From an uncultured Bacteroidota bacterium (GTDB lineage Bacteria; Bacteroidota; Bacteroidia; Chitinophagales; Chitinophagaceae), in assembly GCA_903831575.1 (NCBI GenBank), contig CAIKYB010000032.1, positions 1-64,000 on the forward strand: a DNA stretch of 64,000 nt. Direction: 5' to 3'. How positions within the stretch are numbered: position 1 is the stretch's first letter; each line of letters opens with the position of its first letter. This document shows, one piece after another, positions 1-64,000 of the stretch. A program made the position numbers and the translations under genes. A model generated the notes under the pieces. That model did no database searches, was not told the DNA's origin, and was given only the letters and a program-made list of their open reading frames with translations.

Positions 1-294
1 ATCAACAGATGGGCAACCATCAGTGTTATTGTAACTGTAAGTGTAAGTTCCAGAAGCAGTGTAAGAATTACTGTTCCAAGAATACGACTCGCAAGCAGTT
101 TGCGTAGTGCTGTTGTGTGTACCGTAGTTAACTGTTAAATGTAAAGTATCAACAGATGGGCAACCATCAGTGTTATTGTAACTGTAAGTGTAAGTTCCAG
201 AAGCAGTGTAGGAATTACTGTTCCAAGAATACGACTCACAAGCAGTTTGCGTAGTACTGTTGTGTGTACTATAATTAATAGTCAGATGTAATAC
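1..294 (-). repeat. 147-bp tandem coding repeat, two copies plus a divergent third
   Basis: Bases 1-147 and 148-294 are direct repeats of 49 codons, identical over most of their length and clearly diverged only near one end. The bases after 294 encode a weaker third copy containing CNSYTWS and TISGTYYD. Each unit has one conserved Cys before SYxW and one in DGCPSVD. The array probably continues beyond the left edge. Confidence 0.9.
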
Positions 295-2565
295 AGCTAT
301 ACTATCATAATGAGCTAAATGAATGGTATCATAGTAGGTGCCTGAAATAGTGCGAATAATTTTGCTCCATGTGTAGCTATTGCAACTTGTTATTGTAGTT
401 GAACTTGATGGGAATGGAGTTACAGTTATAAATACATAAGCTGTATCGCAATCGCCATCTGCATCGCAAATTTTATATCTGAAAGTATCCTTGCCAGTAT
501 AATTATTAACTGGTACATATGTGAAGCTTCCATTTGGATTAAATGTCAACTGGCCATGAGTAGTAGAATTAATAATAGCCCAAGTATTACCTCCATTACC
601 GCTTAAGCTATCATTTGTAGCAACAGTGTTGATTAAGCTAATGTTTTGATAATTTGAAAAATAATCATATCTGGCTATTGGAAAAGCATCAACGCCCCAA
701 TCCATAGAAGTTAAGTTTACTGCAAGAGTATTAATACTTCCTCTAGTTAAAGGAGTAGTATTTATCCATCCTTGAGCAGATAATACTGCAGTAGGAGAAT
801 AGCTGTTAAGAGCAGCAGAGACAGAACTTAAAACAAGAGAAAGTCCGTTTGTAGAAGTTGGCAGATTAATTAATGTGTAAGTTCCATTTGCTTTAACGGT
901 ATCTAGAGCAATAACAAATCCATTCTGATCTAAACAATATACGTATAAACTATTATTGACGTTAGTTCCTTGTTCACCTGTTGTGAAAATATTAGTGAAA
1001 GTATTGTTAGCACTTCTGTTAACATCATTCCAAACAGTTCCAGAGATATTAACTTTATTAGGTACGATTGTAACAGGGTAGCTTTCAAAGGATTGACGTC
1101 CACATCCATCTCTAATAACAATTTGTATAACAACATCAGTAGGAGTAGTTACAACTGTCGGAGTAAATACTGTACTTGAAGAAGCATTACTTCCATTAGG
1201 GCTGAAAGACCCAAAGCTAGTGCTATTACTTGTTTGAATACATGACCAAGTAAAAGTAAGATTAGTATTTGCAGAACTAGCTATGCTATAATTCACAGAT
1301 AAATTGTAAGTGCTGTTAGATGTTACGATTCCATTTACAGGAATACCAGTGACGCTATTAATTTTAATGGCTTTATCTTGAGCAGCTAAGAAACTCCAAT
1401 TCCAAAAAGCTCTTTGCGCTGCTACATCTCCTATAGTTCCTCTATTTAAATCATGTCCACCATTCAACATCACAAGGCCTCTGCTTGTATCTCCGAAACC
1501 TCTGCCATACGCGATTAAAACATCAGGGCCATTTGAAATTGATGGTACGTTTGGAGAAGTTGAATCGTAGCATATTATTTTAGTAGTTGATAACCAAGAT
1601 TGACCTTTTGCAGGGACGAAATTTCTTTCAGACCCAAAACTACTATGAACTAAATCAGTTACACCCATGTATTGAGCTACAGGATCAGCGCCATTTGCTA
1701 AAGTTCCACTTCGAACGGCACCAGTACAAGTATTATATGGTATTGTAGCATCAGCTGCATTGCTATATAATTGTAATGAATTTTCTGAGTAGTTTGTAGA
1801 GCCTGATACAGGTAATGTAATTCCTGATCCACGCGATGATGTTTTAGTGGTCAGAAAGTTCATTTGCTGACTAGTATTTGCTGGATTATAGGTATTATGT
1901 AAAGTACTTCCTGCGTGGCAACTTATGTAAATGGATCCTTTGTATTGTAAATTCCAATTTAATAAATTACCATGTACTGCCCATGTAGGGTCGGCATGAG
2001 GAAGAACGAAAATATCGTTACAAGCACCTAATTGAGAAGGTATAATTGTATTATATGCAGAATCAGGAATTTTCGCATTAGCGAAAACTGGAATTACGAG
2101 ATCCCCATTATCTTGATCTAAAGTCCATTTAGGAACTACTGAATAACGTATTGTGGTATTTAAAGTAAGGTTAGAAATGGTATATGCACCAGACATTCCT
2201 TGAGTAGCCCAATATGCGATTCTGGTAGCTACAGTAGAGGAGATGTTTTTTTTGTCAATAACAAAAGTACCTCCTTTGTAATTGATTCCATTGTAGGTGA
2301 AATCAATACCATCTTTTGCTTTTGTAGGGTTAATTACAACATAGATTGGTACATTGTAGTTTTTTAATAGGTCATATACCATGCCCCATGGCTTTAGCTC
2401 TTTAGAAATATCTGTTGCTATTGTCCCAGAGTGCTGACCCATATTTACAATATAGGAACCAGTAACAAAGGTTTTTGACCCTTGCGCAAAAGTGTTAAAA
2501 TTGAAAACAATCAATAATATAATCAATTTTATTGAAAGGGCAATTGATTTAGAAATGTTCTTCAT
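1..2565 (-). CDS. Large secreted repeat protein, N-terminal part (cut by left window edge)
   Basis: The frame stays open from an ATG at 2565 to base 1, at least 855 residues; an in-frame ATG at 2586 is an alternative start. It opens with a signal peptide ending near NFNTFAQ. About 400 residues follow that I do not recognise as a family; they include the segments SCHAGSTLHN and MLNGGHDLN. Next come Ser/Thr/Asn-rich immunoglobulin-like segments, one of them a cadherin-like stretch with FTYVPVNNYTGKD and FRYKICDADG. At the left edge there are two near-identical 49-residue repeats (core QTACESYSWNSNSYTASGTY) and a divergent third. Such repeats are typical of giant Bacteroidota surface proteins exported by T9SS; the C-terminus that would prove this lies outside the window. 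Confidence 0.8.
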   Translation of the reverse strand, partial: MKNISKSIALSIKLIILLIVFNFNTFAQGSKTFVTGSYIVNMGQHSGTIATDISKELKPWGMVYDLLKNYNVPIYVVINPTKAKDGIDFTYNGINYKGGTFVIDKKNISSTVATRIAYWATQGMSGAYTISNLTLNTTIRYSVVPKWTLDQDNGDLVIPVFANAKIPDSAYNTIIPSQLGACNDIFVLPHADPTWAVHGNLLNWNLQYKGSIYISCHAGSTLHNTYNPANTSQQMNFLTTKTSSRGSGITLPVSGSTNYSENSLQLYSNAADATIPYNTCTGAVRSGTLANGADPVAQYMGVTDLVHSSFGSERNFVPAKGQSWLSTTKIICYDSTSPNVPSISNGPDVLIAYGRGFGDTSRGLVMLNGGHDLNRGTIGDVAAQRAFWNWSFLAAQDKAIKINSVTGIPVNGIVTSNSTYNLSVNYSIASSANTNLTFTWSCIQTSNSTSFGSFSPNGSNASSSTVFTPTVVTTPTDVVIQIVIRDGCGRQSFESYPVTIVPNKVNISGTVWNDVNRSANNTFTNIFTTGEQGTNVNNSLYVYCLDQNGFVIALDTVKANGTYTLINLPTSTNGLSLVLSSVSAALNSYSPTAVLSAQGWINTTPLTRGSINTLAVNLTSMDWGVDAFPIARYDYFSNYQNISLINTVATNDSLSGNGGNTWAIINSTTHGQLTFNPNGSFTYVPVNNYTGKDTFRYKICDADGDCDTAYVFITVTPFPSSSTTITSCNSYTWSKIIRTISGTYYDTIHLAHYDSIAVLHLTINYSTHNSTTQTACESYSWNSNSYTASGTYTYSYNNTDGCPSVDTLHLTVNYGTHNSTTQTACESYSWNSNSYTASGTYTYSYNNTDGCPSVD

Positions 2566-2586
2566 AAATGTAATTTGTTGTTTCAT

Positions 2587-2964
2587 TTGATGGGTTTTAT
2601 GTTCTTTATATGTACAGAAAGTTTTTATTAGTATAGATGAAATTCAATAAAATACAAATAATAGTAAACAATTCTATTGTTTAAAATTATAAATTAGCTC
2701 ACAGGTTTTAAGGATAAACGTGAATTTCAGTAGATGGTGGATTGAGGTAAGCATCAATGTGATTAACAAAAAATGCTTAGAATTTAGTCTTTTTGAACTT
2801 AAATTCAGTTTGCAAAGCTAAACATTAAAATAGCAGATGCAAGTTTTTTGCCAATTATTTCTTAAAAAAGTGACCAATGGGGTCTTTTTTCATAAACCTT
2901 TATATTTGTTAAGCATCCCAAATCACTAAAAATCATATAGTTGTAAATTTTATTCTGCCTATTT
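2587..2964. other. Intergenic region between secreted protein and msrA
   Basis: About 380 AT-rich bases lie between the start of the left-edge gene and the stop of msrA. Apart from the promoter candidate at 2813-2842 I see no ORF, RNA gene or strong hairpin. An A/T-rich stretch near 2870-2895 (around tgaccaatggggtctttttt) has a short imperfect inverted repeat followed by T residues, too weak to call a terminator. Confidence 0.5.
2813..2842 (-). promoter_or_regulatory. Bacteroidota-type promoter for the left-edge secreted protein
   Basis: On the minus strand TTG (2842-2840) is followed by 19 bases and then TAGCTTTG (2820-2813), which matches the TTTG-N19-TAnnTTTG consensus. Transcription would start near 2806 and leave a leader of roughly 240 bases before the ATG at 2565, which is long. 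The match is by eye, and a nearer promoter is possible. Confidence 0.45.
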
Positions 2965-3528
2965 TTATTTTTTAAGTTTTTTAGAGAAATTTTTTATGAA
3001 TTTTTCAATCTTCGGCTTTATAACCAATTGACAATATGGGGCATGGCCGTTTTGTAAGAAATAACCTTGATGGTATTTTTCAGCAGGATAGAAAATAGTA
3101 AAGGGTTCGAAAGTGGTTACAATTGTATCCGAAAATACCCCGGATTTTTCAATTTGCTTCTTATAAGCTTGAGCAATTGTAAGCTGTTCTTCACTAGTAT
3201 AAAAAATAACGCTTCTGTATTGAGTACCAATATCACCACCTTGTCTGTTTAAGGTAGTTGGGTCATGGGTACCCCAAAATACCTCCAATAAGGATTCAAA
3301 ACTTATTAAATTGGGATCATATTCAATATGAAGACATTCCGCATGGCCAGTTGCACCACTGCAAACAGAGGTATAATCAGGATCAATAGTTTCTCCTCCC
3401 GAATATCCACTGGTAATTTTAATAACGCCTTTTAATTGCTGAAAAATCGCTTCTGTACACCAAAAACACCCATTTCCAAAGGTGGCCGTTTCTATTTGCA
3501 TTTCTGAATTGTTTATATTGCTGTCCAT
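2965..3528 (-). CDS. msrA: Peptide-methionine (S)-S-oxide reductase MsrA
   Basis: Repairs oxidised methionine by reducing the S-epimer of methionine sulfoxide in proteins or free. The 187-residue product has the MsrA signature GNGCFWCTEA near residues 18-27, with Cys21 as the catalytic cysteine, followed by GYSGG, GHAECLHIEYDP, GTQYRSVIFY and the late EKYHQGYF element. The Cys after FW, where many MsrA have Gly, is a variant I recall from Bacteroidota. There is no signal peptide, so it is probably cytoplasmic. It is transcribed divergently from the PPC-domain gene, whose start is only 24 bases away. An internal Met10 is an alternative start that would leave more promoter room. Confidence 0.96.
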   Translation of the reverse strand: MDSNINNSEMQIETATFGNGCFWCTEAIFQQLKGVIKITSGYSGGETIDPDYTSVCSGATGHAECLHIEYDPNLISFESLLEVFWGTHDPTTLNRQGGDIGTQYRSVIFYTSEEQLTIAQAYKKQIEKSGVFSDTIVTTFEPFTIFYPAEKYHQGYFLQNGHAPYCQLVIKPKIEKFIKNFSKKLKK

Positions 3529-3552
3529 TATTGAATAATTAAGAAAGTTAAA

Positions 3553-4047
3553 ATGAATTTTATTTGCAAATCAAACAAATTTATCCTGATATTGTTGCTG
3601 TTTTTGAGTTTTTATTCCTGCAGCATTAATAAGAAAATCGAAATGAAAGAAACCCGAAATCATGTGCTTAGACTAAAACCAGGTGAAGATTTAAAAAAAT
3701 CTATTCAACATTATGTCAATAATCATCATATTCAGGCAGGATGGATGGTTACTTGCGTTGGAAGTATTACCAATTATCAACTTCGTCTGGCAAATCAACC
3801 CGCAGGAACTACAGGTTCGGGTCATTTTGAAATAGTTAGTCTTAATGGAACACTATCTCAAAACGGATCACATCTTCATATGAGCATTAGCGACAGCACA
3901 GGGAAAACAATAGGAGGGCATTTAATGGAAGGTAATATTGTTTATACCACCGCAGAAATTGTTTTACAATCCTCCGATTCACTGGTATTCAGAAGAGAAA
4001 AAGATGGCTCTACACCTTGGGAAGAATTACAAATTGAAAAGAATTAA
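3553..4047 (+). CDS. PPC/DUF296-domain protein with lipoprotein-type signal
   Basis: The 164-residue product has a PPC (plants and prokaryotes conserved, DUF296) domain from about residue 38 to the end. Typical elements are GWMVTCVGSI, a His cluster SHLHMSI and GGHLMEGNIVYTTAEIVL. PPC domains form trimers and in plants accompany AT-hooks; bacterial functions are poorly known. Unusually, the first 23 residues are hydrophobic and end in FYSCS, resembling a lipoprotein signal with Cys23 as the lipidated residue, which implies an envelope location. If translation began instead at Met31 (ATG at 3643), the protein would be cytoplasmic. mutS2 starts 13 bases after its stop, so the two are probably cotranscribed. 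Confidence 0.8.
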   Translation: MNFICKSNKFILILLLFLSFYSCSINKKIEMKETRNHVLRLKPGEDLKKSIQHYVNNHHIQAGWMVTCVGSITNYQLRLANQPAGTTGSGHFEIVSLNGTLSQNGSHLHMSISDSTGKTIGGHLMEGNIVYTTAEIVLQSSDSLVFRREKDGSTPWEELQIEKN

Positions 4048-4060
4048 ACGTGAAGATGAG

Positions 4061-6166
4061 ATGAAATTTTTTCCTGTATCAACCTTAGCACAACTTGAAT
4101 TTGACAAGATCAAGGATTTATTATCTGCTCATTGCAGAAATGAATATGCTAAAATTAAAGTGCAGCAATTGCGCATTCATACTAAAAAAGAATTCATCGC
4201 AAAAGAGCTGCAACAGACCCATGAGTTTAAGTTATTACTTGACAGCGGTGTTTATTTCCCTAATGATTTTGCCGTAAATATTTCGAAAGAATTGAAACTG
4301 CTTTCGATACCAGGCGCTGTACTTTCAGGCGAACAATTTTTATTGATAAAAAGATTATCAGGCAATACAGAAAATATTTTCAGGTGGTTTGATGAAGAAA
4401 GAAGGTCCGCGAATCCTGCATTGGAAAAAATTATGGAGGGTACTTATTTTGAAAAATGTATTCGCCAATTAATTGATGATGTTTTGGATGAAGTGGGAAT
4501 CGTTAAAGATCAGGCAAGCGAAGAATTGGCTTCTATAAGAATGAGTTTGTACAGAAAACGACATGAATTAAGAAAGGTATTTGATCATATCGTTAACAAA
4601 TTAAACAAACAAGGATATTTAGCAGATATTGAAGAAAGCTTCATGAATGGAAGGCGCGTACTTGCTGTTTTTGCAGAACAGAAAAGAATGATCAAAGGGA
4701 TTTTGCATGCAGAAAGCGACAGCAGAAGAACTAGTTTTATTGAGCCTGAAGAAACCACCAGTTTAAACAATGAGATCTTTTCTCTTGAAAATGAAGAGTC
4801 AAAAGAGGTTTACAGAATTCTTAAAAATCTTACCCAACAATTGTCTGTTTATGCGTCTTTGTTAACCAGATATTATGACATTTCTGGGGAGTTTGACTTT
4901 GTAAGAGCGAAAGCGAAATTTGCACAGGAAATTGGAGCTACATTGCCGCTAGTTCATGATCAGGCAATGGTGAAAATGATAGGCGCAGTTCATCCCTTAC
5001 TTTTTCTACACAATAAAAAATTACATAAAAAAACTATTCCGGTAGATCTTTTCCTTGATGCTCATAAAAGAATTTTGGTCATAAGCGGACCGAATGCAGG
5101 AGGAAAAACAGTTACGTTGAAAACGGTGGGATTGTTGCAGGTGATGTTGCAATCTGGCTTACTTGTTCCTTTGCATCCAGATAGTGAAATGGGTATTTTC
5201 AAGCAAATGATGATCCATATCGGAGATACACAAAGTATAGAATTTGAATTGAGTACTTACTCCGCCCATCTCACGCACATGAAGCAATTCATTGAAAATG
5301 CCAATGGTAAAACATTATTTTTTATAGATGAGTTAGGTAGCGGAAGTGATCCCAATTTGGGAGGCGCATTTGCTGAAGTTATTATGGAAGAGCTGGCTCA
5401 TAAACATGCTTTTGGAATTGTAACCACGCATTACCTGAATCTTAAAGTAATGGCAAATAAAGTGCCCGGAGTGATTAACGGCGCCATGCAATTTGATGAA
5501 AAAAATTTGTTGCCATTGTATAAATTGAAAATAGGATCTCCCGGAAGTTCTTATACTTTTTCTATTGCAGAGAGAATTGGATTAGATAAACGATTGATTG
5601 AAAAAGCAAGGAAGTTGGTAGATGAAAATCATTTTCAGCTCGATCAATTGCTCAATAAATCCGAGCAAGATCTTCAGCAAATTAATCAGGAGAAAAAACA
5701 ATTGCAATTGTTGTTGAAAGAGAATGAAAAGTTGAAAAAAGAAATGCAAACCGTTTTAATGAAAGAAAAACATTTGCAGGAAGTAGAAAAAATAAAATTG
5801 ACCAATAAGATCTCGGAAGACAAATTAATTTATTTAAAAGACATGGAACGCAAGCTGAAGTCTTTGGTAATCGAATGGCGAAAATCGGAGGATAAAGAAT
5901 CTGTAGTAAAATCAATAAACACGCTTTTGTCCGGACAAAAAGATAAATTCCAATCAGAGAAACAGCAAAAAAAAATCAATGAAAAATTTGATGAAATTGG
6001 TGGTGAAATTTTGGTTGGAAATAAAGTAAAAATGAAACAAAACAGACAAGTTGGTATAGTAAAAGAAATTCGAGGCAAGAAAGCATTGCTTCAGGTTGGG
6101 ATTATGCCAATGTTGGTGGAATTAAAGGATTTGGTGGTGGTAAAAGAGAAAGCAGTCAATCCTTAA
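4061..6166 (+). CDS. mutS2: MutS2-family ATPase without Smr domain
   Basis: DNA-binding ATPase of the MutS2 family, associated with suppression of recombination or ribosome rescue rather than mismatch repair. The ATG at 4061 gives 701 residues beginning MKFFPVSTLAQLEF, the usual family N-terminus; the frame is open upstream but that part overlaps the preceding gene. The lever/clamp region covers roughly residues 150-320. Walker A GPNAGGKT lies at about 342 and the Walker B/signature region IDELGSGSDPNLGG at about 425. A Gln/Lys/Glu-rich coiled coil spans roughly 530-640 and a KOW-like segment (GNKVKMKQNRQVGIVKEIRG) ends the protein. The C-terminal Smr nuclease domain of longer MutS2 proteins (about 780-800 residues) is absent. 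Confidence 0.93.
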   Translation: MKFFPVSTLAQLEFDKIKDLLSAHCRNEYAKIKVQQLRIHTKKEFIAKELQQTHEFKLLLDSGVYFPNDFAVNISKELKLLSIPGAVLSGEQFLLIKRLSGNTENIFRWFDEERRSANPALEKIMEGTYFEKCIRQLIDDVLDEVGIVKDQASEELASIRMSLYRKRHELRKVFDHIVNKLNKQGYLADIEESFMNGRRVLAVFAEQKRMIKGILHAESDSRRTSFIEPEETTSLNNEIFSLENEESKEVYRILKNLTQQLSVYASLLTRYYDISGEFDFVRAKAKFAQEIGATLPLVHDQAMVKMIGAVHPLLFLHNKKLHKKTIPVDLFLDAHKRILVISGPNAGGKTVTLKTVGLLQVMLQSGLLVPLHPDSEMGIFKQMMIHIGDTQSIEFELSTYSAHLTHMKQFIENANGKTLFFIDELGSGSDPNLGGAFAEVIMEELAHKHAFGIVTTHYLNLKVMANKVPGVINGAMQFDEKNLLPLYKLKIGSPGSSYTFSIAERIGLDKRLIEKARKLVDENHFQLDQLLNKSEQDLQQINQEKKQLQLLLKENEKLKKEMQTVLMKEKHLQEVEKIKLTNKISEDKLIYLKDMERKLKSLVIEWRKSEDKESVVKSINTLLSGQKDKFQSEKQQKKINEKFDEIGGEILVGNKVKMKQNRQVGIVKEIRGKKALLQVGIMPMLVELKDLVVVKEKAVNP

Positions 6167-6187
6167 GGAATGTTATCTAAATGGCTA

Positions 6188-6481
6188 TTAAACTGGTTCA
6201 ACCTTAACCACAGCATTTAAATTTATTGGACCAAAAATATGCGGGAATTCCTGATTCATGGAAGGGGATAGTTCATATTTTAGCTCAGCAATTAAGGCAG
6301 ATTCTTCAACATGCAGTAAAACAAGATCAGGAATGTTTTTATAATACCTGCTTAAAACACCTTCAACCTGATTGATGGTACTCATGTGAATAAATCCTTC
6401 GGAATGTAAAGATGGTGCTTCAAAAAAGCCTTTTTCTTTTGCTGATGCCCATTCTTTTGATGTTGTTACGTGGTAGATCAT
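6188..6481 (-). CDS. DUF952 family protein
   Basis: A 97-residue protein starting MIYHVTT, with the DUF952 hallmarks: an early WASAKEKGFF segment, GFIHMST near residue 30 (where a related ADP-ribosyltransferase-like fold would place active-site residues) and a late FPHIFGPINL. The biochemical function of DUF952 is not established. Its start overlaps the stop of the upstream SirB1-like gene by four bases (ATGA), so the two are almost certainly cotranslated. It converges with mutS2 across a 21-base gap. Confidence 0.85.
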   Translation of the reverse strand: MIYHVTTSKEWASAKEKGFFEAPSLHSEGFIHMSTINQVEGVLSRYYKNIPDLVLLHVEESALIAELKYELSPSMNQEFPHIFGPINLNAVVKVEPV

Positions 6482-7347
6482 GATGATATAAGATTTGCCA
6501 AGGAAATAAGCTCTTTCATTTTATAGCTGTTGTTGTCATCATTAAAGCATTTACTTAATTCCAGGATTAAGGTTTTGATGACCATTTTGTTACTCATTGC
6601 TTTGAAGTAAGACGATGAAGGCGTTAACGATAATTTGTTGAAATAGCTTTCAACATCTTTATTGGAATACATTTGTCCACTCAAAGGGTCTATATAAAAA
6701 CTTATTTTTGGTGATGGCGCTTTCGTAGGACTTAAGATATCGTAATGTTCATCAAAATAGGCCAGAATAAATTGCTGTGGAATATGAATGGAATTGACTG
6801 GAATGTCCAGCAAGTCACATAAAATCAAATATACAATTCCATTGCCTATGGAATTTCCTGTATTGCTTTCCAGTGTTTTATTAATTAAAAAATGGTCAGG
6901 ATTATCATACCTGGTTTCAACTCCAGTTTGTTTATAGTAGTTATAAAAAATACTATTCAGCACACTTATTTTTTCCATTGGAGTGAGATAGTTATTCAGC
7001 TCCAGCCAAATATTTCTTCTTAATTTTTCAATTTCCTGTAAAACTATATTGGGTTGAATATTTGGGTAGTGGTATTTGGCAATGATTAATGCCCCACTTA
7101 AAAGGCTACTATCAATTTTAAGCCATTCTTGAAATTCATCTTTGAGGTCTCTAAAATGTAATCTGTGTATGAGTTGTTCGATTCGTTCCTGGGCAGTCTC
7201 ATTTTGCATATTGTCCCAAAGGTTCTCCAGATTGGGTATAATCGCTTTTCCAAATGAAATTAATTTAGAGCTAACGGTATGGTATACCTCTTCATCAGGG
7301 TCATCAATAAGATGCAGAAGGGCTTTTATTTCATTGTTTTCTTGCAA
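6478..7347 (-). CDS. SirB1/transglutaminase-like N-terminal family protein
   Basis: The 289-residue protein opens with a HEAT-like helical stretch (LIDDPDEEVYHTVSSKLISFG) and continues into a SirB1-type transglutaminase-like domain of about residues 90-240. This includes LRRNIWLELN, a long region predicted to bind ligand, and GNSIGNGIVYLILCDLLDIPV, where other family members have a Cys/Ser-containing GxPxxxS motif. The classical transglutaminase Cys-His-Asp triad is not clearly visible. SirB1 homologues are widespread and their activity is unresolved. It is the first gene of a two-gene operon with the DUF952 protein. Confidence 0.75.
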   Translation of the reverse strand: MQENNEIKALLHLIDDPDEEVYHTVSSKLISFGKAIIPNLENLWDNMQNETAQERIEQLIHRLHFRDLKDEFQEWLKIDSSLLSGALIIAKYHYPNIQPNIVLQEIEKLRRNIWLELNNYLTPMEKISVLNSIFYNYYKQTGVETRYDNPDHFLINKTLESNTGNSIGNGIVYLILCDLLDIPVNSIHIPQQFILAYFDEHYDILSPTKAPSPKISFYIDPLSGQMYSNKDVESYFNKLSLTPSSSYFKAMSNKMVIKTLILELSKCFNDDNNSYKMKELISLANLISS

Positions 7348-7574
7348 AATGGAATGAGTTAAATAATTTCTGTGTGAATTTCGGAAACTAATAATTCATA
7401 TCAATTTTTTAATTTTCCACAGTGGTGATTAACTTTTAGGAGTAAAGTAAAAAGTAGCAATACAAAAGTAAAAATGGTGGTTTCAAATGTTTAATAAGCA
7501 GGGATTATGAACTCCTCTTCAAATGAACAAATTAAACTATTGCCACAAAGGCACGAAGTAACACGCTAAGTCAC
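7348..7574. other. Intergenic spacer between SirB1-like gene and topA
   Basis: Together with the adjacent repeat block this spacer makes a gap of about 300 bases. Both flanking genes run on the minus strand, so it must hold the topA 3' end and the promoter of the SirB1-like/DUF952 operon. I cannot point to a convincing TAnnTTTG promoter or a T-tailed hairpin. The right part contains the ccacaaaggcacgaag module. Confidence 0.4.
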
Positions 7575-7648
7575 CCAATCAACTAATTAACCAATCAACT
7601 AATTAACCAATCAACTAATTAACCAATCAACTAATTAACCAATCAACA
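7541..7648. repeat. Intergenic mosaic repeat with four 16-bp tandem units
   Basis: Four perfect copies of ccaatcaactaattaa (7575-7590, 7591-7606, 7607-7622, 7623-7638) and nine bases of a fifth lie directly against the topA stop codon. Upstream of them is a different module, ccacaaaggcacgaag (about 7545-7560). There are no spacers, so this is not a CRISPR array. The same two kinds of module recur in inverted orientation at 12718-12888. Confidence 0.9.
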
Positions 7649-10210
7649 CTACTTCTTAGCAGCTTTTTTTGTAGCAGCTTTCTTAGGTGCAGCTTTTTTC
7701 TTTGCAGTAGCTTTTTTATCGAATGCTTTTGGTTCTTGTTGGAGAATCATTTTCTTTATAGTATCTAAATCTATTACGGCCAATTCCTCAGGAGTATATT
7801 TTCCACTAGCACCCTGACCGGTAAGTTTAAGCATCTTTTTCCCGAATCTTATAAAGGCACCCCAGCGTCCATTTTCTATGGAAATTTTTTCATCAGGCCA
7901 TTGTTGAATAAAGCGGTTGGATTCTTTCTCGATTTTCTTTTCAATCAGTTCGTTACAATCTTGTTGGGTCAACACATCAAAATTGTAAGCCCTGGGAATA
8001 TTAATAAAAAGATTGTTCCACTTGATAAAAGGACCAAATCTACCTTTACCTTTTGTAATGGGTTTCTCATCAAAAAATCCAATGGGAGCATCTTCTACTT
8101 GTTTGGCAGTGATGATTTCAATAGCTCTTTTCAAGTCGACATCTGTGGGCTCTTCACCTTTTGGGATGGAGATAAATTGTTCTCCCCATTTTACATATGG
8201 GCCAAAGCGTCCAATGTTCACCGATACTTCCATGCTATCAAGTTCTCCTAATGTTAAGGGGAGTTTAAATAATTCCAATGCTTCTTCAAATGTGATGGTT
8301 TCAATACTTTGATTGGCTTTTAATTTAGCAAACTTTGGTTTCTCTTCATCATTTTGTGCGCCAATTTGAACCATGGGTCCATATCTTCCCATACGGGCAA
8401 TTAATGGTTTTCCATCTTCGGTAACGCCTAATGTTCTTTCGCCAACAGCTCTTTCTGCCGTTTCTAATGTATGTGAAACGCCTTGATGAAAAGGTGTGTA
8501 AAAAGTTTCTACCATTTTATTCCACACAATTTTCCCTTCAGCAATCTCATCAAATTCCTTTTCAATATTTGCAGTGAAAGAATAATCCATTACATTTTGA
8601 AAATGCTGGTTTAAAAAATCAGTTACCACCAAACCAAGGTCTGTAGGGAATAATTTTGATTTTTCAGCTCCAGTATTTTCCTGCTCAGTTACTTTTTTAA
8701 TTTCATTATCTTTCAATCTTACAATTCTGAAATTTCTTTTTACTGCATCTTTATCTTTCTTTTCTACATAGGTTCTTTTAATTATCGTAGAAATAGTAGG
8801 AGCATAAGTACTCGGTCTGCCAATTCCTAATTCTTCCATTTTTTTAACAAGTGAAGCTTCTGTATATCTGGCAGCATGTTTGGAATATTTTTCTGTAGCA
8901 GTCATTTGATTGAAAGCCAGTAATTGTCCAACGGTAAGATTAGGTAATCGGCTTTCCCCATCCTCTTCATTTTCTTCTTCATCTGTACTTTCAAGATATA
9001 CTTTTAAAAAGCCATCAAATTTCAATACTTCTCCTGTAGCACTAAGATCTTCATTATTGGTACTAATATTAATTTTAGCTGTTGTTTTTTCGAATGCTGC
9101 ATCAGTCATTTGTGATGCAATGGTTCTTTTCCAAATTAATTCATATAATCTGCTCAAGTCTGGATCGCTTATCGAATGATTTTCCATATAAGTTGGACGA
9201 ATAGCCTCATGCGCTTCTTGTGCACTTTCATTTTTATTTTTATACTTTCTGATTTGCAGATACTTATCTCCATAACTTTTTTGAATCTCTGTCTTGATTG
9301 CATCCATAGCCGTTTCACTCAGACTTACACTATCAGTACGCATATAAGTGATCTTTCCACTTTCGTATAATTTTTGAGCAAGCAACATCGTTTTACTCAC
9401 ACCATATCCCAATTTCCGACTTGCTTCCTGTTGTAAAGTAGAGGTTGTAAATGGAGCCGCAGGAGTTCTTTTGCCTGGCTTTACTTGAATATCGTTGACC
9501 GTATATTTTGCACCGATACAACTTTCTAGAAATTGTTCTGCTTGTTCTATTTGATTGTATTTGTTTCCTTCAGCTTTAAAGACAACTGTTTTATTGTTAA
9601 GATCAGTTGCTGAAAGGGACGCTTCGATTTTAAAACTCCCAACAGATTTGAAATTATTAATCTCTCTTTCTTTTTCTACAATGAGTTTTACGGCTACACT
9701 TTGAACTCTGCCTGCACTTAATCCACCTTTTTGACCAATTTTACGCCATAAAACAGGGCTTAATTCAAATCCTACAATTCTATCCAGCACTCTACGAGCT
9801 TGTTGCGCATCCACCAAATTCATATTGATAATACGAGGGGATTTAACAGCTTTTTCAATAGCTGGCTTCGTGATTTCATGAAATACAATGCGTTTGGTTG
9901 TCTTCGGATCCAAATTTAAGACTTCTGCCAAATGCCAGCTTATGCTTTCTCCTTCTCGGTCCTCATCCGATGCTAGCCAAACTTCAGTTGCTTTTTTTGC
10001 CATACTTCTCAGTTCTTTTACCACACGCTCTTTTTCTGCAGGTACAATGTATTTAGGTAGAAAATGGTTGTTGATATCTATACCCATATCATTTTTCTCC
10101 AAATCACGGATATGCCCATAGCAACTTCTTACTTCAAAATCTTTCCCCAAAATACCTTCAATGGTTTTTGCTTTTGCAGGGGACTCCACAATTAATAAAT
10201 TCTTTGCCAT
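7649..10210 (-). CDS. topA: DNA topoisomerase I (type IA)
   Basis: Relaxes negatively supercoiled DNA. The 853-residue product starts with the Toprim segment NLLIVESPAKAKTIEGIL; the metal-binding acidic motif DEDRE is at 82-86. The active-site tyrosine is Tyr289 within ITYMRTDS, and GRPSTYAPTIS lies further on. Instead of Cys4 zinc fingers, the C-terminal third has at least four short topoisomerase C-terminal repeats (GRYGPMVQIG, GRFGPYVKWG, GRFGPFIKWN, GRWGAFIRFG). It ends in a Lys/Ala-rich basic tail of about 30 residues that probably binds DNA nonspecifically. The stop codon abuts the 16-bp tandem repeats. Confidence 0.98.
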   Translation of the reverse strand: MAKNLLIVESPAKAKTIEGILGKDFEVRSCYGHIRDLEKNDMGIDINNHFLPKYIVPAEKERVVKELRSMAKKATEVWLASDEDREGESISWHLAEVLNLDPKTTKRIVFHEITKPAIEKAVKSPRIINMNLVDAQQARRVLDRIVGFELSPVLWRKIGQKGGLSAGRVQSVAVKLIVEKEREINNFKSVGSFKIEASLSATDLNNKTVVFKAEGNKYNQIEQAEQFLESCIGAKYTVNDIQVKPGKRTPAAPFTTSTLQQEASRKLGYGVSKTMLLAQKLYESGKITYMRTDSVSLSETAMDAIKTEIQKSYGDKYLQIRKYKNKNESAQEAHEAIRPTYMENHSISDPDLSRLYELIWKRTIASQMTDAAFEKTTAKINISTNNEDLSATGEVLKFDGFLKVYLESTDEEENEEDGESRLPNLTVGQLLAFNQMTATEKYSKHAARYTEASLVKKMEELGIGRPSTYAPTISTIIKRTYVEKKDKDAVKRNFRIVRLKDNEIKKVTEQENTGAEKSKLFPTDLGLVVTDFLNQHFQNVMDYSFTANIEKEFDEIAEGKIVWNKMVETFYTPFHQGVSHTLETAERAVGERTLGVTEDGKPLIARMGRYGPMVQIGAQNDEEKPKFAKLKANQSIETITFEEALELFKLPLTLGELDSMEVSVNIGRFGPYVKWGEQFISIPKGEEPTDVDLKRAIEIITAKQVEDAPIGFFDEKPITKGKGRFGPFIKWNNLFINIPRAYNFDVLTQQDCNELIEKKIEKESNRFIQQWPDEKISIENGRWGAFIRFGKKMLKLTGQGASGKYTPEELAVIDLDTIKKMILQQEPKAFDKKATAKKKAAPKKAATKKAAKK

Positions 10211-10590
10211 GTCTTTTTATTAAGATTACATTTCAATGAAATTGCCATAATCTACACCAAATATTAGTGCAATTGGACTGCAATATTACTTTTAAAATTT
10301 AAAAATCAAATTATTTCTACAAGTATAATAATAATGGTTGTAATTATTTATACTTGACTGTTAGTGGTTTGGTATATTTAAATTCGAATGATTGCATTCT
10401 TGTTATCATCAATGTTTACTGCTGTTTTAGCGTATTTCACTTCAATTAGATAAATGCCTTTTTTTTTGCCGGATTTTTTTTACTTAAAAAAAACTGTTTT
10501 TTTCTTTTTAATCATGTTGCGGCTCTTTTTTTTAAAAAAAACACTCCATCCTTAGTTTTTTGTACTTTCATAGCAGTAAAAACTAAGATT
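10211..10590. other. Divergent intergenic region rich in A and T runs
   Basis: About 380 bases separate divergent topA and the DUF2520 gene. The right half has homopolymer runs: nine T at 10459-10467, eight T at 10474-10481, eight A at 10486-10493, and a perfect T8A8 palindrome at 10526-10541. Such tracts bend or stiffen DNA and commonly lie in promoter regions. A weak -7 candidate TACTTTCA is at 10563-10570. No ORF or RNA gene is apparent. Confidence 0.6.
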
Positions 10591-11358
10591 ATGAAGATTG
10601 CCATAATAGGTGCAGGTAATGTCGCTTCGGTTTTAGGCAGATTGATGCGACTGAATAATTTAACTATTGTTCAGGTAGCCAGCAGAAATATACATCATGC
10701 CAAAGTGCTGGCTGACGAATTAGGTGCAACGTTTACAGATTTCAACGGTTTGCTTGACGTTACTGCAGATGTATATGTAATAGCTCTGGCTGATGCCGCT
10801 ATAGCTGAATGCTTTCCATTTTTAAAGTCTAATAATAAAATAGTTGTTCATACAGCAGGATCCATTTCTAAAGACATTCTCCAATCGGTTTCTTCCAATT
10901 ATGGCGTGCTTTATCCCTTGCAAACCTTAATAAAAGAAATGCCGAAAATACCTCCAATCCCTTTTTTAATTGATGGGAATAATGAAGATACCATCGAATT
11001 GATTACTACTTTAGCTAAGCAACTTTCCCATAATGTTCAGGTTTCCAATGATCAATCGCGAATGAAAATACATCTCGCTGCAGTAATGGTGAATAATTTT
11101 ACCAATCACCTGTATGCAATGGCAGAGGATTTTTGTAATAAGGAAAAATTGGATTTTAATATGTTAAAACCCTTGATATCAGAAACGGCTTCCCGAATTT
11201 CGGCATCGTCTCCTTCAAATTTGCAGACCGGACCAGCGATTAGAAATGATATTCAAACAATTGATAAACATTTAAGTTTATTAATGGACTATCCACAGAT
11301 AAAGGCTATTTATTTAAAACTTACAGATAGCATCATCAATTTTAATAATAAGGAATAA
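10591..11358 (+). CDS. Rossmann-fold and DUF2520 domain dehydrogenase-like protein
   Basis: The 255-residue protein has an N-terminal NAD(P)-binding Rossmann domain, with GAGNVAS at residues 7-13, similar to the F420-dependent NADP oxidoreductase fold. It is followed by a DUF2520 domain from about residue 125 containing HLAAVMVNNFTNHL and LQTGPAIRNDIQTI. The family resembles ketopantoate reductase-type dehydrogenases, but no substrate is known. The last 17 bases overlap the 3' end of the convergent lipoprotein gene, so no terminator separates them. Confidence 0.88.
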   Translation: MKIAIIGAGNVASVLGRLMRLNNLTIVQVASRNIHHAKVLADELGATFTDFNGLLDVTADVYVIALADAAIAECFPFLKSNNKIVVHTAGSISKDILQSVSSNYGVLYPLQTLIKEMPKIPPIPFLIDGNNEDTIELITTLAKQLSHNVQVSNDQSRMKIHLAAVMVNNFTNHLYAMAEDFCNKEKLDFNMLKPLISETASRISASSPSNLQTGPAIRNDIQTIDKHLSLLMDYPQIKAIYLKLTDSIINFNNKE

Positions 11359-11980
11359 CAATGTCCGTTTGAACTTTATAAGGATCAACGGCTATTCCAT
11401 CTTTATCAATGGGATCGCCTACATAAATTTCATAAGCAGGAGCTAATGCTGTTTTCTTTTCATCTTTAATCCAGTCTTTCAAGGCTTGATAAGCCTGCGT
11501 AGTTTCAGTATATGGGCCATAAAAATGAGCAATAATTATTTTTGTTTTATTAGTCCTTTTAAATAGTATGCCCTTTTGCATTTTCAAAGGTTTTTTATCT
11601 ACTGGAATTCCCGCTTCAAAAAAGAAAGGCGCTTTCTGGCTTTTATACCATGCCATGGGTGGGCCAACTGCTTTTAATTTATTCTTCTGCATGTATGCTT
11701 TAAGTTGTGAGCCGTAAATTTTCCCCAATTTTTGACTCAGTCTGATGCTGCTGCTTGCACTGTCTTTTATGGAGATAATGTTTAAAGGCAAAGCAATATT
11801 GTCTGAAATATTAATAATTGGAGCACTGGTTAACGTGGTGTCTTTTTTGCTCTTGGGGTTGTCATTTTTAAGTAAAATAGGATTCTCCTCAAGATTGACT
11901 CTTTTATTTTTATTCCCACATGCTGAAAGGGTAAACAGCATCAGTAATAAGATTAAAGGATAATTTGTTGATACTTTCAT
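11342..11980 (-). CDS. Lipoprotein with GyrI/effector-binding-like domain
   Basis: Starting at the ATG at 11980 the protein is 212 residues with a signal ending LFTLSACGNK, a clear lipobox, so it should sit in the outer or cytoplasmic membrane. The frame is open further upstream, but that extension would bury the signal sequence. The C-terminal half (AGIPVDKKP, HFYGPYTETTQAYQALKDWI, AYEIYVGDPIDKDG) resembles the GyrI-like small-molecule-binding (SRPBCC/effector-binding) fold. This suggests ligand binding in the envelope; no ligand can be named. It converges on and overlaps the DUF2520 gene by 17 bases. Confidence 0.7.
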   Translation of the reverse strand: MKVSTNYPLILLLMLFTLSACGNKNKRVNLEENPILLKNDNPKSKKDTTLTSAPIINISDNIALPLNIISIKDSASSSIRLSQKLGKIYGSQLKAYMQKNKLKAVGPPMAWYKSQKAPFFFEAGIPVDKKPLKMQKGILFKRTNKTKIIIAHFYGPYTETTQAYQALKDWIKDEKKTALAPAYEIYVGDPIDKDGIAVDPYKVQTDIVIPYY

Positions 11981-12086
11981 AGATTTCGAGGTTGACAGTG
12001 TGAGTAAAGCCGACGGCAATGTAGCCAAAATGCATTAAAAAGCTTTGACTTATGCATACAGATTTTACTGAATTGGTAATTTCATG

Positions 12087-12094
12087 TAGGTTTG
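12087..12094 (+). promoter_or_regulatory. -7 element candidate for ferredoxin/iscX
   Basis: TAGGTTTG fits TAnnTTTG and lies 18 bases before the ATG at 12113, giving a leader of about 10-12 bases. A clear TTTG -33 box is missing; TTTT at 12063-12066 sits at a 20-base spacing. The element also argues against a longer N-terminus that would start inside it. Confidence 0.4.
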
Positions 12095-12112
12095 CAACTC
12101 GAAATTTGCATT

Positions 12113-12448
12113 ATGTATAAAATTACCTTTCAGTTTGAACAAAAAGGATTAGATCCTATTACACTTGAAAATATTGAAGCTGACCAGTCAATTCTTGAAG
12201 TTGCTTTAAAAAATGATATTGAATTACACCATAATTGTGGCGGGGTTTGCGCTTGTAGTACTTGTCACCTTTATGTAGAAAAAGGAGAATCATTTCTTGA
12301 AGAATTATCAGATAAAGAAGAAGATTTTATCGACAGGGCTGTAAATCCTAGGATAAATTCTAGATTGGGATGCCAGTGTATGCTTAATGAAGGAACTGGA
12401 GAAATTACAGTAACCTTGCCTGATCAAACTCAATTTTTAGGGGAATAA
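12113..12448 (+). CDS. fdx: Adrenodoxin-type 2Fe-2S ferredoxin
   Basis: A 111-residue electron carrier starting MYKITFQFEQ. Cys42-x5-Cys48-x2-Cys51 plus the distal Cys87 in SRLGCQC give the adrenodoxin/ISC-type cluster pattern; extra cysteines occur at 46 and 89. ISC-type ferredoxins supply electrons for iron-sulfur cluster assembly. The frame is open seven codons further upstream from a TTG, but the ATG matches the family start and follows a -7 promoter element. iscX begins 29 bases downstream, supporting a role in Fe-S biogenesis. Confidence 0.93.
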   Translation: MYKITFQFEQKGLDPITLENIEADQSILEVALKNDIELHHNCGGVCACSTCHLYVEKGESFLEELSDKEEDFIDRAVNPRINSRLGCQCMLNEGTGEITVTLPDQTQFLGE

Positions 12449-12477
12449 TATTTTTATAAAACTAAATTCAAAATAAA

Positions 12478-12717
12478 ATGACATTTGAACTTCCTATACA
12501 TTGGAATGACTATGAAGATATAGCGATGAAGTTGCACGAAAGATTTGGAGATGATTTTGGTGAAAGTCAAATTTATCGGATTCGATTTACCGATCTTCAC
12601 AAATGGGTGCTGGAAATTCCTAATTTTTCCGGTAAAGCAGAAGAGAGCAATGAAGGACATTTGGAAATGATACAGAGCTCCTGGGTATATGAATGGAGAG
12701 ATGCGAGGAAGGGGTGA
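12478..12717 (+). CDS. iscX: Fe-S assembly protein IscX (YfhJ family)
   Basis: A 79-residue acidic protein with the IscX winged-helix signature: IHWNDYEDIAMKLHERF, then RIRFTDLHKWVLEIPNF and SNEGHLEMIQSSWVYEW. In Escherichia coli IscX binds the cysteine desulfurase IscS and iron and modulates cluster assembly. Here it follows a ferredoxin, as part of the E. coli isc operon does, but no iscS, iscU or hscAB is in the window. Small overlapping frames on the other strand are repeat-derived and not credible. Confidence 0.9.
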   Translation: MTFELPIHWNDYEDIAMKLHERFGDDFGESQIYRIRFTDLHKWVLEIPNFSGKAEESNEGHLEMIQSSWVYEWRDARKG

Positions 12718-12888
12718 GGAAAGGGTTGAAATGTTGTTGAAGGTTGTTGAGGAAGCTGGTTGATTGGTTGAAGAAAGTTGAAGATGGTTGATTTCCCTTT
12801 GCGGCTTTGAGTCTTTGTTGCAAATTTTTTCTCCATAAGGAGATAGGTTGAAGGTTATTGAAGATGGTTGATTTAAACTTTTGAACAA
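12718..12888. repeat. Degenerate gttga-rich intergenic mosaic
   Basis: Between iscX and the KdsC-like gene, ggttgaa/ggttgatt words recur many times; two blocks containing aagatggttgattt bracket a module reading ctttgcggctttgagtcttt. Read on the minus strand this is CAACC/CAATCAACC words flanking AAAGACTCAAAGCCGCAAAG, the same two ingredients as at 7541-7648. It creates spurious open frames on the minus strand. It has no spacer structure and is not a CRISPR array. Confidence 0.8.
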
Positions 12889-13413
12889 ATGAATATTCTA
12901 CAAAAATTTAAGCCGATTAAGTTAATTGCCATGGACGTGGATGGTGTACTTACTGATGGTAAGTTATGGTTAATGCCTTCGCTTGATTTGGTTAGAAATA
13001 TGGATATTAAGGACGGCTATGCATTGCAGTTAGCTGTTAAAAAAGGCTATCATGTTGTAGTGATATCAGGTGCAGTTGATACTGGAGCTGTAGAAAACAG
13101 ACTGAAAGGCTTAGGTATTTTAGATGTGAATATGGCAGTGAAAGATAAGTCTGCTCTGTTGAACAAAAAAATAAGTGAATGGGGTTTTACCAGAGATCAA
13201 GTATTGTTTATTGGGGATGATATTCCCGATTTCGAAGTCATGAAAAATGTTGGATTATCTTGTTGTCCGGCTGATGCCATTGCTGAAATTATACAAATAG
13301 CTGATTATATTTCTTCTTATAAAGGTGGCTGCGGTTGTGTTAGAGATGTGATTGAAAAAGTATTGAAATTAAATAATGATTGGGATTTGGATGCCGAAGT
13401 GGTCTCTAAATAA
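12889..13413 (+). CDS. KdsC-like HAD phosphatase (KDO-8-phosphate phosphatase family)
   Basis: A 174-residue C0-type HAD phosphatase. Motif I is AMDVDGVLTDGK with nucleophile Asp16 and Asp18, motif II is VISG, and motif III/IV includes the conserved Lys region and FIGDDIPDFEVM. The late GGCGCVRDVIEKVL matches the KdsC family, where this loop contacts the neighbouring subunit. KdsC makes 3-deoxy-D-manno-octulosonate for lipid A-core. No other KDO gene is adjacent, so a related sugar-acid phosphate (for example a nonulosonate) remains possible. Confidence 0.88.
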   Translation: MNILQKFKPIKLIAMDVDGVLTDGKLWLMPSLDLVRNMDIKDGYALQLAVKKGYHVVVISGAVDTGAVENRLKGLGILDVNMAVKDKSALLNKKISEWGFTRDQVLFIGDDIPDFEVMKNVGLSCCPADAIAEIIQIADYISSYKGGCGCVRDVIEKVLKLNNDWDLDAEVVSK

Positions 13414-13465
13414 ATAACTAGTATGTTTTTTCGATTACAATAAGTTCGGAATAATTACCTTACAC

Positions 13466-14416
13466 ATGAATTTAATTACCGCGTTTTTCAAACTTATCCG
13501 TTGGCCTAATTTGTTTTTTATTGCGCTTACGCAATGGCTATTTTATCATTGTATTGTACTGTCGCTGGAGATGAATCATCTGGAGACATTTATCCCCTTT
13601 CATTTTCATTTTTTATTGTTGATGATGGCATCTGTTTTTATTGCAGCCGCCGGTTATATTATTAATGATTATTTTGATCTTCAAATAGATATTGTCAATA
13701 AGCCCGAAAAAGTGGTTGTTGATAAAACCGTAAAAAGAAGATGGGCCATTATTTTACATATTTTATTTTCCATAGCTGGTATTATATTAAGTGGAATGGT
13801 GAGTTACTATACCAAAAAATGGGTGATTGTTTTAGGAAATGTTGGAAGTGTCCTCCTTTTATGGGTCTATTCCACTCGCTTCAAAAAGAAACTACTCATT
13901 GGAAATATTGTCATTGCAGCATTAACGGGTTGGGTAATACTGGTTGTATATTTTTATGCCGGAGCCACATTGATTAATTACAAGGGATGGACGATGCATC
14001 TTTATCCATACGATATCAAACGGCTTTTTAAATTAACTGTTTTGTATGTTGGTTTTGCATTTGTTCTTTCTTTGATCAGAGAAGTTGTCAAGGATTTGGA
14101 AGATATGTATGGTGATGCACAATTTAATTGCCAGACAATGCCCATTGTGCTAGGTGTTCCTGCTACTAAGGTTTTTGTTGCGGTATGGATTGTGGTTTGT
14201 GTACTTTCTTTACTGGTTGTGCAATTGTATGCCTGGCAGCTTGGTTGGTGGATCAGTTCTTTATATGCCATTTTCTTTATTGTGGTACCCTTACTATGGG
14301 TGTTGAAAAATCTATTCCAAGCATCTGCTGCTAAAGATTACCACAGATTGAGCATTCAACTAAAAGTAGTGATGTTGGCAGGAATATTGTCTATGCTTTT
14401 CTTTAAAATCTTATGA
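13466..14416 (+). CDS. UbiA-family prenyltransferase
   Basis: A 316-residue integral membrane protein with about eight or nine hydrophobic helices. The first prenyl-diphosphate/Mg motif NDYFDLQID is at residues 67-75 and the second acidic motif DLEDMYGD at about 210. It transfers a polyprenyl chain to an acceptor. The INDYFDLQIDIVNKPEK region resembles geranylgeranylglycerol-phosphate synthase and related homologues, and Bacteroidota annotations often use that name, but the acceptor cannot be deduced here. The stop overlaps the start of the Maf gene by four bases. Confidence 0.85.
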   Translation: MNLITAFFKLIRWPNLFFIALTQWLFYHCIVLSLEMNHLETFIPFHFHFLLLMMASVFIAAAGYIINDYFDLQIDIVNKPEKVVVDKTVKRRWAIILHILFSIAGIILSGMVSYYTKKWVIVLGNVGSVLLLWVYSTRFKKKLLIGNIVIAALTGWVILVVYFYAGATLINYKGWTMHLYPYDIKRLFKLTVLYVGFAFVLSLIREVVKDLEDMYGDAQFNCQTMPIVLGVPATKVFVAVWIVVCVLSLLVVQLYAWQLGWWISSLYAIFFIVVPLLWVLKNLFQASAAKDYHRLSIQLKVVMLAGILSMLFFKIL

Positions 14417-14982
14417 TGAATAAAAAAATAATACTAGCTTCTCAATCTCCAAGGAGAAAACAATTACTGGAATGGGCAGAAGTGAATTTTGAGGTAATGG
14501 TTAGTGATACGGATGAATCTTATCCCGACCATTTGACCTTCAGCGAAATCGCGATTCATATTGCTAAAAACAAAGCGCTTAAAGTGGTAGAGATGTATAA
14601 GCCTTCAGATCCGGTACTTGCAGCAGATACTATTGTCGTTTGTGACGAAATGGTGATTGGTAAACCCAAAGACAGAGAAGATGCCATTCATATCATTCGC
14701 AGTCTTTCAGGGAAAGCTCATCAAGTGATTACTGGAGTGGTCATGCTGCACAAGGAGAAGGAAATAGCATTCGCAGATATTACCGAAGTTACTTTTCATG
14801 AGTTGAATGAGGAACAAATTGTTTTTTATGTTGATAAATATAAGCCCTATGATAAAGCCGGCGCTTATGCTATTCAGGAATGGATAGGTGTGATTGGCAT
14901 TAAGTCTATTAAAGGAGATTTTTATAACGTCATGGGATTGCCGGTTAGTAAAGTCGTCCAATATTTAAATACGGAATTTTAA
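14413..14982 (+). CDS. maf: Maf-family nucleoside triphosphate pyrophosphatase
   Basis: A 189-residue house-cleaning enzyme that hydrolyses dTTP/UTP or modified nucleotides to monophosphates. Signature elements are LASQSPRRKQLLEWA, the acidic VLAADTIVVCD, a KPKDREDA loop and YKPYDKAGAYAIQEW. It starts MMNKK with the first ATG overlapping the prenyltransferase stop (ATGA), implying translational coupling; the second Met is an equally good start. YhdE- and YceF-type substrate preference cannot be told apart by eye. Confidence 0.93.
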   Translation: MMNKKIILASQSPRRKQLLEWAEVNFEVMVSDTDESYPDHLTFSEIAIHIAKNKALKVVEMYKPSDPVLAADTIVVCDEMVIGKPKDREDAIHIIRSLSGKAHQVITGVVMLHKEKEIAFADITEVTFHELNEEQIVFYVDKYKPYDKAGAYAIQEWIGVIGIKSIKGDFYNVMGLPVSKVVQYLNTEF

Positions 14983-15084
14983 AAGTTTATTTATTTTCCC
15001 ATCCTTTTTTCTTTTAGCTTTCTGTTTTTATTCTTTTTGATGCATTGTGTTTTCCTCACAACTCTTTTTTGCAAATAGACTTCT

Positions 15085-15114
15085 TTTGTGATGAAATAAT
15101 ACCCATTATATTTG
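15085..15114 (+). promoter_or_regulatory. Bacteroidota-type promoter for DUF2851 gene
   Basis: TTTG (15085-15088), 18 bases, then TATATTTG (15107-15114). Transcription would begin near 15121, about 33 bases before the ATG at 15154. It decides the start: the longer open frame begins inside the -7 box and could not be fully transcribed. Confidence 0.65.
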
Positions 15115-15153
15115 GTGTTTTGTCAAATTGATTATGGGTATTATTCAAATCAA

Positions 15154-16419
15154 ATGACCGAGAAACTATTACAGTATATCTGGCAATTCCAATTGTTCAA
15201 TAAAGTAAATATTCAGACTATTGATGCTAAGGAGCTCATCATTATTCATCCCGGTAATGGCAATTCCAATCAAGGCCCTGATTTTTTAAATGGAAAAATA
15301 AATTATGATAATGCGATTTGGTTTGGTAACATAGAATTACATGTTCATTCCACAGAATGGCGCTTGCACCAGCACAGTAAAGATGATAATTACAAAAATA
15401 TTATTCTTCATGTTGTTTGGAACCATGATGAAGATTTAGGTCTTCCGTTTCCTACGTTGGAATTAAAATCATTGGTGCCGAAATTATTATTGGATAGATA
15501 CAAATCTTTACTCACCCAGAATTTATTTATTCCTTGTGAACAAAATGTAAGTATTGTTAATCGTATCGTAATCGAAAAGTGGAAGGAGCGGTTAATGGTG
15601 GAACGATTGCAAAAAAAAGCAGTTTATATTGAAGCGCTATTAATGAACAACAACTATAATTGGGAGGAGACCTTCTGGTGGATGCTGGCTAGAGGTTTTG
15701 GTGGCGATATCAACGGGGAGGCATTTGAACAAATTGCAAAAAGTATTCCGTTTCGTATTTTTCTCAAATATAGCAATGCGCCGATTCAAGTAGAAGCCTT
15801 GCTGATGGGGCAGGGCGGCTTATTAAAAGAAAATAGCCAGGAGTTGTTTCCAAATCAACTCAATCATGAATATGTTTTTTTGAAAAATAAATATCTATTT
15901 AAACCGCCAAAAATATCCTTACTATTCTTGCGTATGCGGCCATCTAATTTCCCTACAATCAGATTGTCTCAATTGGCATCCTTGATATGTAAAAAGCGTA
16001 ATTTCTTTTCTGAAATTTTAGAGTTGAATGCTGTCGAAGATGCAGAAAGTTATTTCGACCTAGAGGCAAGTGAATATTGGGACAATCATTATTGTTTTGA
16101 CGAATTGAGTATTAGCATGAAAAAAAAGTTAGGTCGTAATAGTATCAGCCATATTATTATTAATACAATTGTTCCTATGATTTATGCCTATGGTTATATT
16201 AATCATAATCAAAAATACCTGTTGAAGTCAATTCGAATTCTTGAACAAATGAAATCCGAAAAAAACAAAATAGTGGATGGGTTTTTAAATGTAGGTGTTG
16301 AAGTAAGATCTGCATTTGACTCTCAATCATTAATCCAATTAAAAAAAGAATATTGCGATCAAAAAAAGTGTTTGGAATGTTCGATTGGTCATGCGATTTT
16401 TAAGGGCGCAAAAAAATAA
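15154..16419 (+). CDS. DUF2851 family protein
   Basis: A 421-residue protein starting MTEKLLQYIWQFQLF. The N-terminal half contains GNSNQGPDFLNGKI, WFGNIELHVHSTEWRLH and NIILHVVWNHDED, the hallmark of DUF2851, a family mostly confined to Bacteroidota. The pattern of His and acidic residues in IELHVHSTEW and LHVVWNHD suggests a metal-dependent nuclease-like core, but no function has been shown. The C-terminus has a Cys-x(4)-Cys-x2-Cys arrangement (EYCDQKKCLECS) that could bind metal. The start is set by the promoter just upstream. Confidence 0.85.
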   Translation: MTEKLLQYIWQFQLFNKVNIQTIDAKELIIIHPGNGNSNQGPDFLNGKINYDNAIWFGNIELHVHSTEWRLHQHSKDDNYKNIILHVVWNHDEDLGLPFPTLELKSLVPKLLLDRYKSLLTQNLFIPCEQNVSIVNRIVIEKWKERLMVERLQKKAVYIEALLMNNNYNWEETFWWMLARGFGGDINGEAFEQIAKSIPFRIFLKYSNAPIQVEALLMGQGGLLKENSQELFPNQLNHEYVFLKNKYLFKPPKISLLFLRMRPSNFPTIRLSQLASLICKKRNFFSEILELNAVEDAESYFDLEASEYWDNHYCFDELSISMKKKLGRNSISHIIINTIVPMIYAYGYINHNQKYLLKSIRILEQMKSEKNKIVDGFLNVGVEVRSAFDSQSLIQLKKEYCDQKKCLECSIGHAIFKGAKK

Positions 16420-16531
16420 GGCTTTGTATTTTTCTAACAGTATAGGTTTGCTAGAGTCTTTTTTTTATTTTATTGGGACTGATCAGAATTGTAGCATAAA
16501 TATTAATTATGCTAAGAACTAACGCAAAAAT

Positions 16532-16936
16532 CTACAACCAATTATATTGCGTAGATACGATCAAATCTGGATGCAAGCTTTTCATTACTGGACAATTATC
16601 TCCAATCAATTCTAATACCTTTTTGTCTTTTTCCCCAATCTCAATTTTGGGGATATTTAATACGATTTCAATTTTTCCAATTCTTCTTGGATCGCTGAGC
16701 ATGTGTTTGGTTACATTAAGCGTTGTTCCCTTTAGTTCAATTCCCATGTCAATCGCTCTTATTCCTATAGTTGTAATAATACAGGTTCCCAATGCCACAC
16801 AAACTGTATCTGTAGGACTGAATCGTTCCCCTTTTCCTCGATTATCTGTTGGGGCATCCGTCTCCATTACAGTGCCACTCTGCAAATGAGTGCATTCGCA
16901 TCTTAAATCTCCTTTATAAATGATTGAAGCTGTCAT
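16532..16936 (-). CDS. OsmC/Ohr-family protein
   Basis: A 134-residue protein with the OsmC fold. GERFSPTDTVCVALGTCIITTIG places one of the two expected cysteines on the central helix (the SPTDxxxxAxGxC pattern), and DNCPVMKSLHPDL carries the second, CPV, with the redox Cys. OsmC-type proteins reduce organic hydroperoxides. Compared with Ohr, the sequence looks more like the YhfA/OsmC-like branch. It stands alone on the minus strand between two plus-strand genes. Confidence 0.9.
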   Translation of the reverse strand: MTASIIYKGDLRCECTHLQSGTVMETDAPTDNRGKGERFSPTDTVCVALGTCIITTIGIRAIDMGIELKGTTLNVTKHMLSDPRRIGKIEIVLNIPKIEIGEKDKKVLELIGDNCPVMKSLHPDLIVSTQYNWL

Positions 16937-17020
16937 GATAATTATATTTTGTAGTTTAAAAAATTATGAAAGTCATAAAAGAACTTTGGAAGATTAGGGA
17001 GAAGTTACCAAACATCATTG

Positions 17021-17028
17021 TATTTTTG
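17021..17028 (+). promoter_or_regulatory. -7 element candidate before 17057 gene
   Basis: TATTTTTG fits TAnnTTTG and lies 28 bases before the ATG, giving a leader of about 20 bases. No convincing TTTG is found 18-21 bases upstream, so this is a half-site call. Confidence 0.3.
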
Positions 17029-17056
17029 CATAAATTTACTTAAGTAAATAAGAAAC

Positions 17057-17854
17057 ATGAAGAAATTATTTTTATATATTGCTTTTTTGGCACTAGGGAA
17101 TACTAATGTTTTTGCCCAGCATATTCCAAGTGGAAAAAAGGCCAAACGAGAAGAAAAAAACAAACGGATTAATGCTATCATCAAACAAGAAGAAGAGGGG
17201 GTGTTGAAGTATAAAACTCACTTTATAGCTGGGTTTAATCTGACTAATGATGGTTATGGTGGTTTTTTAGAATATGCAAAAGCACAATCTGTTAAAAAGG
17301 CATTACTATTCCAGTTGGATATTTCGGAAAGAAAAAATAGTAAGGAACAAAAAATGCAAAATCTTGCCTATCCTTCTTCTCCTGTCATATATGGTAAAAT
17401 AAACTTTTTCTATCCTGTTAAATTAGGTGTTCAAGAGCAAATCCTACTTGGTAATAAAGGGAATAAAAATGGGGTGGCTGTTTCTTGTAATTTTGGTGGA
17501 GGATTTTCTCTAGGCCTTTTACGACCGTATTTAGTGGAAGCAATAAAAGATGATGGGACTACTGAGTTCGTCGGTTATGATGCGCCTGATAATAGTGCTT
17601 TTTTAGATCTGAATAGAATTGTTGGAGGACCAAGTTTTGGAGATGGCTGGAAGAATCTAAAACTAATTCCAGGTATTTATCTGAAATCAGCGATCCGTTT
17701 TGATTACGGGAAATACAATGAGATGGTAAATGGATTGGAAATAGGATTAACAGGAGAATTTTACAGTAAAAAAATCCCTCAAATGATTGTGATAAATCAA
17801 AAGCAATTATTCGTTGGAGCTTATATCGCCTTATTTTTCGGCAGAAGAAAATAA
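17057..17854 (+). CDS. Secreted/outer-membrane beta-barrel-like protein, unrecognised
   Basis: A 265-residue protein with a signal peptide cleaved near NVFAQ. A charged linker of Lys/Glu/Arg (about residues 25-45) precedes a run of alternating hydrophobic segments ending in aromatic residues (FIAGFNLTNDGYGGFLEY, IYGKINFFYPVKLGVQ, NGLEIGLTGEFY), with a terminal FVGAYIALFFGRRK. That pattern fits a small outer-membrane beta-barrel. I do not recognise a named family. lipA follows after 43 bases, but the pairing need not be functional. Confidence 0.65.
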   Translation: MKKLFLYIAFLALGNTNVFAQHIPSGKKAKREEKNKRINAIIKQEEEGVLKYKTHFIAGFNLTNDGYGGFLEYAKAQSVKKALLFQLDISERKNSKEQKMQNLAYPSSPVIYGKINFFYPVKLGVQEQILLGNKGNKNGVAVSCNFGGGFSLGLLRPYLVEAIKDDGTTEFVGYDAPDNSAFLDLNRIVGGPSFGDGWKNLKLIPGIYLKSAIRFDYGKYNEMVNGLEIGLTGEFYSKKIPQMIVINQKQLFVGAYIALFFGRRK

Positions 17855-17897
17855 ATAATGTATTCAAAAGCAATAATAATCTAAATATTTTGTCATA

Positions 17898-18818
17898 ATG
17901 TCTTGTGGAACTGCATCTGAAGATCAAATTTTTCCCGTAAAAAAACCTAACTGGCTAAGAGTAAAATTGCCTATTGGTGAAGATTACAAGCACGTTCGCG
18001 GCTTAGTAGATAAACATAAGCTTCATACGATTTGCGAAAGCGGTAATTGTCCAAATATGGGCGAATGCTGGGGTGCAGGTACTGCTACTTTTATGATATT
18101 AGGGAATATCTGTACAAGAAGTTGTGGTTTTTGCGCCGTAGCAACTGGTAAGCCAGATGCAGTAGACTGGGATGAACCTCAACGTGTAGCCGAAGCGATT
18201 CACTTGATGAAAGTAAAACATGCTGTGATTACTTCTGTTGACAGAGATGAATTAAAAGATGGGGGAAGTATCATTTGGTACAATACAATTAAAGCTGTAA
18301 AATCACTGAATCCTGATACTACTTTAGAAACATTAATTCCAGATTTTAAATCTCAAAAAGAAAATATTCAACGTATTATTGACGCTGCTCCGGAAGTGGT
18401 GAGTCATAATATAGAAACAACGGAAAGGCTTACACGACAAGTAAGAGTACAAGCTAAGTACTGGCAAAGTATGGAAACGCTTAAGATTTTAAAGGAAGGT
18501 GGCATGAGAACTAAAAGTGGTATCATGCTTGGCCTAGGTGAATCAAAAGTAGAAGTGGTTCAAACTTTAAATGATTTGTATAACAGTGGTGTAGATGTAG
18601 TTACCATTGGCCAATATCTTCAGCCTACCAAAAAGCATCTTTCTGTGGAGCGATTTATTCATCCGGATGAATTTGCGGAGTATCGTGAAATTGGCTACCA
18701 GATTGGTTTAGACTTTGTTGAAAGTGGGCCACTTGTTCGTTCTTCCTATCATAGCGAGAAACATGTAATACCCATGTGGGGCAGAAATAAATGGTTGCAG
18801 GAAAAATCTGCACAATAG
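17898..18818 (+). CDS. lipA: Lipoyl synthase
   Basis: Radical-SAM enzyme that inserts two sulfur atoms into octanoyl groups bound to E2 and GcvH proteins. The 306-residue product has the auxiliary cluster cysteines Cys46, Cys51 and Cys57 ([12 protein letters not shown]) and the radical-SAM CxxxCxxC at 72, 76 and 79 (CTRSCGFC). The conserved [10 protein letters not shown] near the C-terminus supplies the RSSY motif whose serine ligates the auxiliary cluster. No lipB is adjacent. pdhB in the same window encodes part of a complex that needs lipoate. Confidence 0.97.
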
Positions 18819-18903
18819 ATTTACTAGTAGCTCTGTTTGTTATAATAATCTAGATACGGGTACTCAATATTTCTGATTTTATTTATGTAAAAATTTTTTC
18901 GGA

Positions 18904-20316
18904 ATGAAAATCGTACATGTCAGTGCAGAATGCTATCCAATGGCGAAAGTCGGTGGCCTTGCTGATGTGGTAGGTTCATTACCCAAATACCAGCATGCTT
19001 TAGGACATAGCGCAATGGTTATTATGCCTATGCACCAAACCCCTTTTTTGTCTTCTCATGAATGGGAATTGATTCAGGAAAGTTCTATCCCTTTTTCAAA
19101 TACTACTTTAAATTATTCGGTAATTAAGGAGAAAAATAATAACCTCCATTTCGAATTGTATTGTATTAATGTTGTTGGTTTTTTTGACCGGCCAAATGTA
19201 TACGGTTATGATGATGATACGGACCGATTTCTTGCATTTCAAATTGCCACAATGAATTGGTTGTCTAAATGGAAAAATCTACCCGACCTTATTCATGTGC
19301 ATGATCACCATGCCGGACTTATTCCATTTATGCTGAGACATTGTTATGAGTTCCAACATCTTTCTACAATAAAAACCGTGCTTACCATTCATAATGCTCA
19401 ATATCAGGGTTGGATGCCTTTACAAAAAGCTGATTATTTGCCATCTTGGGATAAATGGAAGTCCGGATTGCTGGAATGGGATCACCAGTTGAATCCATTG
19501 GCTTGTGCCATAAAATGTGCAGATAAAGTCACAACAGTTAGTCCGAGTTATATGCAAGAGTTGGTGAATGATTCCAATGGATTAGCGTATTTATTTAAAA
19601 ATGAGAAGGGAAAGTGCTCAGGTATTATTAATGGGATTGATTATGAGGTTTGGGATCCTAAAACAGATCATTTCATTGAGGCAAAATTTAATGTGCGTAA
19701 TTTGGAAAAAGGGAAGCGTTTAAACAAAGAAAAGATTTGTGCGGAATTCAATTTTGATAGTCAACTTCCATTATTTATTTTCATAGGAAGATTTGTTACA
19801 GAAAAAGCTGCGGATTTATTGCCTGATGCCATTTCAAGAGCTTTTGAACAGTTTTATGGGAAATTCAATATGTTGATTCTTGGAAATGGAGATCCTCTTA
19901 TTGAACAAGCTTTGTCAAATATGCATCAAAAATGGTTTGGGTATTATCATTCAAAAATAGCGTACAATGAAACACTGAGTCACCAGATGTATGCAGGGGC
20001 AGATTTTTTATTAATGCCAAGCAGGGTAGAACCTTGTGGCTTAAATCAATTGTATGCGTTACGCTATGGAACAATTCCAATTGTAAGAAGTACCGGTGGA
20101 TTAAAAGACACTGTTATTGATTTTGGAAATGATGATGGGTTTGGTATTTGTTTTAATCAAGCAACAGTTGATGATATTGTTTTATCAATTGGAAGAGCAT
20201 TGGATTTATATAACGATAATTATAAGGTAAATCAGATCAGAAAAAAAATGATATCTATCAATAACAGTTGGGAAAGTAGTGCGAAAGATTATATCCATCT
20301 TTACAACTCAATTTAG
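18904..20316 (+). CDS. glgA: Glycogen synthase (GT5)
   Basis: Elongates alpha-1,4-glucan from a nucleotide-glucose donor. The 470-residue product has the ADP-glucose-binding KVGGLADVVG at residues 15-24, HVHDHHAGL, a second Rossmann domain beginning LFIFIGRFVTEKAADLL, and the C-terminal catalytic region LLMPSRVEPCGLNQLYALRYG with an STGGLKDTV loop. Length is normal for bacterial GlgA. glgC starts 13 bases after the stop codon, so synthase and donor-forming enzyme are made together. Confidence 0.96.
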   Translation: MKIVHVSAECYPMAKVGGLADVVGSLPKYQHALGHSAMVIMPMHQTPFLSSHEWELIQESSIPFSNTTLNYSVIKEKNNNLHFELYCINVVGFFDRPNVYGYDDDTDRFLAFQIATMNWLSKWKNLPDLIHVHDHHAGLIPFMLRHCYEFQHLSTIKTVLTIHNAQYQGWMPLQKADYLPSWDKWKSGLLEWDHQLNPLACAIKCADKVTTVSPSYMQELVNDSNGLAYLFKNEKGKCSGIINGIDYEVWDPKTDHFIEAKFNVRNLEKGKRLNKEKICAEFNFDSQLPLFIFIGRFVTEKAADLLPDAISRAFEQFYGKFNMLILGNGDPLIEQALSNMHQKWFGYYHSKIAYNETLSHQMYAGADFLLMPSRVEPCGLNQLYALRYGTIPIVRSTGGLKDTVIDFGNDDGFGICFNQATVDDIVLSIGRALDLYNDNYKVNQIRKKMISINNSWESSAKDYIHLYNSI

Positions 20317-20329
20317 AATAGTATTCAAT

Positions 20330-21610
20330 ATGGTTAATAAAAAAGCAATTTCAGTAATTCTAGGCGGTGGTGCAGGTTCAAGGCTTTATCCTTTAACAGC
20401 TTCAAGAAGTAAACCAGCAGTTCCTATTGCCGGGAAATATCGATTGGTTGATATTCCTATTTCAAATTGTATCAATAGCAATATCAATAGAATGTTTGTG
20501 CTCACACAATACAATTCTGCCTCATTGAACAAACACATTAAAAACACTTACCAGTTCAGTGGATTCAGTAATGGATTTGTAGATATTCTGGCTGCAGAGC
20601 AAACTCCTGATAGTCCTGGTTGGTTTCAGGGAACTGCGGATGCGGTAAGACAATCATTAAAACACATACAAAAAGAAGATTTCGAATACGCCTTGATTTT
20701 GAGCGGTGACCAATTGTATCAAATGGATTTCACCTTGATGCTGGATAATCATGAAAAATCAGGCGCTGATATTTCTATTGCAACAATTCCTGTTGGAGAG
20801 AGAGATGCTACTGAATTTGGGATTTTGAAATCTGATGAAGAACATAATATTACCTCATTCATAGAGAAGCCTTCAAAAGAATTGTTGCCTGAATGGACAA
20901 GCAATACAGGTGAAGAAATGGCTCAACAGGAGCGAAATTATTTAGCATCAATGGGAATTTATATTTTCAACAGAAAAGTACTTTTTAATTTATTGCAGTC
21001 TGAACGAAATGACGCTACAGATTTTGGGAAAGAAATTATTCCGGATGCTATTTGTAATCATAAAGTAATCAGTTATCAATATGATGGCTATTGGACGGAT
21101 ATTGGAAACATCGCATCATTCTTTGAAGCGAATCTTGCACTTACCTTAGATCTTCCACCATTTAATCTTTTTGATAACAATAAGATGGTTTATAGTAGAG
21201 CAAGAATGTTGCCGCCAGCAAAGATTAGCGGCACTCTTATCGATCAAACAATAATTGCTGAAGGGTCTATTATACATGCAGCGAAGATTTCAAATTCAGT
21301 GATTGGAGTTAGAAGCAGAATAGGGAAGGGTAGTGAAATTGTCAGTTGTTATATAATGGGAAATGACTTTTATGAAACGATAGAGGAAATTTCAAGAAAT
21401 GATGAACAAGATATTCCAAAGCTTGGGATTGGAGATTATTGCATCTTGAATAAGGTTATTGTAGATAAAGATTGTCGAATAGGCAATAACGTCACTATTA
21501 TTGGGGGTAATCATTTTTCGAATGCAGACCATTCATTATTTTCTATTAAAGATGGGATTATTGTAATTAAGAAAGGAGCTGTAATCAATGATGGATTTGA
21601 ATTACAATAA
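20330..21610 (+). CDS. glgC: Glucose-1-phosphate adenylyltransferase
   Basis: Makes ADP-glucose from ATP and glucose-1-phosphate, the committed step of bacterial glycogen synthesis. From the ATG at 20330 it is 426 residues beginning MVNKKAISVILGGGAGSRLYPLT, the usual nucleotidyltransferase loop. Other landmarks are SKPAVPIAGKYRLVDIPISN, WFQGTADAVRQ, LSGDQLYQMD, FIEKPSKE and a C-terminal left-handed beta-helix with hexapeptide-like turns (about residue 300 on). The frame extends upstream into glgA, but that start lacks family similarity. The last nine bases overlap the convergent GLPGLI gene. Confidence 0.96.
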   Translation: MVNKKAISVILGGGAGSRLYPLTASRSKPAVPIAGKYRLVDIPISNCINSNINRMFVLTQYNSASLNKHIKNTYQFSGFSNGFVDILAAEQTPDSPGWFQGTADAVRQSLKHIQKEDFEYALILSGDQLYQMDFTLMLDNHEKSGADISIATIPVGERDATEFGILKSDEEHNITSFIEKPSKELLPEWTSNTGEEMAQQERNYLASMGIYIFNRKVLFNLLQSERNDATDFGKEIIPDAICNHKVISYQYDGYWTDIGNIASFFEANLALTLDLPPFNLFDNNKMVYSRARMLPPAKISGTLIDQTIIAEGSIIHAAKISNSVIGVRSRIGKGSEIVSCYIMGNDFYETIEEISRNDEQDIPKLGIGDYCILNKVIVDKDCRIGNNVTIIGGNHFSNADHSLFSIKDGIIVIKKGAVINDGFELQ

Positions 21611-22360
21611 TACATTCCAAATTAATTGTTCTATCCATTTTCTTGATTCTGGATCTTCATCATCTCCTCCCCATTCTTTTGTTTTTTCAATGATGGTTTT
21701 TCGAATGGAAGACATAGTGAAAACGCTTTTAGACGCAGTCGGTTCTGTAATTAAGGCTACTTTGCTTTTATCATTGATTTTGGTAGCTATCCAAGAAGTA
21801 TAAAGTCGTGGAATGGTCATCCCCAGAATCATGCCAGGCAAACCATGAATGGTACAAGGCCCCCCTGGGACAGTTATCTCTTCTGTATAAAAAGCAAATA
21901 CATAAACACTGTCCATTATTTTACCTGTAGCTTTTCTGCAATTATACCCTGCAATAATTCTATTTTCATTGCTTAATTTCCATTCTATTTTGATTATCGA
22001 ATCTTTGATATGGAATGCTGTTCCAAATACATCTTTTTGCATGATAAACATATTGGCATTGAAATCTGAATACCAAATAGATTGTTCGTCACTCTTGCGG
22101 AACATGTCCGGAATCAATTCTTTATTTTCCCAGTGATCAAATTGATAGGTAGTCTTGTTCTGGTTAAAAGCGTATTTGTAATAAGCCGTTTTGAAATTAG
22201 GGAGTTTGTCTTTCATCATATCTGCCCAGGGCGTACTTCCCATGGTTTTTTTGATGTTTGTTTTAACTTCAAACTCAATTTCTCCGCTTTCCAAAAATTG
22301 AGCACTCGCCATTAAACTAATTCCTATATTTAGAACAAATATTAATATCGTCTTTTTCAT
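21602..22360 (-). CDS. GLPGLI family secreted protein
   Basis: A 252-residue protein with a signal peptide ending near LMASAQF. The family-defining motif appears as HGLPGMILGM near residue 173, preceded by YNCRKATGKI and by FYTEEITVPGGPC. GLPGLI proteins are Bacteroidota-specific, usually encoded beside an outer-membrane receptor, and have no proven function. It starts three bases after the stop of the upstream beta-barrel gene, so the two form one operon. This pair sits between glgC and glgB on the opposite strand. Confidence 0.93.
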   Translation of the reverse strand: MKKTILIFVLNIGISLMASAQFLESGEIEFEVKTNIKKTMGSTPWADMMKDKLPNFKTAYYKYAFNQNKTTYQFDHWENKELIPDMFRKSDEQSIWYSDFNANMFIMQKDVFGTAFHIKDSIIKIEWKLSNENRIIAGYNCRKATGKIMDSVYVFAFYTEEITVPGGPCTIHGLPGMILGMTIPRLYTSWIATKINDKSKVALITEPTASKSVFTMSSIRKTIIEKTKEWGGDDEDPESRKWIEQLIWNVLL

Positions 22361-22363
22361 TTT

Positions 22364-25141
22364 TTACTTTTTATTGCTTTTGTTTTTAAAATCCCAGCTG
22401 AACCCAAACATGAAATATCTTTTCAATCTTTGATTTCTTTCTTCACTAAAATTGTTACCATAGTAGCTTCTGTCAATTCCGGCATTTTGGTTGAAAAGGT
22501 CTCTTGCCTGAGCATACACAGTAAACTCTTTATTGTTAAAGGTTTTTTGTAGTTTAATATTCACCAAATTGACATTCAAATTAGCTGTTTCCCCTGCTAA
22601 TTTTTCTCTTGCATTAAAATCATAATCAGAACTGATAGACCATACTTTTTTATAATAGACTGTACCATTTAAGGTAAGTCGGTTTGTTTTGAATGAATTT
22701 GATGCATTCGTTTGTGCATTTGTATTGCGGTTGTAATTGAAATCATTATTGATACTGAAATCATATTTATCAGTCATGGATTTTCTTAAACCTAAATTAA
22801 TGCCGGCAGAAATGGTTTTTGATGAACTGCTCACTCCATTGATTAGATCATTAAAGCTCGAAAAATTTCCATTAGGACTGATTTCGAAATCGATTTTTGT
22901 TTTCTTTATTTTAAATCCTACACCCGTCCATAAATTGATATTGATGTTGCCGTTGGTATTTACAGGTTGAGTAATCGTACTACCTGTTGAAGGGTCAATG
23001 ATTTTGCTATCCGTTATAGCATTATTGGTAAAAGTGACATTTAATGATTGATAATTCCATAATTCTTTGAGGAAGTTATATCCATTATGATTGATGTTGA
23101 TGTTGTTGGCAAAAGAAGGTTTTAGGTCTGGATTTCCAATGTATTGATTGAAAATATCTGCGTTGTTTTTTAATGGTTGTAATTGGTTTAGAGTAGGCTG
23201 GGTATTGTATCCATTGTATTTAATTCTTAAAGAATGGTTCCCTTTGTAGGCATAAACAAATGTTGCGGTTGGGAATAGGTTGATATAATTTCTGCTGTAA
23301 TCTTTCCCGATTGATAAATCTAAAAGATCATATTGGGTAACACCAAATCCAGAACCAAAATTAAACTTGAACTTTTTAAATGCATAATTAAATTTAGCAC
23401 TTGGCTTTTGAACAATAATATTTTGTTTGAAATGGTTACTTAATGAATCATTGAAATTATCATAAGAGTTAGTGGTATTTGATTTATTGTAAGTATGTTG
23501 TTTGTTGTTTCCTTGATTAGATGATAGCTCATAGCTTAATTCTAATGACCATTTTTTAGATAGAGGTTCTGTATAAACAAGTTTTGTTGAAATAGTACTT
23601 GTTGATTTTTGCCCCTTTGTTACTTGGTCAATATTAGTGGTGTCGCTAATATTAGATAGGAAAGTATTGTTAAATGAGTATAAAAAATTTTCACTCTCAA
23701 TTGTCAAATAATTCCAGTCGGCATTAAGGGAGAGTGTTCTTCTTTCTTTTTTAAATTTATGTTTTAAAATTAAATTTCCAGCTGCAATATTTTTGTCATA
23801 ATTATTATTGATTTTCTTTGTGCTGCTGTTAATTAATTTTTCTGAATAGCCATTGGTTTGAGAGGTGGTAAAATCCTTATTCTGGCTATGGAAATAGTTT
23901 TCACGTAAGGTTACTTTTAGTGAATTGCTACTGTCAATATTGACATCATATATCAACGTATTCTTTAGATTATATCTTTTAATTAGACTTGTTGTAGTGT
24001 AGTTTTCAACTAATGCAGAGTCCCCAAATTGATTAATATTTTTTACTGTTTTTATATTAGAGTAATCTTGTTCATTATATTTCGGAGAAAAATTAAGATT
24101 ATGTTTGTCTTTCCATTTGTTGCTATATTGAATCCCTGAATTTAAATTCCTTAAAAAGCCGTTTTCGGCATTGATATTAACTTCTTCATCTGAATTGTTT
24201 GTGCCAACGCCTAAAGCAAAAATTCCATCCTCATCCCACATTTCAAAGTTGCTGTTTTCACTGGTGCCGTACTTCTGGCTTTCTTGCCAGTTAAGCCCAT
24301 CCTGTCCAGTATTTCCATTTAGGATGAATGCGGCTATTTTTCTTTTACCCTTAAATGAACCGAAGAGGAAATTATTGTTAAATCGATTGGTGATTTCTTT
24401 ACCTGTTCCCCCTGATAGGCTGATTTTCCCAAAATAGCCTTTTCTTTTATCATCTTTTAATTTTAAATTGATTGTTTTTTGAGTATTCCCATCATCAATA
24501 CCGGTGAAGGCTGCCTGTTCGCTTTTCTTATCAAATACCTGTACTTCTTTTACAGCATCAGCTCTTAAATTTTTTACTGCCATTCCAGGATCATCTCCGA
24601 AAAATTCTTCCCCATCTACCAAGACCTTTTGAACCTTTTCGCCCATTGCTTTTATTTCACCATTTTTATCAACTTGAATGCCAGGTAATTTTTTTAATAA
24701 TTCTTCTACGTTTGCATTTGCACTAACATTGAAACTATCTGCAGTATAAATAGTTGTATCTCCTTTTATTTTTATTGCTCCACCAGTTTTAATAATGATG
24801 GCTTGAAGCAATTTGCTCTTGTTAGTTAGTTTTATTGCGGATATTTTTTTAGGACTTTCTTTTAATGAAATATTATCTACATAATCAGCATAGAGTGGGT
24901 TAGTAATGATTAAGATTTTATTGCCCTGCGTTTCTACATTTAATGTGTATTCTCCATTTTCATCGGTTCTTGTAAAACTCTGAAGGATAGAATCTTTTTC
25001 AGATAAAATCATTACGACTGCATTTTTTATTGGCAGGTTGCCGGCTTCGTCCTGAATTTTGCCGGTAACTTGTATTTTTTGGGAAAAAGAAGTTGTAAAG
25101 CAACAGATAGTGGCAGTTAGTAATGTTATGATTTTTGTCAT
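22364..25141 (-). CDS. TonB-dependent-receptor-like outer-membrane beta-barrel protein
   Basis: A 925-residue protein: a signal peptide ending in TTSFSQ, a carboxypeptidase-like regulatory domain (about residues 22-110: VTGKIQDEAGNLPIKNAVV), then a plug-like region (VEELLKKLPGIQVDKNGEI, KVLVDGEEFFGDDP). From about residue 230 there is a long barrel rich in aromatic and Asn residues ending in FMFGFSWDFKNKSNKK. It matches the outer-membrane beta-barrel family that accompanies GLPGLI proteins. A TonB box is not obvious. Substrate and role are unknown; a link with glycogen genes is positional only. Confidence 0.9.
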   Translation of the reverse strand: MTKIITLLTATICCFTTSFSQKIQVTGKIQDEAGNLPIKNAVVMILSEKDSILQSFTRTDENGEYTLNVETQGNKILIITNPLYADYVDNISLKESPKKISAIKLTNKSKLLQAIIIKTGGAIKIKGDTTIYTADSFNVSANANVEELLKKLPGIQVDKNGEIKAMGEKVQKVLVDGEEFFGDDPGMAVKNLRADAVKEVQVFDKKSEQAAFTGIDDGNTQKTINLKLKDDKRKGYFGKISLSGGTGKEITNRFNNNFLFGSFKGKRKIAAFILNGNTGQDGLNWQESQKYGTSENSNFEMWDEDGIFALGVGTNNSDEEVNINAENGFLRNLNSGIQYSNKWKDKHNLNFSPKYNEQDYSNIKTVKNINQFGDSALVENYTTTSLIKRYNLKNTLIYDVNIDSSNSLKVTLRENYFHSQNKDFTTSQTNGYSEKLINSSTKKINNNYDKNIAAGNLILKHKFKKERRTLSLNADWNYLTIESENFLYSFNNTFLSNISDTTNIDQVTKGQKSTSTISTKLVYTEPLSKKWSLELSYELSSNQGNNKQHTYNKSNTTNSYDNFNDSLSNHFKQNIIVQKPSAKFNYAFKKFKFNFGSGFGVTQYDLLDLSIGKDYSRNYINLFPTATFVYAYKGNHSLRIKYNGYNTQPTLNQLQPLKNNADIFNQYIGNPDLKPSFANNININHNGYNFLKELWNYQSLNVTFTNNAITDSKIIDPSTGSTITQPVNTNGNININLWTGVGFKIKKTKIDFEISPNGNFSSFNDLINGVSSSSKTISAGINLGLRKSMTDKYDFSINNDFNYNRNTNAQTNASNSFKTNRLTLNGTVYYKKVWSISSDYDFNAREKLAGETANLNVNLVNIKLQKTFNNKEFTVYAQARDLFNQNAGIDRSYYGNNFSEERNQRLKRYFMFGFSWDFKNKSNKK

Positions 25142-25281
25142 CTTCGATTATAGTTATACTGTTTTATGTTTGTTGGACATAGCAATTCAAAATGATTACA
25201 TTGATTTCGCTTTTCCCAATTGCTTGCAAAGATGGATTGAATTAAATTAATAAACCTATTTTTATCAAAAAAAATCATCAA

Positions 25282-27195
25282 TTGAATAATCAAAGTACGG
25301 TTTGGGTGCATTCTCTTTTTGATACAGAAACGATTCAATTATTTCAGGCGGGAACTTTGTCCTCTGGTTACGATTATTTTGGAGCACACTTTTGTAAATG
25401 TAATGGGATTGAAGGCTTTTATTTTTCAGTTTGGGCCCCTAATGCTAAATTGGTTTCTGTTGTAGGGAATTTTAATCATTGGGATGCACAGCAACATCCG
25501 TTATTTGTAAGGTTAGATCATTCCGGAATTTGGGAAGGATTTATACCTCATCTTACAAAAGGGAATATCTATAAATTTCATATTACTAGTATTAAAAACG
25601 AAGTGTTTCTTAAAGCAGATCCTTTTGCTTTTTTTTCGGAATTAAGGCCTGCAACAGCATCCGTAGCGTGGGATTTCGAATATAAATGGAAGGATAAAAA
25701 ATGGATGTCTAAACGAAAGAAAAAAAATGCTTTAAATGCTCCATGGAATGTATACGAATTACATCTTGCCAGTTGGATGAGGCCTAACAAATTTGATCAC
25801 AATAGCTTTAACAGTTATCAGCAAATTACAGAACGACTTGTTCCTTATATCATAGAGATGGGTTTCACTCATGTAGAACTGATGCCGGTTATGGAGTATC
25901 CTTACGATGCAAGTTGGGGGTATCAATGTACAGGTTATTTTTCTGCTACATCACGGTTTGGTGTGCCCGAAGATTTAATGAAGATGATTGATGAATTGCA
26001 CCAGCATGATATCGGTGTTATTTTAGATTGGGTGCCTTCGCATTTTCCAAAAGATGATCATGGCTTATATAAATTTGACGGGGCTCATACCTATGAGTAT
26101 GCCGATATGCAAAAAGGATTTCATCCGGATTGGAACAGTTATGTTTTTAATTACAAAAGAGGAGAGGTAAGGTCTTTTTTAATCAGTAGTGCACATTTCT
26201 GGTTGAAATATTATCATGCTGATGGCATTAGAGTTGATGCGGTTAATTCTATTATCAGACTTGATTTTTCAAGAAACCATAAAGAATGGACTCCAAATGA
26301 ACAGGGGACTAATGCCAATATGGAAGCTATCTCTTTTCTTAAAGAACTGAATAAAACGATTTATAGCGATTTCCCTGATGTCCAAACTATTGCGGAGGAA
26401 GCTTCAGACTGGCCTGATATTACAAAGCCAATAGTAGAAGGGGGTTTTGGTTTTGGAATGAAATGGATGATGGGATGGATGCATGATACTTTTAGCTATT
26501 TTAAAACACATCATCCCAGGCGGAAGCATATCCAAAATACTTTCACTTTTAGTATGATGTATTTCTATGACGAGAAATTCATGTTACCTCTCAGTCATGA
26601 TGAAGTCGTTCATGGGAAAAGCCCCATGATTTATAAAATGCCAGGTACGGAATGGGAAAAATTTGCTAATCTTAGACTTCTTTATGCCTGCATGTACACC
26701 CACCCGGGAGCAAAACTTCTTTTTATGGGGAATGAGTTTGCTCAAACTTCTGAATGGAATGATCAGTCTGAATTGGATTGGCATTTGTTACAATATGAAT
26801 CTCATTCGAAAATGAAAGATTGTGTAAAAGCTTTGTCTCATCTGTATAAAAATGAACCTGCTCTTTATGAAAACCAGTTTGATCCAAAAGGATTTGAATG
26901 GACGGAAGTAGATAAAAGGAATGAAGGGGTTCTTGCTTTCAAAAGAAAAGGGCGTAAACGAAAAGATGATTTGTTAATTATTTTAAATATCTCCAATGAT
27001 AATTATACCAATTGGATTATGCATGTGCAGGGTAAATTACAATGGAAAGAAATATTTAATACTAACGAAATTTCATATTGGGGGAATGGCGAACATATTA
27101 ATGTAAATTTCCCTATCAAAATATTAAACAAAAAAGCATCACTCTGTGAAATAAAAATTGACATTCCTGCGTTAAGTGTATTGATATTCCGATAA
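25282..27195 (+). CDS. glgB: 1,4-alpha-glucan branching enzyme (GH13)
   Basis: Introduces alpha-1,6 branches into glycogen. The 637-residue product has an N-terminal CBM48 (YFSVWAPNAKLVSVVGNFNHW) and a GH13 barrel. Nucleophile Asp319 lies in GIRVDAVNS, acid/base Glu372 in IAEEASDWP and the transition-state Asp440 in LSHDEVVHGK. A C-terminal all-beta domain follows. There is no ATG before the conserved region: upstream in frame a stop lies at 25243-25245, and TTG at 25282 is the only ordinary start. The lower initiation efficiency of TTG may set the branching enzyme level. Catalytic residues appear intact. Confidence 0.95.
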   Translation: MNNQSTVWVHSLFDTETIQLFQAGTLSSGYDYFGAHFCKCNGIEGFYFSVWAPNAKLVSVVGNFNHWDAQQHPLFVRLDHSGIWEGFIPHLTKGNIYKFHITSIKNEVFLKADPFAFFSELRPATASVAWDFEYKWKDKKWMSKRKKKNALNAPWNVYELHLASWMRPNKFDHNSFNSYQQITERLVPYIIEMGFTHVELMPVMEYPYDASWGYQCTGYFSATSRFGVPEDLMKMIDELHQHDIGVILDWVPSHFPKDDHGLYKFDGAHTYEYADMQKGFHPDWNSYVFNYKRGEVRSFLISSAHFWLKYYHADGIRVDAVNSIIRLDFSRNHKEWTPNEQGTNANMEAISFLKELNKTIYSDFPDVQTIAEEASDWPDITKPIVEGGFGFGMKWMMGWMHDTFSYFKTHHPRRKHIQNTFTFSMMYFYDEKFMLPLSHDEVVHGKSPMIYKMPGTEWEKFANLRLLYACMYTHPGAKLLFMGNEFAQTSEWNDQSELDWHLLQYESHSKMKDCVKALSHLYKNEPALYENQFDPKGFEWTEVDKRNEGVLAFKRKGRKRKDDLLIILNISNDNYTNWIMHVQGKLQWKEIFNTNEISYWGNGEHINVNFPIKILNKKASLCEIKIDIPALSVLIFR

Positions 27196-27224
27196 TGGGA
27201 AATCATTTTTAATCCTTACCGCAT

Positions 27225-28241
27225 ATGAAAGCATTATTCACTATCACTTCATGGTGTTATTTTCAGGTGTTGTTTGCACTTCCTATTGATAGCACTAAAT
27301 TTTATTTTGAAAGAGGTGTTGAGGCTCAAAAAGAAAAACGCATGCTTTTTGCGTACCAGCAATTTCAGAAATCACTTTCATTTAACACAGAAAATAAGGA
27401 AACTATTTTAGCCCAAGCTTTTGTGGCTAAGGAAATACACAAACCAGATCAGGCACAATTGCTTTTTGAAAAGGCATATAAAATGGACCCTTCGAATCTT
27501 TTGGTAGTGGAGGAATTGTCTAATCTCTATTTTAATTTTCATAAATACAATAAAGCTATTGAATTAGCACAAAAATGTAAAGATTGTAGCAGCTCTGCAA
27601 GAATAATAGGATTGTGTAATTACGAGTTAGAAGATTATGTAACCGCAGAAAAATACCTAAAATTATCCTTGAATCAATCTCCAACAGATTTACAAGTACT
27701 TTATACTTTGGCAAAGACTTATGTGAGTATGGAACAATACAAGAACGCAATGACTTATTATAGTCAAATTGTTAAAATGCAGGATGTAAAGCCATTGTGG
27801 ATTTATGAACAAGGGATTCTTTATTATGAGAATAGTGATTACAAAAACGCTTTAACAGCTTTTAATAATGCACTTGCTCATGGCTATGAACCAGGTAATG
27901 ATTTCAATGAAAATTTGGCTTTTACTTTGGTTTATTGCAATGAATATGATAAAGCTGAAAACATGATTATGGATTTATGGAAAAAGAATCCTGGGAAAAA
28001 AGATATAGTAAAAGATTTGATTGCTGCACTGTATGATAAAAAACAATACGATAGGGCGTTGTTTTATTGTGAACGACTAATGGAAATTGACCCTAAAGAT
28101 AGTAAGACCTTATTTCAGGCAGGGTTGTGTTTTCAGAAAAAGGGACAAAAAGAAAAAGGAGATAATTTATGCGATAAGGCAATTGAGTTAGATCCATCAT
28201 TGCAATCGCTCCGCACTAAAAGAGAGATAAGTGCATTGTAA
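27225..28241 (+). CDS. Periplasmic TPR-repeat protein
   Basis: A 338-residue protein with a probable N-terminal signal (MKALFTITSWCYFQVLFALP) followed by about eight tetratricopeptide repeats covering nearly all of the rest. Examples are AYQQFQKSLSFNTENKETI, AQLLFEKAYKMDPSNLLV, ALTAFNNALAHGYEPG and ALFYCERLMEIDPKDSKTL. TPR arrays mediate protein-protein contacts. It starts 29 bases after glgB and could be cotranscribed, but no partner can be named. Confidence 0.85.
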   Translation: MKALFTITSWCYFQVLFALPIDSTKFYFERGVEAQKEKRMLFAYQQFQKSLSFNTENKETILAQAFVAKEIHKPDQAQLLFEKAYKMDPSNLLVVEELSNLYFNFHKYNKAIELAQKCKDCSSSARIIGLCNYELEDYVTAEKYLKLSLNQSPTDLQVLYTLAKTYVSMEQYKNAMTYYSQIVKMQDVKPLWIYEQGILYYENSDYKNALTAFNNALAHGYEPGNDFNENLAFTLVYCNEYDKAENMIMDLWKKNPGKKDIVKDLIAALYDKKQYDRALFYCERLMEIDPKDSKTLFQAGLCFQKKGQKEKGDNLCDKAIELDPSLQSLRTKREISAL

Positions 28242-28274
28242 AATAGTTTTTAATGGTTGATTTACAGGACAAGA

Positions 28275-28300
28275 GAAGCCGGGAGTAATTTTCCGGTTTC
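28275..28300 (+). terminator. Possible hairpin after the TPR gene
   Basis: GAAGCCGG (28275-28282) pairs with CCGGTTTC (28293-28300), including one G-U pair, around a ten-base loop. The following bases (ttggttt) are T-rich but not a clean T tract, so termination is uncertain. It also faces the convergent arginase-family gene. Confidence 0.35.
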
Positions 28301-28320
28301 TTGGTTTAATCATCTTAATC

Positions 28321-29268
28321 TTAGTTCATCATCAATACATTTACGCTTCTTTGCAGGATATTAAATGCAATTTCAGCCATGAGATTTTCTTTGTCTAGTG
28401 TAGGATTTACTTCTGTTATTTCAAAACAGCAAATTTTTCTGTTTTGCATAAATTTGCTAATTAAATCTTCCGCCTCTCGTTCTTTTAATCCATTGCTAAC
28501 AGGTGTTCCTGTCCCTTTGGAAATTGTGGAGTCAAGACTATCTACGTCAAAACTTACATAAATATCTGTGCAATCACTTAGATAGCGCAAAACTTTCCTA
28601 CTGATGTTTTCAGCACCGTTTCGTCTAACCTCACTCGTTGTAATGACTTTTATTCCATGTTTTTCGATTATATGTTTTTCTTCTTTTTCATAATCTCTTA
28701 ATGATATAAAGACCACATCTTCGGGTAAAACTTTTTGGTTTATTTTTCCAATTGATTTTAACTGGTTCCACAAGTTTTTTGTTTTGTCATCCAGATCATG
28801 GACCTGGCAGTCTAAATTATCTTCCGCTATTGCAGTAGCTAACGGCATCCCATGCATATTCCCTGAAGGCGTTGTGTAGGGTGTATGTAAATCGGCATGA
28901 GCATCGATCCAGATTACACCTAATTTGCTTTTTGGTTTTGCCAGTTTAATGCCTGCGATAGTTCCGCCTGCATTACTATGATCTCCACTTAGTACTACCG
29001 GGAAGAAATTACTTTTCATGCTATCACATACCGCCTTGCTGATGCGTTCATACATATTTAAAACGCCTTGTATCCTTTTGGCATAAGGAGATTGTATGGG
29101 CTCAAATAAAAGATTGTTTTCCGTTTCTACTTTTTCAGAAGGGAAATGAACAAAAAAATTACTCATAAAATCCAAGCCTGCGATTTTTATGGCATCAATT
29201 CCCAAACTGGCGCCTCGTGTTCCTGCACCAATTTCTGAAGGGACTTCTATTAATTTGATGTTCTTCAT
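28321..29268 (-). CDS. Arginase-family ureohydrolase
   Basis: A 315-residue manganese enzyme of the arginase/agmatinase/formimidoylglutamase superfamily. The metal ligands lie in GDHSNAGG, WIDAHADLHTP and FDVDSLDSTISKGTGTP. N-terminal VPSEIGAGTRGASLG and the whole length fit true arginase (L-arginine to ornithine and urea) better than agmatinase. Absence of neighbouring arginine or histidine genes leaves the exact substrate open. It stands alone, convergent with the TPR gene. Confidence 0.87.
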   Translation of the reverse strand: MKNIKLIEVPSEIGAGTRGASLGIDAIKIAGLDFMSNFFVHFPSEKVETENNLLFEPIQSPYAKRIQGVLNMYERISKAVCDSMKSNFFPVVLSGDHSNAGGTIAGIKLAKPKSKLGVIWIDAHADLHTPYTTPSGNMHGMPLATAIAEDNLDCQVHDLDDKTKNLWNQLKSIGKINQKVLPEDVVFISLRDYEKEEKHIIEKHGIKVITTSEVRRNGAENISRKVLRYLSDCTDIYVSFDVDSLDSTISKGTGTPVSNGLKEREAEDLISKFMQNRKICCFEITEVNPTLDKENLMAEIAFNILQRSVNVLMMN

Positions 29269-29331
29269 GTTTCAATATTTTATAAATGCTATATTAAAAA
29301 AAAGAGTAAGTTATTTTATGTGTATTCAAAT

Positions 29332-30048
29332 TTACAATTTTCTTTCCAAAGGGTTAATTCCACGTATTTTTCCAAAACTTCCATTTATTTTAAATCGTAC
29401 AAACATATCTTCACTGTACCACTTTTCTTGCCGTGTTTTTTTGATTACCTCACTATGCTCTTTCATGCTGTAAGCAAATGTTTTCATGTCTTCCACAGTA
29501 TCCCAAATGCTAAAGGTTGCTTGTTTAATCCAAGGGGATTCTCCAATTCCAACCGAGAAAATATAGCCTTTAGCGGTTGTCATTTTATTTGCAACCGGAG
29601 CTACATTTTTCCAAAAGTGTTTTAATTTTGAGATTCTTATTGTTGCTCTTGTTAAAGTAGCTACTTGCCCGATATGGTTGTTGTTATTGTTGATTTTCCC
29701 AAAGACTTCTTTTTTATCCCAAAGCCCATGCACGGAAATGGGTTCCAATAATAGGGTATAGGTCTCTGTGCCAAAAAATGTCAGCCATTTTGAAATGAAT
29801 TTCCCAAAAACTATTTCAAGCATATTATTTGAATCATTAAGCTTCAATTCATTTTCATGAACGCACAAAACAGCCCATTGATGCAAATCTGGCACTTTGT
29901 CAAAAGTCCCATTCCTGCCTGTTCCCATAAGCTTGAAGAAGGAAATGTCCTTGTTAAATATTAAGGGCAATCTGAAGATAGCCATTGAAAAAAAAGCAAA
30001 AGGTATTGCCCATGATTTATATCGAGTAATTGATAATGAGGTATGCAT
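29332..30048 (-). CDS. CrtA-like (spheroidene monooxygenase family) protein
   Basis: A 238-residue protein with the CrtA-type segments FFKLMGTGRNGTFDKVPDL, WAVLCVHE and ATLTRATIRISKLKHFWKNV, then IFSVGIGESPWIKQATFSIW and KWYSEDMFVRF. In phototrophic proteobacteria CrtA oxygenates carotenoids. Homologues are common in Bacteroidota without phototrophy and act on unknown substrates. No other carotenoid gene (crtB, crtI, crtY) is in the window. The start lies 128 bases upstream of the ndk stop region, with the ndk terminator in between. Confidence 0.8.
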   Translation of the reverse strand: MHTSLSITRYKSWAIPFAFFSMAIFRLPLIFNKDISFFKLMGTGRNGTFDKVPDLHQWAVLCVHENELKLNDSNNMLEIVFGKFISKWLTFFGTETYTLLLEPISVHGLWDKKEVFGKINNNNNHIGQVATLTRATIRISKLKHFWKNVAPVANKMTTAKGYIFSVGIGESPWIKQATFSIWDTVEDMKTFAYSMKEHSEVIKKTRQEKWYSEDMFVRFKINGSFGKIRGINPLERKL

Positions 30049-30115
30049 TTCAGTTTAATGAAATTTAATTCTAATGGGGATTGTTTATTACAATTAAGCT
30101 AACCCATATTTTTTT

Positions 30116-30155
30116 AAAAAAAATAACTCCACTCTTATGATCGAATGGAGTTATT
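30116..30155 (-). terminator. Rho-independent terminator of ndk
   Basis: Read on the minus strand, a 10-bp perfect stem (AATAACTCCA with TGGAGTTATT, 30146-30155 and 30122-30131) with a 14-base loop is followed by seven T residues (complement of 30116-30122). It lies just after the ndk stop codon. Confidence 0.85.
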
Positions 30156-30176
30156 CCAAAATAGGTATGAATAAAA

Positions 30177-30593
30177 TTAAAATTGTTCTAATTTACTAAA
30201 GAAGAAATCCCCCTCAATAGCGGCATTCTCATTACTATCACTACCATGAACTGCATTTTCTCCAATTGATGCGGCATATTTCTTGCGAATAGTGCCTTCT
30301 TCTGCATTTGCAGGGTTGGTTGCACCTATTAATTTACGAAAATCTTCAACGGCATTCTCTTTCTCAAGAATAGCTGCAGTTATAGGGCCGCGACTCATGA
30401 ATTCTACTAATTCACCATAAAAAGGACGTTCTTTATGAACAGCATAAAATTCACCGGCTTTTGCTGAACTAAGGTGGGTCATTTTCATAGCTACGATTCG
30501 AAATCCAGCTTTGTTGATCATTTCTAAAATACCACCAGTGTAACCTTTTTCTGTTGCATCTGGCTTAATCATTGTAAAAGTTCTGTTAGTCAT
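30177..30593 (-). CDS. ndk: Nucleoside-diphosphate kinase
   Basis: Balances nucleoside triphosphate pools by ping-pong phosphotransfer. The 138-residue product starts [19 protein letters not shown] and carries the active-site His116 in NAVHGSDS. Other hallmarks are [20 protein letters not shown] and [13 protein letters not shown]. Length is typical. A minus-strand -7 element TATCTTTG lies about 20 bases before the start, and a strong hairpin terminator follows the gene, so it is monocistronic. Confidence 0.98.
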
Positions 30594-30613
30594 GGTATTA
30601 TTAATTTTGGGCG

Positions 30614-30621
30614 CAAAGATA
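30614..30621 (-). promoter_or_regulatory. -7 element of ndk promoter
   Basis: Read on the minus strand TATCTTTG fits TAnnTTTG, 20 bases before the ndk start codon, which implies a leader of about 14 bases. The -33 position has no clear TTTG. It is divergent from the promoter at 30651-30681. Confidence 0.5.
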
Positions 30622-30650
30622 AGGTCAATTTATCTTTAAAAGACTTGAAA

Positions 30651-30681
30651 TTTGCACATTCATATTTTACCCCTACTTTTG
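30651..30681 (+). promoter_or_regulatory. Bacteroidota promoter giving a near-leaderless DHH mRNA
   Basis: TTTG (30651-30654), exactly 19 bases, then TACTTTTG (30674-30681). The ATG of the DHH gene is at 30692, only ten bases past the -7 box, so transcription starting about seven bases downstream would give a leader of four bases or fewer. Confidence 0.75.
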
Positions 30682-30691
30682 CGCCGTCTTT

Positions 30692-31711
30692 ATGCAGCCA
30701 ATTAATCAAATTTTTTCTGAAATAACGAGTCCTAAAAACATCGTTATTACCATGCACCAAAAACCAGATGGGGATGCAATGGGCTCTACATTGGGATTAT
30801 TTCATTTTCTGACCCAATTCGGACACCAGGTAAAGGTGATTTCTCCTACAAATTGGGCATCTTTTTTAAGTTGGATGCCAGGGTGTAAAGATGTGCTCGA
30901 TTACGAAAAAGAACAAGTGAAATCAGATGCTTTTATTACTGAGGCGGATTGGATTTTTTGTCTCGATTTTAACACTATGAGCAGAACAAAAAAAATGGAA
31001 TCCGCATTACTAAATGCAAAAGCTGTTAAGATATTAATAGATCACCATCAACAACCTCAGGTTGAAGTGTTTTCATTTGGAGCCAGCGATACTTCTAAGA
31101 GTTCTACTGCAGAAATGGTATATGATTTTATTACAGGATCAGGGTATCATGATAAAATAAATAATGAAGTTGCCCAGTGTTTATATGCTGGCGTAATGAC
31201 AGATACAGGGTCATTCAGATTTCCTTCTACTTCAGCCAATGTTCATGCAATGGTGTCTGATTTTTTAAAAAGAGGGTTGAAACATAGCGTTATTCATGAG
31301 GCGCTTTTTGATAATTTTACAGAAAATAGATTGCGTTTTATAGGGAATGTTTTGTCAAACAGAATGCAATTGTTTTATGAATACAATACGGCATTGATTT
31401 CAATTCCTCAGCAGGATTTGATTAAATATGATATCAAGACTGGCGACACAGAAGGGTTGGTAAATTATCCTCTAAGTATTGAGGGTATTAAGTTAGCGAC
31501 TATTATTATTGACAGAGGTGAAGAAAGGAAGCTTTCTTTTAGAAGTAAAGGAAGTTTTGATGTGAATACCTTTGCAAGGAAATATTTTGAAGGAGGTGGA
31601 CATTTCAATGCTTCAGGTGGTCAAAGTAAAGATTCGCTTGAAGAAGTGATTTCTAAATTCAAAAAAGCAATAGCTGAAAATAAAACAGAATTAAGTACTT
31701 ATCAATTTTAA
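30692..31711 (+). CDS. DHH-family phosphoesterase (NrnA-like)
   Basis: A 339-residue two-domain enzyme. The DHH domain has HQKPDGDAMGSTLGL near residue 22, CLDFN, and the DHH triad in LIDHHQQPQ; the DHHA1 domain ends with GGGHFNASGGQS. NrnA-type proteins degrade short RNA oligonucleotides and may convert 3'-phosphoadenosine 5'-phosphate to AMP. Cyclic dinucleotide hydrolysis is a related possibility, but the membrane and PAS segments of GdpP are absent. It appears to be expressed from a nearly leaderless transcript and is followed after 11 bases by the FKBP lipoprotein gene. Confidence 0.92.
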   Translation: MQPINQIFSEITSPKNIVITMHQKPDGDAMGSTLGLFHFLTQFGHQVKVISPTNWASFLSWMPGCKDVLDYEKEQVKSDAFITEADWIFCLDFNTMSRTKKMESALLNAKAVKILIDHHQQPQVEVFSFGASDTSKSSTAEMVYDFITGSGYHDKINNEVAQCLYAGVMTDTGSFRFPSTSANVHAMVSDFLKRGLKHSVIHEALFDNFTENRLRFIGNVLSNRMQLFYEYNTALISIPQQDLIKYDIKTGDTEGLVNYPLSIEGIKLATIIIDRGEERKLSFRSKGSFDVNTFARKYFEGGGHFNASGGQSKDSLEEVISKFKKAIAENKTELSTYQF

Positions 31712-31722
31712 AACAAAACACA

Positions 31723-32754
31723 ATGCGTAAAATTTATTATTTATGCTTAGGTGCAATCTTTATGGTTTCATGTAAGCAAGATTTCAAAAAAGGAGACAAA
31801 GGTTTGGAATACAAAATTATTTCAAATGGCAATGGTCAAAAGGTGAAAGTTGGAGAATTCATGCAAATGCAAATTGCTCAGTTTATCAATAATGGGAAAA
31901 CTGATTCTTTGTTGAATGACACAAGAACTACCAGCGGCGCTGTAATTCAACCATTAGATTCTATGTCCATTCCGCCTGAGTATTTTAAAATTATCAGCCA
32001 GATGAAAAATGGAGATAGTTTGGTTCTAAGAATGTTAGTTGATTCCATGATAGCGCAAAATCCTGGGTCTTTGCCACCATTCATAAAAAAAGGATATCAT
32101 TTCATTACAACTGTTAAGTTATTGAATATTTTCCAAACTCAATTACAAGCTGATAGTGCACGTACTGCCGAAATGAAAATTAGAATGAAAAAGGATTCTT
32201 TGGACAATATTGTCAATTTAGCCAAAGAGGATAAAGAAATTCAAGATTATTTAAAGTCACATAAGATCACTGCAACAAAGGCGCCTTTGGGTACTTATGT
32301 TGAATTGATTCAGCCTGGAAGTGGTCCATTAATTGACACTTCGGTAGTTGTAAAAACAAATTACACGGGAAGAACAATTCAAGGAAAAATGTTTGATAGT
32401 AATACTGATCCTTCAAAAGGCCATGTTGAGCCTTTTCTTGTAAACTTAACAACAGACAGATCTCTAGGTCAAGGAGTAATTAAAGGCTGGTATGATGGGT
32501 TGAAAATGCTTAATAAAGGAGCCAAAGCGAAATTTTATGTTCCTTCGCCTTTGGCATATGGCAAACAAGGTGCTGGCGAAGATATTGCTCCAAATTCAAT
32601 TTTGATTTTTGATATCGAAGTGGTTGATGTACTTTCAAAAGCGCAGGCAAAAGCAGATGTTGAAAAACTTAAAAAAGAGAGAGAAGCAAAACAAAAAAAG
32701 TTTATGGATAGTTTGGCTAAAGCAAGACCAGAAGCTACGATGAATAAAAAATAA
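31723..32754 (+). CDS. FKBP-type peptidyl-prolyl isomerase lipoprotein
   Basis: A 343-residue envelope chaperone. The signal ends in FMVSCKQD, with lipidated Cys17. A degenerate FKBP-like domain of about residues 30-135 is followed by a Lys/Glu/Asp helical linker. A complete FKBP domain lies at about 185-300 (VVVKTNYTGRTIQGKMFDSN, VIKGWYDGLKMLNKGAKAKF, VPSPLAYGKQGAGEDIAPNS, ILIFDIEVVDV). The C-terminal 40 residues are a charged coiled-coil tail. It probably assists folding of surface or outer-membrane proteins. It shares a transcript with the DHH gene and ends before a hairpin used from both sides. Confidence 0.92.
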   Translation: MRKIYYLCLGAIFMVSCKQDFKKGDKGLEYKIISNGNGQKVKVGEFMQMQIAQFINNGKTDSLLNDTRTTSGAVIQPLDSMSIPPEYFKIISQMKNGDSLVLRMLVDSMIAQNPGSLPPFIKKGYHFITTVKLLNIFQTQLQADSARTAEMKIRMKKDSLDNIVNLAKEDKEIQDYLKSHKITATKAPLGTYVELIQPGSGPLIDTSVVVKTNYTGRTIQGKMFDSNTDPSKGHVEPFLVNLTTDRSLGQGVIKGWYDGLKMLNKGAKAKFYVPSPLAYGKQGAGEDIAPNSILIFDIEVVDVLSKAQAKADVEKLKKEREAKQKKFMDSLAKARPEATMNKK

Positions 32755-32773
32755 TTTTTAAAAATGAATTTTT

Positions 32774-32809
32774 AAAAAATGCCGTTCAATTTATTGAGCG
32801 GCATTTTTG
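32774..32809. terminator. Bidirectional terminator shared by the FKBP gene and folP
   Basis: atgccgttcaat (32779-32790) pairs with attgagcggcat (32793-32804) with one G-U pair. The outer part of the stem should form, with the middle bases opening as the loop. It is flanked by A residues on the left and five T on the right, so it can work on both strands. The right arm contains the stop and last codons of folP. Confidence 0.85.
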
Positions 32810-33627
32810 TAATATTCAAATAATAGTATAGCTTCTCTGGCTTCTTTTACATCGTGAACTCTTAGTATTTTAGCCCCATTTTGCAATGCGAGTGTATTAA
32901 GCACTGTTGTTCCATTGAGTGCTTCTCTTGCTTCAACATTCAGCGTTTTGTAAATCATGCCTTTTCTTGATAAGCCGGCAAGTATGGGTAATTCAAGCAT
33001 TTGTAAAGCCGACATTTCTTTTAGCAATTGATAGTTCTGTTGAATGGTTTTGCCAAACCCAAATCCTGGGTCGATGATAATATCTTTTATGCCTGCTTTT
33101 TTGCAATCTGTTATTTTTCTAATAAAAAAGTTCAGCACATCCTGAGTAACATCTTTATAAACAGGATTTTGCTGCATAGTTTCCGGAGTCCCCAGCATAT
33201 GCATACAGATATAGGGCACATCAAGATTTGCCACAGTTGTAATCATATTCGCATCCATATTTCCAGCGCTGATGTCATTTATAATCGATGCGCCAGCTTC
33301 AACTGCAATTTTGGCCACATTGCTATAATAGGTGTCTACAGATAAGATCACATCTGGGAAATGGGTATGTAATAATCTGATAACAGGGATGACCCGATTT
33401 AATTCTTCATCGGATTCGATTCTTTTACTTCCGGGTTTTGTGCTTTGCCCTCCAATATCTAAAATATCAGCACCCTCCCTAATCATTCTCTCCGCTCGGT
33501 TGATCATTTCGTCTGGAGCATCAGCCAAATGTCCTTCAAAAAAGGAGTCTGGGGTAGTATTAATAATTCCCATGATAAGGGGAATTTCCGAACTTAATAT
33601 TTTTCCTTTGCAGTTAAGGGTTAACAT
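32791..33627 (-). CDS. folP: Dihydropteroate synthase
   Basis: Condenses 6-hydroxymethyl-dihydropterin diphosphate with p-aminobenzoate in folate synthesis; target of sulfonamides. From the ATG at 33627 the protein is 278 residues (the frame is open 12 codons more, but only from a TTG). Landmarks are IMGIINTTPDSFF, GADILDIGGQSTKPGS, ILSVDTYYSNVA, ISAGNMD, IIIDPGFGFGKT, LAGLSRKG and ILRVHDVKEA. The stop and last codons are part of a bidirectional terminator stem. Confidence 0.97.
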   Translation of the reverse strand: MLTLNCKGKILSSEIPLIMGIINTTPDSFFEGHLADAPDEMINRAERMIREGADILDIGGQSTKPGSKRIESDEELNRVIPVIRLLHTHFPDVILSVDTYYSNVAKIAVEAGASIINDISAGNMDANMITTVANLDVPYICMHMLGTPETMQQNPVYKDVTQDVLNFFIRKITDCKKAGIKDIIIDPGFGFGKTIQQNYQLLKEMSALQMLELPILAGLSRKGMIYKTLNVEAREALNGTTVLNTLALQNGAKILRVHDVKEAREAILLFEYYKNAAQ

Positions 33628-33742
33628 TGCTAGACTAATTGTATTTTTGCAAGTAAAAAACAAAGGTGCAACTAAAAATTTGTATCCTTAGATTTATAAA
33701 ATTATTTTTTATTAATATCAGACAGAAAATTATATTCTCATA

Positions 33743-34294
33743 ATGACTTCAACAAATTTACAATACGATCTTGCTATTGCTAATTGCAGGAATACTTTTT
33801 TAAAGAAAACGGCTGATTATGGAACATCCTGGCGAGTGTACAGAACGATTGCTATAGTAGACCAGATTTATATCAAGGCGAAAAGAATCAGAACAATACA
33901 AGAGAAGCGACAACAGAAAATTGAAGATGGCATAAAAAGTGAATTTGAGGGCATATTGAATTATGCCATTATTGGGTTGATTCAGTTGGAGATTAAAGAT
34001 GAAAATGTAGAACAACTAACGGTAGATGAAGTGTCTGCCTTATATGAAGAGAAAGTTTCGAATGCGAAAAAATTAATGACCGACAAAAATCATGATTATG
34101 GTGAAGCTTGGAGAGAAATGAGCCAAGAAAGTTTTATCGATTTGATTTTATCGAAGCTGCTTCGTATCAAACAAATTATTTCTAATAATGGCGTCACCGT
34201 AGTTAGTGAAGGTATTGATGCTAATTATTACGATATTCTTAATTATGCTGCATTTGGATTGATTTTGATTGACGAAGGAAAGCATACTAAATAG
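33743..34294 (+). CDS. DUF1599 protein made of two homologous halves
   Basis: A 183-residue protein carrying DUF1599 twice. Half one has KKTADYGTSWRVYR and ILNYAIIGLIQLE; half two has KNHDYGEAWREMS and ILNYAAFGLILID, in the same order and at similar spacing. Both halves keep the DYGxxWR pattern and a LxxKxxRI helix, suggesting a duplicated helical fold of the MazG/nucleotide-binding type, but the function is unknown. It lies 41 bases before the MauE-thioredoxin fusion gene and is divergent from folP. Confidence 0.85.
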   Translation: MTSTNLQYDLAIANCRNTFLKKTADYGTSWRVYRTIAIVDQIYIKAKRIRTIQEKRQQKIEDGIKSEFEGILNYAIIGLIQLEIKDENVEQLTVDEVSALYEEKVSNAKKLMTDKNHDYGEAWREMSQESFIDLILSKLLRIKQIISNNGVTVVSEGIDANYYDILNYAAFGLILIDEGKHTK

Positions 34295-34335
34295 TAGGAT
34301 GTATATTTTTATTGAATAGGTTAAAAAAAATAAAG

Positions 34336-35430
34336 ATGGCTAATTTAAAAAAACATGTACCCTTAATCGTTAGAATTATTATTTCGGCACTATTTTTATT
34401 GTCTGCAGTAGCGAAATCATTTCCCATCTGGGCATTTGAAAAGCAGCTGGTTGATTTGGGTATTGTAGACTGGTGTACTGCTCCATATTTGTCAAGATTA
34501 ATCATCGCGCTGGAAGTGGCTATTGCTATAGGAATTCTTCAAAATCATTTTATAAAGTCTTTTGTAATACCTATTACTATCTTATTGTTGACCGCTTTTT
34601 GTATTCATTTGGGTATTCAAATGGTTGAACATGGCGCTATGAATGGCAATTGTGGATGCTTTGGTCAGCTTATTCCGATGACGCCATTGGAAGCGGCAAT
34701 TAAAAATATAATTACAATTGGTCTGCTAATTTATTTATATAGAAATGTTAGGGATAAAGAAAAAGGACAAAACAAGGTTATTGTAATTTTCTTTATTTAT
34801 TTCTTCTCCGCATTTTTAATGTTCTTCTTTTTCCCTTTTTGTCCTTGTGCAAAAGAGAATAAATTATCAATAGCACCACCAATAACATTGGTTACTGATT
34901 CAGCCAACGCTGTTGTAGATACATTAGTTAATTCAATTGAAAATGCTGATACAGAAAAAAAAGAATTTAAAATAAAAGACTCAACGAAGCCTGTTGCCGC
35001 AATACTTGCGGATCCTAAAAAAGTACAGTCAAAGTTTTCAGGCTATACAGATTTTAATGGTAAAAAAGTAAATCTTGATGAAGGGAAAAAAATCGTTTGT
35101 CTTTTTGTGCCTGGTTGTGACCACTGTAGAGAAGCTGCAAAAGAAATAGTAAAGATTTCCAAATCTCAAAATTTCCCTCCAGTATACATTTTATTTATGA
35201 ACGAAGAGGTATATAAAATACCTGATTTTTTTACAGAAGTAAAACGTTCATTTCCTTATTTTGTAATTGACGACATCCCGACTTTTTTCAAATTGTTAGG
35301 AAATAATGCTTCTACTCCTGGGGTAGTGTATATGTGGAATGGCAATATAATAAAAGCTTACGAAGGTATAGATGCGCATACATTTAATCCAATAGAACTA
35401 TCTAAAATTATAGCCTCCAACGTAAAGTAG
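34336..35430 (+). CDS. MauE/DoxX-like membrane domain fused to thioredoxin-like domain
   Basis: A 364-residue fusion. Residues about 8-185 form four or five transmembrane helices with LRIIISALFLLSAVAKSFP-like beginnings and the MauE/DoxX redox loop NGNCGCFGQ. After a Ser/Thr/Lys linker, residues about 235-360 form a thioredoxin-like domain with the CxxC motif CDHC in CLFVPGCDHCREAAKEI and the cis-Pro region NNASTPGVVY. The arrangement implies electron transfer across the membrane to an exposed thiol, as in VKOR or DsbD modules. The ATG at 34336 replaces an upstream in-frame TTG. Confidence 0.85.
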   Translation: MANLKKHVPLIVRIIISALFLLSAVAKSFPIWAFEKQLVDLGIVDWCTAPYLSRLIIALEVAIAIGILQNHFIKSFVIPITILLLTAFCIHLGIQMVEHGAMNGNCGCFGQLIPMTPLEAAIKNIITIGLLIYLYRNVRDKEKGQNKVIVIFFIYFFSAFLMFFFFPFCPCAKENKLSIAPPITLVTDSANAVVDTLVNSIENADTEKKEFKIKDSTKPVAAILADPKKVQSKFSGYTDFNGKKVNLDEGKKIVCLFVPGCDHCREAAKEIVKISKSQNFPPVYILFMNEEVYKIPDFFTEVKRSFPYFVIDDIPTFFKLLGNNASTPGVVYMWNGNIIKAYEGIDAHTFNPIELSKIIASNVK

Positions 35431-35678
35431 ATTGTGATTATTTTTTATATTATTATAGCTACGAGTTGCGTGTAAATTTCTGTTAATTACTCCCATAAAA
35501 ATCAAACTGATTTCTTTTTTGATTTAGTTTTGTTCTTGTTTTAGAATGATTGATATCATAAGCATTATTGAGTTGTATTATTTTTTGATTGGTATAAATT
35601 AAAATCAGTTAATACTATTTCTTGAAATGTGTTGATTATTTGAAAACAAAAAATGTATTTTTTAATCCTTACCCCAAA

Positions 35679-37991
35679 ATGAAAATTAAAATGAAAAATC
35701 TTTACACCCTGCGCAAATGCGTACTAACTTCTTTATTAATCTTTTTTGCATTAACTTCTTTTTCAAGAAGCTTTTATGTGAGTTCGAGCTACACAGGATC
35801 TACTTCAAATGGAAATTTTTCTACGCCTTGGAAATCATTGGCTAATGTTCAATCCAACATGAGTGCTTTCAATCCAGGTGATACTATCTCTTTCAAATGC
35901 GGAGATTATTTCTCTGGTACTTTAAATTTAAGTAAATCTGGACTGGTTAATAATGCCATTACATTTAATAGTTATGGGTTGGGTGATAAGCCCAAATTTA
36001 TTGGTACAGGATCTACAATTTCTTATCTTTTTTATTTGTACAATAAAAATTACATCGTTTTTGATGGACTGGAAATAACAGACACTTCTATTAGTTCAAT
36101 CGATAGAACTCAGATTTCTAAAGTGCAAAGGGCTTTTGGTTTTGATGGCACGTCAAATAACAATACTATAAAAAATTGCAAGATTTCATTAGTTGGAGTA
36201 GGAGCTTACTGGGTAGGCCCATATAACAATATGGATCATTGTGATATTGGTAATTTGAGAATGGTTGTGAATAATGTTGGTGGCGATAATGATTATGGAG
36301 CAAATCCAATTGTAATTTCAAGTGCTTACAATTCCATTACCTATAATAATTTTCATGATTGTTGGGCTAACAGTTACGATTATGTATATGATGGAGGAGC
36401 GATTGAATTTTATGGAAGTGGGTCTTCTAATAATTTTGTGGGATATAATTCTTTCAATGATTGTTTGGGTGTATGTGAAAATGGTTCTGGTAGCGGTGGG
36501 CTAATTGAAAATAATGTATTTGCATATAATAAGTTCACTAATAATGGTAGTTTGTTTTATATTAATAATGGTGGAACATTTAGTGTTACAGTTTCTAATA
36601 TGCAGTTCTATAATAACGTTATTGTTCAAAATATTTCTCCGAGAGTTTCTGAAAGTGGTATGGCAAGTATGCGTTTAAGTACTACGACTCAAGGGGTTGT
36701 AATTTTTAAGAATAATGTTTTTCATTTGTCTAATGGGACACCCGTGGCCAGATCTAATTTCTTTAATGCCGGACAATTAATTCATGAAAACAATATTTAT
36801 AAGCTCTCTAATAATAGCACACTCAACTTTACAATTAATCCAAGTGAATTGTTGACTAGTCAAACAGTTTGGACAAATACAGTTTCATCAGATCCTTCTC
36901 TATGGGATTTTACACCATCAGCCTCAAGTCAGCTTATAAATTTTGGTCAAAATTTGGGGTATCAACATGATATTTTAAATAATTCAATAGTAGCATTGCC
37001 TGATGCAGGTGTCATTGAAAAATCAATTATTGTTGTTTCGCCATTAGTTGTTACACTAAACGCCGGAAAGATTAATTGTAATGGAGGAACAACTAATGTT
37101 ATTGTTGCTGCTACTGGTGGAGTTTTGCCATATGTTGGTGTTGGAACTTTTGTTGCGACTGCTGGTACACACACTTATACTGTTACTGATGCCATGGGTG
37201 CCAGTCAAACTACAACAATTAATGTATCTGAGCCATCTATGCTTTCTCAGACATTATATTATCCACATTCAGTAAATATATCTGGTCAAACAGTAACTGT
37301 AACGGACAGTGCATCTGGTGGGTCTGGAAATTATTCATATAGTATTGATGGGCACTTGTTTCAAACTACATCTGTTTTTGATTTAGTTCAAATAGGCAGC
37401 CATTTTATTAAATTGATGGATGGTAATGGCTGTACAAAAACTGACTCTTTTAATATTATATTGCTTTCAGTAGATACGCCACTTACTATTTCTATTGCAG
37501 CAAAATATGACGTTTCATGCAAAGGAGCCAATAATGGATATATTGAAGTCTTTGCTAATGGAGGGAAGAGGCCTTATTTGTATTCTTTAAATAATACAGG
37601 GTTCATCACATCTAATAAATTTTCTAATCTTAGGCCTGGGAATTATTCTATTGTTGTAAAAGACTCTCTTAATGCAACTTCATCAGTTTCTGTAATAATA
37701 TTAGATGGTACTAAAAGGTGTCATTTTTCAATTCCAAAAATAAAAAATAATACATTCAGTGTTACTGCATATCCTAATCCTACTACACAATCATTTGCTT
37801 TGTCATTTATTGCCAACCCGAATGTTGAAGTCGTAATAGAGGCCTTTAATATCCTTGGAAAAAAAGTATACCAATCTCGCGGATCAGTAAATAAATTTTA
37901 TCAATTAGGACAAGATTTTATTCCTGGTATTTATTTAATAAGAGTTATTCAAGGGGAGGATGTGCAGACTATAAAAGTAGTTAAGCAATAA
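35679..37991 (+). CDS. Secreted parallel beta-helix protein with SprB repeats and T9SS tail
   Basis: About 770 residues from the ATG at 35679 (MKIKMKNLYTLRK; a second ATG is at 35691). The frame extends upstream but the signal peptide, ending near LTSFSRS, fixes the start. Residues about 30-430 are an Asn/Gly-rich right-handed beta-helix beginning FYVSSSYTGSTSNGNFSTPW and containing WANSYDYVYDGGAIEFYGSG. Two or three SprB-type repeats follow (DVSCKGANNGYIEVFANGGK, RPYLYSLNN). A type A T9SS sorting domain ends the protein (AYPNPTTQSFALSF, FIPGIYLIRVIQG). The beta-helix suggests polysaccharide binding or cleavage. It has a shorter paralogue downstream and a terminator after it. Confidence 0.88.
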   Translation: MKIKMKNLYTLRKCVLTSLLIFFALTSFSRSFYVSSSYTGSTSNGNFSTPWKSLANVQSNMSAFNPGDTISFKCGDYFSGTLNLSKSGLVNNAITFNSYGLGDKPKFIGTGSTISYLFYLYNKNYIVFDGLEITDTSISSIDRTQISKVQRAFGFDGTSNNNTIKNCKISLVGVGAYWVGPYNNMDHCDIGNLRMVVNNVGGDNDYGANPIVISSAYNSITYNNFHDCWANSYDYVYDGGAIEFYGSGSSNNFVGYNSFNDCLGVCENGSGSGGLIENNVFAYNKFTNNGSLFYINNGGTFSVTVSNMQFYNNVIVQNISPRVSESGMASMRLSTTTQGVVIFKNNVFHLSNGTPVARSNFFNAGQLIHENNIYKLSNNSTLNFTINPSELLTSQTVWTNTVSSDPSLWDFTPSASSQLINFGQNLGYQHDILNNSIVALPDAGVIEKSIIVVSPLVVTLNAGKINCNGGTTNVIVAATGGVLPYVGVGTFVATAGTHTYTVTDAMGASQTTTINVSEPSMLSQTLYYPHSVNISGQTVTVTDSASGGSGNYSYSIDGHLFQTTSVFDLVQIGSHFIKLMDGNGCTKTDSFNIILLSVDTPLTISIAAKYDVSCKGANNGYIEVFANGGKRPYLYSLNNTGFITSNKFSNLRPGNYSIVVKDSLNATSSVSVIILDGTKRCHFSIPKIKNNTFSVTAYPNPTTQSFALSFIANPNVEVVIEAFNILGKKVYQSRGSVNKFYQLGQDFIPGIYLIRVIQGEDVQTIKVVKQ

Positions 37992-38055
37992 TTGTATTTA
38001 TGATTTTTATCATTAAAATTTGTATTACAGGTTGATATTATTTCATAGATTATAA

Positions 38056-38092
38056 AATAATTTCACTCTTATTTCGGGGTGAAATTATTTTT
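38056..38092 (+). terminator. Rho-independent terminator after the T9SS beta-helix gene
   Basis: aataatttcactc (38056-38068) pairs with gggtgaaattatt (38077-38089), 13 bp with one G-U pair and an eight-base loop, followed by TTTTT to 38092. It lies 65 bases after the stop codon and 24 bases before the next ATG. Confidence 0.9.
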
Positions 38093-38115
38093 ATTAAATT
38101 ATTGTATACTTTATC

Positions 38116-39267
38116 ATGAAAGTCAAATTTTTGGTTTCTTTTTTGATATTCTTTTTCTCAAAAGATCAGGAAGTTTTAGCAACGAGTATTTCATGGAATA
38201 GTAATCATTATTATGTAAGTTCAAGCTATAAAGGAAAAATATCAAATGGCACCATTCCTTTCCCATGGAAGTCTTTAACAGAAGTGCAAAAGAATATGAT
38301 TTTTTTTTTACCAGGGGATTATATTTCATTTAAAAGGGGAGATACCTTCCCCGGTATTCTTAATATTGCTTGTAGTGGAACTGCATCTCAGCCAATTATT
38401 TTTAAATCCTATGGTATAGGGGTAAGTCCGGTATTTAATGGTGTCGGGGGTGTAATTAAACATCTGTTTTATGTTTATAGGAGATCTTATATTAAGATTC
38501 AAGATTTTAGAATTATAGACATAAAATTAATGTCTGATAAGGGCCGAGAAAATATTTCAAATATACAGCGTGCCATAACATTAGAGGGATCTTTTCATTG
38601 TGAGATTAGGAATTGCAATATTTCATTAGTTGGCACTGGGATTTTTCTTTCAAATGGAGGTGATCATATCATTGAAAGAAATACCATTTCTAATCTTCGC
38701 ATGATTATAAATTCGAATGATGGGAATCTTCCAGGGAAGAATGACGATTATGGTGCAAATTGTATCACTTTATGCAGTTCAAATAATAAAATAAAAAATA
38801 ATCATTTTATCGGGGCATGGGCGAAATCTTATGATTACGTATTTGATGGGGGAGCTATTGAGTTATACGATTTAGGCGAAGGTGTAAATAAAAATATCAT
38901 CACTGCAAACTATATTTTTGATTGCAATGGAGTAATGGAAGTTCAAGGGAAATGCGACGATAATTATTTTGATAATAATATATGTAAGAATAATGGTGCA
39001 ATTGTTTATTGCCATAATTCAATTAAAGGTTGGCGTTTTCAAAATAATATGTTTGAAGAAAGTCAATTTCCACGGGTATCCGAAAATTATTTATTTAGTG
39101 CCTCAAGGAATACACTTTCTGAATTATTTTTAAATAACAATACTTTCAATATTTCTATTAAAGTTGTACTTGTTGATACTGTGTCTTTTAATTTATTTCA
39201 ACATCATCGGAATTCTTATAAATTAGTAATGAATAGTTCAGCAGGTTATGATATTCGAAAAGAATAG
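38116..39267 (+). CDS. Secreted parallel beta-helix protein, short paralogue
   Basis: A 383-residue protein with an N-terminal signal (MKVKFLVSFLIFFFSKDQEVLA). Throughout it aligns by eye with the beta-helix part of the preceding gene: YYVSSSYKGKISNGTIPFPW, FKRGDTFPGILNIACSGTAS, CNISLVGTGIFL, NDDYGANCITL and WAKSYDYVFDGGAIELYDLG. It lacks the SprB repeats and the T9SS tail, so it probably stays periplasmic or leaves by another route. It converges with the EPS operon, whose last stop is only seven bases away. It looks like an ancestral duplication followed by loss or gain of the tail. Confidence 0.85.
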   Translation: MKVKFLVSFLIFFFSKDQEVLATSISWNSNHYYVSSSYKGKISNGTIPFPWKSLTEVQKNMIFFLPGDYISFKRGDTFPGILNIACSGTASQPIIFKSYGIGVSPVFNGVGGVIKHLFYVYRRSYIKIQDFRIIDIKLMSDKGRENISNIQRAITLEGSFHCEIRNCNISLVGTGIFLSNGGDHIIERNTISNLRMIINSNDGNLPGKNDDYGANCITLCSSNNKIKNNHFIGAWAKSYDYVFDGGAIELYDLGEGVNKNIITANYIFDCNGVMEVQGKCDDNYFDNNICKNNGAIVYCHNSIKGWRFQNNMFEESQFPRVSENYLFSASRNTLSELFLNNNTFNISIKVVLVDTVSFNLFQHHRNSYKLVMNSSAGYDIRKE

Positions 39268-39274
39268 CTGTTAT

Positions 39275-40663
39275 TTAATATGCTTTTTTATCTCCTTTGA
39301 ATACGCTGTAGATTGTTATAAAAATAATTTTTAAGTCAAGCCATACATTCCAGTTTTCTAAATACCATATGTCATTATGTATTCTCATTTTTATTTGTAA
39401 GGGGTTCTTTATTTCCCCCCTAAATCCATTTATTTGAGCCCATCCAGTGATACCTGGTTTTAAAAAATGCCTTACCATGTAATCATCCACTATTTTTGAA
39501 TAATCATTTGTGTGCTTTACCATATGAGGTCTTGGTCCAACGATACTCATTTGGCCTATAAATACATTCAGAAATTGCGGGAATTCATCTAAGCTTGTTT
39601 TTCTTATAAATTTGCCCACTTTTGTAATTCTATTATCATTTTGACTTGCTTGCTTAAAGTCAGCATCTTTATTTATTTTCATGCTTCTGAATTTTAAACA
39701 ATCAAAAGTTAAATTATTTTTACCTGTTCTTTTTTGTGAAAAGAATAATGGCCCCTTAGATTCCATTTTTATAATTATTGCAAGCAATGGAATTAGCCAT
39801 GATAGAATAAATATAATCACCAAGCCACTGATAAAAATATCAAATATTCTTTTTTCTATTTTGTGACCTATATCTTCAAGAGGCTCATGCCTATTAGATA
39901 ATATTGGCAGGTCTCTTATATAATCTACTAAAACGGCGTTATTGAAAAAGTTAGATAAATTCGGGACTACTCTAAAATGAATGCAATTATTTTCAGCTTG
40001 TTGCATTAAGGAGTAGATGGACTTATTTTGTTCTGGAGAAATTGTAGAGTAGATTTCTTTGACATTAAACTTCAAAGCAACATTGATTAAGTTTTTTATT
40101 TCAGATAAAATCGGGTAGTGAGTGATTTCATTTACATTTTTATAGTTTTCTACAAATCCAATTAAGTTGGAATTAATTGACTCTTCTTCAAAATAGGAAG
40201 CCAATTTAATAGCAGTTTCATTATACCCTAGAATGATTATTTTATTGACTAAATAATCTTTATGTTTAAAATAGTTTCTTATTCCTAAGTATAGAAATCT
40301 ATTTAATATTAATCCAATAGAGTAGGAGAAGACGCATATTGTTATAAATATCTTATTTGTATGACCCTCATTTGAAATAAATAGATAAAGTACTCCTAAT
40401 AAAATCCATAACAAGAATGCTTGAACTGTTCTTTTGGTGAAAGTTTCGAAATGAGTTATTGATTTCTTGAAATAAACACCACAAATTATTATTAATATTA
40501 ACCAGATGATGTTGTTTATAAAAAGAAAAGATAATGATACTTCATTTGCAATTAGATGTAATTCATTTATTAATAATTTACTTATGAAAAAGCATACATT
40601 TATTGTTATAATATCTATAAGAAATAACGATAATTGTAAGTAATTTTTAAATTCTTTATTCAT
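39275..40663 (-). CDS. WcaJ-type polyprenyl-phosphate sugar phosphotransferase
   Basis: Starts EPS assembly by moving sugar-1-phosphate onto undecaprenyl phosphate. The 462-residue protein has four N-terminal transmembrane helices, a Rossmann-like CoA-binding domain (KIIILGYNETAIKLASYFEE), a fifth hydrophobic hairpin (DIFISGLVIIFILSWLIPLL) and the bacterial sugar-transferase catalytic domain: GPLFFSQKRTGKN, FDCLKFRSM, KTSLDEFPQFLNVF and SIVGPRPH. It is the last gene of the EPS operon and overlaps wecB by eight bases. Which sugar it uses (glucose, galactose or an amino sugar) is not readable from the sequence. Confidence 0.95.
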   Translation of the reverse strand: MNKEFKNYLQLSLFLIDIITINVCFFISKLLINELHLIANEVSLSFLFINNIIWLILIIICGVYFKKSITHFETFTKRTVQAFLLWILLGVLYLFISNEGHTNKIFITICVFSYSIGLILNRFLYLGIRNYFKHKDYLVNKIIILGYNETAIKLASYFEEESINSNLIGFVENYKNVNEITHYPILSEIKNLINVALKFNVKEIYSTISPEQNKSIYSLMQQAENNCIHFRVVPNLSNFFNNAVLVDYIRDLPILSNRHEPLEDIGHKIEKRIFDIFISGLVIIFILSWLIPLLAIIIKMESKGPLFFSQKRTGKNNLTFDCLKFRSMKINKDADFKQASQNDNRITKVGKFIRKTSLDEFPQFLNVFIGQMSIVGPRPHMVKHTNDYSKIVDDYMVRHFLKPGITGWAQINGFRGEIKNPLQIKMRIHNDIWYLENWNVWLDLKIIFITIYSVFKGDKKAY

Positions 40664-41786
40664 GCTGTAGAACTTTATTTAATTGACTTCTTTTTGTTTT
40701 GTATTCATTTAGCAATATTGATATAATTCTATCTGAAGTTTTGCCATCCCATAATGCAGGAATAGATCCTTTTTTCCATTTCCCCTCTATTATTTTCGTT
40801 ATATATTTCTTAAGGAGTTTGATATTATCACCTATTAATTCATTAGTTCCCATTGTTATGGTTTCAGGTCTTTCTGTACTGTTTCGCATTGTTAGGCAAG
40901 GAATGTTTAATACAGTTGCTTCTTCTGTAATGCCTCCTGAGTCAGTAATAATTGCTTTTGTATTTTTTATTAAATACAAAAACTCTAAATATGGCTGAGC
41001 AGTTATGGTAATTAAATTTTCATATTTCTTTTCAATTAAACTTAAAATTGATTTTGTTCTTGGATGTACAGGAAATATTACAATGGTATTGTTCGTAGCA
41101 TCCATAATTGCATCGAGGATCGATTTTAATTTTTCTACGTCATCAACATTTGAAGGTCGATGTAGTGTTAACAAAAAAAAGCTTTTTGGTTTAATTTGGT
41201 TTAATTCAATAAATAATGGTTTTTTTATGTTATTGAGATTAATTAGCAGTGTATCAATCATGGTATTTCCTACAAAATGAATTTTATTTATGGGGGTTTG
41301 ATTTTTCTTCAATAACTCACTTGCCGAGGTTGTCGTAGTGAAATAATAATCGCAAATCGCGTCGGTTACTATTCTGTTTATTTCTTCAGGCATTTCAATG
41401 TCGCCAGAACGAATTCCTGCTTCTACATGAGCGACTTTGATACATAGTTTTTTTGCTGTAATCGTGCATGCCATAGTAGAAGTGACATCTCCAACTACTA
41501 TAACAACATCTGGCTTGAAATTTATTAGTTCTTTTTCAAATTTTACCATAATCATAGCCGTTTGTTCTGCCTGAGTACCGCCACCACATTCCAAATTGAT
41601 ATCTGGATTTGGTATGCCAAGTTGTTCGAAAAAACTAATACTCATTATTTTATCATAATGTTGGCCTGTATGTACTAAACGAAATGAAAGATTTTCCCCA
41701 ATTTCTTTATAATACTCGATAGCTTTAATTAAGGGTGCAATTTTCATGAAATTCGGTCTTGCTCCCGCTACAATTGTAATTTTCAT
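40656..41786 (-). CDS. wecB: UDP-N-acetylglucosamine 2-epimerase (non-hydrolysing)
   Basis: Interconverts UDP-GlcNAc and UDP-ManNAc for the polysaccharide. The 376-residue protein starts KITIVAGARPNFMKIAPL, continues LVHTGQHYD, VIVVGDVTST, HVEAGIRSGD and has late KAIITDSGGITEEA and LTMRNSTERPE, all characteristic of WecB. The N-terminal signature makes the start certain. Therefore the 62-base overlap with the upstream gene is real at the sequence level. The neighbouring Gfo/Idh protein may act on the product. Confidence 0.97.
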   Translation of the reverse strand: MKITIVAGARPNFMKIAPLIKAIEYYKEIGENLSFRLVHTGQHYDKIMSISFFEQLGIPNPDINLECGGGTQAEQTAMIMVKFEKELINFKPDVVIVVGDVTSTMACTITAKKLCIKVAHVEAGIRSGDIEMPEEINRIVTDAICDYYFTTTTSASELLKKNQTPINKIHFVGNTMIDTLLINLNNIKKPLFIELNQIKPKSFFLLTLHRPSNVDDVEKLKSILDAIMDATNNTIVIFPVHPRTKSILSLIEKKYENLITITAQPYLEFLYLIKNTKAIITDSGGITEEATVLNIPCLTMRNSTERPETITMGTNELIGDNIKLLKKYITKIIEGKWKKGSIPALWDGKTSDRIISILLNEYKTKRSQLNKVLQHE

Positions 41787-42663
41787 AGACTTTTGTTTTA
41801 TTATTTAGATGATCGAAATTTTTTATCAAAGAAACAGTTTGACTGATATTTTGTCTGGATGATGCTCCAAATAATATAGATTCAATATTGGGTAATTCGC
41901 AGATGTATTTCAGTGCTTCTTGAGGTGGAATTGCCCCTCCACCCATCACTTGCATTGCCATTGCTCTTACTGTATTCGACATCAAAGTTTGATGATATAA
42001 TTCTATTCCTCCTGACATGCGAAATCCTGCTTTATTTATTGAAGAGCAGATAATTGGTTTTTTTATTCCTACTTGATTTAAGGTAAAAGCGAGCTTTGGT
42101 AAATTCATTGTTATAAATCCTGGTTCTGCGTTGTATTTTTTTATTATATAATCATGATATGCTTTAAAAATATCTTTCATTCCTAATCCTAATAAAAGAT
42201 CTGTAACTATATTTTGTAAAAAGATGACCGGTGTATTTATTTTAGTAAACATTTTCATCTCAGCATCAATCATTAATTCCATGATTGATATATAATCTTT
42301 AGAAACTACCGCAATTCCTCCTTTTATCATTGATCCAATGATATTTCCTGGCAAGTAGTTTTTAATTGTTCCCATTATTCCTAATTCCGTCACAGCATTA
42401 GCATATTTATGAGCATAAGGCATGCAAGGATAAATAGAGAAATTGCTGTACTTATCAGGTTCTTGTCTTATTAGATGGCAGATATTACTCATACGGTCAT
42501 GTGTCGTACACATAAAAGTTGAAATCCCATTTTCAATAGCAATATCGATAGTATTTAAAATGGTTTTGTCTTCTTTGAATTTTATTGTTAACGATCTTGA
42601 TTTTTCTTCTGAAATATGATTTACTGAAAAAAATTGGTTATCCCCGAATATTAATCTTTTCAT
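41725..42663 (-). CDS. TIM-barrel-like protein of EPS cluster, function unknown
   Basis: A 312-residue protein starting MKRLIFGDNQFFSVNHISEE. Features such as TIDIAIENGISTFMCTTHDR, PVIFLQNIVTDLLLGLG, FITMNLPKLAF, PIICSSINKAGFRMSGG and a late IESILFGASSRQNI are reminiscent of an aldo-keto-reductase-like TIM barrel, but the NADPH-binding signature is not evident. I cannot give it a reaction. Its last 20 codons lie inside wecB in another frame, ending at a stop that occurs there by chance. Its start overlaps the Gfo/Idh gene by 26 bases. Confidence 0.7.
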   Translation of the reverse strand: MKRLIFGDNQFFSVNHISEEKSRSLTIKFKEDKTILNTIDIAIENGISTFMCTTHDRMSNICHLIRQEPDKYSNFSIYPCMPYAHKYANAVTELGIMGTIKNYLPGNIIGSMIKGGIAVVSKDYISIMELMIDAEMKMFTKINTPVIFLQNIVTDLLLGLGMKDIFKAYHDYIIKKYNAEPGFITMNLPKLAFTLNQVGIKKPIICSSINKAGFRMSGGIELYHQTLMSNTVRAMAMQVMGGGAIPPQEALKYICELPNIESILFGASSRQNISQTVSLIKNFDHLNNKTKVYENYNCSGSKTEFHENCTLN

Positions 42664-43669
42664 AGTGTTTGTTTTTTATTTTATCGATTACCTGATCTGT
42701 GAAATAAGCGGTTTCAAATGTATTTATGTCATTTTTTGTAGTCCCAATTATAGTATTAATAAAGTGGTCTATTTGGTTAGAATATTCTTCACCTCTTAAA
42801 TAAAAGTTTGAATTTTCTGTAAGTGTTGTAATGTTTTTAATGTTCCAACCTTTTGTATAATTCGGGGGATAATTATTTGTTTTAAAATATACTTTTATTT
42901 CAGTGGCATCCGCTATTATTTTGCCATTTGTACCAATTATGGTAATGGAGGTATACATTTTTCTGAATGTTTCATCACTCCAATTAACGGAGAGGACGCC
43001 TGAAATTTTATTTTTTGTTTCTATTAATGCATATACTGCGTCATCAACTTTTATAGAATGAATTTTTTTTAAAATACTGCCATGAATAACTTCAATTGGG
43101 TCAATTATATTATTGATAAGATCTATTACATGAGAGGCATAATCCATAAGACATCCCCCGCCTTCATTTGGATCGGATCTCCAATTATTCTTTTGATTTT
43201 TAATAACGACTGGACCGTAGGCTTCTCCAGAAAAATGTGTGATTTTACCTAAGTAGCCTTTTTTTATTAAATCTTTTACTTCTCTAAACGTTCCCACAAA
43301 ATGATTATGATAACCTACTTGATTAATTGTTTTCATTTTATTAGCTAGTGCTAAAATTTCTTGACCTTCCTTGGTATTTAAACAAAATGGTTTTTCAACA
43401 AAGACATGAATTTTTCTTTTCAATAATTCTGTAACAATTGGAGCATGAAATTTAGTTGGCACAGAAACGATAACTCCTTCTGGCTTTTCATTTTCAATCA
43501 TTGTTATGTAGTTTTTGTAAGTCTTAAAAGAGGTGTATTTTTCTAAAACATCATTTATTATATCAGAAGTATCAGCGACTCCCACAACATTCACTTGAGG
43601 ATGTGACCCAAGTATGGCTAAATGGGATAGTCCCATTTTTCCTGCACCAATTAGTCCAATTTTTATCAT
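42638..43669 (-). CDS. Gfo/Idh/MocA-family sugar oxidoreductase
   Basis: A 343-residue NAD(P)-dependent dehydrogenase. IGLIGAGKMGLSHLAIL binds the dinucleotide. VFVEKPFCLNTKEG contains the EKP motif with the catalytic Lys, and DYASHVIDLINNII supplies the Asp/His pair. In EPS clusters such enzymes oxidise the 3-OH or 6-position of UDP-sugars (WlbA/WbpB-like), fitting a downstream product of WecB. It overlaps the DUF354 gene by four bases and the following gene by 26. Confidence 0.92.
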   Translation of the reverse strand: MIKIGLIGAGKMGLSHLAILGSHPQVNVVGVADTSDIINDVLEKYTSFKTYKNYITMIENEKPEGVIVSVPTKFHAPIVTELLKRKIHVFVEKPFCLNTKEGQEILALANKMKTINQVGYHNHFVGTFREVKDLIKKGYLGKITHFSGEAYGPVVIKNQKNNWRSDPNEGGGCLMDYASHVIDLINNIIDPIEVIHGSILKKIHSIKVDDAVYALIETKNKISGVLSVNWSDETFRKMYTSITIIGTNGKIIADATEIKVYFKTNNYPPNYTKGWNIKNITTLTENSNFYLRGEEYSNQIDHFINTIIGTTKNDINTFETAYFTDQVIDKIKNKHYEKINIRG

Positions 43670-44691
43670 TTCAAATTAGTTTTAAGAATTTCATTTTTTA
43701 AAATATGGTATGCTAATTCACCTTTTTTCATTAATCCTATGGAGGGTTTTTTTGAATTTATATTGAGAATATAGTTTTCTATTTTTGTAGCTGTTATATC
43801 GGGATCATGAATCATTATTCCGTTCCTAAGAAGGAAAGAATCTACATCAAGTAATTTGTCTTGATATACGGATATTGTTGGAATGCCAAGAATTGCCATT
43901 TCTCTTGTCATAGACCCACCAGCTCCAATGAATAGTGTACAATCGCTTGCTATTGTTTCGAAATCTAATGGCTTTCTTGGAACACTTGTATAGAGAAACT
44001 CATTTTTTTGATAATGGATTGTTTGATTTTCATCTCTTGTTAGAATTGTAATTTTATATTTTTCTTGAAGTTCAAGAATCATTTCATCTAAGAAATTAGT
44101 TTTGGCATTATAGTATTGCGCTGTTTGAGGTTCAGGTCTAATATAAATATGAATTTCTTTTGAATGATTAATCCTAGATCTCTGAATTTTTTCACCTTTT
44201 CTGTATAGGTAAATTCCTTCTTTAACTCCAGGGTATTGTATAATTTTATTTGTAGATACTCCAAATGATTTGATTTTTTCAATATCTAAATTTTCCGGTA
44301 TCAGGATTTTTGTTGCAAGCAAGAAACATGGTTTGTTACCTAAGGCATGTTCATTGTCATTTGTGTAAATAGAAGGAATTCCTAATAGTTTTGCAACTAA
44401 AGGCGAGTGAAATGAGCTTTGTGAAACGGCTAAGTCTGGGCGATGCTTTTTTAGAAATCTATATAGTTGTAAAACTCTTACAGGATATCCAATAAGTTTA
44501 CTTTTTAATTTTTTCCCATAATGTTTACCTACAATAGTATGAGTCATTCCTTTCTGATTTAACAATGCTATTGTATTTGCTAAGGGTCTTGATGTAATGA
44601 TAACTTCATGTCCTTCAGATTCTAAATCTTTAATAAGGTCATAAAACATATTAACATGTGGAGAATTGGAGATATCAAACCATATTTTCAT
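43666..44691 (-). CDS. DUF354 glycosyltransferase-like protein
   Basis: A 341-residue protein starting MKIWFDISNSPHVNMFYDLI, the hallmark of DUF354. The fold resembles GT-B/UDP-GlcNAc 2-epimerase enzymes: EVIITSRPLANTIALL, DLAVSQSSFHSPLVAKLLG, IPSIYTNDNEHAL, LFIGAGGSMTREMAILGIP. The family frequently occurs next to wecB-type epimerases, as here, and is suspected to be a glycosyltransferase. The 17-base overlap with the toroid gene upstream and the 4-base overlap downstream suggest translational coupling. Confidence 0.85.
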   Translation of the reverse strand: MKIWFDISNSPHVNMFYDLIKDLESEGHEVIITSRPLANTIALLNQKGMTHTIVGKHYGKKLKSKLIGYPVRVLQLYRFLKKHRPDLAVSQSSFHSPLVAKLLGIPSIYTNDNEHALGNKPCFLLATKILIPENLDIEKIKSFGVSTNKIIQYPGVKEGIYLYRKGEKIQRSRINHSKEIHIYIRPEPQTAQYYNAKTNFLDEMILELQEKYKITILTRDENQTIHYQKNEFLYTSVPRKPLDFETIASDCTLFIGAGGSMTREMAILGIPTISVYQDKLLDVDSFLLRNGIMIHDPDITATKIENYILNINSKKPSIGLMKKGELAYHILKNEILKTNLK

Positions 44692-45880
44692 GATACTTTT
44701 TTTTGTTTGAAATATTATACATGTGGTTTAAATAAATAGTTAAAGAATAAAACATCCAAGACTGCGTCCATCTTATATAGGATATTTTGTTCTTGTAAAA
44801 CTTGTTTTTTTGGTAATAGAAATATCCTTTTTTTGATTGCATATTTTTAATAGACCACAGAAATACGGTTTCAATTAAATCTTGATATTGTGCTATTTTT
44901 TTTACTTTAGATAAAGTAATTGTTAATTGAGCTACTGCATGCATGTCAATTGGGTAGGTCTTATTGTAATAATATTTTACAATTCCTTTTTTTGTGAAGA
45001 AATTATTGATATAGAAATCGAAACCTCTATTTAATTGTTCTTCGTACTGGTTATCTTTTGTATAAGTAATATAATCAGCTAAACATTCTATCATGTATCC
45101 TGTATGAAAGTTATCTATCCATTTATGATGTTTTTGTTTACCATAATACCAAGAACCATTTTCGTTTTGATGATTACAGCAGAATTCAATTAATTTTTTT
45201 GCTTTTTCTTTTAAATGAATTTCAGAAGTGAGGGAATATATCCTTGCTAATAGTTTTGCGCCTAACATAGAGGCATTAAAAACAATACTTTTATCTATAG
45301 GTGAATAAGACAGCGAAAATGATGTAGTAGTTTCTTCCAGTTTATTTAAATTATTTAAAATAAAATCACACGTACTTCTTGAAATTTTTAGTAATCGCTC
45401 TTCTTTCGTAATATCATATGCATCTAAAATTGAATTTGCTATAAAAGAAGATGTTACTATTGTAGGAGTTCCTTTTGGTAAAAAAAAAGCCTTCGATTGC
45501 CAGTCGAAATTATAACCCCAACAATATCCTGCATATCCATCTGTTTTGAGTAGCATTAATTCTTCTGTTAGGTGATTTATTTTTTCTAAATATTCTATTG
45601 AATGATCTTGTTCGTATAATTTACAATAAGATGACAAGAAGATAGCTAACCCTTTGGCGTTGTATTCTTTCTTAATACCCACAACTTTCCTGAAATTAAC
45701 TGGAGATTTTTTAAAAAATTGAATCCATATTAATTTGATGATTTTATTTTCTTTGATTAATTTATTTCTATAAATCATTTCGCTAGTAAGTCCATCATAA
45801 GGGTCGTAACCTTTATATTTTTCTTTTTCGCAATAATTTTTTAATTTATTGAACGCAGAATTTATAGTGTCGTTTAACAT
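44675..45880 (-). CDS. Alpha/alpha-toroid (six-hairpin glycosidase-like) protein
   Basis: A 401-residue cytoplasmic-looking protein without a signal peptide. Repeated helical hairpins of about 50-60 residues are visible (LAIFLSSYCKLYEQ, TSSFIANSILDAYDITKEER, SMLGAKLLARIYSLTSE, HTGYMIECLADYITYTKDNQ, HAVAQLTITLSKVKK). Conserved Trp/Asp pairs between them (GYCWGYNFDWQ, NGSWYYG, HKWIDNFHTG, YIRWTQSWM) are typical of the (alpha/alpha)6 barrel of glycosidases and lyases. I cannot assign a catalytic acid. Similar genes in EPS loci are usually left unnamed; a role in trimming or modifying lipid-linked glycan is inference. Confidence 0.65.
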   Translation of the reverse strand: MLNDTINSAFNKLKNYCEKEKYKGYDPYDGLTSEMIYRNKLIKENKIIKLIWIQFFKKSPVNFRKVVGIKKEYNAKGLAIFLSSYCKLYEQDHSIEYLEKINHLTEELMLLKTDGYAGYCWGYNFDWQSKAFFLPKGTPTIVTSSFIANSILDAYDITKEERLLKISRSTCDFILNNLNKLEETTTSFSLSYSPIDKSIVFNASMLGAKLLARIYSLTSEIHLKEKAKKLIEFCCNHQNENGSWYYGKQKHHKWIDNFHTGYMIECLADYITYTKDNQYEEQLNRGFDFYINNFFTKKGIVKYYYNKTYPIDMHAVAQLTITLSKVKKIAQYQDLIETVFLWSIKNMQSKKGYFYYQKNKFYKNKISYIRWTQSWMFYSLTIYLNHMYNISNKKKYHENMV

Positions 45881-45907
45881 TTTACTAATGTTTGATTTAT
45901 AGATTTA

Positions 45908-46975
45908 TCAAGTTGACTGTATGATTTTTTTATATAATTCTCTGTAATCATTATAAATGTAATTGGTGCTATTTTTATGTTGATAATTTCTTTGATTCAC
46001 ATTTTTTTCATTTTCTATTAGGGTAATTAGTTTTTCCTCAAAGTCATCGGTATCTCTATTTTTAAAGAGGATTGTATTGTCTGGTCTATTTGTAACATCT
46101 GATGCTAAAACCTTTTTATTTAAGAATAAAGCTTCTCTAATTGTTAAGGAATCTCCATCTGTATTAGTTGGTCTTACTACTATATTTGATTTTTGAATTA
46201 ATTTATAAAATGGGAGATCAATATTGATTAAAAGGAAATTTTTATCTATTTCTAAGTCAGTTATTAATTTCTGGTATTGATGAAAAAGCTCAGCTCCATG
46301 TTCTAAAGAACATACTACAAAAACAAAACAAATTTTTATATTTTTTCTTAACAGTCTTTCTGTAACAGTAATGCACATATCAAGTCCGTATAAGTCTTCA
46401 TTATTGAATTTGATTAATTTCGAAGCGTTTGCACAAATTATTATTTCATTGTTTATTTTTGCGATGCTTATTCTGTCATCAATAATTGAAGGGAGTTTAA
46501 CTAATTCGTCTTTTATAGGTGGGATAAATGCATGCTGTATAATGTATTTATTTTTAGCAATTTTATTTTTGATTTCTATATCCTTATTTACAAAAATTAA
46601 TTTATTTGAAAGGCTGTAAAAATAGTTGTCTATTCTATTAGAGATTTCATGTTTTCTTCTATGACTGAATCCATGAAACGTAAGTATCGTTTTTTTTAAA
46701 AAAAGTTTACTTATAATTAAATGTGACTTCTTCAAAATAATATTCCCGCTATGAATAAAAACAACATCTGACTTTAAAATCTTTTTTATGTATTCTATTA
46801 TATTGCAGCTCCGTAAATTAAAACTACCTTTCTTTTTTTCTTTTGATTCGTCTATAATATCAATAAAAAAATCATTTTTTAAAAGATGTCCTAGTCTTTC
46901 AATATGAATACTTATGCCACCTGCTGGTGGAGATATGGGGCCAATTATTAACAGATTTAATTTCTTGTTTTCCAT
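45908..46975 (-). CDS. Glycosyltransferase (GT-B, family 4-like)
   Basis: A 355-residue GT-B enzyme: LLIIGPISPPAGGISIHIERLG at the N-terminus (acceptor-side loop PPAGGI), a middle segment TILTFHGFSHRR, and a C-terminal donor domain with VVRPTNTDGDSLTIREALFLNKKVLASDV, where the EALFL motif includes the nucleotide-sugar-binding Glu. It adds a sugar in repeat-unit assembly on the cytoplasmic face; donor and acceptor are unknown. It starts one base after the stop of the PaaK-like gene. Confidence 0.88.
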   Translation of the reverse strand: MENKKLNLLIIGPISPPAGGISIHIERLGHLLKNDFFIDIIDESKEKKKGSFNLRSCNIIEYIKKILKSDVVFIHSGNIILKKSHLIISKLFLKKTILTFHGFSHRRKHEISNRIDNYFYSLSNKLIFVNKDIEIKNKIAKNKYIIQHAFIPPIKDELVKLPSIIDDRISIAKINNEIIICANASKLIKFNNEDLYGLDMCITVTERLLRKNIKICFVFVVCSLEHGAELFHQYQKLITDLEIDKNFLLINIDLPFYKLIQKSNIVVRPTNTDGDSLTIREALFLNKKVLASDVTNRPDNTILFKNRDTDDFEEKLITLIENEKNVNQRNYQHKNSTNYIYNDYRELYKKIIQST

Positions 46976-46976
46976 C

Positions 46977-48236
46977 TTATTTCTTTATGATCAGTTTGTA
47001 TTTCTTTTGATTATTGTAATCCAATTCTTCGTATTTGCATTTTCTGACAATAAATTCTTTCTCATTCCCAATTAATCTTTTGATGTTTTCCTTTAATTGC
47101 GCTTCATCATTATTATTATATTGTTCTGTAACGACAACTTTAATTTCTATTGATTTGTCAATTTTATTTTGATGAACCTGTGCCATCTCTAAATGGCTAA
47201 TTCCTTTAAATGCGTGATCAATACAACTAATTATACTTCCATCTTTGAGTTCTATATATTCGCTTGCACGGCCTTCTATGCTTTTTATTTTAGGGCAAAC
47301 TATATTTTCTATTAATTCATTTGATTCAACTTTAATAATATCATCTACTTCATATCTGATTAGTGGGAAACTTTTATTTATTAAACTGGTAGTGATTATT
47401 TTGTTTTTTTTATATTCATTAATTGAATATAATGGGAGTGTGTAATATTCTTTATCTAAGTTTTGTGCTATTGCTATTGTTCTTTCTACATTACCATACC
47501 AATCATAAATTGTTGTATTCAAATATGATTCTATTTTAAGTCTTTGGAATTCATAAAGTGTTTCTGAAGAGGTGAATGATACGGGGATTTCGATATGGTA
47601 ATTAATTTTTTCTAATTCGGTTACAAATTTGAATAAATAACTTGGAAATGCTTCTATTGATACAGGGTTAAATTCTTTTATTAATGAGAATAAAAATCTA
47701 ATATTACTTTCATTAATATTGGGCCCGGATATAAATAATTTGTTTTGTTTCTTATCGTATTTATAGATTTCATTTTTTCCTAGAAATCCTTTTATTGATA
47801 GAATAGATCGACCTTCATTAAATCCATTTGATGTTCTGTAGAATTGTAAATATGCTTCTTCGTTTAATATACTTCTTGGTGTTCTAAATACAGTTAATGG
47901 CGATCCAGATGTGCCACTAGTAAATGCTTTTATTTTAAGATATTTATTTCCAACAAATATTTCATTTATGTTGTTCTTAATTATATTCTTATTTATTACA
48001 GGGAGTTTATTTATATCGGTAATGTCTTTTATGTCATTTATAAATATTCCATTTTTTCTATAAAAATCTTTATAAAACTTAGAGTTATTAAATGCGTTTT
48101 TAAATATTTCAAGAAACTTACTATTGTATTTTTTCAGGATTTTATCATTATCTAATTTGTTGTATGCTGCAATTTTATTGATTTTTTTATTTACAAAAAG
48201 GTTGTGCTTTGCGTAATATTTTAAATGTGTATTCAA
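46977..48236 (-). CDS. PaaK/CapK-like adenylate-forming enzyme
   Basis: A 419-residue ANL-superfamily protein related to phenylacetate-CoA ligase and coenzyme F390 synthetase. The ATP loop is AFTSGTSGSPLTVFR near residue 110, the A5-like motif is IYDWYGNVERTIAIAQ, and the A7-like Asp sits in LIRYEVDDIIKV. In capsule loci this group (CapK) is thought to activate an acyl or aryl acid for transfer to the glycan. The FemAB-like gene upstream could use the activated group. The substrate is not known. Confidence 0.85.
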   Translation of the reverse strand: MNTHLKYYAKHNLFVNKKINKIAAYNKLDNDKILKKYNSKFLEIFKNAFNNSKFYKDFYRKNGIFINDIKDITDINKLPVINKNIIKNNINEIFVGNKYLKIKAFTSGTSGSPLTVFRTPRSILNEEAYLQFYRTSNGFNEGRSILSIKGFLGKNEIYKYDKKQNKLFISGPNINESNIRFLFSLIKEFNPVSIEAFPSYLFKFVTELEKINYHIEIPVSFTSSETLYEFQRLKIESYLNTTIYDWYGNVERTIAIAQNLDKEYYTLPLYSINEYKKNKIITTSLINKSFPLIRYEVDDIIKVESNELIENIVCPKIKSIEGRASEYIELKDGSIISCIDHAFKGISHLEMAQVHQNKIDKSIEIKVVVTEQYNNNDEAQLKENIKRLIGNEKEFIVRKCKYEELDYNNQKKYKLIIKK

Positions 48237-48397
48237 TTTTTTTTGTAATTTTTAACAATTACTAAATTAAATATCTATTTATGTATACTACATGTTTATA
48301 GTCATTCTATCATGTGATATTTTTTATTACTGCAATTAAATTAATTCCGTATGGTTATTAAATCTCAATATTGAAAGTTAAATAGCATAATATTAAA
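48237..48397. other. Largest gap inside the EPS operon
   Basis: The 161-base spacer between the FemAB-like and PaaK-like genes is by far the longest in the operon, where most gaps are below 50 bases or negative. It is A/T-rich and has no evident ORF, terminator or matching TAnnTTTG promoter. It could be an internal promoter or a cassette junction. Confidence 0.4.
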
Positions 48398-49138
48398 TCA
48401 GTAACGTCTATCTAAGAACTGAGAAAATTTTAGCAGAAAAAAATATAGGATTGTAAAATAGCTCTGGCAACTTTTAATTTCTCCTCCAAACAGTAATTTA
48501 AAGCTATTGATACCTATTAAGCTTTTGTTATTTGTGTTTAGAGCATACCCTCCAAAATCGTACTTGATGAAGCCATTGCTTTTGAAATAGAAGATATCAT
48601 GTGATGTTAATAGTTTATTTGCTATACTAATTGTTTGATTATTTTGGTTATTTTCAAGTCTCTTAGATACTGACTGGAAAAGTCGAGCTATTCCAAGGTC
48701 TTTATCTATTATATAACTATGAGCAACAATTATTTCATTATTATAAGTTGCAAAACTCGTTATAAAACTTTCGCCAATCTCTTCAATTGTTTTTCTATTT
48801 ATTGAATAAATTTCTTTCTTCTTAGAAAAACTTTCGCTCATCTCTATAAATTCTTTCAAGTCATTTTTGAAATCACATTCAATATTCATTTTTTTTCCTT
48901 TTCTAATATAATTTCTTGTATTTGTTGTGAATGAATTAAATAAAGTATCTACATTTTTCTTCAGATTTATTTCAATTGTGTGCGTTTCTTTTTTTATTAA
49001 TAAAGATCTTCTTTTGGAAATACTTTGTTGTACATATTGGTATGATCTTAATTTGAATACGTTATGAAATTCTTTATTATATCTAAACCAAGTCTCACTT
49101 ACTTTAAAAAAATAAAATTTTTTTTTAAATAAAACCAT
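48398..49138 (-). CDS. FemAB/GNAT-like acyltransferase
   Basis: A 246-residue protein with a GNAT-like fold of the FemAB/CelD type. TNTRNYIRKGKKMNIECD matches the substrate-binding helix (TRNxIRKG) seen in Fem-type aminoacyl or acyl transferases. AHSYIIDKDLGIARLFQSVS and KLLTSHDIFYFKSNGFIKYDFGG supply the core sheet and the acyl-donor strand. The last 25 residues are hydrophobic/aromatic and may bind membrane. It probably decorates the EPS or a lipid-linked intermediate. It is next to the PaaK-like activator, which hints at a two-step acylation. Confidence 0.75.
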   Translation of the reverse strand: MVLFKKKFYFFKVSETWFRYNKEFHNVFKLRSYQYVQQSISKRRSLLIKKETHTIEINLKKNVDTLFNSFTTNTRNYIRKGKKMNIECDFKNDLKEFIEMSESFSKKKEIYSINRKTIEEIGESFITSFATYNNEIIVAHSYIIDKDLGIARLFQSVSKRLENNQNNQTISIANKLLTSHDIFYFKSNGFIKYDFGGYALNTNNKSLIGINSFKLLFGGEIKSCQSYFTILYFFLLKFSQFLDRRY

Positions 49139-49151
49139 ATGCTTTTATTTT

Positions 49152-50333
49152 TTATTTATTTATACATTCTGAGTAAAAATTCATTGTTTTAATAGCAACA
49201 ATATCGCAATGGTATTTTTGGTACGCATTTTCTTTTGTATTTTTTATCATGGATTTTATTTCATTATCATTATCATGTAATTTTTTAAGTATATTATTTA
49301 ATTCTTCTTTCGATTTGTTATCAAATAAGTAACCAGTTTTATAATTATCTATCATTTCAGGTATTCCTCCAACCCTAGAAGCTACTATTACCTTCCCAGC
49401 TGCCATGCATTCAGCTATTGACATAGGTAATGATTCATGATTTGAAGCTACAATTAGTATATCTGATTTTTCTATAACAGTTAGTAATTCTTTTTCTTCA
49501 AGCCATCCATGAAATTTTACTAATTGTAATAAATTATTTTCATTAACGTATTCCAGGATTTTATTTTTATAATTCAAATCAATGAAATCGCCAACGATAT
49601 TAATACTGTAAAAAATATTATTTTCTTTAAGTTCTTTTATTGACTTTAAAATGTGGATTAAATTCTTATTATTATTTATTACGCCTATATAAAGTAATAT
49701 ATTATCTGTTTGATTCTTTATTTTCAGATCAAAGAAATTTGATTTAATTGCATTTGGAATAATTTTATTTTTTTCGATTTTATACTTACTATATTTATTC
49801 TTAGAGAAATTTGACAGGTGAATAATTTTTTTCGGCATTAACATTATTTGGATTAATCCATTGAAATACCAAATTAATTTATCCTTTTTTGATGTTTTAC
49901 TTTTTGCTTCATCAAATGCCATACCATGTATTGTTTGCAGATATTCAATCCCTTTTATACCAAAAAGTTTTGTCAGAAGGAAAGAATTGCCAGTTTCATA
50001 ATGAATGATATCTGGCTTTATTTCTCTTATATATTTATTTATTATTCTTGTGCAAGAAAATATGAAATTCATTGTATGAATACGAAATGGCCCTTCTGGG
50101 AAATAATGTATTTCAATATTAGTATCAAACTCTATAATTTTAATTTCTTTTACTTCTCTACTTGGTACGAGAACCTTAATTTTTATATTTTTAGATTTAA
50201 ATCCATGGAGTAGATTTATGGTTGCTGATTGAACTCCACCTTTAATATGATTTAATGCTAAGGGTAATTCAGGTGAAATTATTATTACTTTAATAATCCG
50301 TTCTGATTTTATTATATTTTCATTTTCTTTCAT
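49152..50333 (-). CDS. Glycosyltransferase family 4 protein
   Basis: A 393-residue GT-B glycosyltransferase: IIISPELPLALNHIKGGVQSAT at the N-terminus, YLQTIHGMAFDEA, a second domain starting NILLYIGVINNNKNL and the donor site KSDILIVASNHESLPMSIAECMAAGK with the HESLPMSIAE version of the EX7E motif. Retaining chemistry is expected for family 4. Donor sugar unknown. It follows another GT4-type gene at 14 bases and precedes the FemAB-like gene. Confidence 0.92.
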   Translation of the reverse strand: MKENENIIKSERIIKVIIISPELPLALNHIKGGVQSATINLLHGFKSKNIKIKVLVPSREVKEIKIIEFDTNIEIHYFPEGPFRIHTMNFIFSCTRIINKYIREIKPDIIHYETGNSFLLTKLFGIKGIEYLQTIHGMAFDEAKSKTSKKDKLIWYFNGLIQIMLMPKKIIHLSNFSKNKYSKYKIEKNKIIPNAIKSNFFDLKIKNQTDNILLYIGVINNNKNLIHILKSIKELKENNIFYSINIVGDFIDLNYKNKILEYVNENNLLQLVKFHGWLEEKELLTVIEKSDILIVASNHESLPMSIAECMAAGKVIVASRVGGIPEMIDNYKTGYLFDNKSKEELNNILKKLHDNDNEIKSMIKNTKENAYQKYHCDIVAIKTMNFYSECINK

Positions 50334-50347
50334 TTGGCATTTAATAT

Positions 50348-51502
50348 TTAAGCATATACTTCTAATAATGTCAATTCGTTTTTCTTATTTACTTCTTTTT
50401 TATTACTACTAATTATATTTTTTTCTAGTTCTAGATATTTATTATTTTCAAGAGCTTCTATTATCTTATCAGCAAATGAAAAACTATCTGGATTAGCAAT
50501 TAGCCCATTTGTATTGTTTATAATATATTCAGGGAATGATCCAACAGATGTTGCGATAGTTGTTTTGCCTAATGCATTTGATGTCATTAATACGCCACTT
50601 TGTGTTGCATCTCTATATGGACAAACAATAAATTTTGATTGTTGTATATAATCAATTAACTCAGATGTTTCCATATAATTAGTATGTATTTCAATGTTAT
50701 TTTTATATTCTAATATGATTTCATGGTTAATTACATTCTTGTAGTATTCTTTCCCTATAATTAAAAATAACTGGTCAGGGTATTTTTCTATTACTTTTGG
50801 AATAGCATCAAGTAAAATATCAATTCCTTTATAGTAGGATAGTCTTCCAAAAAATGTTATATACTTTCTTTTGTAATTTTTATTTTTTATGTGTTTTTTA
50901 TTTATAGTATAAGGCTGTAATGAAATTATTGAAATAGGTTTTTTATAATTGATGTATTTTGACAAGAATTGTTTTTTTGCATATGCTGAATAAAATAGTA
51001 TTGAGTTAGAAATTTTTAAAAATATCCAATTTGGAATATTTTCTTTCCAAGAATTTTCACCAGAGTGTGGTATTGGATCATGAATTGTTGAAACCACTTT
51101 TTTATGTATTATGTATGGTACTAATCCAATTGCTCTTGTTGAAAATGTATCAAAATGGAAAACATCTATTTTTAACTTTTTAGTATACATCATTAATTTA
51201 TATCCTAAAATAAATGTATTCAAGGTAAGGCTACGTTTTCTTTTGTAAACTATAAATTGAACACTGGCAACACCATTGAAATATTCTTTAATTAAGTTCC
51301 ATTTTATTTCTCCTAATACATTCTCTGGTTTTTCAATAAATTTTAAATGATTGATTTTATCAACATCTATAATTGTTGTATGTTTTGATTGATTAGATAT
51401 TTCTATAAATACATGTAGGATTGTTTTTTCCTTAATGCTTTGAATGGTTTCTAGAATTGCATCTAAAAAATTTGTTGACGTATAAAAAAATACAGATTTC
51501 AT
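50348..51502 (-). CDS. Glycosyltransferase (GT4-like)
   Basis: A 384-residue GT-B enzyme with VFFYTSTNFLDAIL at the start, a middle HKKVVSTIHDPIPHSGEN, the second Rossmann domain YITFFGRLSYYKGIDILLDAIP and donor-binding QSKFIVCPYRDATQSGVLMTSNALG. The usual EX7E motif is degenerate (the first Glu is replaced in DATQSG), a pattern found in some mannosyl- and galactosyltransferases. It lies three bases downstream of wzx, so it should be coexpressed with it. Confidence 0.87.
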   Translation of the reverse strand: MKSVFFYTSTNFLDAILETIQSIKEKTILHVFIEISNQSKHTTIIDVDKINHLKFIEKPENVLGEIKWNLIKEYFNGVASVQFIVYKRKRSLTLNTFILGYKLMMYTKKLKIDVFHFDTFSTRAIGLVPYIIHKKVVSTIHDPIPHSGENSWKENIPNWIFLKISNSILFYSAYAKKQFLSKYINYKKPISIISLQPYTINKKHIKNKNYKRKYITFFGRLSYYKGIDILLDAIPKVIEKYPDQLFLIIGKEYYKNVINHEIILEYKNNIEIHTNYMETSELIDYIQQSKFIVCPYRDATQSGVLMTSNALGKTTIATSVGSFPEYIINNTNGLIANPDSFSFADKIIEALENNKYLELEKNIISSNKKEVNKKNELTLLEVYA

Positions 51503-51505
51503 TTT

Positions 51506-52945
51506 TTATATCGGCTTTAAAAAAGTTAATTTTTTTAATTTCAGTATTGTTAATAATATTATTATTAACCAAAAAATTATAAATGTTAATTTGTGAAATA
51601 AAAATTCTGATGATAGTTGAAAAATTAAAACTCCTACTATAATACTTATGTAAAAAATAAGTGTATCTTTTATTGTACTGATTTTATTTTTTATCAAAAC
51701 AAAGTCTTGTATTACATGGAAAAATAAAAATGACAAGAATATGGCATAATTCACTACGGTTAATGTATTAAAGTAGAGTAGTCCTATTGCGCAGCATATT
51801 ACATTTATAGATAGACTTACTAAATTACAAATCATATCTACTTTCTCTAGTCTCATTGCTACTAGTAAATTTGCTTGTAAGAATAAAGTCGGGAAAATAA
51901 GTATCACAAGAAACATTTCTTTGCAATATTGTGCGGTATCTAAATATTTATTTCCAAATAAGTAGGGTATTAATTTATCTGCGTATGTATATATTAAAGT
52001 ATAACTTAAAAGTCCAAATAAACTATATAAGATAAATATATTTCTATACGTTTTTTTTAATTCAATAATACTACTATTAATTTTTTTAACTAATATCGGA
52101 TATACAGTGTTTGATATTATGATTGGTATTATATAAATTATTGAAAGTAGTTTAAAGGATATTTCATAGTTTACTACATCTTTTAATTTTAAATATTTCG
52201 AAACGAAAATATTGCCTATTCTCCAATTGATTATTGAAATGCTTCCGATTATAATAAATGCCCAGTTGTTTTTTACTATATTTTTTATTTCATTATAACT
52301 TAAATTAAGCTTTGCTATTTCTTTTAATTGAATTTTATTAGTACTATTTAATTTGATAAATAAAATCAACGTTATTAATCTGATGCTTATAAGTAGAATG
52401 CATAAGACTTCAATATTTATTTTTGTAATCAATAGTAATCCTGCCAATGCAAGTTTTAAAATCGATTCTATTGTTGTTAATACAAATGACTTATGCTGTT
52501 CTCCATTTGCAATGTTTATATATTTTATTACATAAATTATATTATCAAAAACAATATTAAATCCAAATATCAATGATAGATATCTAATTGTTTCATTATC
52601 ATATAATGAATAAGCCACTAAATTATTTATTACTAAAAATATTATTCCAATAATGATTTGAATTTTAAGAAATTGGTTTATTAGTTTGTCTTTTTCTATT
52701 GAATTTATTAATTCTCTTATAAACCAATTGCCCAAACCGAGTGTTGAGAATCCAAGTATAAAGGAGTAAATAGTATTAGAAATAATATAGTTACCAAAGT
52801 CTTCAGTTGAATAATGTCTTGCGACTAGAATAAAAAATATACTTAATAATAAATTTTGTAAAATATTCGTAATTATTCCAAAGACACTATTTTTGAATAG
52901 TTCATTTTTAGTATAAAAAGATATGTCTAAATACTTATTTATCAT
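51506..52945 (-). CDS. Oligosaccharide flippase (Wzx-like, MATE/MVF superfamily)
   Basis: A 479-residue integral membrane protein with about 12-14 helices and few charged residues. The N-terminal FFILVARHYSTEDFGNYIIS is characteristic of polysaccharide flippases, and WFIRELINSIEKDKLINQFL follows the second helix. It should translocate undecaprenyl-linked repeat units to the periplasm. The start is fixed by the family N-terminus. It is two bases downstream of the Wzy-like gene. Confidence 0.9.
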   Translation of the reverse strand: MINKYLDISFYTKNELFKNSVFGIITNILQNLLLSIFFILVARHYSTEDFGNYIISNTIYSFILGFSTLGLGNWFIRELINSIEKDKLINQFLKIQIIIGIIFLVINNLVAYSLYDNETIRYLSLIFGFNIVFDNIIYVIKYINIANGEQHKSFVLTTIESILKLALAGLLLITKINIEVLCILLISIRLITLILFIKLNSTNKIQLKEIAKLNLSYNEIKNIVKNNWAFIIIGSISIINWRIGNIFVSKYLKLKDVVNYEISFKLLSIIYIIPIIISNTVYPILVKKINSSIIELKKTYRNIFILYSLFGLLSYTLIYTYADKLIPYLFGNKYLDTAQYCKEMFLVILIFPTLFLQANLLVAMRLEKVDMICNLVSLSINVICCAIGLLYFNTLTVVNYAIFLSFLFFHVIQDFVLIKNKISTIKDTLIFYISIIVGVLIFQLSSEFLFHKLTFIIFWLIIILLTILKLKKLTFLKPI

Positions 52946-52947
52946 TA

Positions 52948-54246
52948 TTATGAGTTATAGTATATATTTTGTTTTGGAATTTTAGGATAAACTATTAACA
53001 ATGATAAAATTGCTGTTATCAGAATGCAGAGTTTAATATCTCCAAATGAATATGTTGAATAAAATCCAATCATCCAGCAAATAATAGATGCGATTAATAA
53101 AACAGGGGTTAGTTCTTTTTTCTTAAAAAATGAAACAATTCCATTTATAATGGGAGTTAGAATAAATATTAAAAAACATAAAAATCCTATAAATCCGATT
53201 TCGGTAAGATATTTTAAATACCCGCTTTCAGGATGGTCGAATGTGACATATTCATTTCCTCTCAACCATACTTGATCTGGGTTATGTATGGATACATATT
53301 TTGCATAATTTCCAATCACTATTCCAAATGAAGGTTTTTTTAAAAATATTTTATATGCATCATTCCATATGGAATTTCTGAAATAATATGCATCTTCCAA
53401 ATCAGTCCCACGATTTAATATGAGCAATTTATTTTGATAATTTAAAATTATAGCAAGAGAAATTATACTTATTATTATTAATGTTATTTTATATTTCCAT
53501 TTAATAAAGAAAAAGATAAATCCAATTCCAATCAGAAAGCCTATTAATCCAGATCTTCCCCCAGTAGTAAGTATACCTAATGCACAAAACATTATTAATA
53601 TGTAATTCAACAATCGGATATTTTGATTTCTTGCAATTGGGACGAGGCAAATAAAACTTAATGCGCCTAGATATTGGGCATATACTTGTGGGTCAGAAAA
53701 AAAACTAGGGTACCTATATCCTTCTGAAGATATGATATTAGGGTTTAAATTATTAGATAATGAAAAATGTATCCCAAAAATAAATTGAAGAATTAAAAAT
53801 GCAAATGATATGCCAAGTGTTATTTTAAGTGAATTAATAAATGTATAAAACAACATTTTCTTTTGTAAACACTCTTCAATAAAAATCATTGAAAAAATTA
53901 AAATAAAAAAAACATTTGCTAATTCTAAATAGTTTTCTACATCAACTGAAAATTTACTTGTCATTAATCCTATAATAATAGATATTATTAGTACTACACT
54001 GTTAACTCGATAGATTAATTGTTTTTTTTCTTTCTTTTGATCTGTTTTATAAAAAAATAGTAGGAATATAATTGAGATAATTACAAATGAATTTATTCCA
54101 TAAAATACCTTAAGGCTTAATACTGGTAATGTAATCAAGATGAAATTGAGGTATAGAATATTTTTATTCTTTTTAATGAATATCATTAATAAAATAAAAA
54201 CGCAAGTATTTGCAATAGCTATTATATTTAAATAATTTAAGCCCAT
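52948..54246 (-). CDS. O-antigen ligase/polymerase family (Wzy-like) protein
   Basis: A 432-residue membrane protein with ten or more helices and a large periplasmic loop (about residues 285-340: PSFGIVIGNYAKYVSIHN, EYVTFDHPESGYLKYLTEIG). GRSGLIGFLIGIGFIFFFI lies before it and matches the Wzy_C/O-antigen ligase signature. It most likely polymerises repeat units; a ligase role is possible in the superfamily, but a Wzx/Wzc/Wza context favours polymerase. It overlaps the deacetylase gene by ten bases. Confidence 0.88.
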   Translation of the reverse strand: MGLNYLNIIAIANTCVFILLMIFIKKNKNILYLNFILITLPVLSLKVFYGINSFVIISIIFLLFFYKTDQKKEKKQLIYRVNSVVLIISIIIGLMTSKFSVDVENYLELANVFFILIFSMIFIEECLQKKMLFYTFINSLKITLGISFAFLILQFIFGIHFSLSNNLNPNIISSEGYRYPSFFSDPQVYAQYLGALSFICLVPIARNQNIRLLNYILIMFCALGILTTGGRSGLIGFLIGIGFIFFFIKWKYKITLIIISIISLAIILNYQNKLLILNRGTDLEDAYYFRNSIWNDAYKIFLKKPSFGIVIGNYAKYVSIHNPDQVWLRGNEYVTFDHPESGYLKYLTEIGFIGFLCFLIFILTPIINGIVSFFKKKELTPVLLIASIICWMIGFYSTYSFGDIKLCILITAILSLLIVYPKIPKQNIYYNS

Positions 54247-55160
54247 ATTTTTTTTATCATAGTGACTAAATTGCTTTTTTCAGACCATACACCTGTCATC
54301 CTGCATATATTTTCAGCAAATGAGACATTTTCCGGAATATTGAATCTTGGTATTTCGTAAATCTTATTTTTATGACTTTTATTTATGTATGAGTTCTCAG
54401 TTGTGAAAGCAATCTCGTATCCTGATTCTTTTAGGAAATTCATTTCTCTTATGCTATAATTTCCATTTGGATAAGCAAATTGAATTACTTTTTTCCTAAT
54501 ACAATTTTCTAGAATTGTTTTGGATTCAAGAATCTCTTCTTTTGATTTTGTATCAGTGCATTTTGTTAGAATAGGGTGAGTAATAGTATGACTTCCGATA
54601 CTAATACTTTTACATTTACTAATTTTAATTAATTCTTCTTTCGACATTGCATCTCCTTTAAGTTTTATTTTTAATTTTATGTGTTCAAGTATTTTAATTC
54701 TATTTTCATCATTAATTAATTTCAAGTCGTTTACTGTATTTTTTATTAGTTTATTTTCATGAGCTTTTTTTATGTAACTCCACCAAAAGGCATCTCCATT
54801 TAATATAGGTTGTGTGGTTGTGAAAATAGATACTGGAATATTATATTTTTCTGCAATCGTAACAATGTTACTTACATTATTTTTCCACCCATCATCGATA
54901 GTAAATATTACTGCAGAAGAAGGAAATATATTCTCATTAATAAGGATCTCTTTTAATTTTTCTACTGAAATAAACTCATAACCGTTCTTAATAAACCATT
55001 TTACACATTTTTCAAATAGTTGTTTACTTGGATTGTGTGAATAAACTGATGTAATTAAATTTTCATTAAATGTGTATGACTTTGCTTTTTTTATTTTCCC
55101 TATACGTATTAGATATAATGCATAAAACCATGCTCCTATATTTCTCAGATTTATTTTCAT
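54237..55160 (-). CDS. NodB-family polysaccharide deacetylase
   Basis: A 307-residue protein with the carbohydrate-esterase 4 core: VIFTIDDGWKNNVSNIV carries the TxDDGW metal/catalytic Asp pair, SIGSHTITHPIL the SxxH-xxxH metal ligands, and FAYPNGNYSIREM the later motif. It removes N- or O-acetyl groups from sugars. There is no signal peptide, only a mildly hydrophobic N-terminus, so it may act on cytoplasmic intermediates or be membrane-tethered. It is fourth in the operon and overlaps the Wzy-like gene. Confidence 0.92.
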   Translation of the reverse strand: MKINLRNIGAWFYALYLIRIGKIKKAKSYTFNENLITSVYSHNPSKQLFEKCVKWFIKNGYEFISVEKLKEILINENIFPSSAVIFTIDDGWKNNVSNIVTIAEKYNIPVSIFTTTQPILNGDAFWWSYIKKAHENKLIKNTVNDLKLINDENRIKILEHIKLKIKLKGDAMSKEELIKISKCKSISIGSHTITHPILTKCTDTKSKEEILESKTILENCIRKKVIQFAYPNGNYSIREMNFLKESGYEIAFTTENSYINKSHKNKIYEIPRFNIPENVSFAENICRMTGVWSEKSNLVTMIKKIWA

Positions 55161-55208
55161 TTTTATATTTCGATTTGAATTAATTCAGTCTTTTTATAAA
55201 TTATTACT

Positions 55209-55661
55209 TTAAATTTTAACTGAATTTATTTTACAATTTTCATTTGAGAATAATATATAACCTAATGATGGTAATCTTATTTTAGAAATATTTTTTTGGT
55301 TTTGAATTAAATCATTAGGTTTATTTTTTTTTGTATCAAACTCTATATTATAATAGTCATTTAGGAAATGTTGTAAATTATCTATTTCTATGTGTGGAAT
55401 AACTAGTTCTTTATCTCTCCAGTATATAAAGTTTATCACGCCATTTATGGTCAGTATTTCATTTTTGTTCTCTTCTTCAATGTAAACGAATACAATTGAT
55501 GGCAATAGAATTTCAAGGTGTTTCGATAAATTGCCTATTTTATTTGGTTTTATTATATAATTTAATGGGCAATAATTTGAAACCCTTTTTTTAGTTAACA
55601 ATTCAGATACTTTTTTTTCGCAATTTTCTTTTGTATAAATCGCGTGCCATTTTTTGTTCAT
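55209..55661 (-). CDS. UpxY/NusG-like transcription antiterminator
   Basis: A 150-residue protein with a NusG N-terminal domain: KKWHAIYTKENCEKKVSELL, VSNYCPLNYIIKP, ILLPSIVFVYIEEENK and ILTINGVINFIYWRDKE. In Bacteroides, UpxY proteins bind elongating polymerase at the leader of their own capsule operon and prevent premature termination. Here the gene is third, after wza and wzc, and the segment that would be the KOW loop (about residues 110-130) looks eroded, with only the final IRLPSLGYILF strand retained. A cis-acting role on this operon is likely; the altered tail might reduce KOW contacts. Confidence 0.85.
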   Translation of the reverse strand: MNKKWHAIYTKENCEKKVSELLTKKRVSNYCPLNYIIKPNKIGNLSKHLEILLPSIVFVYIEEENKNEILTINGVINFIYWRDKELVIPHIEIDNLQHFLNDYYNIEFDTKKNKPNDLIQNQKNISKIRLPSLGYILFSNENCKINSVKI

Positions 55662-55671
55662 TTTTTATATT

Positions 55672-57990
55672 TTAATTTGTATATAGTTTACCGTATTCAT
55701 AACCATAATTTTCTGCGTATTTATTTTTTATAAATCCTCTGTTTGAAACTGCATTGAAAATTATTGCTGGGTTCTCCATTGGATAAATATCCAAAGTCAT
55801 GTCTATTCTTTTTATTATATTTTTTGGAGTGTAATTGTGTCTGACTACATAAATTGTTGTATTGCATAATTTGGATAATTCATAAGCATCTGTTATCATT
55901 ACAGTTGGTGCAGTGTCTATTAAAATCAAATCGAAAAGTTTTTCGTATTTTTTCAATAAGATGGCTATTCTTCCATTTAATAATATTTCAGAGGGGTTTT
56001 CAACTTCTTTCCCACTTGGTATTATATATAAATTTTCATAAGTACTCACTTCTCTAATAATGATATTATCATCTAAATTATTATTACATAAATAATCACT
56101 AATACCAATTTCATTTGATGTGATTCCAAATATTTTACTCAATCCTGGTTTGTACAGATCTAAATCAATTAGTAACACTTTTTTTCCTGCCATAGCATTA
56201 CTAATGCCAAGATTTGATGTAACAAAACTTTTGCCTTCCCCAGGGATGCTTGAAGTGACTAATATTTTATTCTTTACCTCATTTATCCCTAAATAATGTA
56301 ATGATGATCTTATTTTCCTGAATTCTTCTGAGAGTAATGATCTTTTTTTAGGAGTTATTAGGTATGATTCGGTTTTCTTTTTGAATGTAATTTCTCCAAT
56401 TACAGGGATACTTGTCATTTGATCTAAATCTTTTCTGTATAGAATTTTATTGTTAAAAACTTCTTTTGTATTAATCAATATTATTCCAATAATTAATGAT
56501 CCCAGAATAGTTAATAAATAAATTATTGGTTTATTTGGACTTATTGGATATTTTGATGAAAGTGGACTATTAATAATTAAACTTTCTGCAATTGTTGAAG
56601 CATAAGTTAATTCACTCTCTTCTTTCTTTTGTAGTAAGAATTCGTAGATATTATTCTTTATATTTTGATCTCTAGACATTTGAATAATTCTTTTTTCTTT
56701 CAAAGGCATTGCGCTCAGTACATTATTATAGTTTTTATTTGTAGCATTTAAATTCGATTTGCTTAGGTCTAAATTTTGTCTTTGGTTTTTTAGATTATCT
56801 GTTATACCAGGTTTTATTTTATTAATTTGGTCTTTTAGAGAAACTAAAATTGGATTATTTTCCGCAACGGTTTTTTTTAATTTTTCATACTCTAATTCTT
56901 TATTGTTTAAATCATTGATCATATTTGACAGGCTTGGATCCATTAAGCCATTTGTGTAAGGAATGATTGATTCTAATTTTGATTTTTTATTTTTTATTGT
57001 TGAATCGATTTCGTTTAATATTGATAATTGAATATTTATTTTTGCTAATTCTTGATCATTATTGCTTACGTTTTGTAAATAAAGTTGTCCTTCGGAACTA
57101 ATATCATTTCTCCCAATAGATTTTTTATATGATTCGATGTTTTGTTCTATAGAATCAAGATTACCAGATACCACATTTAATCTTTTTTCTACGAATTGCA
57201 GTGTTTTTTTAGCCAAATTATTTTTTTGATCTATTGTTGCATTAATATAGTATTCAATAATATTATTTAGAATGTCTTCAGCTCTTTTCGGGTCTTCATC
57301 TTTATAAATCAAATTGATTATACTCGATAATTTATTAGAAGCTTCTACTGTTAATTGACTACTCATTTTTTCTGTAATATCTTTTACTGGAATTAATGAG
57401 AATTGTATCTTATCATTCAGATTTGTTTGGCTATTTTTATTTCTACTGATTTTCAAGTTTCCATATTTTGTTATATTCCAATTATTTACAAGCCCTACAT
57501 ATTTTCTATTCATAAAAATGGAATCGCAATTTTTTGGTATGGATAATAAAATATCTTTTGACTCCATAATAGAGTCTGGATTAAAAATCTCTATTTTTAT
57601 ATTCGCTTTTTCATAAGCCGATATGTTTCTGAATCGTCCTTTAATGTAAATTGGTGCGTATAGTGATAGATGCTTTACAACGCTATCTAAAATTTTTCTT
57701 GATTGTAATACTTCAATTTCATTTTCGATTATTTTTTTGCTATTAATTATATTTAATGATTCTAGTATTTTAGAATCATCTGTACCTTTTTTTTCATCTT
57801 TGATTAATAATGTAGCTGATGCTTCGTATTTTGGATTTGTATACCGGATATAAATAAAAGCACTTGTTATAAATACTAATCCAATTAATATAAATAATGG
57901 CCAATAAGAAATGTATTTATTTATAAGTGATAGTATCACATTCTCTTTTTCATTAAATTTTGATTTTATCTTTTTATTTTTACCCGTCAT
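55672..57990 (-). CDS. Polysaccharide co-polymerase and tyrosine autokinase (Wzc-like)
   Basis: A 772-residue bipartite protein that sets chain length and gates export. It has a Wzz domain between two transmembrane helices (about residues 33-50 and 490-510), a long periplasmic coiled-coil region and a PISPNKP motif near the second helix. The cytosolic BY-kinase has Walker A SIPGEGKS at about 580, LLIDLDLYKPG (Walker A') and LILIDTAP (Walker B). The C-terminus has only a small tyrosine cluster (YAENYGYEYGKLY). It is coupled to wza, seven bases away. Confidence 0.95.
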   Translation of the reverse strand: MTGKNKKIKSKFNEKENVILSLINKYISYWPLFILIGLVFITSAFIYIRYTNPKYEASATLLIKDEKKGTDDSKILESLNIINSKKIIENEIEVLQSRKILDSVVKHLSLYAPIYIKGRFRNISAYEKANIKIEIFNPDSIMESKDILLSIPKNCDSIFMNRKYVGLVNNWNITKYGNLKISRNKNSQTNLNDKIQFSLIPVKDITEKMSSQLTVEASNKLSSIINLIYKDEDPKRAEDILNNIIEYYINATIDQKNNLAKKTLQFVEKRLNVVSGNLDSIEQNIESYKKSIGRNDISSEGQLYLQNVSNNDQELAKINIQLSILNEIDSTIKNKKSKLESIIPYTNGLMDPSLSNMINDLNNKELEYEKLKKTVAENNPILVSLKDQINKIKPGITDNLKNQRQNLDLSKSNLNATNKNYNNVLSAMPLKEKRIIQMSRDQNIKNNIYEFLLQKKEESELTYASTIAESLIINSPLSSKYPISPNKPIIYLLTILGSLIIGIILINTKEVFNNKILYRKDLDQMTSIPVIGEITFKKKTESYLITPKKRSLLSEEFRKIRSSLHYLGINEVKNKILVTSSIPGEGKSFVTSNLGISNAMAGKKVLLIDLDLYKPGLSKIFGITSNEIGISDYLCNNNLDDNIIIREVSTYENLYIIPSGKEVENPSEILLNGRIAILLKKYEKLFDLILIDTAPTVMITDAYELSKLCNTTIYVVRHNYTPKNIIKRIDMTLDIYPMENPAIIFNAVSNRGFIKNKYAENYGYEYGKLYTN

Positions 57991-57997
57991 GATTCAA

Positions 57998-58813
57998 TTA
58001 ATTTATTTTTTGGGCAATTAATACTGCTACTATGGATAATGCACTCAATATTGTGGGTAACAATTGTTGATTTCTATTAGCACTTATTACTTTTTGTTTG
58101 TTAGGTTCTACATAAATGATATCATTAGGTTGTAGATAATAATAGTTTGATGATAAAAATTCTTGGCTGTTAATATTGATTCGTTTAATATTTCTTTTAC
58201 CTTGGATCTCTCTGATTAATAACAAATTGTCTTTTTTGCCAAAAACTGTGATGTCTCCAGCTATACCAAGTGCTTTTAATAAGGATATCTTTTCATTAGG
58301 AACATTTATTACTGTCGGTTTTGCCACTTCTCCAATGACGGTTACTTCATAGTTTAAATATCTTATTGTTACAATAGGATCTATGAGTAACTTTTCATCC
58401 AGAATCTTTTTTGTTATAGTATCTCGGACTTGTTTTTTGGTAAATCCTGCAACTTGAATAATTCCTACTATTGGGATTTGAATCGTGCCTTCCGAATTGA
58501 CTAAATACCCACCTGAAACAGATGCACCATTTGATGTCGATGTTGAAGTTGTTGTATAGTTTGGTGTATTGAAAATCGCTGAGGCCTCCGTACTCAAGCT
58601 ACTTATGTTGACACTAAGGATGTCATTTTTCTGTATTAATGGCTCTTTATCTTCATTTATTGTTTTAAATGAAGTATCTCTAGCATTTGCGAAATAGGTA
58701 GTTTGTTTTGTATTGAGACATGAACTAAATGTTAGCCAATTAGAGAGCAATAAAAAAATAATAGTAATGTTTTTAACTTGAAAAGTTTGATTGGTAAAAT
58801 TTATTGATCCCAT
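57998..58813 (-). CDS. Wza-like polysaccharide export lipoprotein
   Basis: A 271-residue outer-membrane export component. After a hydrophobic segment ending LTFSSCLNT (probable lipidated Cys), it has a polysaccharide biosynthesis/export domain (KNDILSVNISSLST, SEGTIQIPIVGIIQVAGFT) and a SLBB-type segment (VTVIGEVAKPTVINVP, ISLLKALGIAGDITVFGKKD). A C-terminal hydrophobic helix (LLPTILSALSIVAVLIAQKIN) takes the place of the amphipathic helix of E. coli Wza. First gene of the EPS operon; the 453-base region upstream should hold its promoter and any antitermination signal. Confidence 0.92.
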   Translation of the reverse strand: MGSINFTNQTFQVKNITIIFLLLSNWLTFSSCLNTKQTTYFANARDTSFKTINEDKEPLIQKNDILSVNISSLSTEASAIFNTPNYTTTSTSTSNGASVSGGYLVNSEGTIQIPIVGIIQVAGFTKKQVRDTITKKILDEKLLIDPIVTIRYLNYEVTVIGEVAKPTVINVPNEKISLLKALGIAGDITVFGKKDNLLLIREIQGKRNIKRININSQEFLSSNYYYLQPNDIIYVEPNKQKVISANRNQQLLPTILSALSIVAVLIAQKIN

Positions 58814-59266
58814 AATTATTAGTATTAAAGGGATTTCTATATAGAAGGATAAAAATAAATCAATAGGGTTTTATATTAACTGATTAAGAAAGGCATCAAA
58901 AATCGGACAGTAGTAAATTAGGGATTATCAGTAGGATGAGGTTTGTTATTATTTGTATATTGCAAATTTGATACTATTCATTTAATTATAAAATAATTAG
59001 TATCATATTATTTCTTTGAAAGAATTCTTTACTGTGAATAATAATAGTATCGCGTAACTTTGTTTTTTATATATATAAAAATATATGAAATGTTCATTTA
59101 TGATTTGTTCAATATTAACTGACAAAGATCATGGTGTTTGTAATATTTAACCCAATTATAAAAACTATATAAACATATGAAATAGCCATAATGGAATTTT
59201 CGCTACCAACCGAGAATGTTAATAAAGGCTATAACATGTGACCAAACTTAAAAACTATATTAACAT
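58814..59266. promoter_or_regulatory. Divergent control region between EPS operon and thiolase gene
   Basis: 453 bases without an ORF. It contains an inverted repeat TGATACTA/TAGTATCA (58969-58976 and 58998-59005) around an AT-rich loop, a 12-bp palindrome AAAGAATTCTTT (59019-59030), and a -7 candidate for the thiolase, TAACTTTG (59055-59062), without a good -33 box. A 22-bp direct repeat is listed separately. No clear CAAAnnTA is seen on the EPS side, so the EPS promoter could not be placed. Confidence 0.5.
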
Positions 59267-59272
59267 ATGAAA
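59161..59272 (+). repeat. 22-bp direct repeat of the thiolase translation start
   Basis: aaaactatataaacatatga plus aa at 59161-59182 recurs with one change at 59251-59272, a period of 90 bases. The downstream copy contains the thiolase ATG (59267). The upstream copy contains an ATG followed by AAA TAG, a two-codon frame. Confidence 0.85.
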
Positions 59273-60445
59273 GAAGTCGTAGTCATTGCCGCAGTAAGAA
59301 CTCCAATTGGAAGTTTTGGCGGGTCCTTAAAATCTTTTTCTGCGACTCAGCTTGGAGGCTTTGCGATTAAAGGTGCTTGTGAAAGAGCCGGAATTGATCC
59401 AGCAAAAGTTGATGAAGTCTACATGGGATCTGTCATTCAGGCAAATCTGGGACAAGCTCCAGCTAGACAAGCAGCAAAGTTTGGAGGATTGTCGAATGAA
59501 GTGATTTGTACAACAGTTAATAAAGTGTGTGCAAGTGGCATGAAGTCCATTGCCTTAGCAGCTCAGAGTATCATGTTGGGCGATGCTCATGTAGTGATTG
59601 CTGGCGGAATGGAAAGCATGAGTAATGTTCCCTTTTATTCAGACAGTATGAGATGGGGTAACAAGTACGGTAACACGATGTTGATTGATGGCCTGGTAAA
59701 AGATGGACTAACGGATGTGTATGACGGTAAAGCCATGGGTGTTGCTGCAGAAATGTGTGCTTCAAGTTGTGGGGTAAGCAGAGAAGAACAGGATGCCTTT
59801 GCAATAGAGAGTTATAAAAGAAGTCAGGCTTCTGTAAATGAAGGAAAATTTGAAGCTGAAATTATACCGATTGCCATTCCTCAAAAAAAAGGAGAACCAT
59901 TGCTATTCTCAAAAGATGAAGAACCTTTCAATGTAAAGTTTGATAAAATACCAGAGTTAAAAAGTGCGTTTTTAAAAGAGGGTTCGGTTACGGCAGCGAA
60001 TGCTTCTACCATGAATGATGGTGCGGCTGCATTGGTATTGATGAGTAAAGAAAAGGCAGATGAATGGGGATTTAAACCCATTGCAAAAATTGTATCTTTT
60101 GCTGATGCAGAGCAAGCTCCTGAATGGTTTACTACAACGCCTTCTTTAGCTGTTCCTAAAGCTGTAGAAAAAGCAGGATTAAAAATGGAAGATATTAATT
60201 ATTGGGAATTGAATGAAGCATTTGCTGTAGTAGGCATTGAAAATACGAGAAGAATGAATTTAGATGCTAATAAGGTAAATGTGAACGGAGGAGCAGTTTC
60301 ATTGGGGCATCCTTTAGGTTGCAGTGGTGCAAGAGTCGTTGTTACCTTAATTAATGTGCTTAAACAAAATGGCGGGAAATACGGTGCAGCGGGCATTTGT
60401 AACGGAGGCGGCGGCGCAAGTGCAATCGTTATCGAAAACTGTTAA
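59267..60445 (+). CDS. Acetyl-CoA C-acyltransferase (thiolase)
   Basis: A 392-residue thiolase that condenses or cleaves acyl-CoAs. Nucleophile Cys88 lies in NKVCASGMKS, the catalytic His in LGHPLGCSGAR and the second Cys in GICNGGGGAS. GGMESMSNVPF is also typical. The sequence favours biosynthetic acetyl-CoA acetyltransferase over the fatty-oxidation type, but no partner gene settles it. A duplicated leader precedes it. It is followed after 84 bases, containing a separate promoter, by pdhB. Confidence 0.94.
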   Translation: MKEVVVIAAVRTPIGSFGGSLKSFSATQLGGFAIKGACERAGIDPAKVDEVYMGSVIQANLGQAPARQAAKFGGLSNEVICTTVNKVCASGMKSIALAAQSIMLGDAHVVIAGGMESMSNVPFYSDSMRWGNKYGNTMLIDGLVKDGLTDVYDGKAMGVAAEMCASSCGVSREEQDAFAIESYKRSQASVNEGKFEAEIIPIAIPQKKGEPLLFSKDEEPFNVKFDKIPELKSAFLKEGSVTAANASTMNDGAAALVLMSKEKADEWGFKPIAKIVSFADAEQAPEWFTTTPSLAVPKAVEKAGLKMEDINYWELNEAFAVVGIENTRRMNLDANKVNVNGGAVSLGHPLGCSGARVVVTLINVLKQNGGKYGAAGICNGGGGASAIVIENC

Positions 60446-60456
60446 TTGCTTTTCTT

Positions 60457-60487
60457 TTTGTTTTATGGGAATGATAGAATAAATTTG
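60457..60487 (+). promoter_or_regulatory. Bacteroidota-type promoter for pdhB
   Basis: TTTG (60457-60460), 19 bases, then TAAATTTG (60480-60487). Transcription would start near 60494, leaving a leader of about 36 bases before the ATG at 60530. The exact consensus makes pdhB independent of the thiolase gene. Confidence 0.75.
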
Positions 60488-60529
60488 CAACTCGTAATCA
60501 TAAAGAATAAAAAAAACTAACATATTACT

Positions 60530-61513
60530 ATGAGACAAATTACTTTCAGAGAAGCTTTGCGTGAGGCCATGCAAGAAGAAATGAGATTGGATGAAAGGGT
60601 TTTTCTAATGGGAGAAGAGGTTGCAGAATATAATGGGGCTTACAAGGTGAGTCAGGGTATGCTGGACGAATTTGGTGAAAAGCGTGTTATTGATACGCCA
60701 ATTGCAGAATTAGGGTTTACGGCTATTGCTGTTGGTGCTGCTCAAAATGGATTGCGCCCTATTGTTGAATATATGACTTGGAATTTTGCCGTTTTAGCAT
60801 TAGATCAAATATTGAATACTGCTTCTAAAATGTTGGCTATGAGTGGCGGACAAGTTGGATGTCCAATCGTTTTTAGAGGAGCGAATGGAAGTGCCGGTCA
60901 GCTAGGAGCGCAACATTCTACAGCATTTGAAAGTATGTATGCAAATATTCCAGGAGTAAAAGTAATTTCTGTAAGTAATCCATACGATGCAAAAGGTTTA
61001 TTAAAAGCAGCTATCAGGGATGATGATCCTGTTGTTTTTATGGAAAGCGAATTGATGTATGGCGATAAAGGGGAAGTGCCTGAAGGAGAATATATTATTC
61101 CAATTGGGAAAGCAAATGTGGTAAGAGAGGGGAAAGACATAACAATAGTTTCTTTTAATAAGATGATGAAAGTAGCTTTAGGTGCTGCTGAAGAATTGGC
61201 TAAAGAAAATATCAGTGCGGAAGTAATTGATTTGCGTACTATTCGTCCATTGGACTGGTTCACCATATTAGAAAGTGTAAAGAAAACAAATCGTTTGATT
61301 ATTGTTGAAGAACAATGGCCTTTCGCTTCAATATCTTCTGAGATAACTTTTAGAATTCAAAAAGAGGGGTTTGATTATTTGGATGCGCCTATTCGCCGTA
61401 TTACTTCAGTTGATGCGCCTATGCATTATGCTCCAAATCTTGTTGCAGCTTATTTGCCTGATGTAAGTCGTACCGTGAAATTGGCTAAAGAAGTTATGTA
61501 CATGTACAAATAA
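60530..61513 (+). CDS. pdhB: Pyruvate dehydrogenase E1 component, beta subunit
   Basis: With the alpha subunit it performs the thiamine-diphosphate-dependent decarboxylation of pyruvate that feeds acetyl groups to the lipoyl E2. The 327-residue product begins RQITFREALREAMQEEM and has GEEVAEYNGAYKVSQG, TPIAELGFTAIAVGAA, AQHSTAFESMYANIPGVKV and the C-terminal domain EVIDLRTIRPLDW with VEEQWPFASI. The beta subunit stands alone here; pdhA is not in the window. A hairpin terminator follows the gene. Confidence 0.95.
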   Translation: MRQITFREALREAMQEEMRLDERVFLMGEEVAEYNGAYKVSQGMLDEFGEKRVIDTPIAELGFTAIAVGAAQNGLRPIVEYMTWNFAVLALDQILNTASKMLAMSGGQVGCPIVFRGANGSAGQLGAQHSTAFESMYANIPGVKVISVSNPYDAKGLLKAAIRDDDPVVFMESELMYGDKGEVPEGEYIIPIGKANVVREGKDITIVSFNKMMKVALGAAEELAKENISAEVIDLRTIRPLDWFTILESVKKTNRLIIVEEQWPFASISSEITFRIQKEGFDYLDAPIRRITSVDAPMHYAPNLVAAYLPDVSRTVKLAKEVMYMYK

Positions 61514-61540
61514 AGTCATTTAAAATTATATTTTATTTTG

Positions 61541-61572
61541 AATAGCTTCCACTTGTTTGGGAGCTATTTTAT
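61541..61572 (+). terminator. Rho-independent terminator after pdhB
   Basis: AATAGCTTCC (61541-61550) pairs with GGGAGCTATT (61559-61568) with one G-U pair around an eight-base loop. The T tract after it is short and interrupted (TTATTATTA), so strength is moderate. Confidence 0.7.
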
Positions 61573-61695
61573 TATTATGATGTTTATAATAATAGTGACA
61601 ATCAAATTTCAAATAATAGGTATTTTCTACTAGTCTAAATGTTAATAAATTCAAAATAACATCTTTACCTTTAGGGGATAGTAACATAATTCAAT

Positions 61696-64000
61696 ATGTT
61701 GAGATTGGTTTTTTTTCTGCTGATTTGTAGTTTTTTTTCTTCTAAAACTTTCGGGCAAACTCCTGTGCGAATGTCAACTCAAGTGGGGTATACTTACACA
61801 GAAAATTTCACAGATATTAATAACTGGACTTTCAAAACCAGTCCTAATGCTGATGGTACATTTACTGCAGGTGTAGGATCTTCTTGCTGGAAAGGGAATG
61901 CATCACAGTCAACAGGTGCCATTCCTGATGGGAAAAAAATAACAACTTCAACTACAAGTTTTACTGCATCCACTTCTGGCGGTGTTCAAAAGGGAACAGG
62001 AAATCTTGTCATGCTTACAACTGGTGCAACCGATAGTTCCAGTGCATTAGCATTTGATTGGTATGTAGATTTCACTAGTGTAAATGCAGGCACAATTAGT
62101 TTTGACTGGAGTTCATTGGCTAATAGTACCGGAGATCGAAAAGCTACATTGAAATTGTTTACAAGTTCTGATGGCACATCCTTTTCTGAATTAGCGGCTG
62201 CTCAGGTTTTGAATTTTACCAATAATGTTTCAACAAGCGGAAGTGTTACCAACGTAAATCTTCCTGCATCATTAAATGGATCATCAACAGCAAGAATAAG
62301 ATTTTATTTATTTAATGCAACAGGTGGAACAACAGGATCAAGGCCAAAGATTAGCATTGATAATTTAAATGTAACAGCAGTTTTAAATACACCATGTACA
62401 TCGCCTACCTCTCAGCCCACATCAATTATAATATCGCCAATAGGAAGTTCCAATATTAGCGGTTCCTTTACAGCGGCTACAGCTAATAGTTATTTGATTG
62501 TATTAAGTGCAAGTAATTCATTAAGTGCTTTACCTGAAAATGGAATTACTTATGCTATTGGAGCTGATTTGGGGGATGCTGTAGTAGCGTCTAATGATGA
62601 CAGCTTGGTATTTAATGTAAACGCATTGAATCCATCTACATCTTATTATTTGTTTGTTTTTTCACAAAATAATTTATGTACAGGCGGACCGATTTACAAT
62701 ACTACTAATCCATTGGTTGCATCTTTTACTACAACCTCAGGAATATCAGTCTGTGTATCGCCGTCAAATCAGCCAACCTCCTTATTATTTAGTAACATCA
62801 GCACCAGAGGTCTTCAGGGAGATTTTATTGCGGCATCAGCTACGGATGAATACTTGGTAGTAAGAAAAACAACAGCTACGTTAACATCGTCTCCTGTGAA
62901 TGGGGTTTCATACAATGCAAAGGATTCATTGGGTGGAGGTGTTATCGTTTATAGCGGCCCTTCGCTTTCTTTTTTGGAAGACTCCTTAAATACTGGAACG
63001 ACCTATTATTATTTCGTTTTTTCGATTAATTCACAGAATTGTTCTAATGGCCCAGTATACAATACCATATCGCCTTTAACTGCAACTGCAACTACTTTGT
63101 CAATTACCTCATCATGTGTATCGCCGTCAAATCAGCCAACCAATCTTTTACTTAATGGTGATAATAGCACTGCTTCGGGTTCATTTACAGCCAGTAGTGA
63201 TGCAGATACTTATTTGGTGTTGATGAGTACTTCTTCTACTCTTACTCAGACCCCAGTAAATAATGCTGTTTATACTGTTGGTGGAACCCTGGGAAATGCA
63301 ACAGTGATTTCAAATTCAAGTTCAACTTCTTTTTTTAAAAATAGTCTGACCGCATCAACCATTTATTATTTCTTCGTTTTTGCAGAACAAAATTCAAGTT
63401 GTTCGGGTGGTCCAAAATATAAATCAACGTTCCCCTTAACACAGAGCTTCACAACATTGACTTCTGGTACATACAATTATTATTTTGGCAATATGCATGC
63501 TCATTCGAGTTATTCAGATGGTAATAAAGATAGTACAGCTTTTACACCAGCTAACGATTATGCATATGCTAAGAATTCTTTAGGGATGGATTTTTTGGGT
63601 ATATCAGAGCATAATCATGCAGGTGCAGGGATGAATAAAAGTAACTGGCCTCTTGGTGTAGCACAAGCTAATGCTGCAACAAATGCTAATTTCGTTGCTC
63701 TTTACGGACAGGAGTGGGGGGTTATAAGTGGAGGAGGGCACGTGCTTATTTATGGGATAGATTCTTTAATCGGATGGGAAACCAGCAACTATCAAATATA
63801 TGTTGCAAAAAGTGACTACACCAGCGCAACAGGGTTGTTCAAAAGATTAAATATTAATGGCAATGCTTTTGCATCTTATGCACATCCTGCCAGTTCTGAT
63901 TATAATAATATCGCCAATGTGTCTTATAGTGGCATAGTTGATAGTGCTGTTGTTGGATGTGCAATTGAAAGTGGTCCTGCATTCTCAACAAGCACTACCT
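61696..64000 (+). CDS. Large secreted protein with Fn3-like repeats and PHP hydrolase domain (cut by right edge)
   Basis: Open from the ATG at 61696 to the right edge, at least 768 residues without a stop. A signal peptide ends in SKTFGQ. A jelly-roll-like domain (about residues 25-225: FTDINNWTFKTSPNADGTF, ARIRFYLFNATGG) comes first. Three Fn3-like repeats of about 115 residues follow, each beginning CxSPxxQPT and containing an IYN/PLT joint. From about residue 595 a PHP domain starts with GNMHAHSSYSDGN (metal ligands His601 and His603), LGISEHNHAGAG, LYGQEWGV and GGGHVLIYG, resembling the CehA/McbA family of metal-dependent hydrolases. The missing C-terminus may carry a T9SS tail. Confidence 0.85.
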   Translation, partial: MLRLVFFLLICSFFSSKTFGQTPVRMSTQVGYTYTENFTDINNWTFKTSPNADGTFTAGVGSSCWKGNASQSTGAIPDGKKITTSTTSFTASTSGGVQKGTGNLVMLTTGATDSSSALAFDWYVDFTSVNAGTISFDWSSLANSTGDRKATLKLFTSSDGTSFSELAAAQVLNFTNNVSTSGSVTNVNLPASLNGSSTARIRFYLFNATGGTTGSRPKISIDNLNVTAVLNTPCTSPTSQPTSIIISPIGSSNISGSFTAATANSYLIVLSASNSLSALPENGITYAIGADLGDAVVASNDDSLVFNVNALNPSTSYYLFVFSQNNLCTGGPIYNTTNPLVASFTTTSGISVCVSPSNQPTSLLFSNISTRGLQGDFIAASATDEYLVVRKTTATLTSSPVNGVSYNAKDSLGGGVIVYSGPSLSFLEDSLNTGTTYYYFVFSINSQNCSNGPVYNTISPLTATATTLSITSSCVSPSNQPTNLLLNGDNSTASGSFTASSDADTYLVLMSTSSTLTQTPVNNAVYTVGGTLGNATVISNSSSTSFFKNSLTASTIYYFFVFAEQNSSCSGGPKYKSTFPLTQSFTTLTSGTYNYYFGNMHAHSSYSDGNKDSTAFTPANDYAYAKNSLGMDFLGISEHNHAGAGMNKSNWPLGVAQANAATNANFVALYGQEWGVISGGGHVLIYGIDSLIGWETSNYQIYVAKSDYTSATGLFKRLNINGNAFASYAHPASSDYNNIANVSYSGIVDSAVVGCAIESGPAFSTSTT

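Follow-up and report, generated by a model that had tools for sequence, protein, structure and literature searches.

What two neighbouring genes for beta-helix proteins do at the end of an exopolysaccharide (EPS) operon is the question raised by this locus, found in a window of 64,000 nucleotides (the whole stretch of DNA that was analysed) from a member of the Chitinophagaceae.

Two paralogous genes convergent with an EPS operon

Both genes, and the protein features given below, lie on the + strand. P0001 (35679..37991), identified from its open reading frame, Pfam/NCBIfam matches and a structural model, encodes 770 amino acids, or 789 if a TTG 57 bases upstream is taken as the start. An N-terminal cap and a right-handed beta-helix occupy approximately residues 31-440 (35769..36998) of its AlphaFold model. 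Two stretches match SprB (PF13573), the better at residues 611-640 (37509..37598; 38.2 bits, cut-off 28), and a T9SS type A sorting domain covers residues 698-770 (37770..37988; TIGR04183, 39.8 bits, cut-off 23). P0002 (38116..39267), an open reading frame of 383 amino acids, stops short of the point where the P0001 helix domain ends; its N terminus is signal-peptide-like as judged by eye, and the TIGR04183 search found no T9SS sorting domain in it. The two proteins are 39% identical over 393 columns (BLASTP, E 5e-70). The earlier note had described two adjacent paralogous beta-helix genes, the first alone with SprB repeats and a T9SS tail, and both statements hold: within the pair, the PF13573 and TIGR04183 matches are confined to P0001. 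A recent duplication within the window was rejected, the P0001 core being 74-75% identical to the homologues L040 and L041 versus 39% to P0002. In the tree P0002 groups with two copies from genome G502, on a long branch (1.01) flagged by the tree program.

Seven bases separate the end of P0002 at 39267 from the stop of a convergent gene starting at 39275, as had been noted before. This gene (39275..40663, - strand) encodes a WcaJ-like polyprenyl-P sugar transferase (PGT; PF02397, 220 bits) and is the last of an EPS operon (39275-58813) that is of the Wzx/Wzy type by Pfam content. The remaining cluster (40656..58813, - strand) runs from a WecB-like gene to Wzc-/Wza-like genes. Pfam matches in the operon are Bac_transf, Epimerase_2, GFO_IDH, DUF354, glycosyltransferases, Polysacc_synt, Wzy_C, deacetylase, NusG, Wzz/AAA kinase type and Poly_export; three of its genes are without any Pfam family match.

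Conserved acids and their place on the predicted helix

DYGAN and the pattern WAxSYDYVxDGGAIExY are present in both proteins. In P0001 they correspond to 36291..36305 (D205, Y206) and to the block WANSYDYVYDGGAIEFY at 36363..36413 (W229, D234, D238, E243), with E267 (36477..36479) on the next PB1 strand; in P0002 to 38746..38760 (D211, Y212) and to WAKSYDYVFDGGAIELY at 38818..38868 (W235, D240, D244, E249), which spans a T3 loop and PB1 strand, with E275 (38938..38940) again on the next PB1 strand. The earlier note had called this the longest conserved stretch of the pair. It is indeed the best 18-column window of the alignment (14 of 18 identical, against 160 of 361 aligned residues overall), but it is not unusually dense: when the identical columns were shuffled 2000 times, 623 of the shuffles reached 14 identities in a window, and no identical run exceeds 6 residues (YVSSSY and DGGAIE). 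Motif density within the pair was hence rejected as evidence. On sequence grounds it is the family alignment that makes the motif special, for Asp and Glu and less so for Tyr.

Conservation was counted in an alignment of 75 homologues (P0002 numbering). Asp occupies D211 in all 75 (the D205 column of P0001) and D135 in 74. The E249 column is acidic in 74 (69 Glu, 5 Asp) and E275 is Glu in 73, as is its counterpart E267. Trp235 is Trp in 68 and Tyr in 7, D240 is absent from 14, and Tyr212 is replaced by Phe or Ile in 27. No Lys, Arg or His is invariant; R320 is kept in 58 and H363, far from the motif in sequence, in 68.

The AlphaFold models are shallow, resting on 5 sequences. The P0001 helix model has a mean pLDDT of 76.8, with model residues 389-427 (P0001 417-455) below 50. 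In the P0002 model, residues 180-187 have a pLDDT < 50 and lie next to D211 (model residue 189); the average is 63 for the WAKSYDYV loop and 50 for the matching P0001 stretch. DSSP of the P0002 model places D211 just ahead of one PB1 strand, and E249 and E275 at the fourth place of the next two six-residue PB1 strands. E249 alternates with hydrophobic residues in sequence and should therefore point outward. On the models the conserved acids lie before PB1 of nearby coils or should point outward on it, with side-chain directions inferred from DSSP and sequence. The PB1 face is the usual active-site face of beta-helix enzymes. The earlier suggestion that conserved Asp, Tyr and Glu mark an active or ligand site is supported for the acids, which behave like a functional site: they are near-invariant in the 75 homologues, and the model places them at T3/PB1 in coils close to one another; for Tyr the case is weaker. 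The mapping proposed in that note came out in its favour as far as placement at T3/PB1, with the outward direction deduced as above.

Structural relatives: hydrolases, lyases and epimerases

The family is defined by no Pfam or NCBIfam model searched. Neither P0001 nor P0002 reaches the gathering score of Beta_helix (PF13229) or is listed for it at E up to 1, and 3 of 20 family members match it at E 0.01. By profile, the closest relatives are GH136 hydrolases. The lacto-N-biosidases of GH136 (LnbX, ErLnb136) share the right-handed beta-helix and have the same cap at the N terminus (best E 9.8e-20 in the profile search of PDB sequences); the match to GH136-like proteins has a probability of 99.2% with the cap and 57% for the core. 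Its alignment places DGGAIE on the GH136 catalytic strand, where GH136-like proteins have the acidic motif DGMSFD. However, the catalytic Asp pair is not kept, and filing under GH136 was rejected. The column of the nucleophile (D575) is never acidic here (F38, Y26, I8, S1, V1, A1), and that of the acid/base (D568) is Asp in only 41 of 75; these equivalences to ErLnb136 come from profile alignments, with a chain numbering offset of two inferred because W548, D568 and D575 then all fit together. The NCBIfam model LctobiosidLnbX is matched by 13 of 20 family members (best E 2.1e-12), and P0002 (14.5 bits) and the homologue L043 (32.7), both matching near the cap, score below its cut-off of 2500 bits. 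GH136 enzymes need a partner domain, GH136-I, for activity (PMC7335108).

The top PDB fold matches of P0002 in Foldseek are the alginate lyase PsAly (6kfn; E 9.7e-10, TM 0.59/0.70), GH136 (6kqs/7v6i/5gqc) and the VPS lyase RbmB; those of P0001 are GH136, then PL6 and Pel9A. The pair could be EPS lyases acting by beta-elimination like RbmB or PsAly, the acids holding a uronate-neutralising cation and Tyr212 serving as base or acid, a reading we regard as unlikely. PsAly is the best single match of P0002, with RbmB, PL6 and PL9-type lyases next, and its profile match runs from the cap into the first coils. PB1 acid clusters can bind calcium, as in PL1/PL6. PsAly itself uses Tyr184/Lys221 and a cation site (PMC6796002). 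Against a lyase stand the lack of any invariant Lys, Arg or His noted above (a comparison by alignment columns), the variable Tyr212 column, and the finding of no UDP-sugar dehydrogenase family in the EPS cluster by Pfam, although such a gene could be encoded elsewhere. A role as polymer-level C5-epimerases of the AlgE/AlgG kind is highly improbable: the overall fold is shared (AlgE6 A-module 5lw3, Foldseek E 9.8e-5, rank 43), but no epimerase was among the profile matches to PDB sequences, and the catalytic block of AlgE, reportedly YGxDPHE, is without counterpart among the conserved columns of the alignment. The profile search proposed in the earlier note thus led to GH136 hydrolases, and its suggestion of a lyase or epimerase is not supported in that form because the invariant set is acidic, GH136 is nearest by profile and no epimerase matched by profile; the lyase survives as a rival.

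Phage and other viral beta-helix proteins match by fold only. A phage origin was considered and rejected: in PHROGs P0002 has no match and P0001 a single one, of 34 bits, within its repeat region.

Genomic context and proposed function

Homologues have been found so far only in the Chitinophagaceae. Sixty contexts were fetched which, with the window, gave 61; 30 end at a contig edge and 31 had enough flank to be judged. In 20 of these the gene and a PGT occur together, always convergent; the other 11, with no PGT within 10 kb in the PF02397 lists, were judged unlinked. The chance of a PGT within 10 kb is ~2.4%, and 3 of 27 cap-only beta-helix matches, taken as control, lie that close to one. 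The linked contexts span three genera, two of them with different genes on the far side: in L123 (g273) and L126 (g226) the EPS side is retained, but the other flank of the window's genus is missing. Within that genus 18 of 21 judged contexts are linked, which reflects inherited synteny, not independent events, and some may be two ends of one locus. Across 93 genomes the family and an EPS marker gene co-occur in 21, occur singly in 11 and 10 and are both missing from 51 (p 4.6e-6, phylogeny uncorrected); the family is absent from 10 of 31 marker-positive genus genomes and the marker from 11 of 32 family-positive ones. That the linked homologues form a single clade was rejected, as the linkage label has to change 16 times across the tree, being undetermined for 32 of its 75 rows. 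The frequent linkage that the earlier note had proposed to survey is borne out by the 20 contexts; occurrence mainly away from EPS loci applies to the fourth genus, g282 (8 of 8), and not to the window's genus.

The g282 contexts speak for a different role. The proteins may be carbohydrate-active enzymes for outside glycans (of food, host or competitor), with EPS adjacency as inherited gene order; we consider this rather improbable. The one homologue pair examined in g282 adjoins GH28, SusD and DUF4957, and G004, G009:C72 and G018 were also judged unlinked. The retained EPS side in L123 and L126 and the uniform convergence with the PGT argue against it, as does a Pfam scan of 22 proteins of the window, none of which matched SusD. 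More doubtful still is a non-catalytic, EPS-binding matrix or adhesion protein, in effect a beta-helix lectin on an SprB/T9SS stalk. P0001 has such repeats and tail, Lys replaces the acid at E249 in one homologue and at E275 in two, and WceF of Pantoea stewartii agglutinates its EPS in a lectin-like manner (PMC7949094). However, three to four acids near-invariant over divergent sequences suggest catalysis or metal binding, the tail is missing in 16 of 52 complete homologues (two doubtful), and cap and core resemble active hydrolases.

An EPS-cluster-encoded depolymerase is already known from a few other bacteria, and the position of the genes beside the cluster fits that class. WceF (PMC7949094), a glycoside hydrolase with a right-handed beta-helix, has its gene within a Wzy-type EPS cluster and cuts the EPS made there. 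The pair here likewise encodes predicted beta-helix proteins beside an EPS cluster; WceF differs in forming a tailspike-like trimer, in having head and neck domains and in being exported by Tat, whereas the helix here is cap-type, with SprB and a T9SS tail in P0001. RbmB, a beta-helix lyase of the Vibrio cholerae biofilm matrix cluster, cleaves its home polysaccharide (PMC11637428); it is a fold neighbour of both proteins, and no RbmB chain was among the matches in profile searches of PDB sequences. PelA (PMC9894940) and likewise PgaB, AlgL and BcsZ are glycan-cleaving enzymes encoded with EPS synthesis. No treatment of T9SS beta-helix proteins at EPS clusters was found in open-licence PMC by title or abstract start. 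PelA, PgaB, AlgL and BcsZ have other folds and belong to synthase-dependent pathways.

We tentatively favour, at a strength just short of probable, that P0001 and P0002 are secreted right-handed beta-helix enzymes that cleave a glycan, most likely the EPS of the convergent cluster. The basis is computational: fold prediction, paralogy, conserved acids at T3/PB1 and the repeated finding of the gene convergent with the same end of the EPS cluster. On sequence evidence hydrolases are the best reading, likelier than lyases or epimerases. Action on the neighbouring EPS is what we infer from this, and by analogy with WceF and RbmB the pair probably trims or remodels the cell's own EPS. The PB1 face would carry a sugar groove lined by D211, E249 and E275, joined by D135 from two coils away and, in most homologues, by D240. 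The D211/E249/E275 group could provide the acid/base of a glycoside hydrolase and the carboxylates that serve as nucleophile or activate water, while Trp235 and the aromatic at 251 may stack sugars. P0001 would be exported by the T9SS, kept at or released from the surface through its SprB repeats and type A tail, and would trim or remodel EPS outside the cell. P0002, with its signal-peptide-like start and no T9SS tail, may be a periplasmic enzyme that, for instance, clears nascent chains or sets their size.

Some related clusters have other beta-helix or DUF4832 proteins beside them. A wider reading, which we offer as a speculative possibility, is that Chitinophagaceae keep a dedicated slot at the EPS cluster end for glycan-cleaving domains that are exchangeable and exported by the T9SS, often with a tail-less copy alongside. 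The slot would hold a new GH136-related hydrolase family, other beta-helices and DUF4832 proteins, and would form an EPS remodelling module using the T9SS, in which the periplasmic and surface enzymes suit the particular EPS that the cell produces. In some Proteobacteria the EPS cluster encodes its own depolymerase (WceF, RbmB, PelA), and this enzyme determines chain length, biofilm texture and dispersal. Should the family described here act likewise in Chitinophagaceae, this principle would extend to bacteria that export such enzymes by the T9SS, a glycoside hydrolase family would be added next to GH136, and a tool for cutting Bacteroidota slime would be at hand.

Paralogous beta-helix proteins with and without a T9SS tail

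Two plus-strand genes converge on the EPS operon (39275-58813). P0001 (35679-37991, +) encodes 770 aa that comprise a cap and a beta-helix as well as two SprB stretches and a T9SS type A tail, and P0002 (38116-39267, +) encodes 383 aa of cap and helix only. The proteins are 39% identical over 393 columns and are the sole matches in the 2.4 Mb window genome (P0002 as query, E 0.001). The paralogy of the adjacent genes and the confinement of SprB repeats and T9SS tail to P0001, both noticed earlier, were thus confirmed.

Sixteen of 52 complete homologues were without a T9SS-like end as judged by a simple pattern (two doubtful, L050 and L143), and P0002 is a further tail-less member beyond these. 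Tailed and tail-less copies are present together in five stretches, the window and four fetched from other genomes (L043, L046, L113, L153), and thus the pairing recurs. In Chitinophagaceae bacterium UBA2375 (DDTB01000010.1), a member of the window's genus, three tandem copies occupy the same place as the window's pair. By eye, several tail-less EPS-adjacent homologues (L043:2236-3750, L110, L114, L115, L126) carry a hydrophobic C-terminal stretch that might be a membrane anchor; by the same inspection P0002 is without such an end.

Searches with alignment A3 detected the protein family in 32 of the 93 genomes from the window's genus (E 1e-6). It was present in at least 12 of 294 genomes drawn from Chitinophagaceae, in at least 6 of 101 genera (up to nine candidates scored per genome), and in at least one of 395 class-level genomes, the window's own (E 1e-10; up to six candidates scored per genome); these wide-search counts may have missed further members.

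Conserved acids and fold relatives

The earlier note had proposed a conserved block of Asp, Tyr and Glu as a site. Within the pair alone the motif is not special, the best 18-column window (14 identical) being equalled or bettered in 623 of 2000 shuffles; across the protein family the acids are. The alignment comprised 75 sequences: 73 distinct core-covering ORFs, out of 76 that the fetched contexts yielded with E no higher than 1e-20, and the two window proteins. In P0002 numbering, all 75 sequences have Asp at D211; at E249, 69 have Glu, five Asp and one Lys; at E275, 73 have Glu and two Lys; and at D135, 74 have Asp and one Glu. D211, E249 and E275 correspond to D205, E243 and E267 of P0001. 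W235 is Trp in 68 and Tyr in 7, D240 is Asp in 61, and the Y212 column has 47 Tyr, 14 Phe, 13 Ile and one Val. The remaining near-invariant columns are mostly Gly and ladder Asn (N265, N288, N311, each 75/75), and no invariant Lys, Arg or His was seen among the 75 sequences (H363 68, R320 58). The Asp and Glu of the earlier note are borne out; the SYDYV tyrosines are less constrained.

AlphaFold models were built on five-row alignments (mean pLDDT 86.2 and pTM 0.88 for P0002; 76.8 and 0.82 for the P0001 domain). The P0002 model has three strands per coil (DSSP). In it, D211 immediately precedes PB1, the long strand, in one coil, adjoining a stretch with pLDDT below 50, and WAKSYDYVFDG forms the T3 loop ahead of the next PB1 (mean pLDDT 63 over its first part). 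By DSSP, E249 is residue four of that six-residue PB1 and E275 residue four of the following one. Since E249 alternates with hydrophobic residues (mainly I/V ahead of it and M/F/I/L behind it), the strand register indicates that it should face out of the helix, which argues against the motif being a structural stack in the core.

In Foldseek searches against the PDB, the nearest match of P0002 was PsAly (6kfn, E 9.7e-10), a lyase, with GH136, RbmB, XylC and rhamnogalacturonan, chondroitin, pectate and PL6 lyases also near; GH136 was nearest to P0001. Clear sequence matches to solved structures covered the cap with the first coils only (GH136 to E 9.8e-20, PsAly 4.7e-8), and the core alone gave almost none (best E 0.018). 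Seven beta-helix proteins of Paenibacillus, Cohnella and Neobacillus (L004-L006, L008-L011) all keep the GH136 catalytic Asp pair, and L008, the one examined, proved clearly related to GH136 lacto-N-biosidase (7v6m, E 1.9e-44). Profile comparison with these seven (probability 99.2% including the cap, 57% for the core) aligned their DGMSFD to DGGAIE of the P0001/P0002 family. In ErLnb136, D568 is the acid/base and D575 the nucleophile (PMC7335108). With a numbering offset of two, picked as fitting W548, D568 and D575 jointly, D568 is the first Asp of DGMSFD and D575 the Asp two past its end. The D568 column holds Asp in just 41 of the 75 family sequences and the D575 column is never acidic; GH136 membership was therefore rejected, although an acid is present on the same strand.

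Linkage to EPS gene clusters

Sixty fetched contexts were mapped with the window proteins, giving 61 with the window. The gene and the polyprenyl-P sugar transferase gene (PGT) share a stretch in 20 of the 61, convergent in all 20 and with at most three genes between. Eighteen are from the window's genus and one each from genera g273 (L123) and g226 (L126). Beyond the gene, L123 carries different genes; L126 is followed by the truncated end of a further SprB-repeat gene, whose start duplicates the end of contig C3 (L125, 13 kb, on which none of the genus's flanking genes was found), so that the contexts are not all separate loci. The flanks of L123 and L126 suggest that the EPS side is the part kept. 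Contig edges cut off 30 contexts, and in 14 of these the DUF1599/MauE flank is on the opposite side. The other 11 were judged unlinked (genomes G018 and G004, contig C72 of G009, and eight in genus g282), with no PGT within 10 kb in complete PF02397 lists; in G004 the contig start lies 1.2 kb away on the permease side and the EPS PGT some 150 kb off.

By chance, a PGT would be expected within 10 kb in about 2.4% of cases; for cap-only beta-helix matches, taken as a rough control, the figure was 3 of 27. Among the 93 genus genomes, protein family and EPS marker gene occur together in 21, singly in 11 and 10, and neither in 51 (p 4.6e-6, kinship ignored). In the 294 Chitinophagaceae genomes the association is weak (both 4, protein family 12, marker 24; p 0.011, kinship ignored). 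The marker gene (41725-42663, -) matched no Pfam or NCBIfam family; it is 57-75% identical in 30 other genus genomes and matched in 24 of the 294. Tandem homologues at L132:8334-12179 (7.3 Mb genome), the one g282 context annotated, lie between McrBC-type genes and GH28, DUF4957 and SusD, a catabolic setting.

Within the window's operon, 44675-45880 (-) gave a short PF09492 Pec_lyase match (27.7 bits, cut-off 22, 45 aa), and its product is perhaps an alpha/alpha-barrel glycan enzyme. A PaaK-like acyl-CoA ligase and a weakly FemAB-like protein (46977-48236 and 48398-49138, -), all below NCBIfam cut-offs, hint at acyl or amino-acid decoration.

Other proteins were sought in 27 marker-chosen contexts (L156-L182), which represent part of the marker-positive genomes, several being short and L181 coming from a genome with the protein family. 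In the selected ORFs scanned, a cap-bearing non-family beta-helix protein lies beside PGT in at least two (L156, L174), and DUF4832 proteins that carry PKD arrays and a T9SS tail lie near PGT in at least two (L172:4253-8380; L173:1845-5786 and 6276-10730, the last assigned by sequence likeness only), between the marker and PGT genes of other Chitinophagaceae genomes. L183 and L184, chosen for that feature, have a beta-helix at the same kind of place. The T9SS tail scored above the Pfam cut-off in L174 (32.5) and below it in L156 (21.0) and L183 (24.0).

Proposed action on the home EPS

The simplest account is that these are secreted glycan-cleaving proteins, of which the members at an EPS terminus would act on that EPS. 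WceF acts in this way on stewartan, its home EPS (PMC7949094), and RbmB on VPS (PMC11637428), and both serve as models for the action proposed here. A lyase or epimerase had been suggested, and a lyase is the top fold match of P0002; a hydrolase is tentatively favoured, because no basic residue accompanies the invariant acids and the closest relatives by profile are hydrolases. In open-licence PMC literature (title and start of abstract), nothing was found on T9SS beta-helix proteins at EPS clusters. This kind of protein is already known; what sets the present variant apart is the protein family, its T9SS/SprB architecture and the host group.
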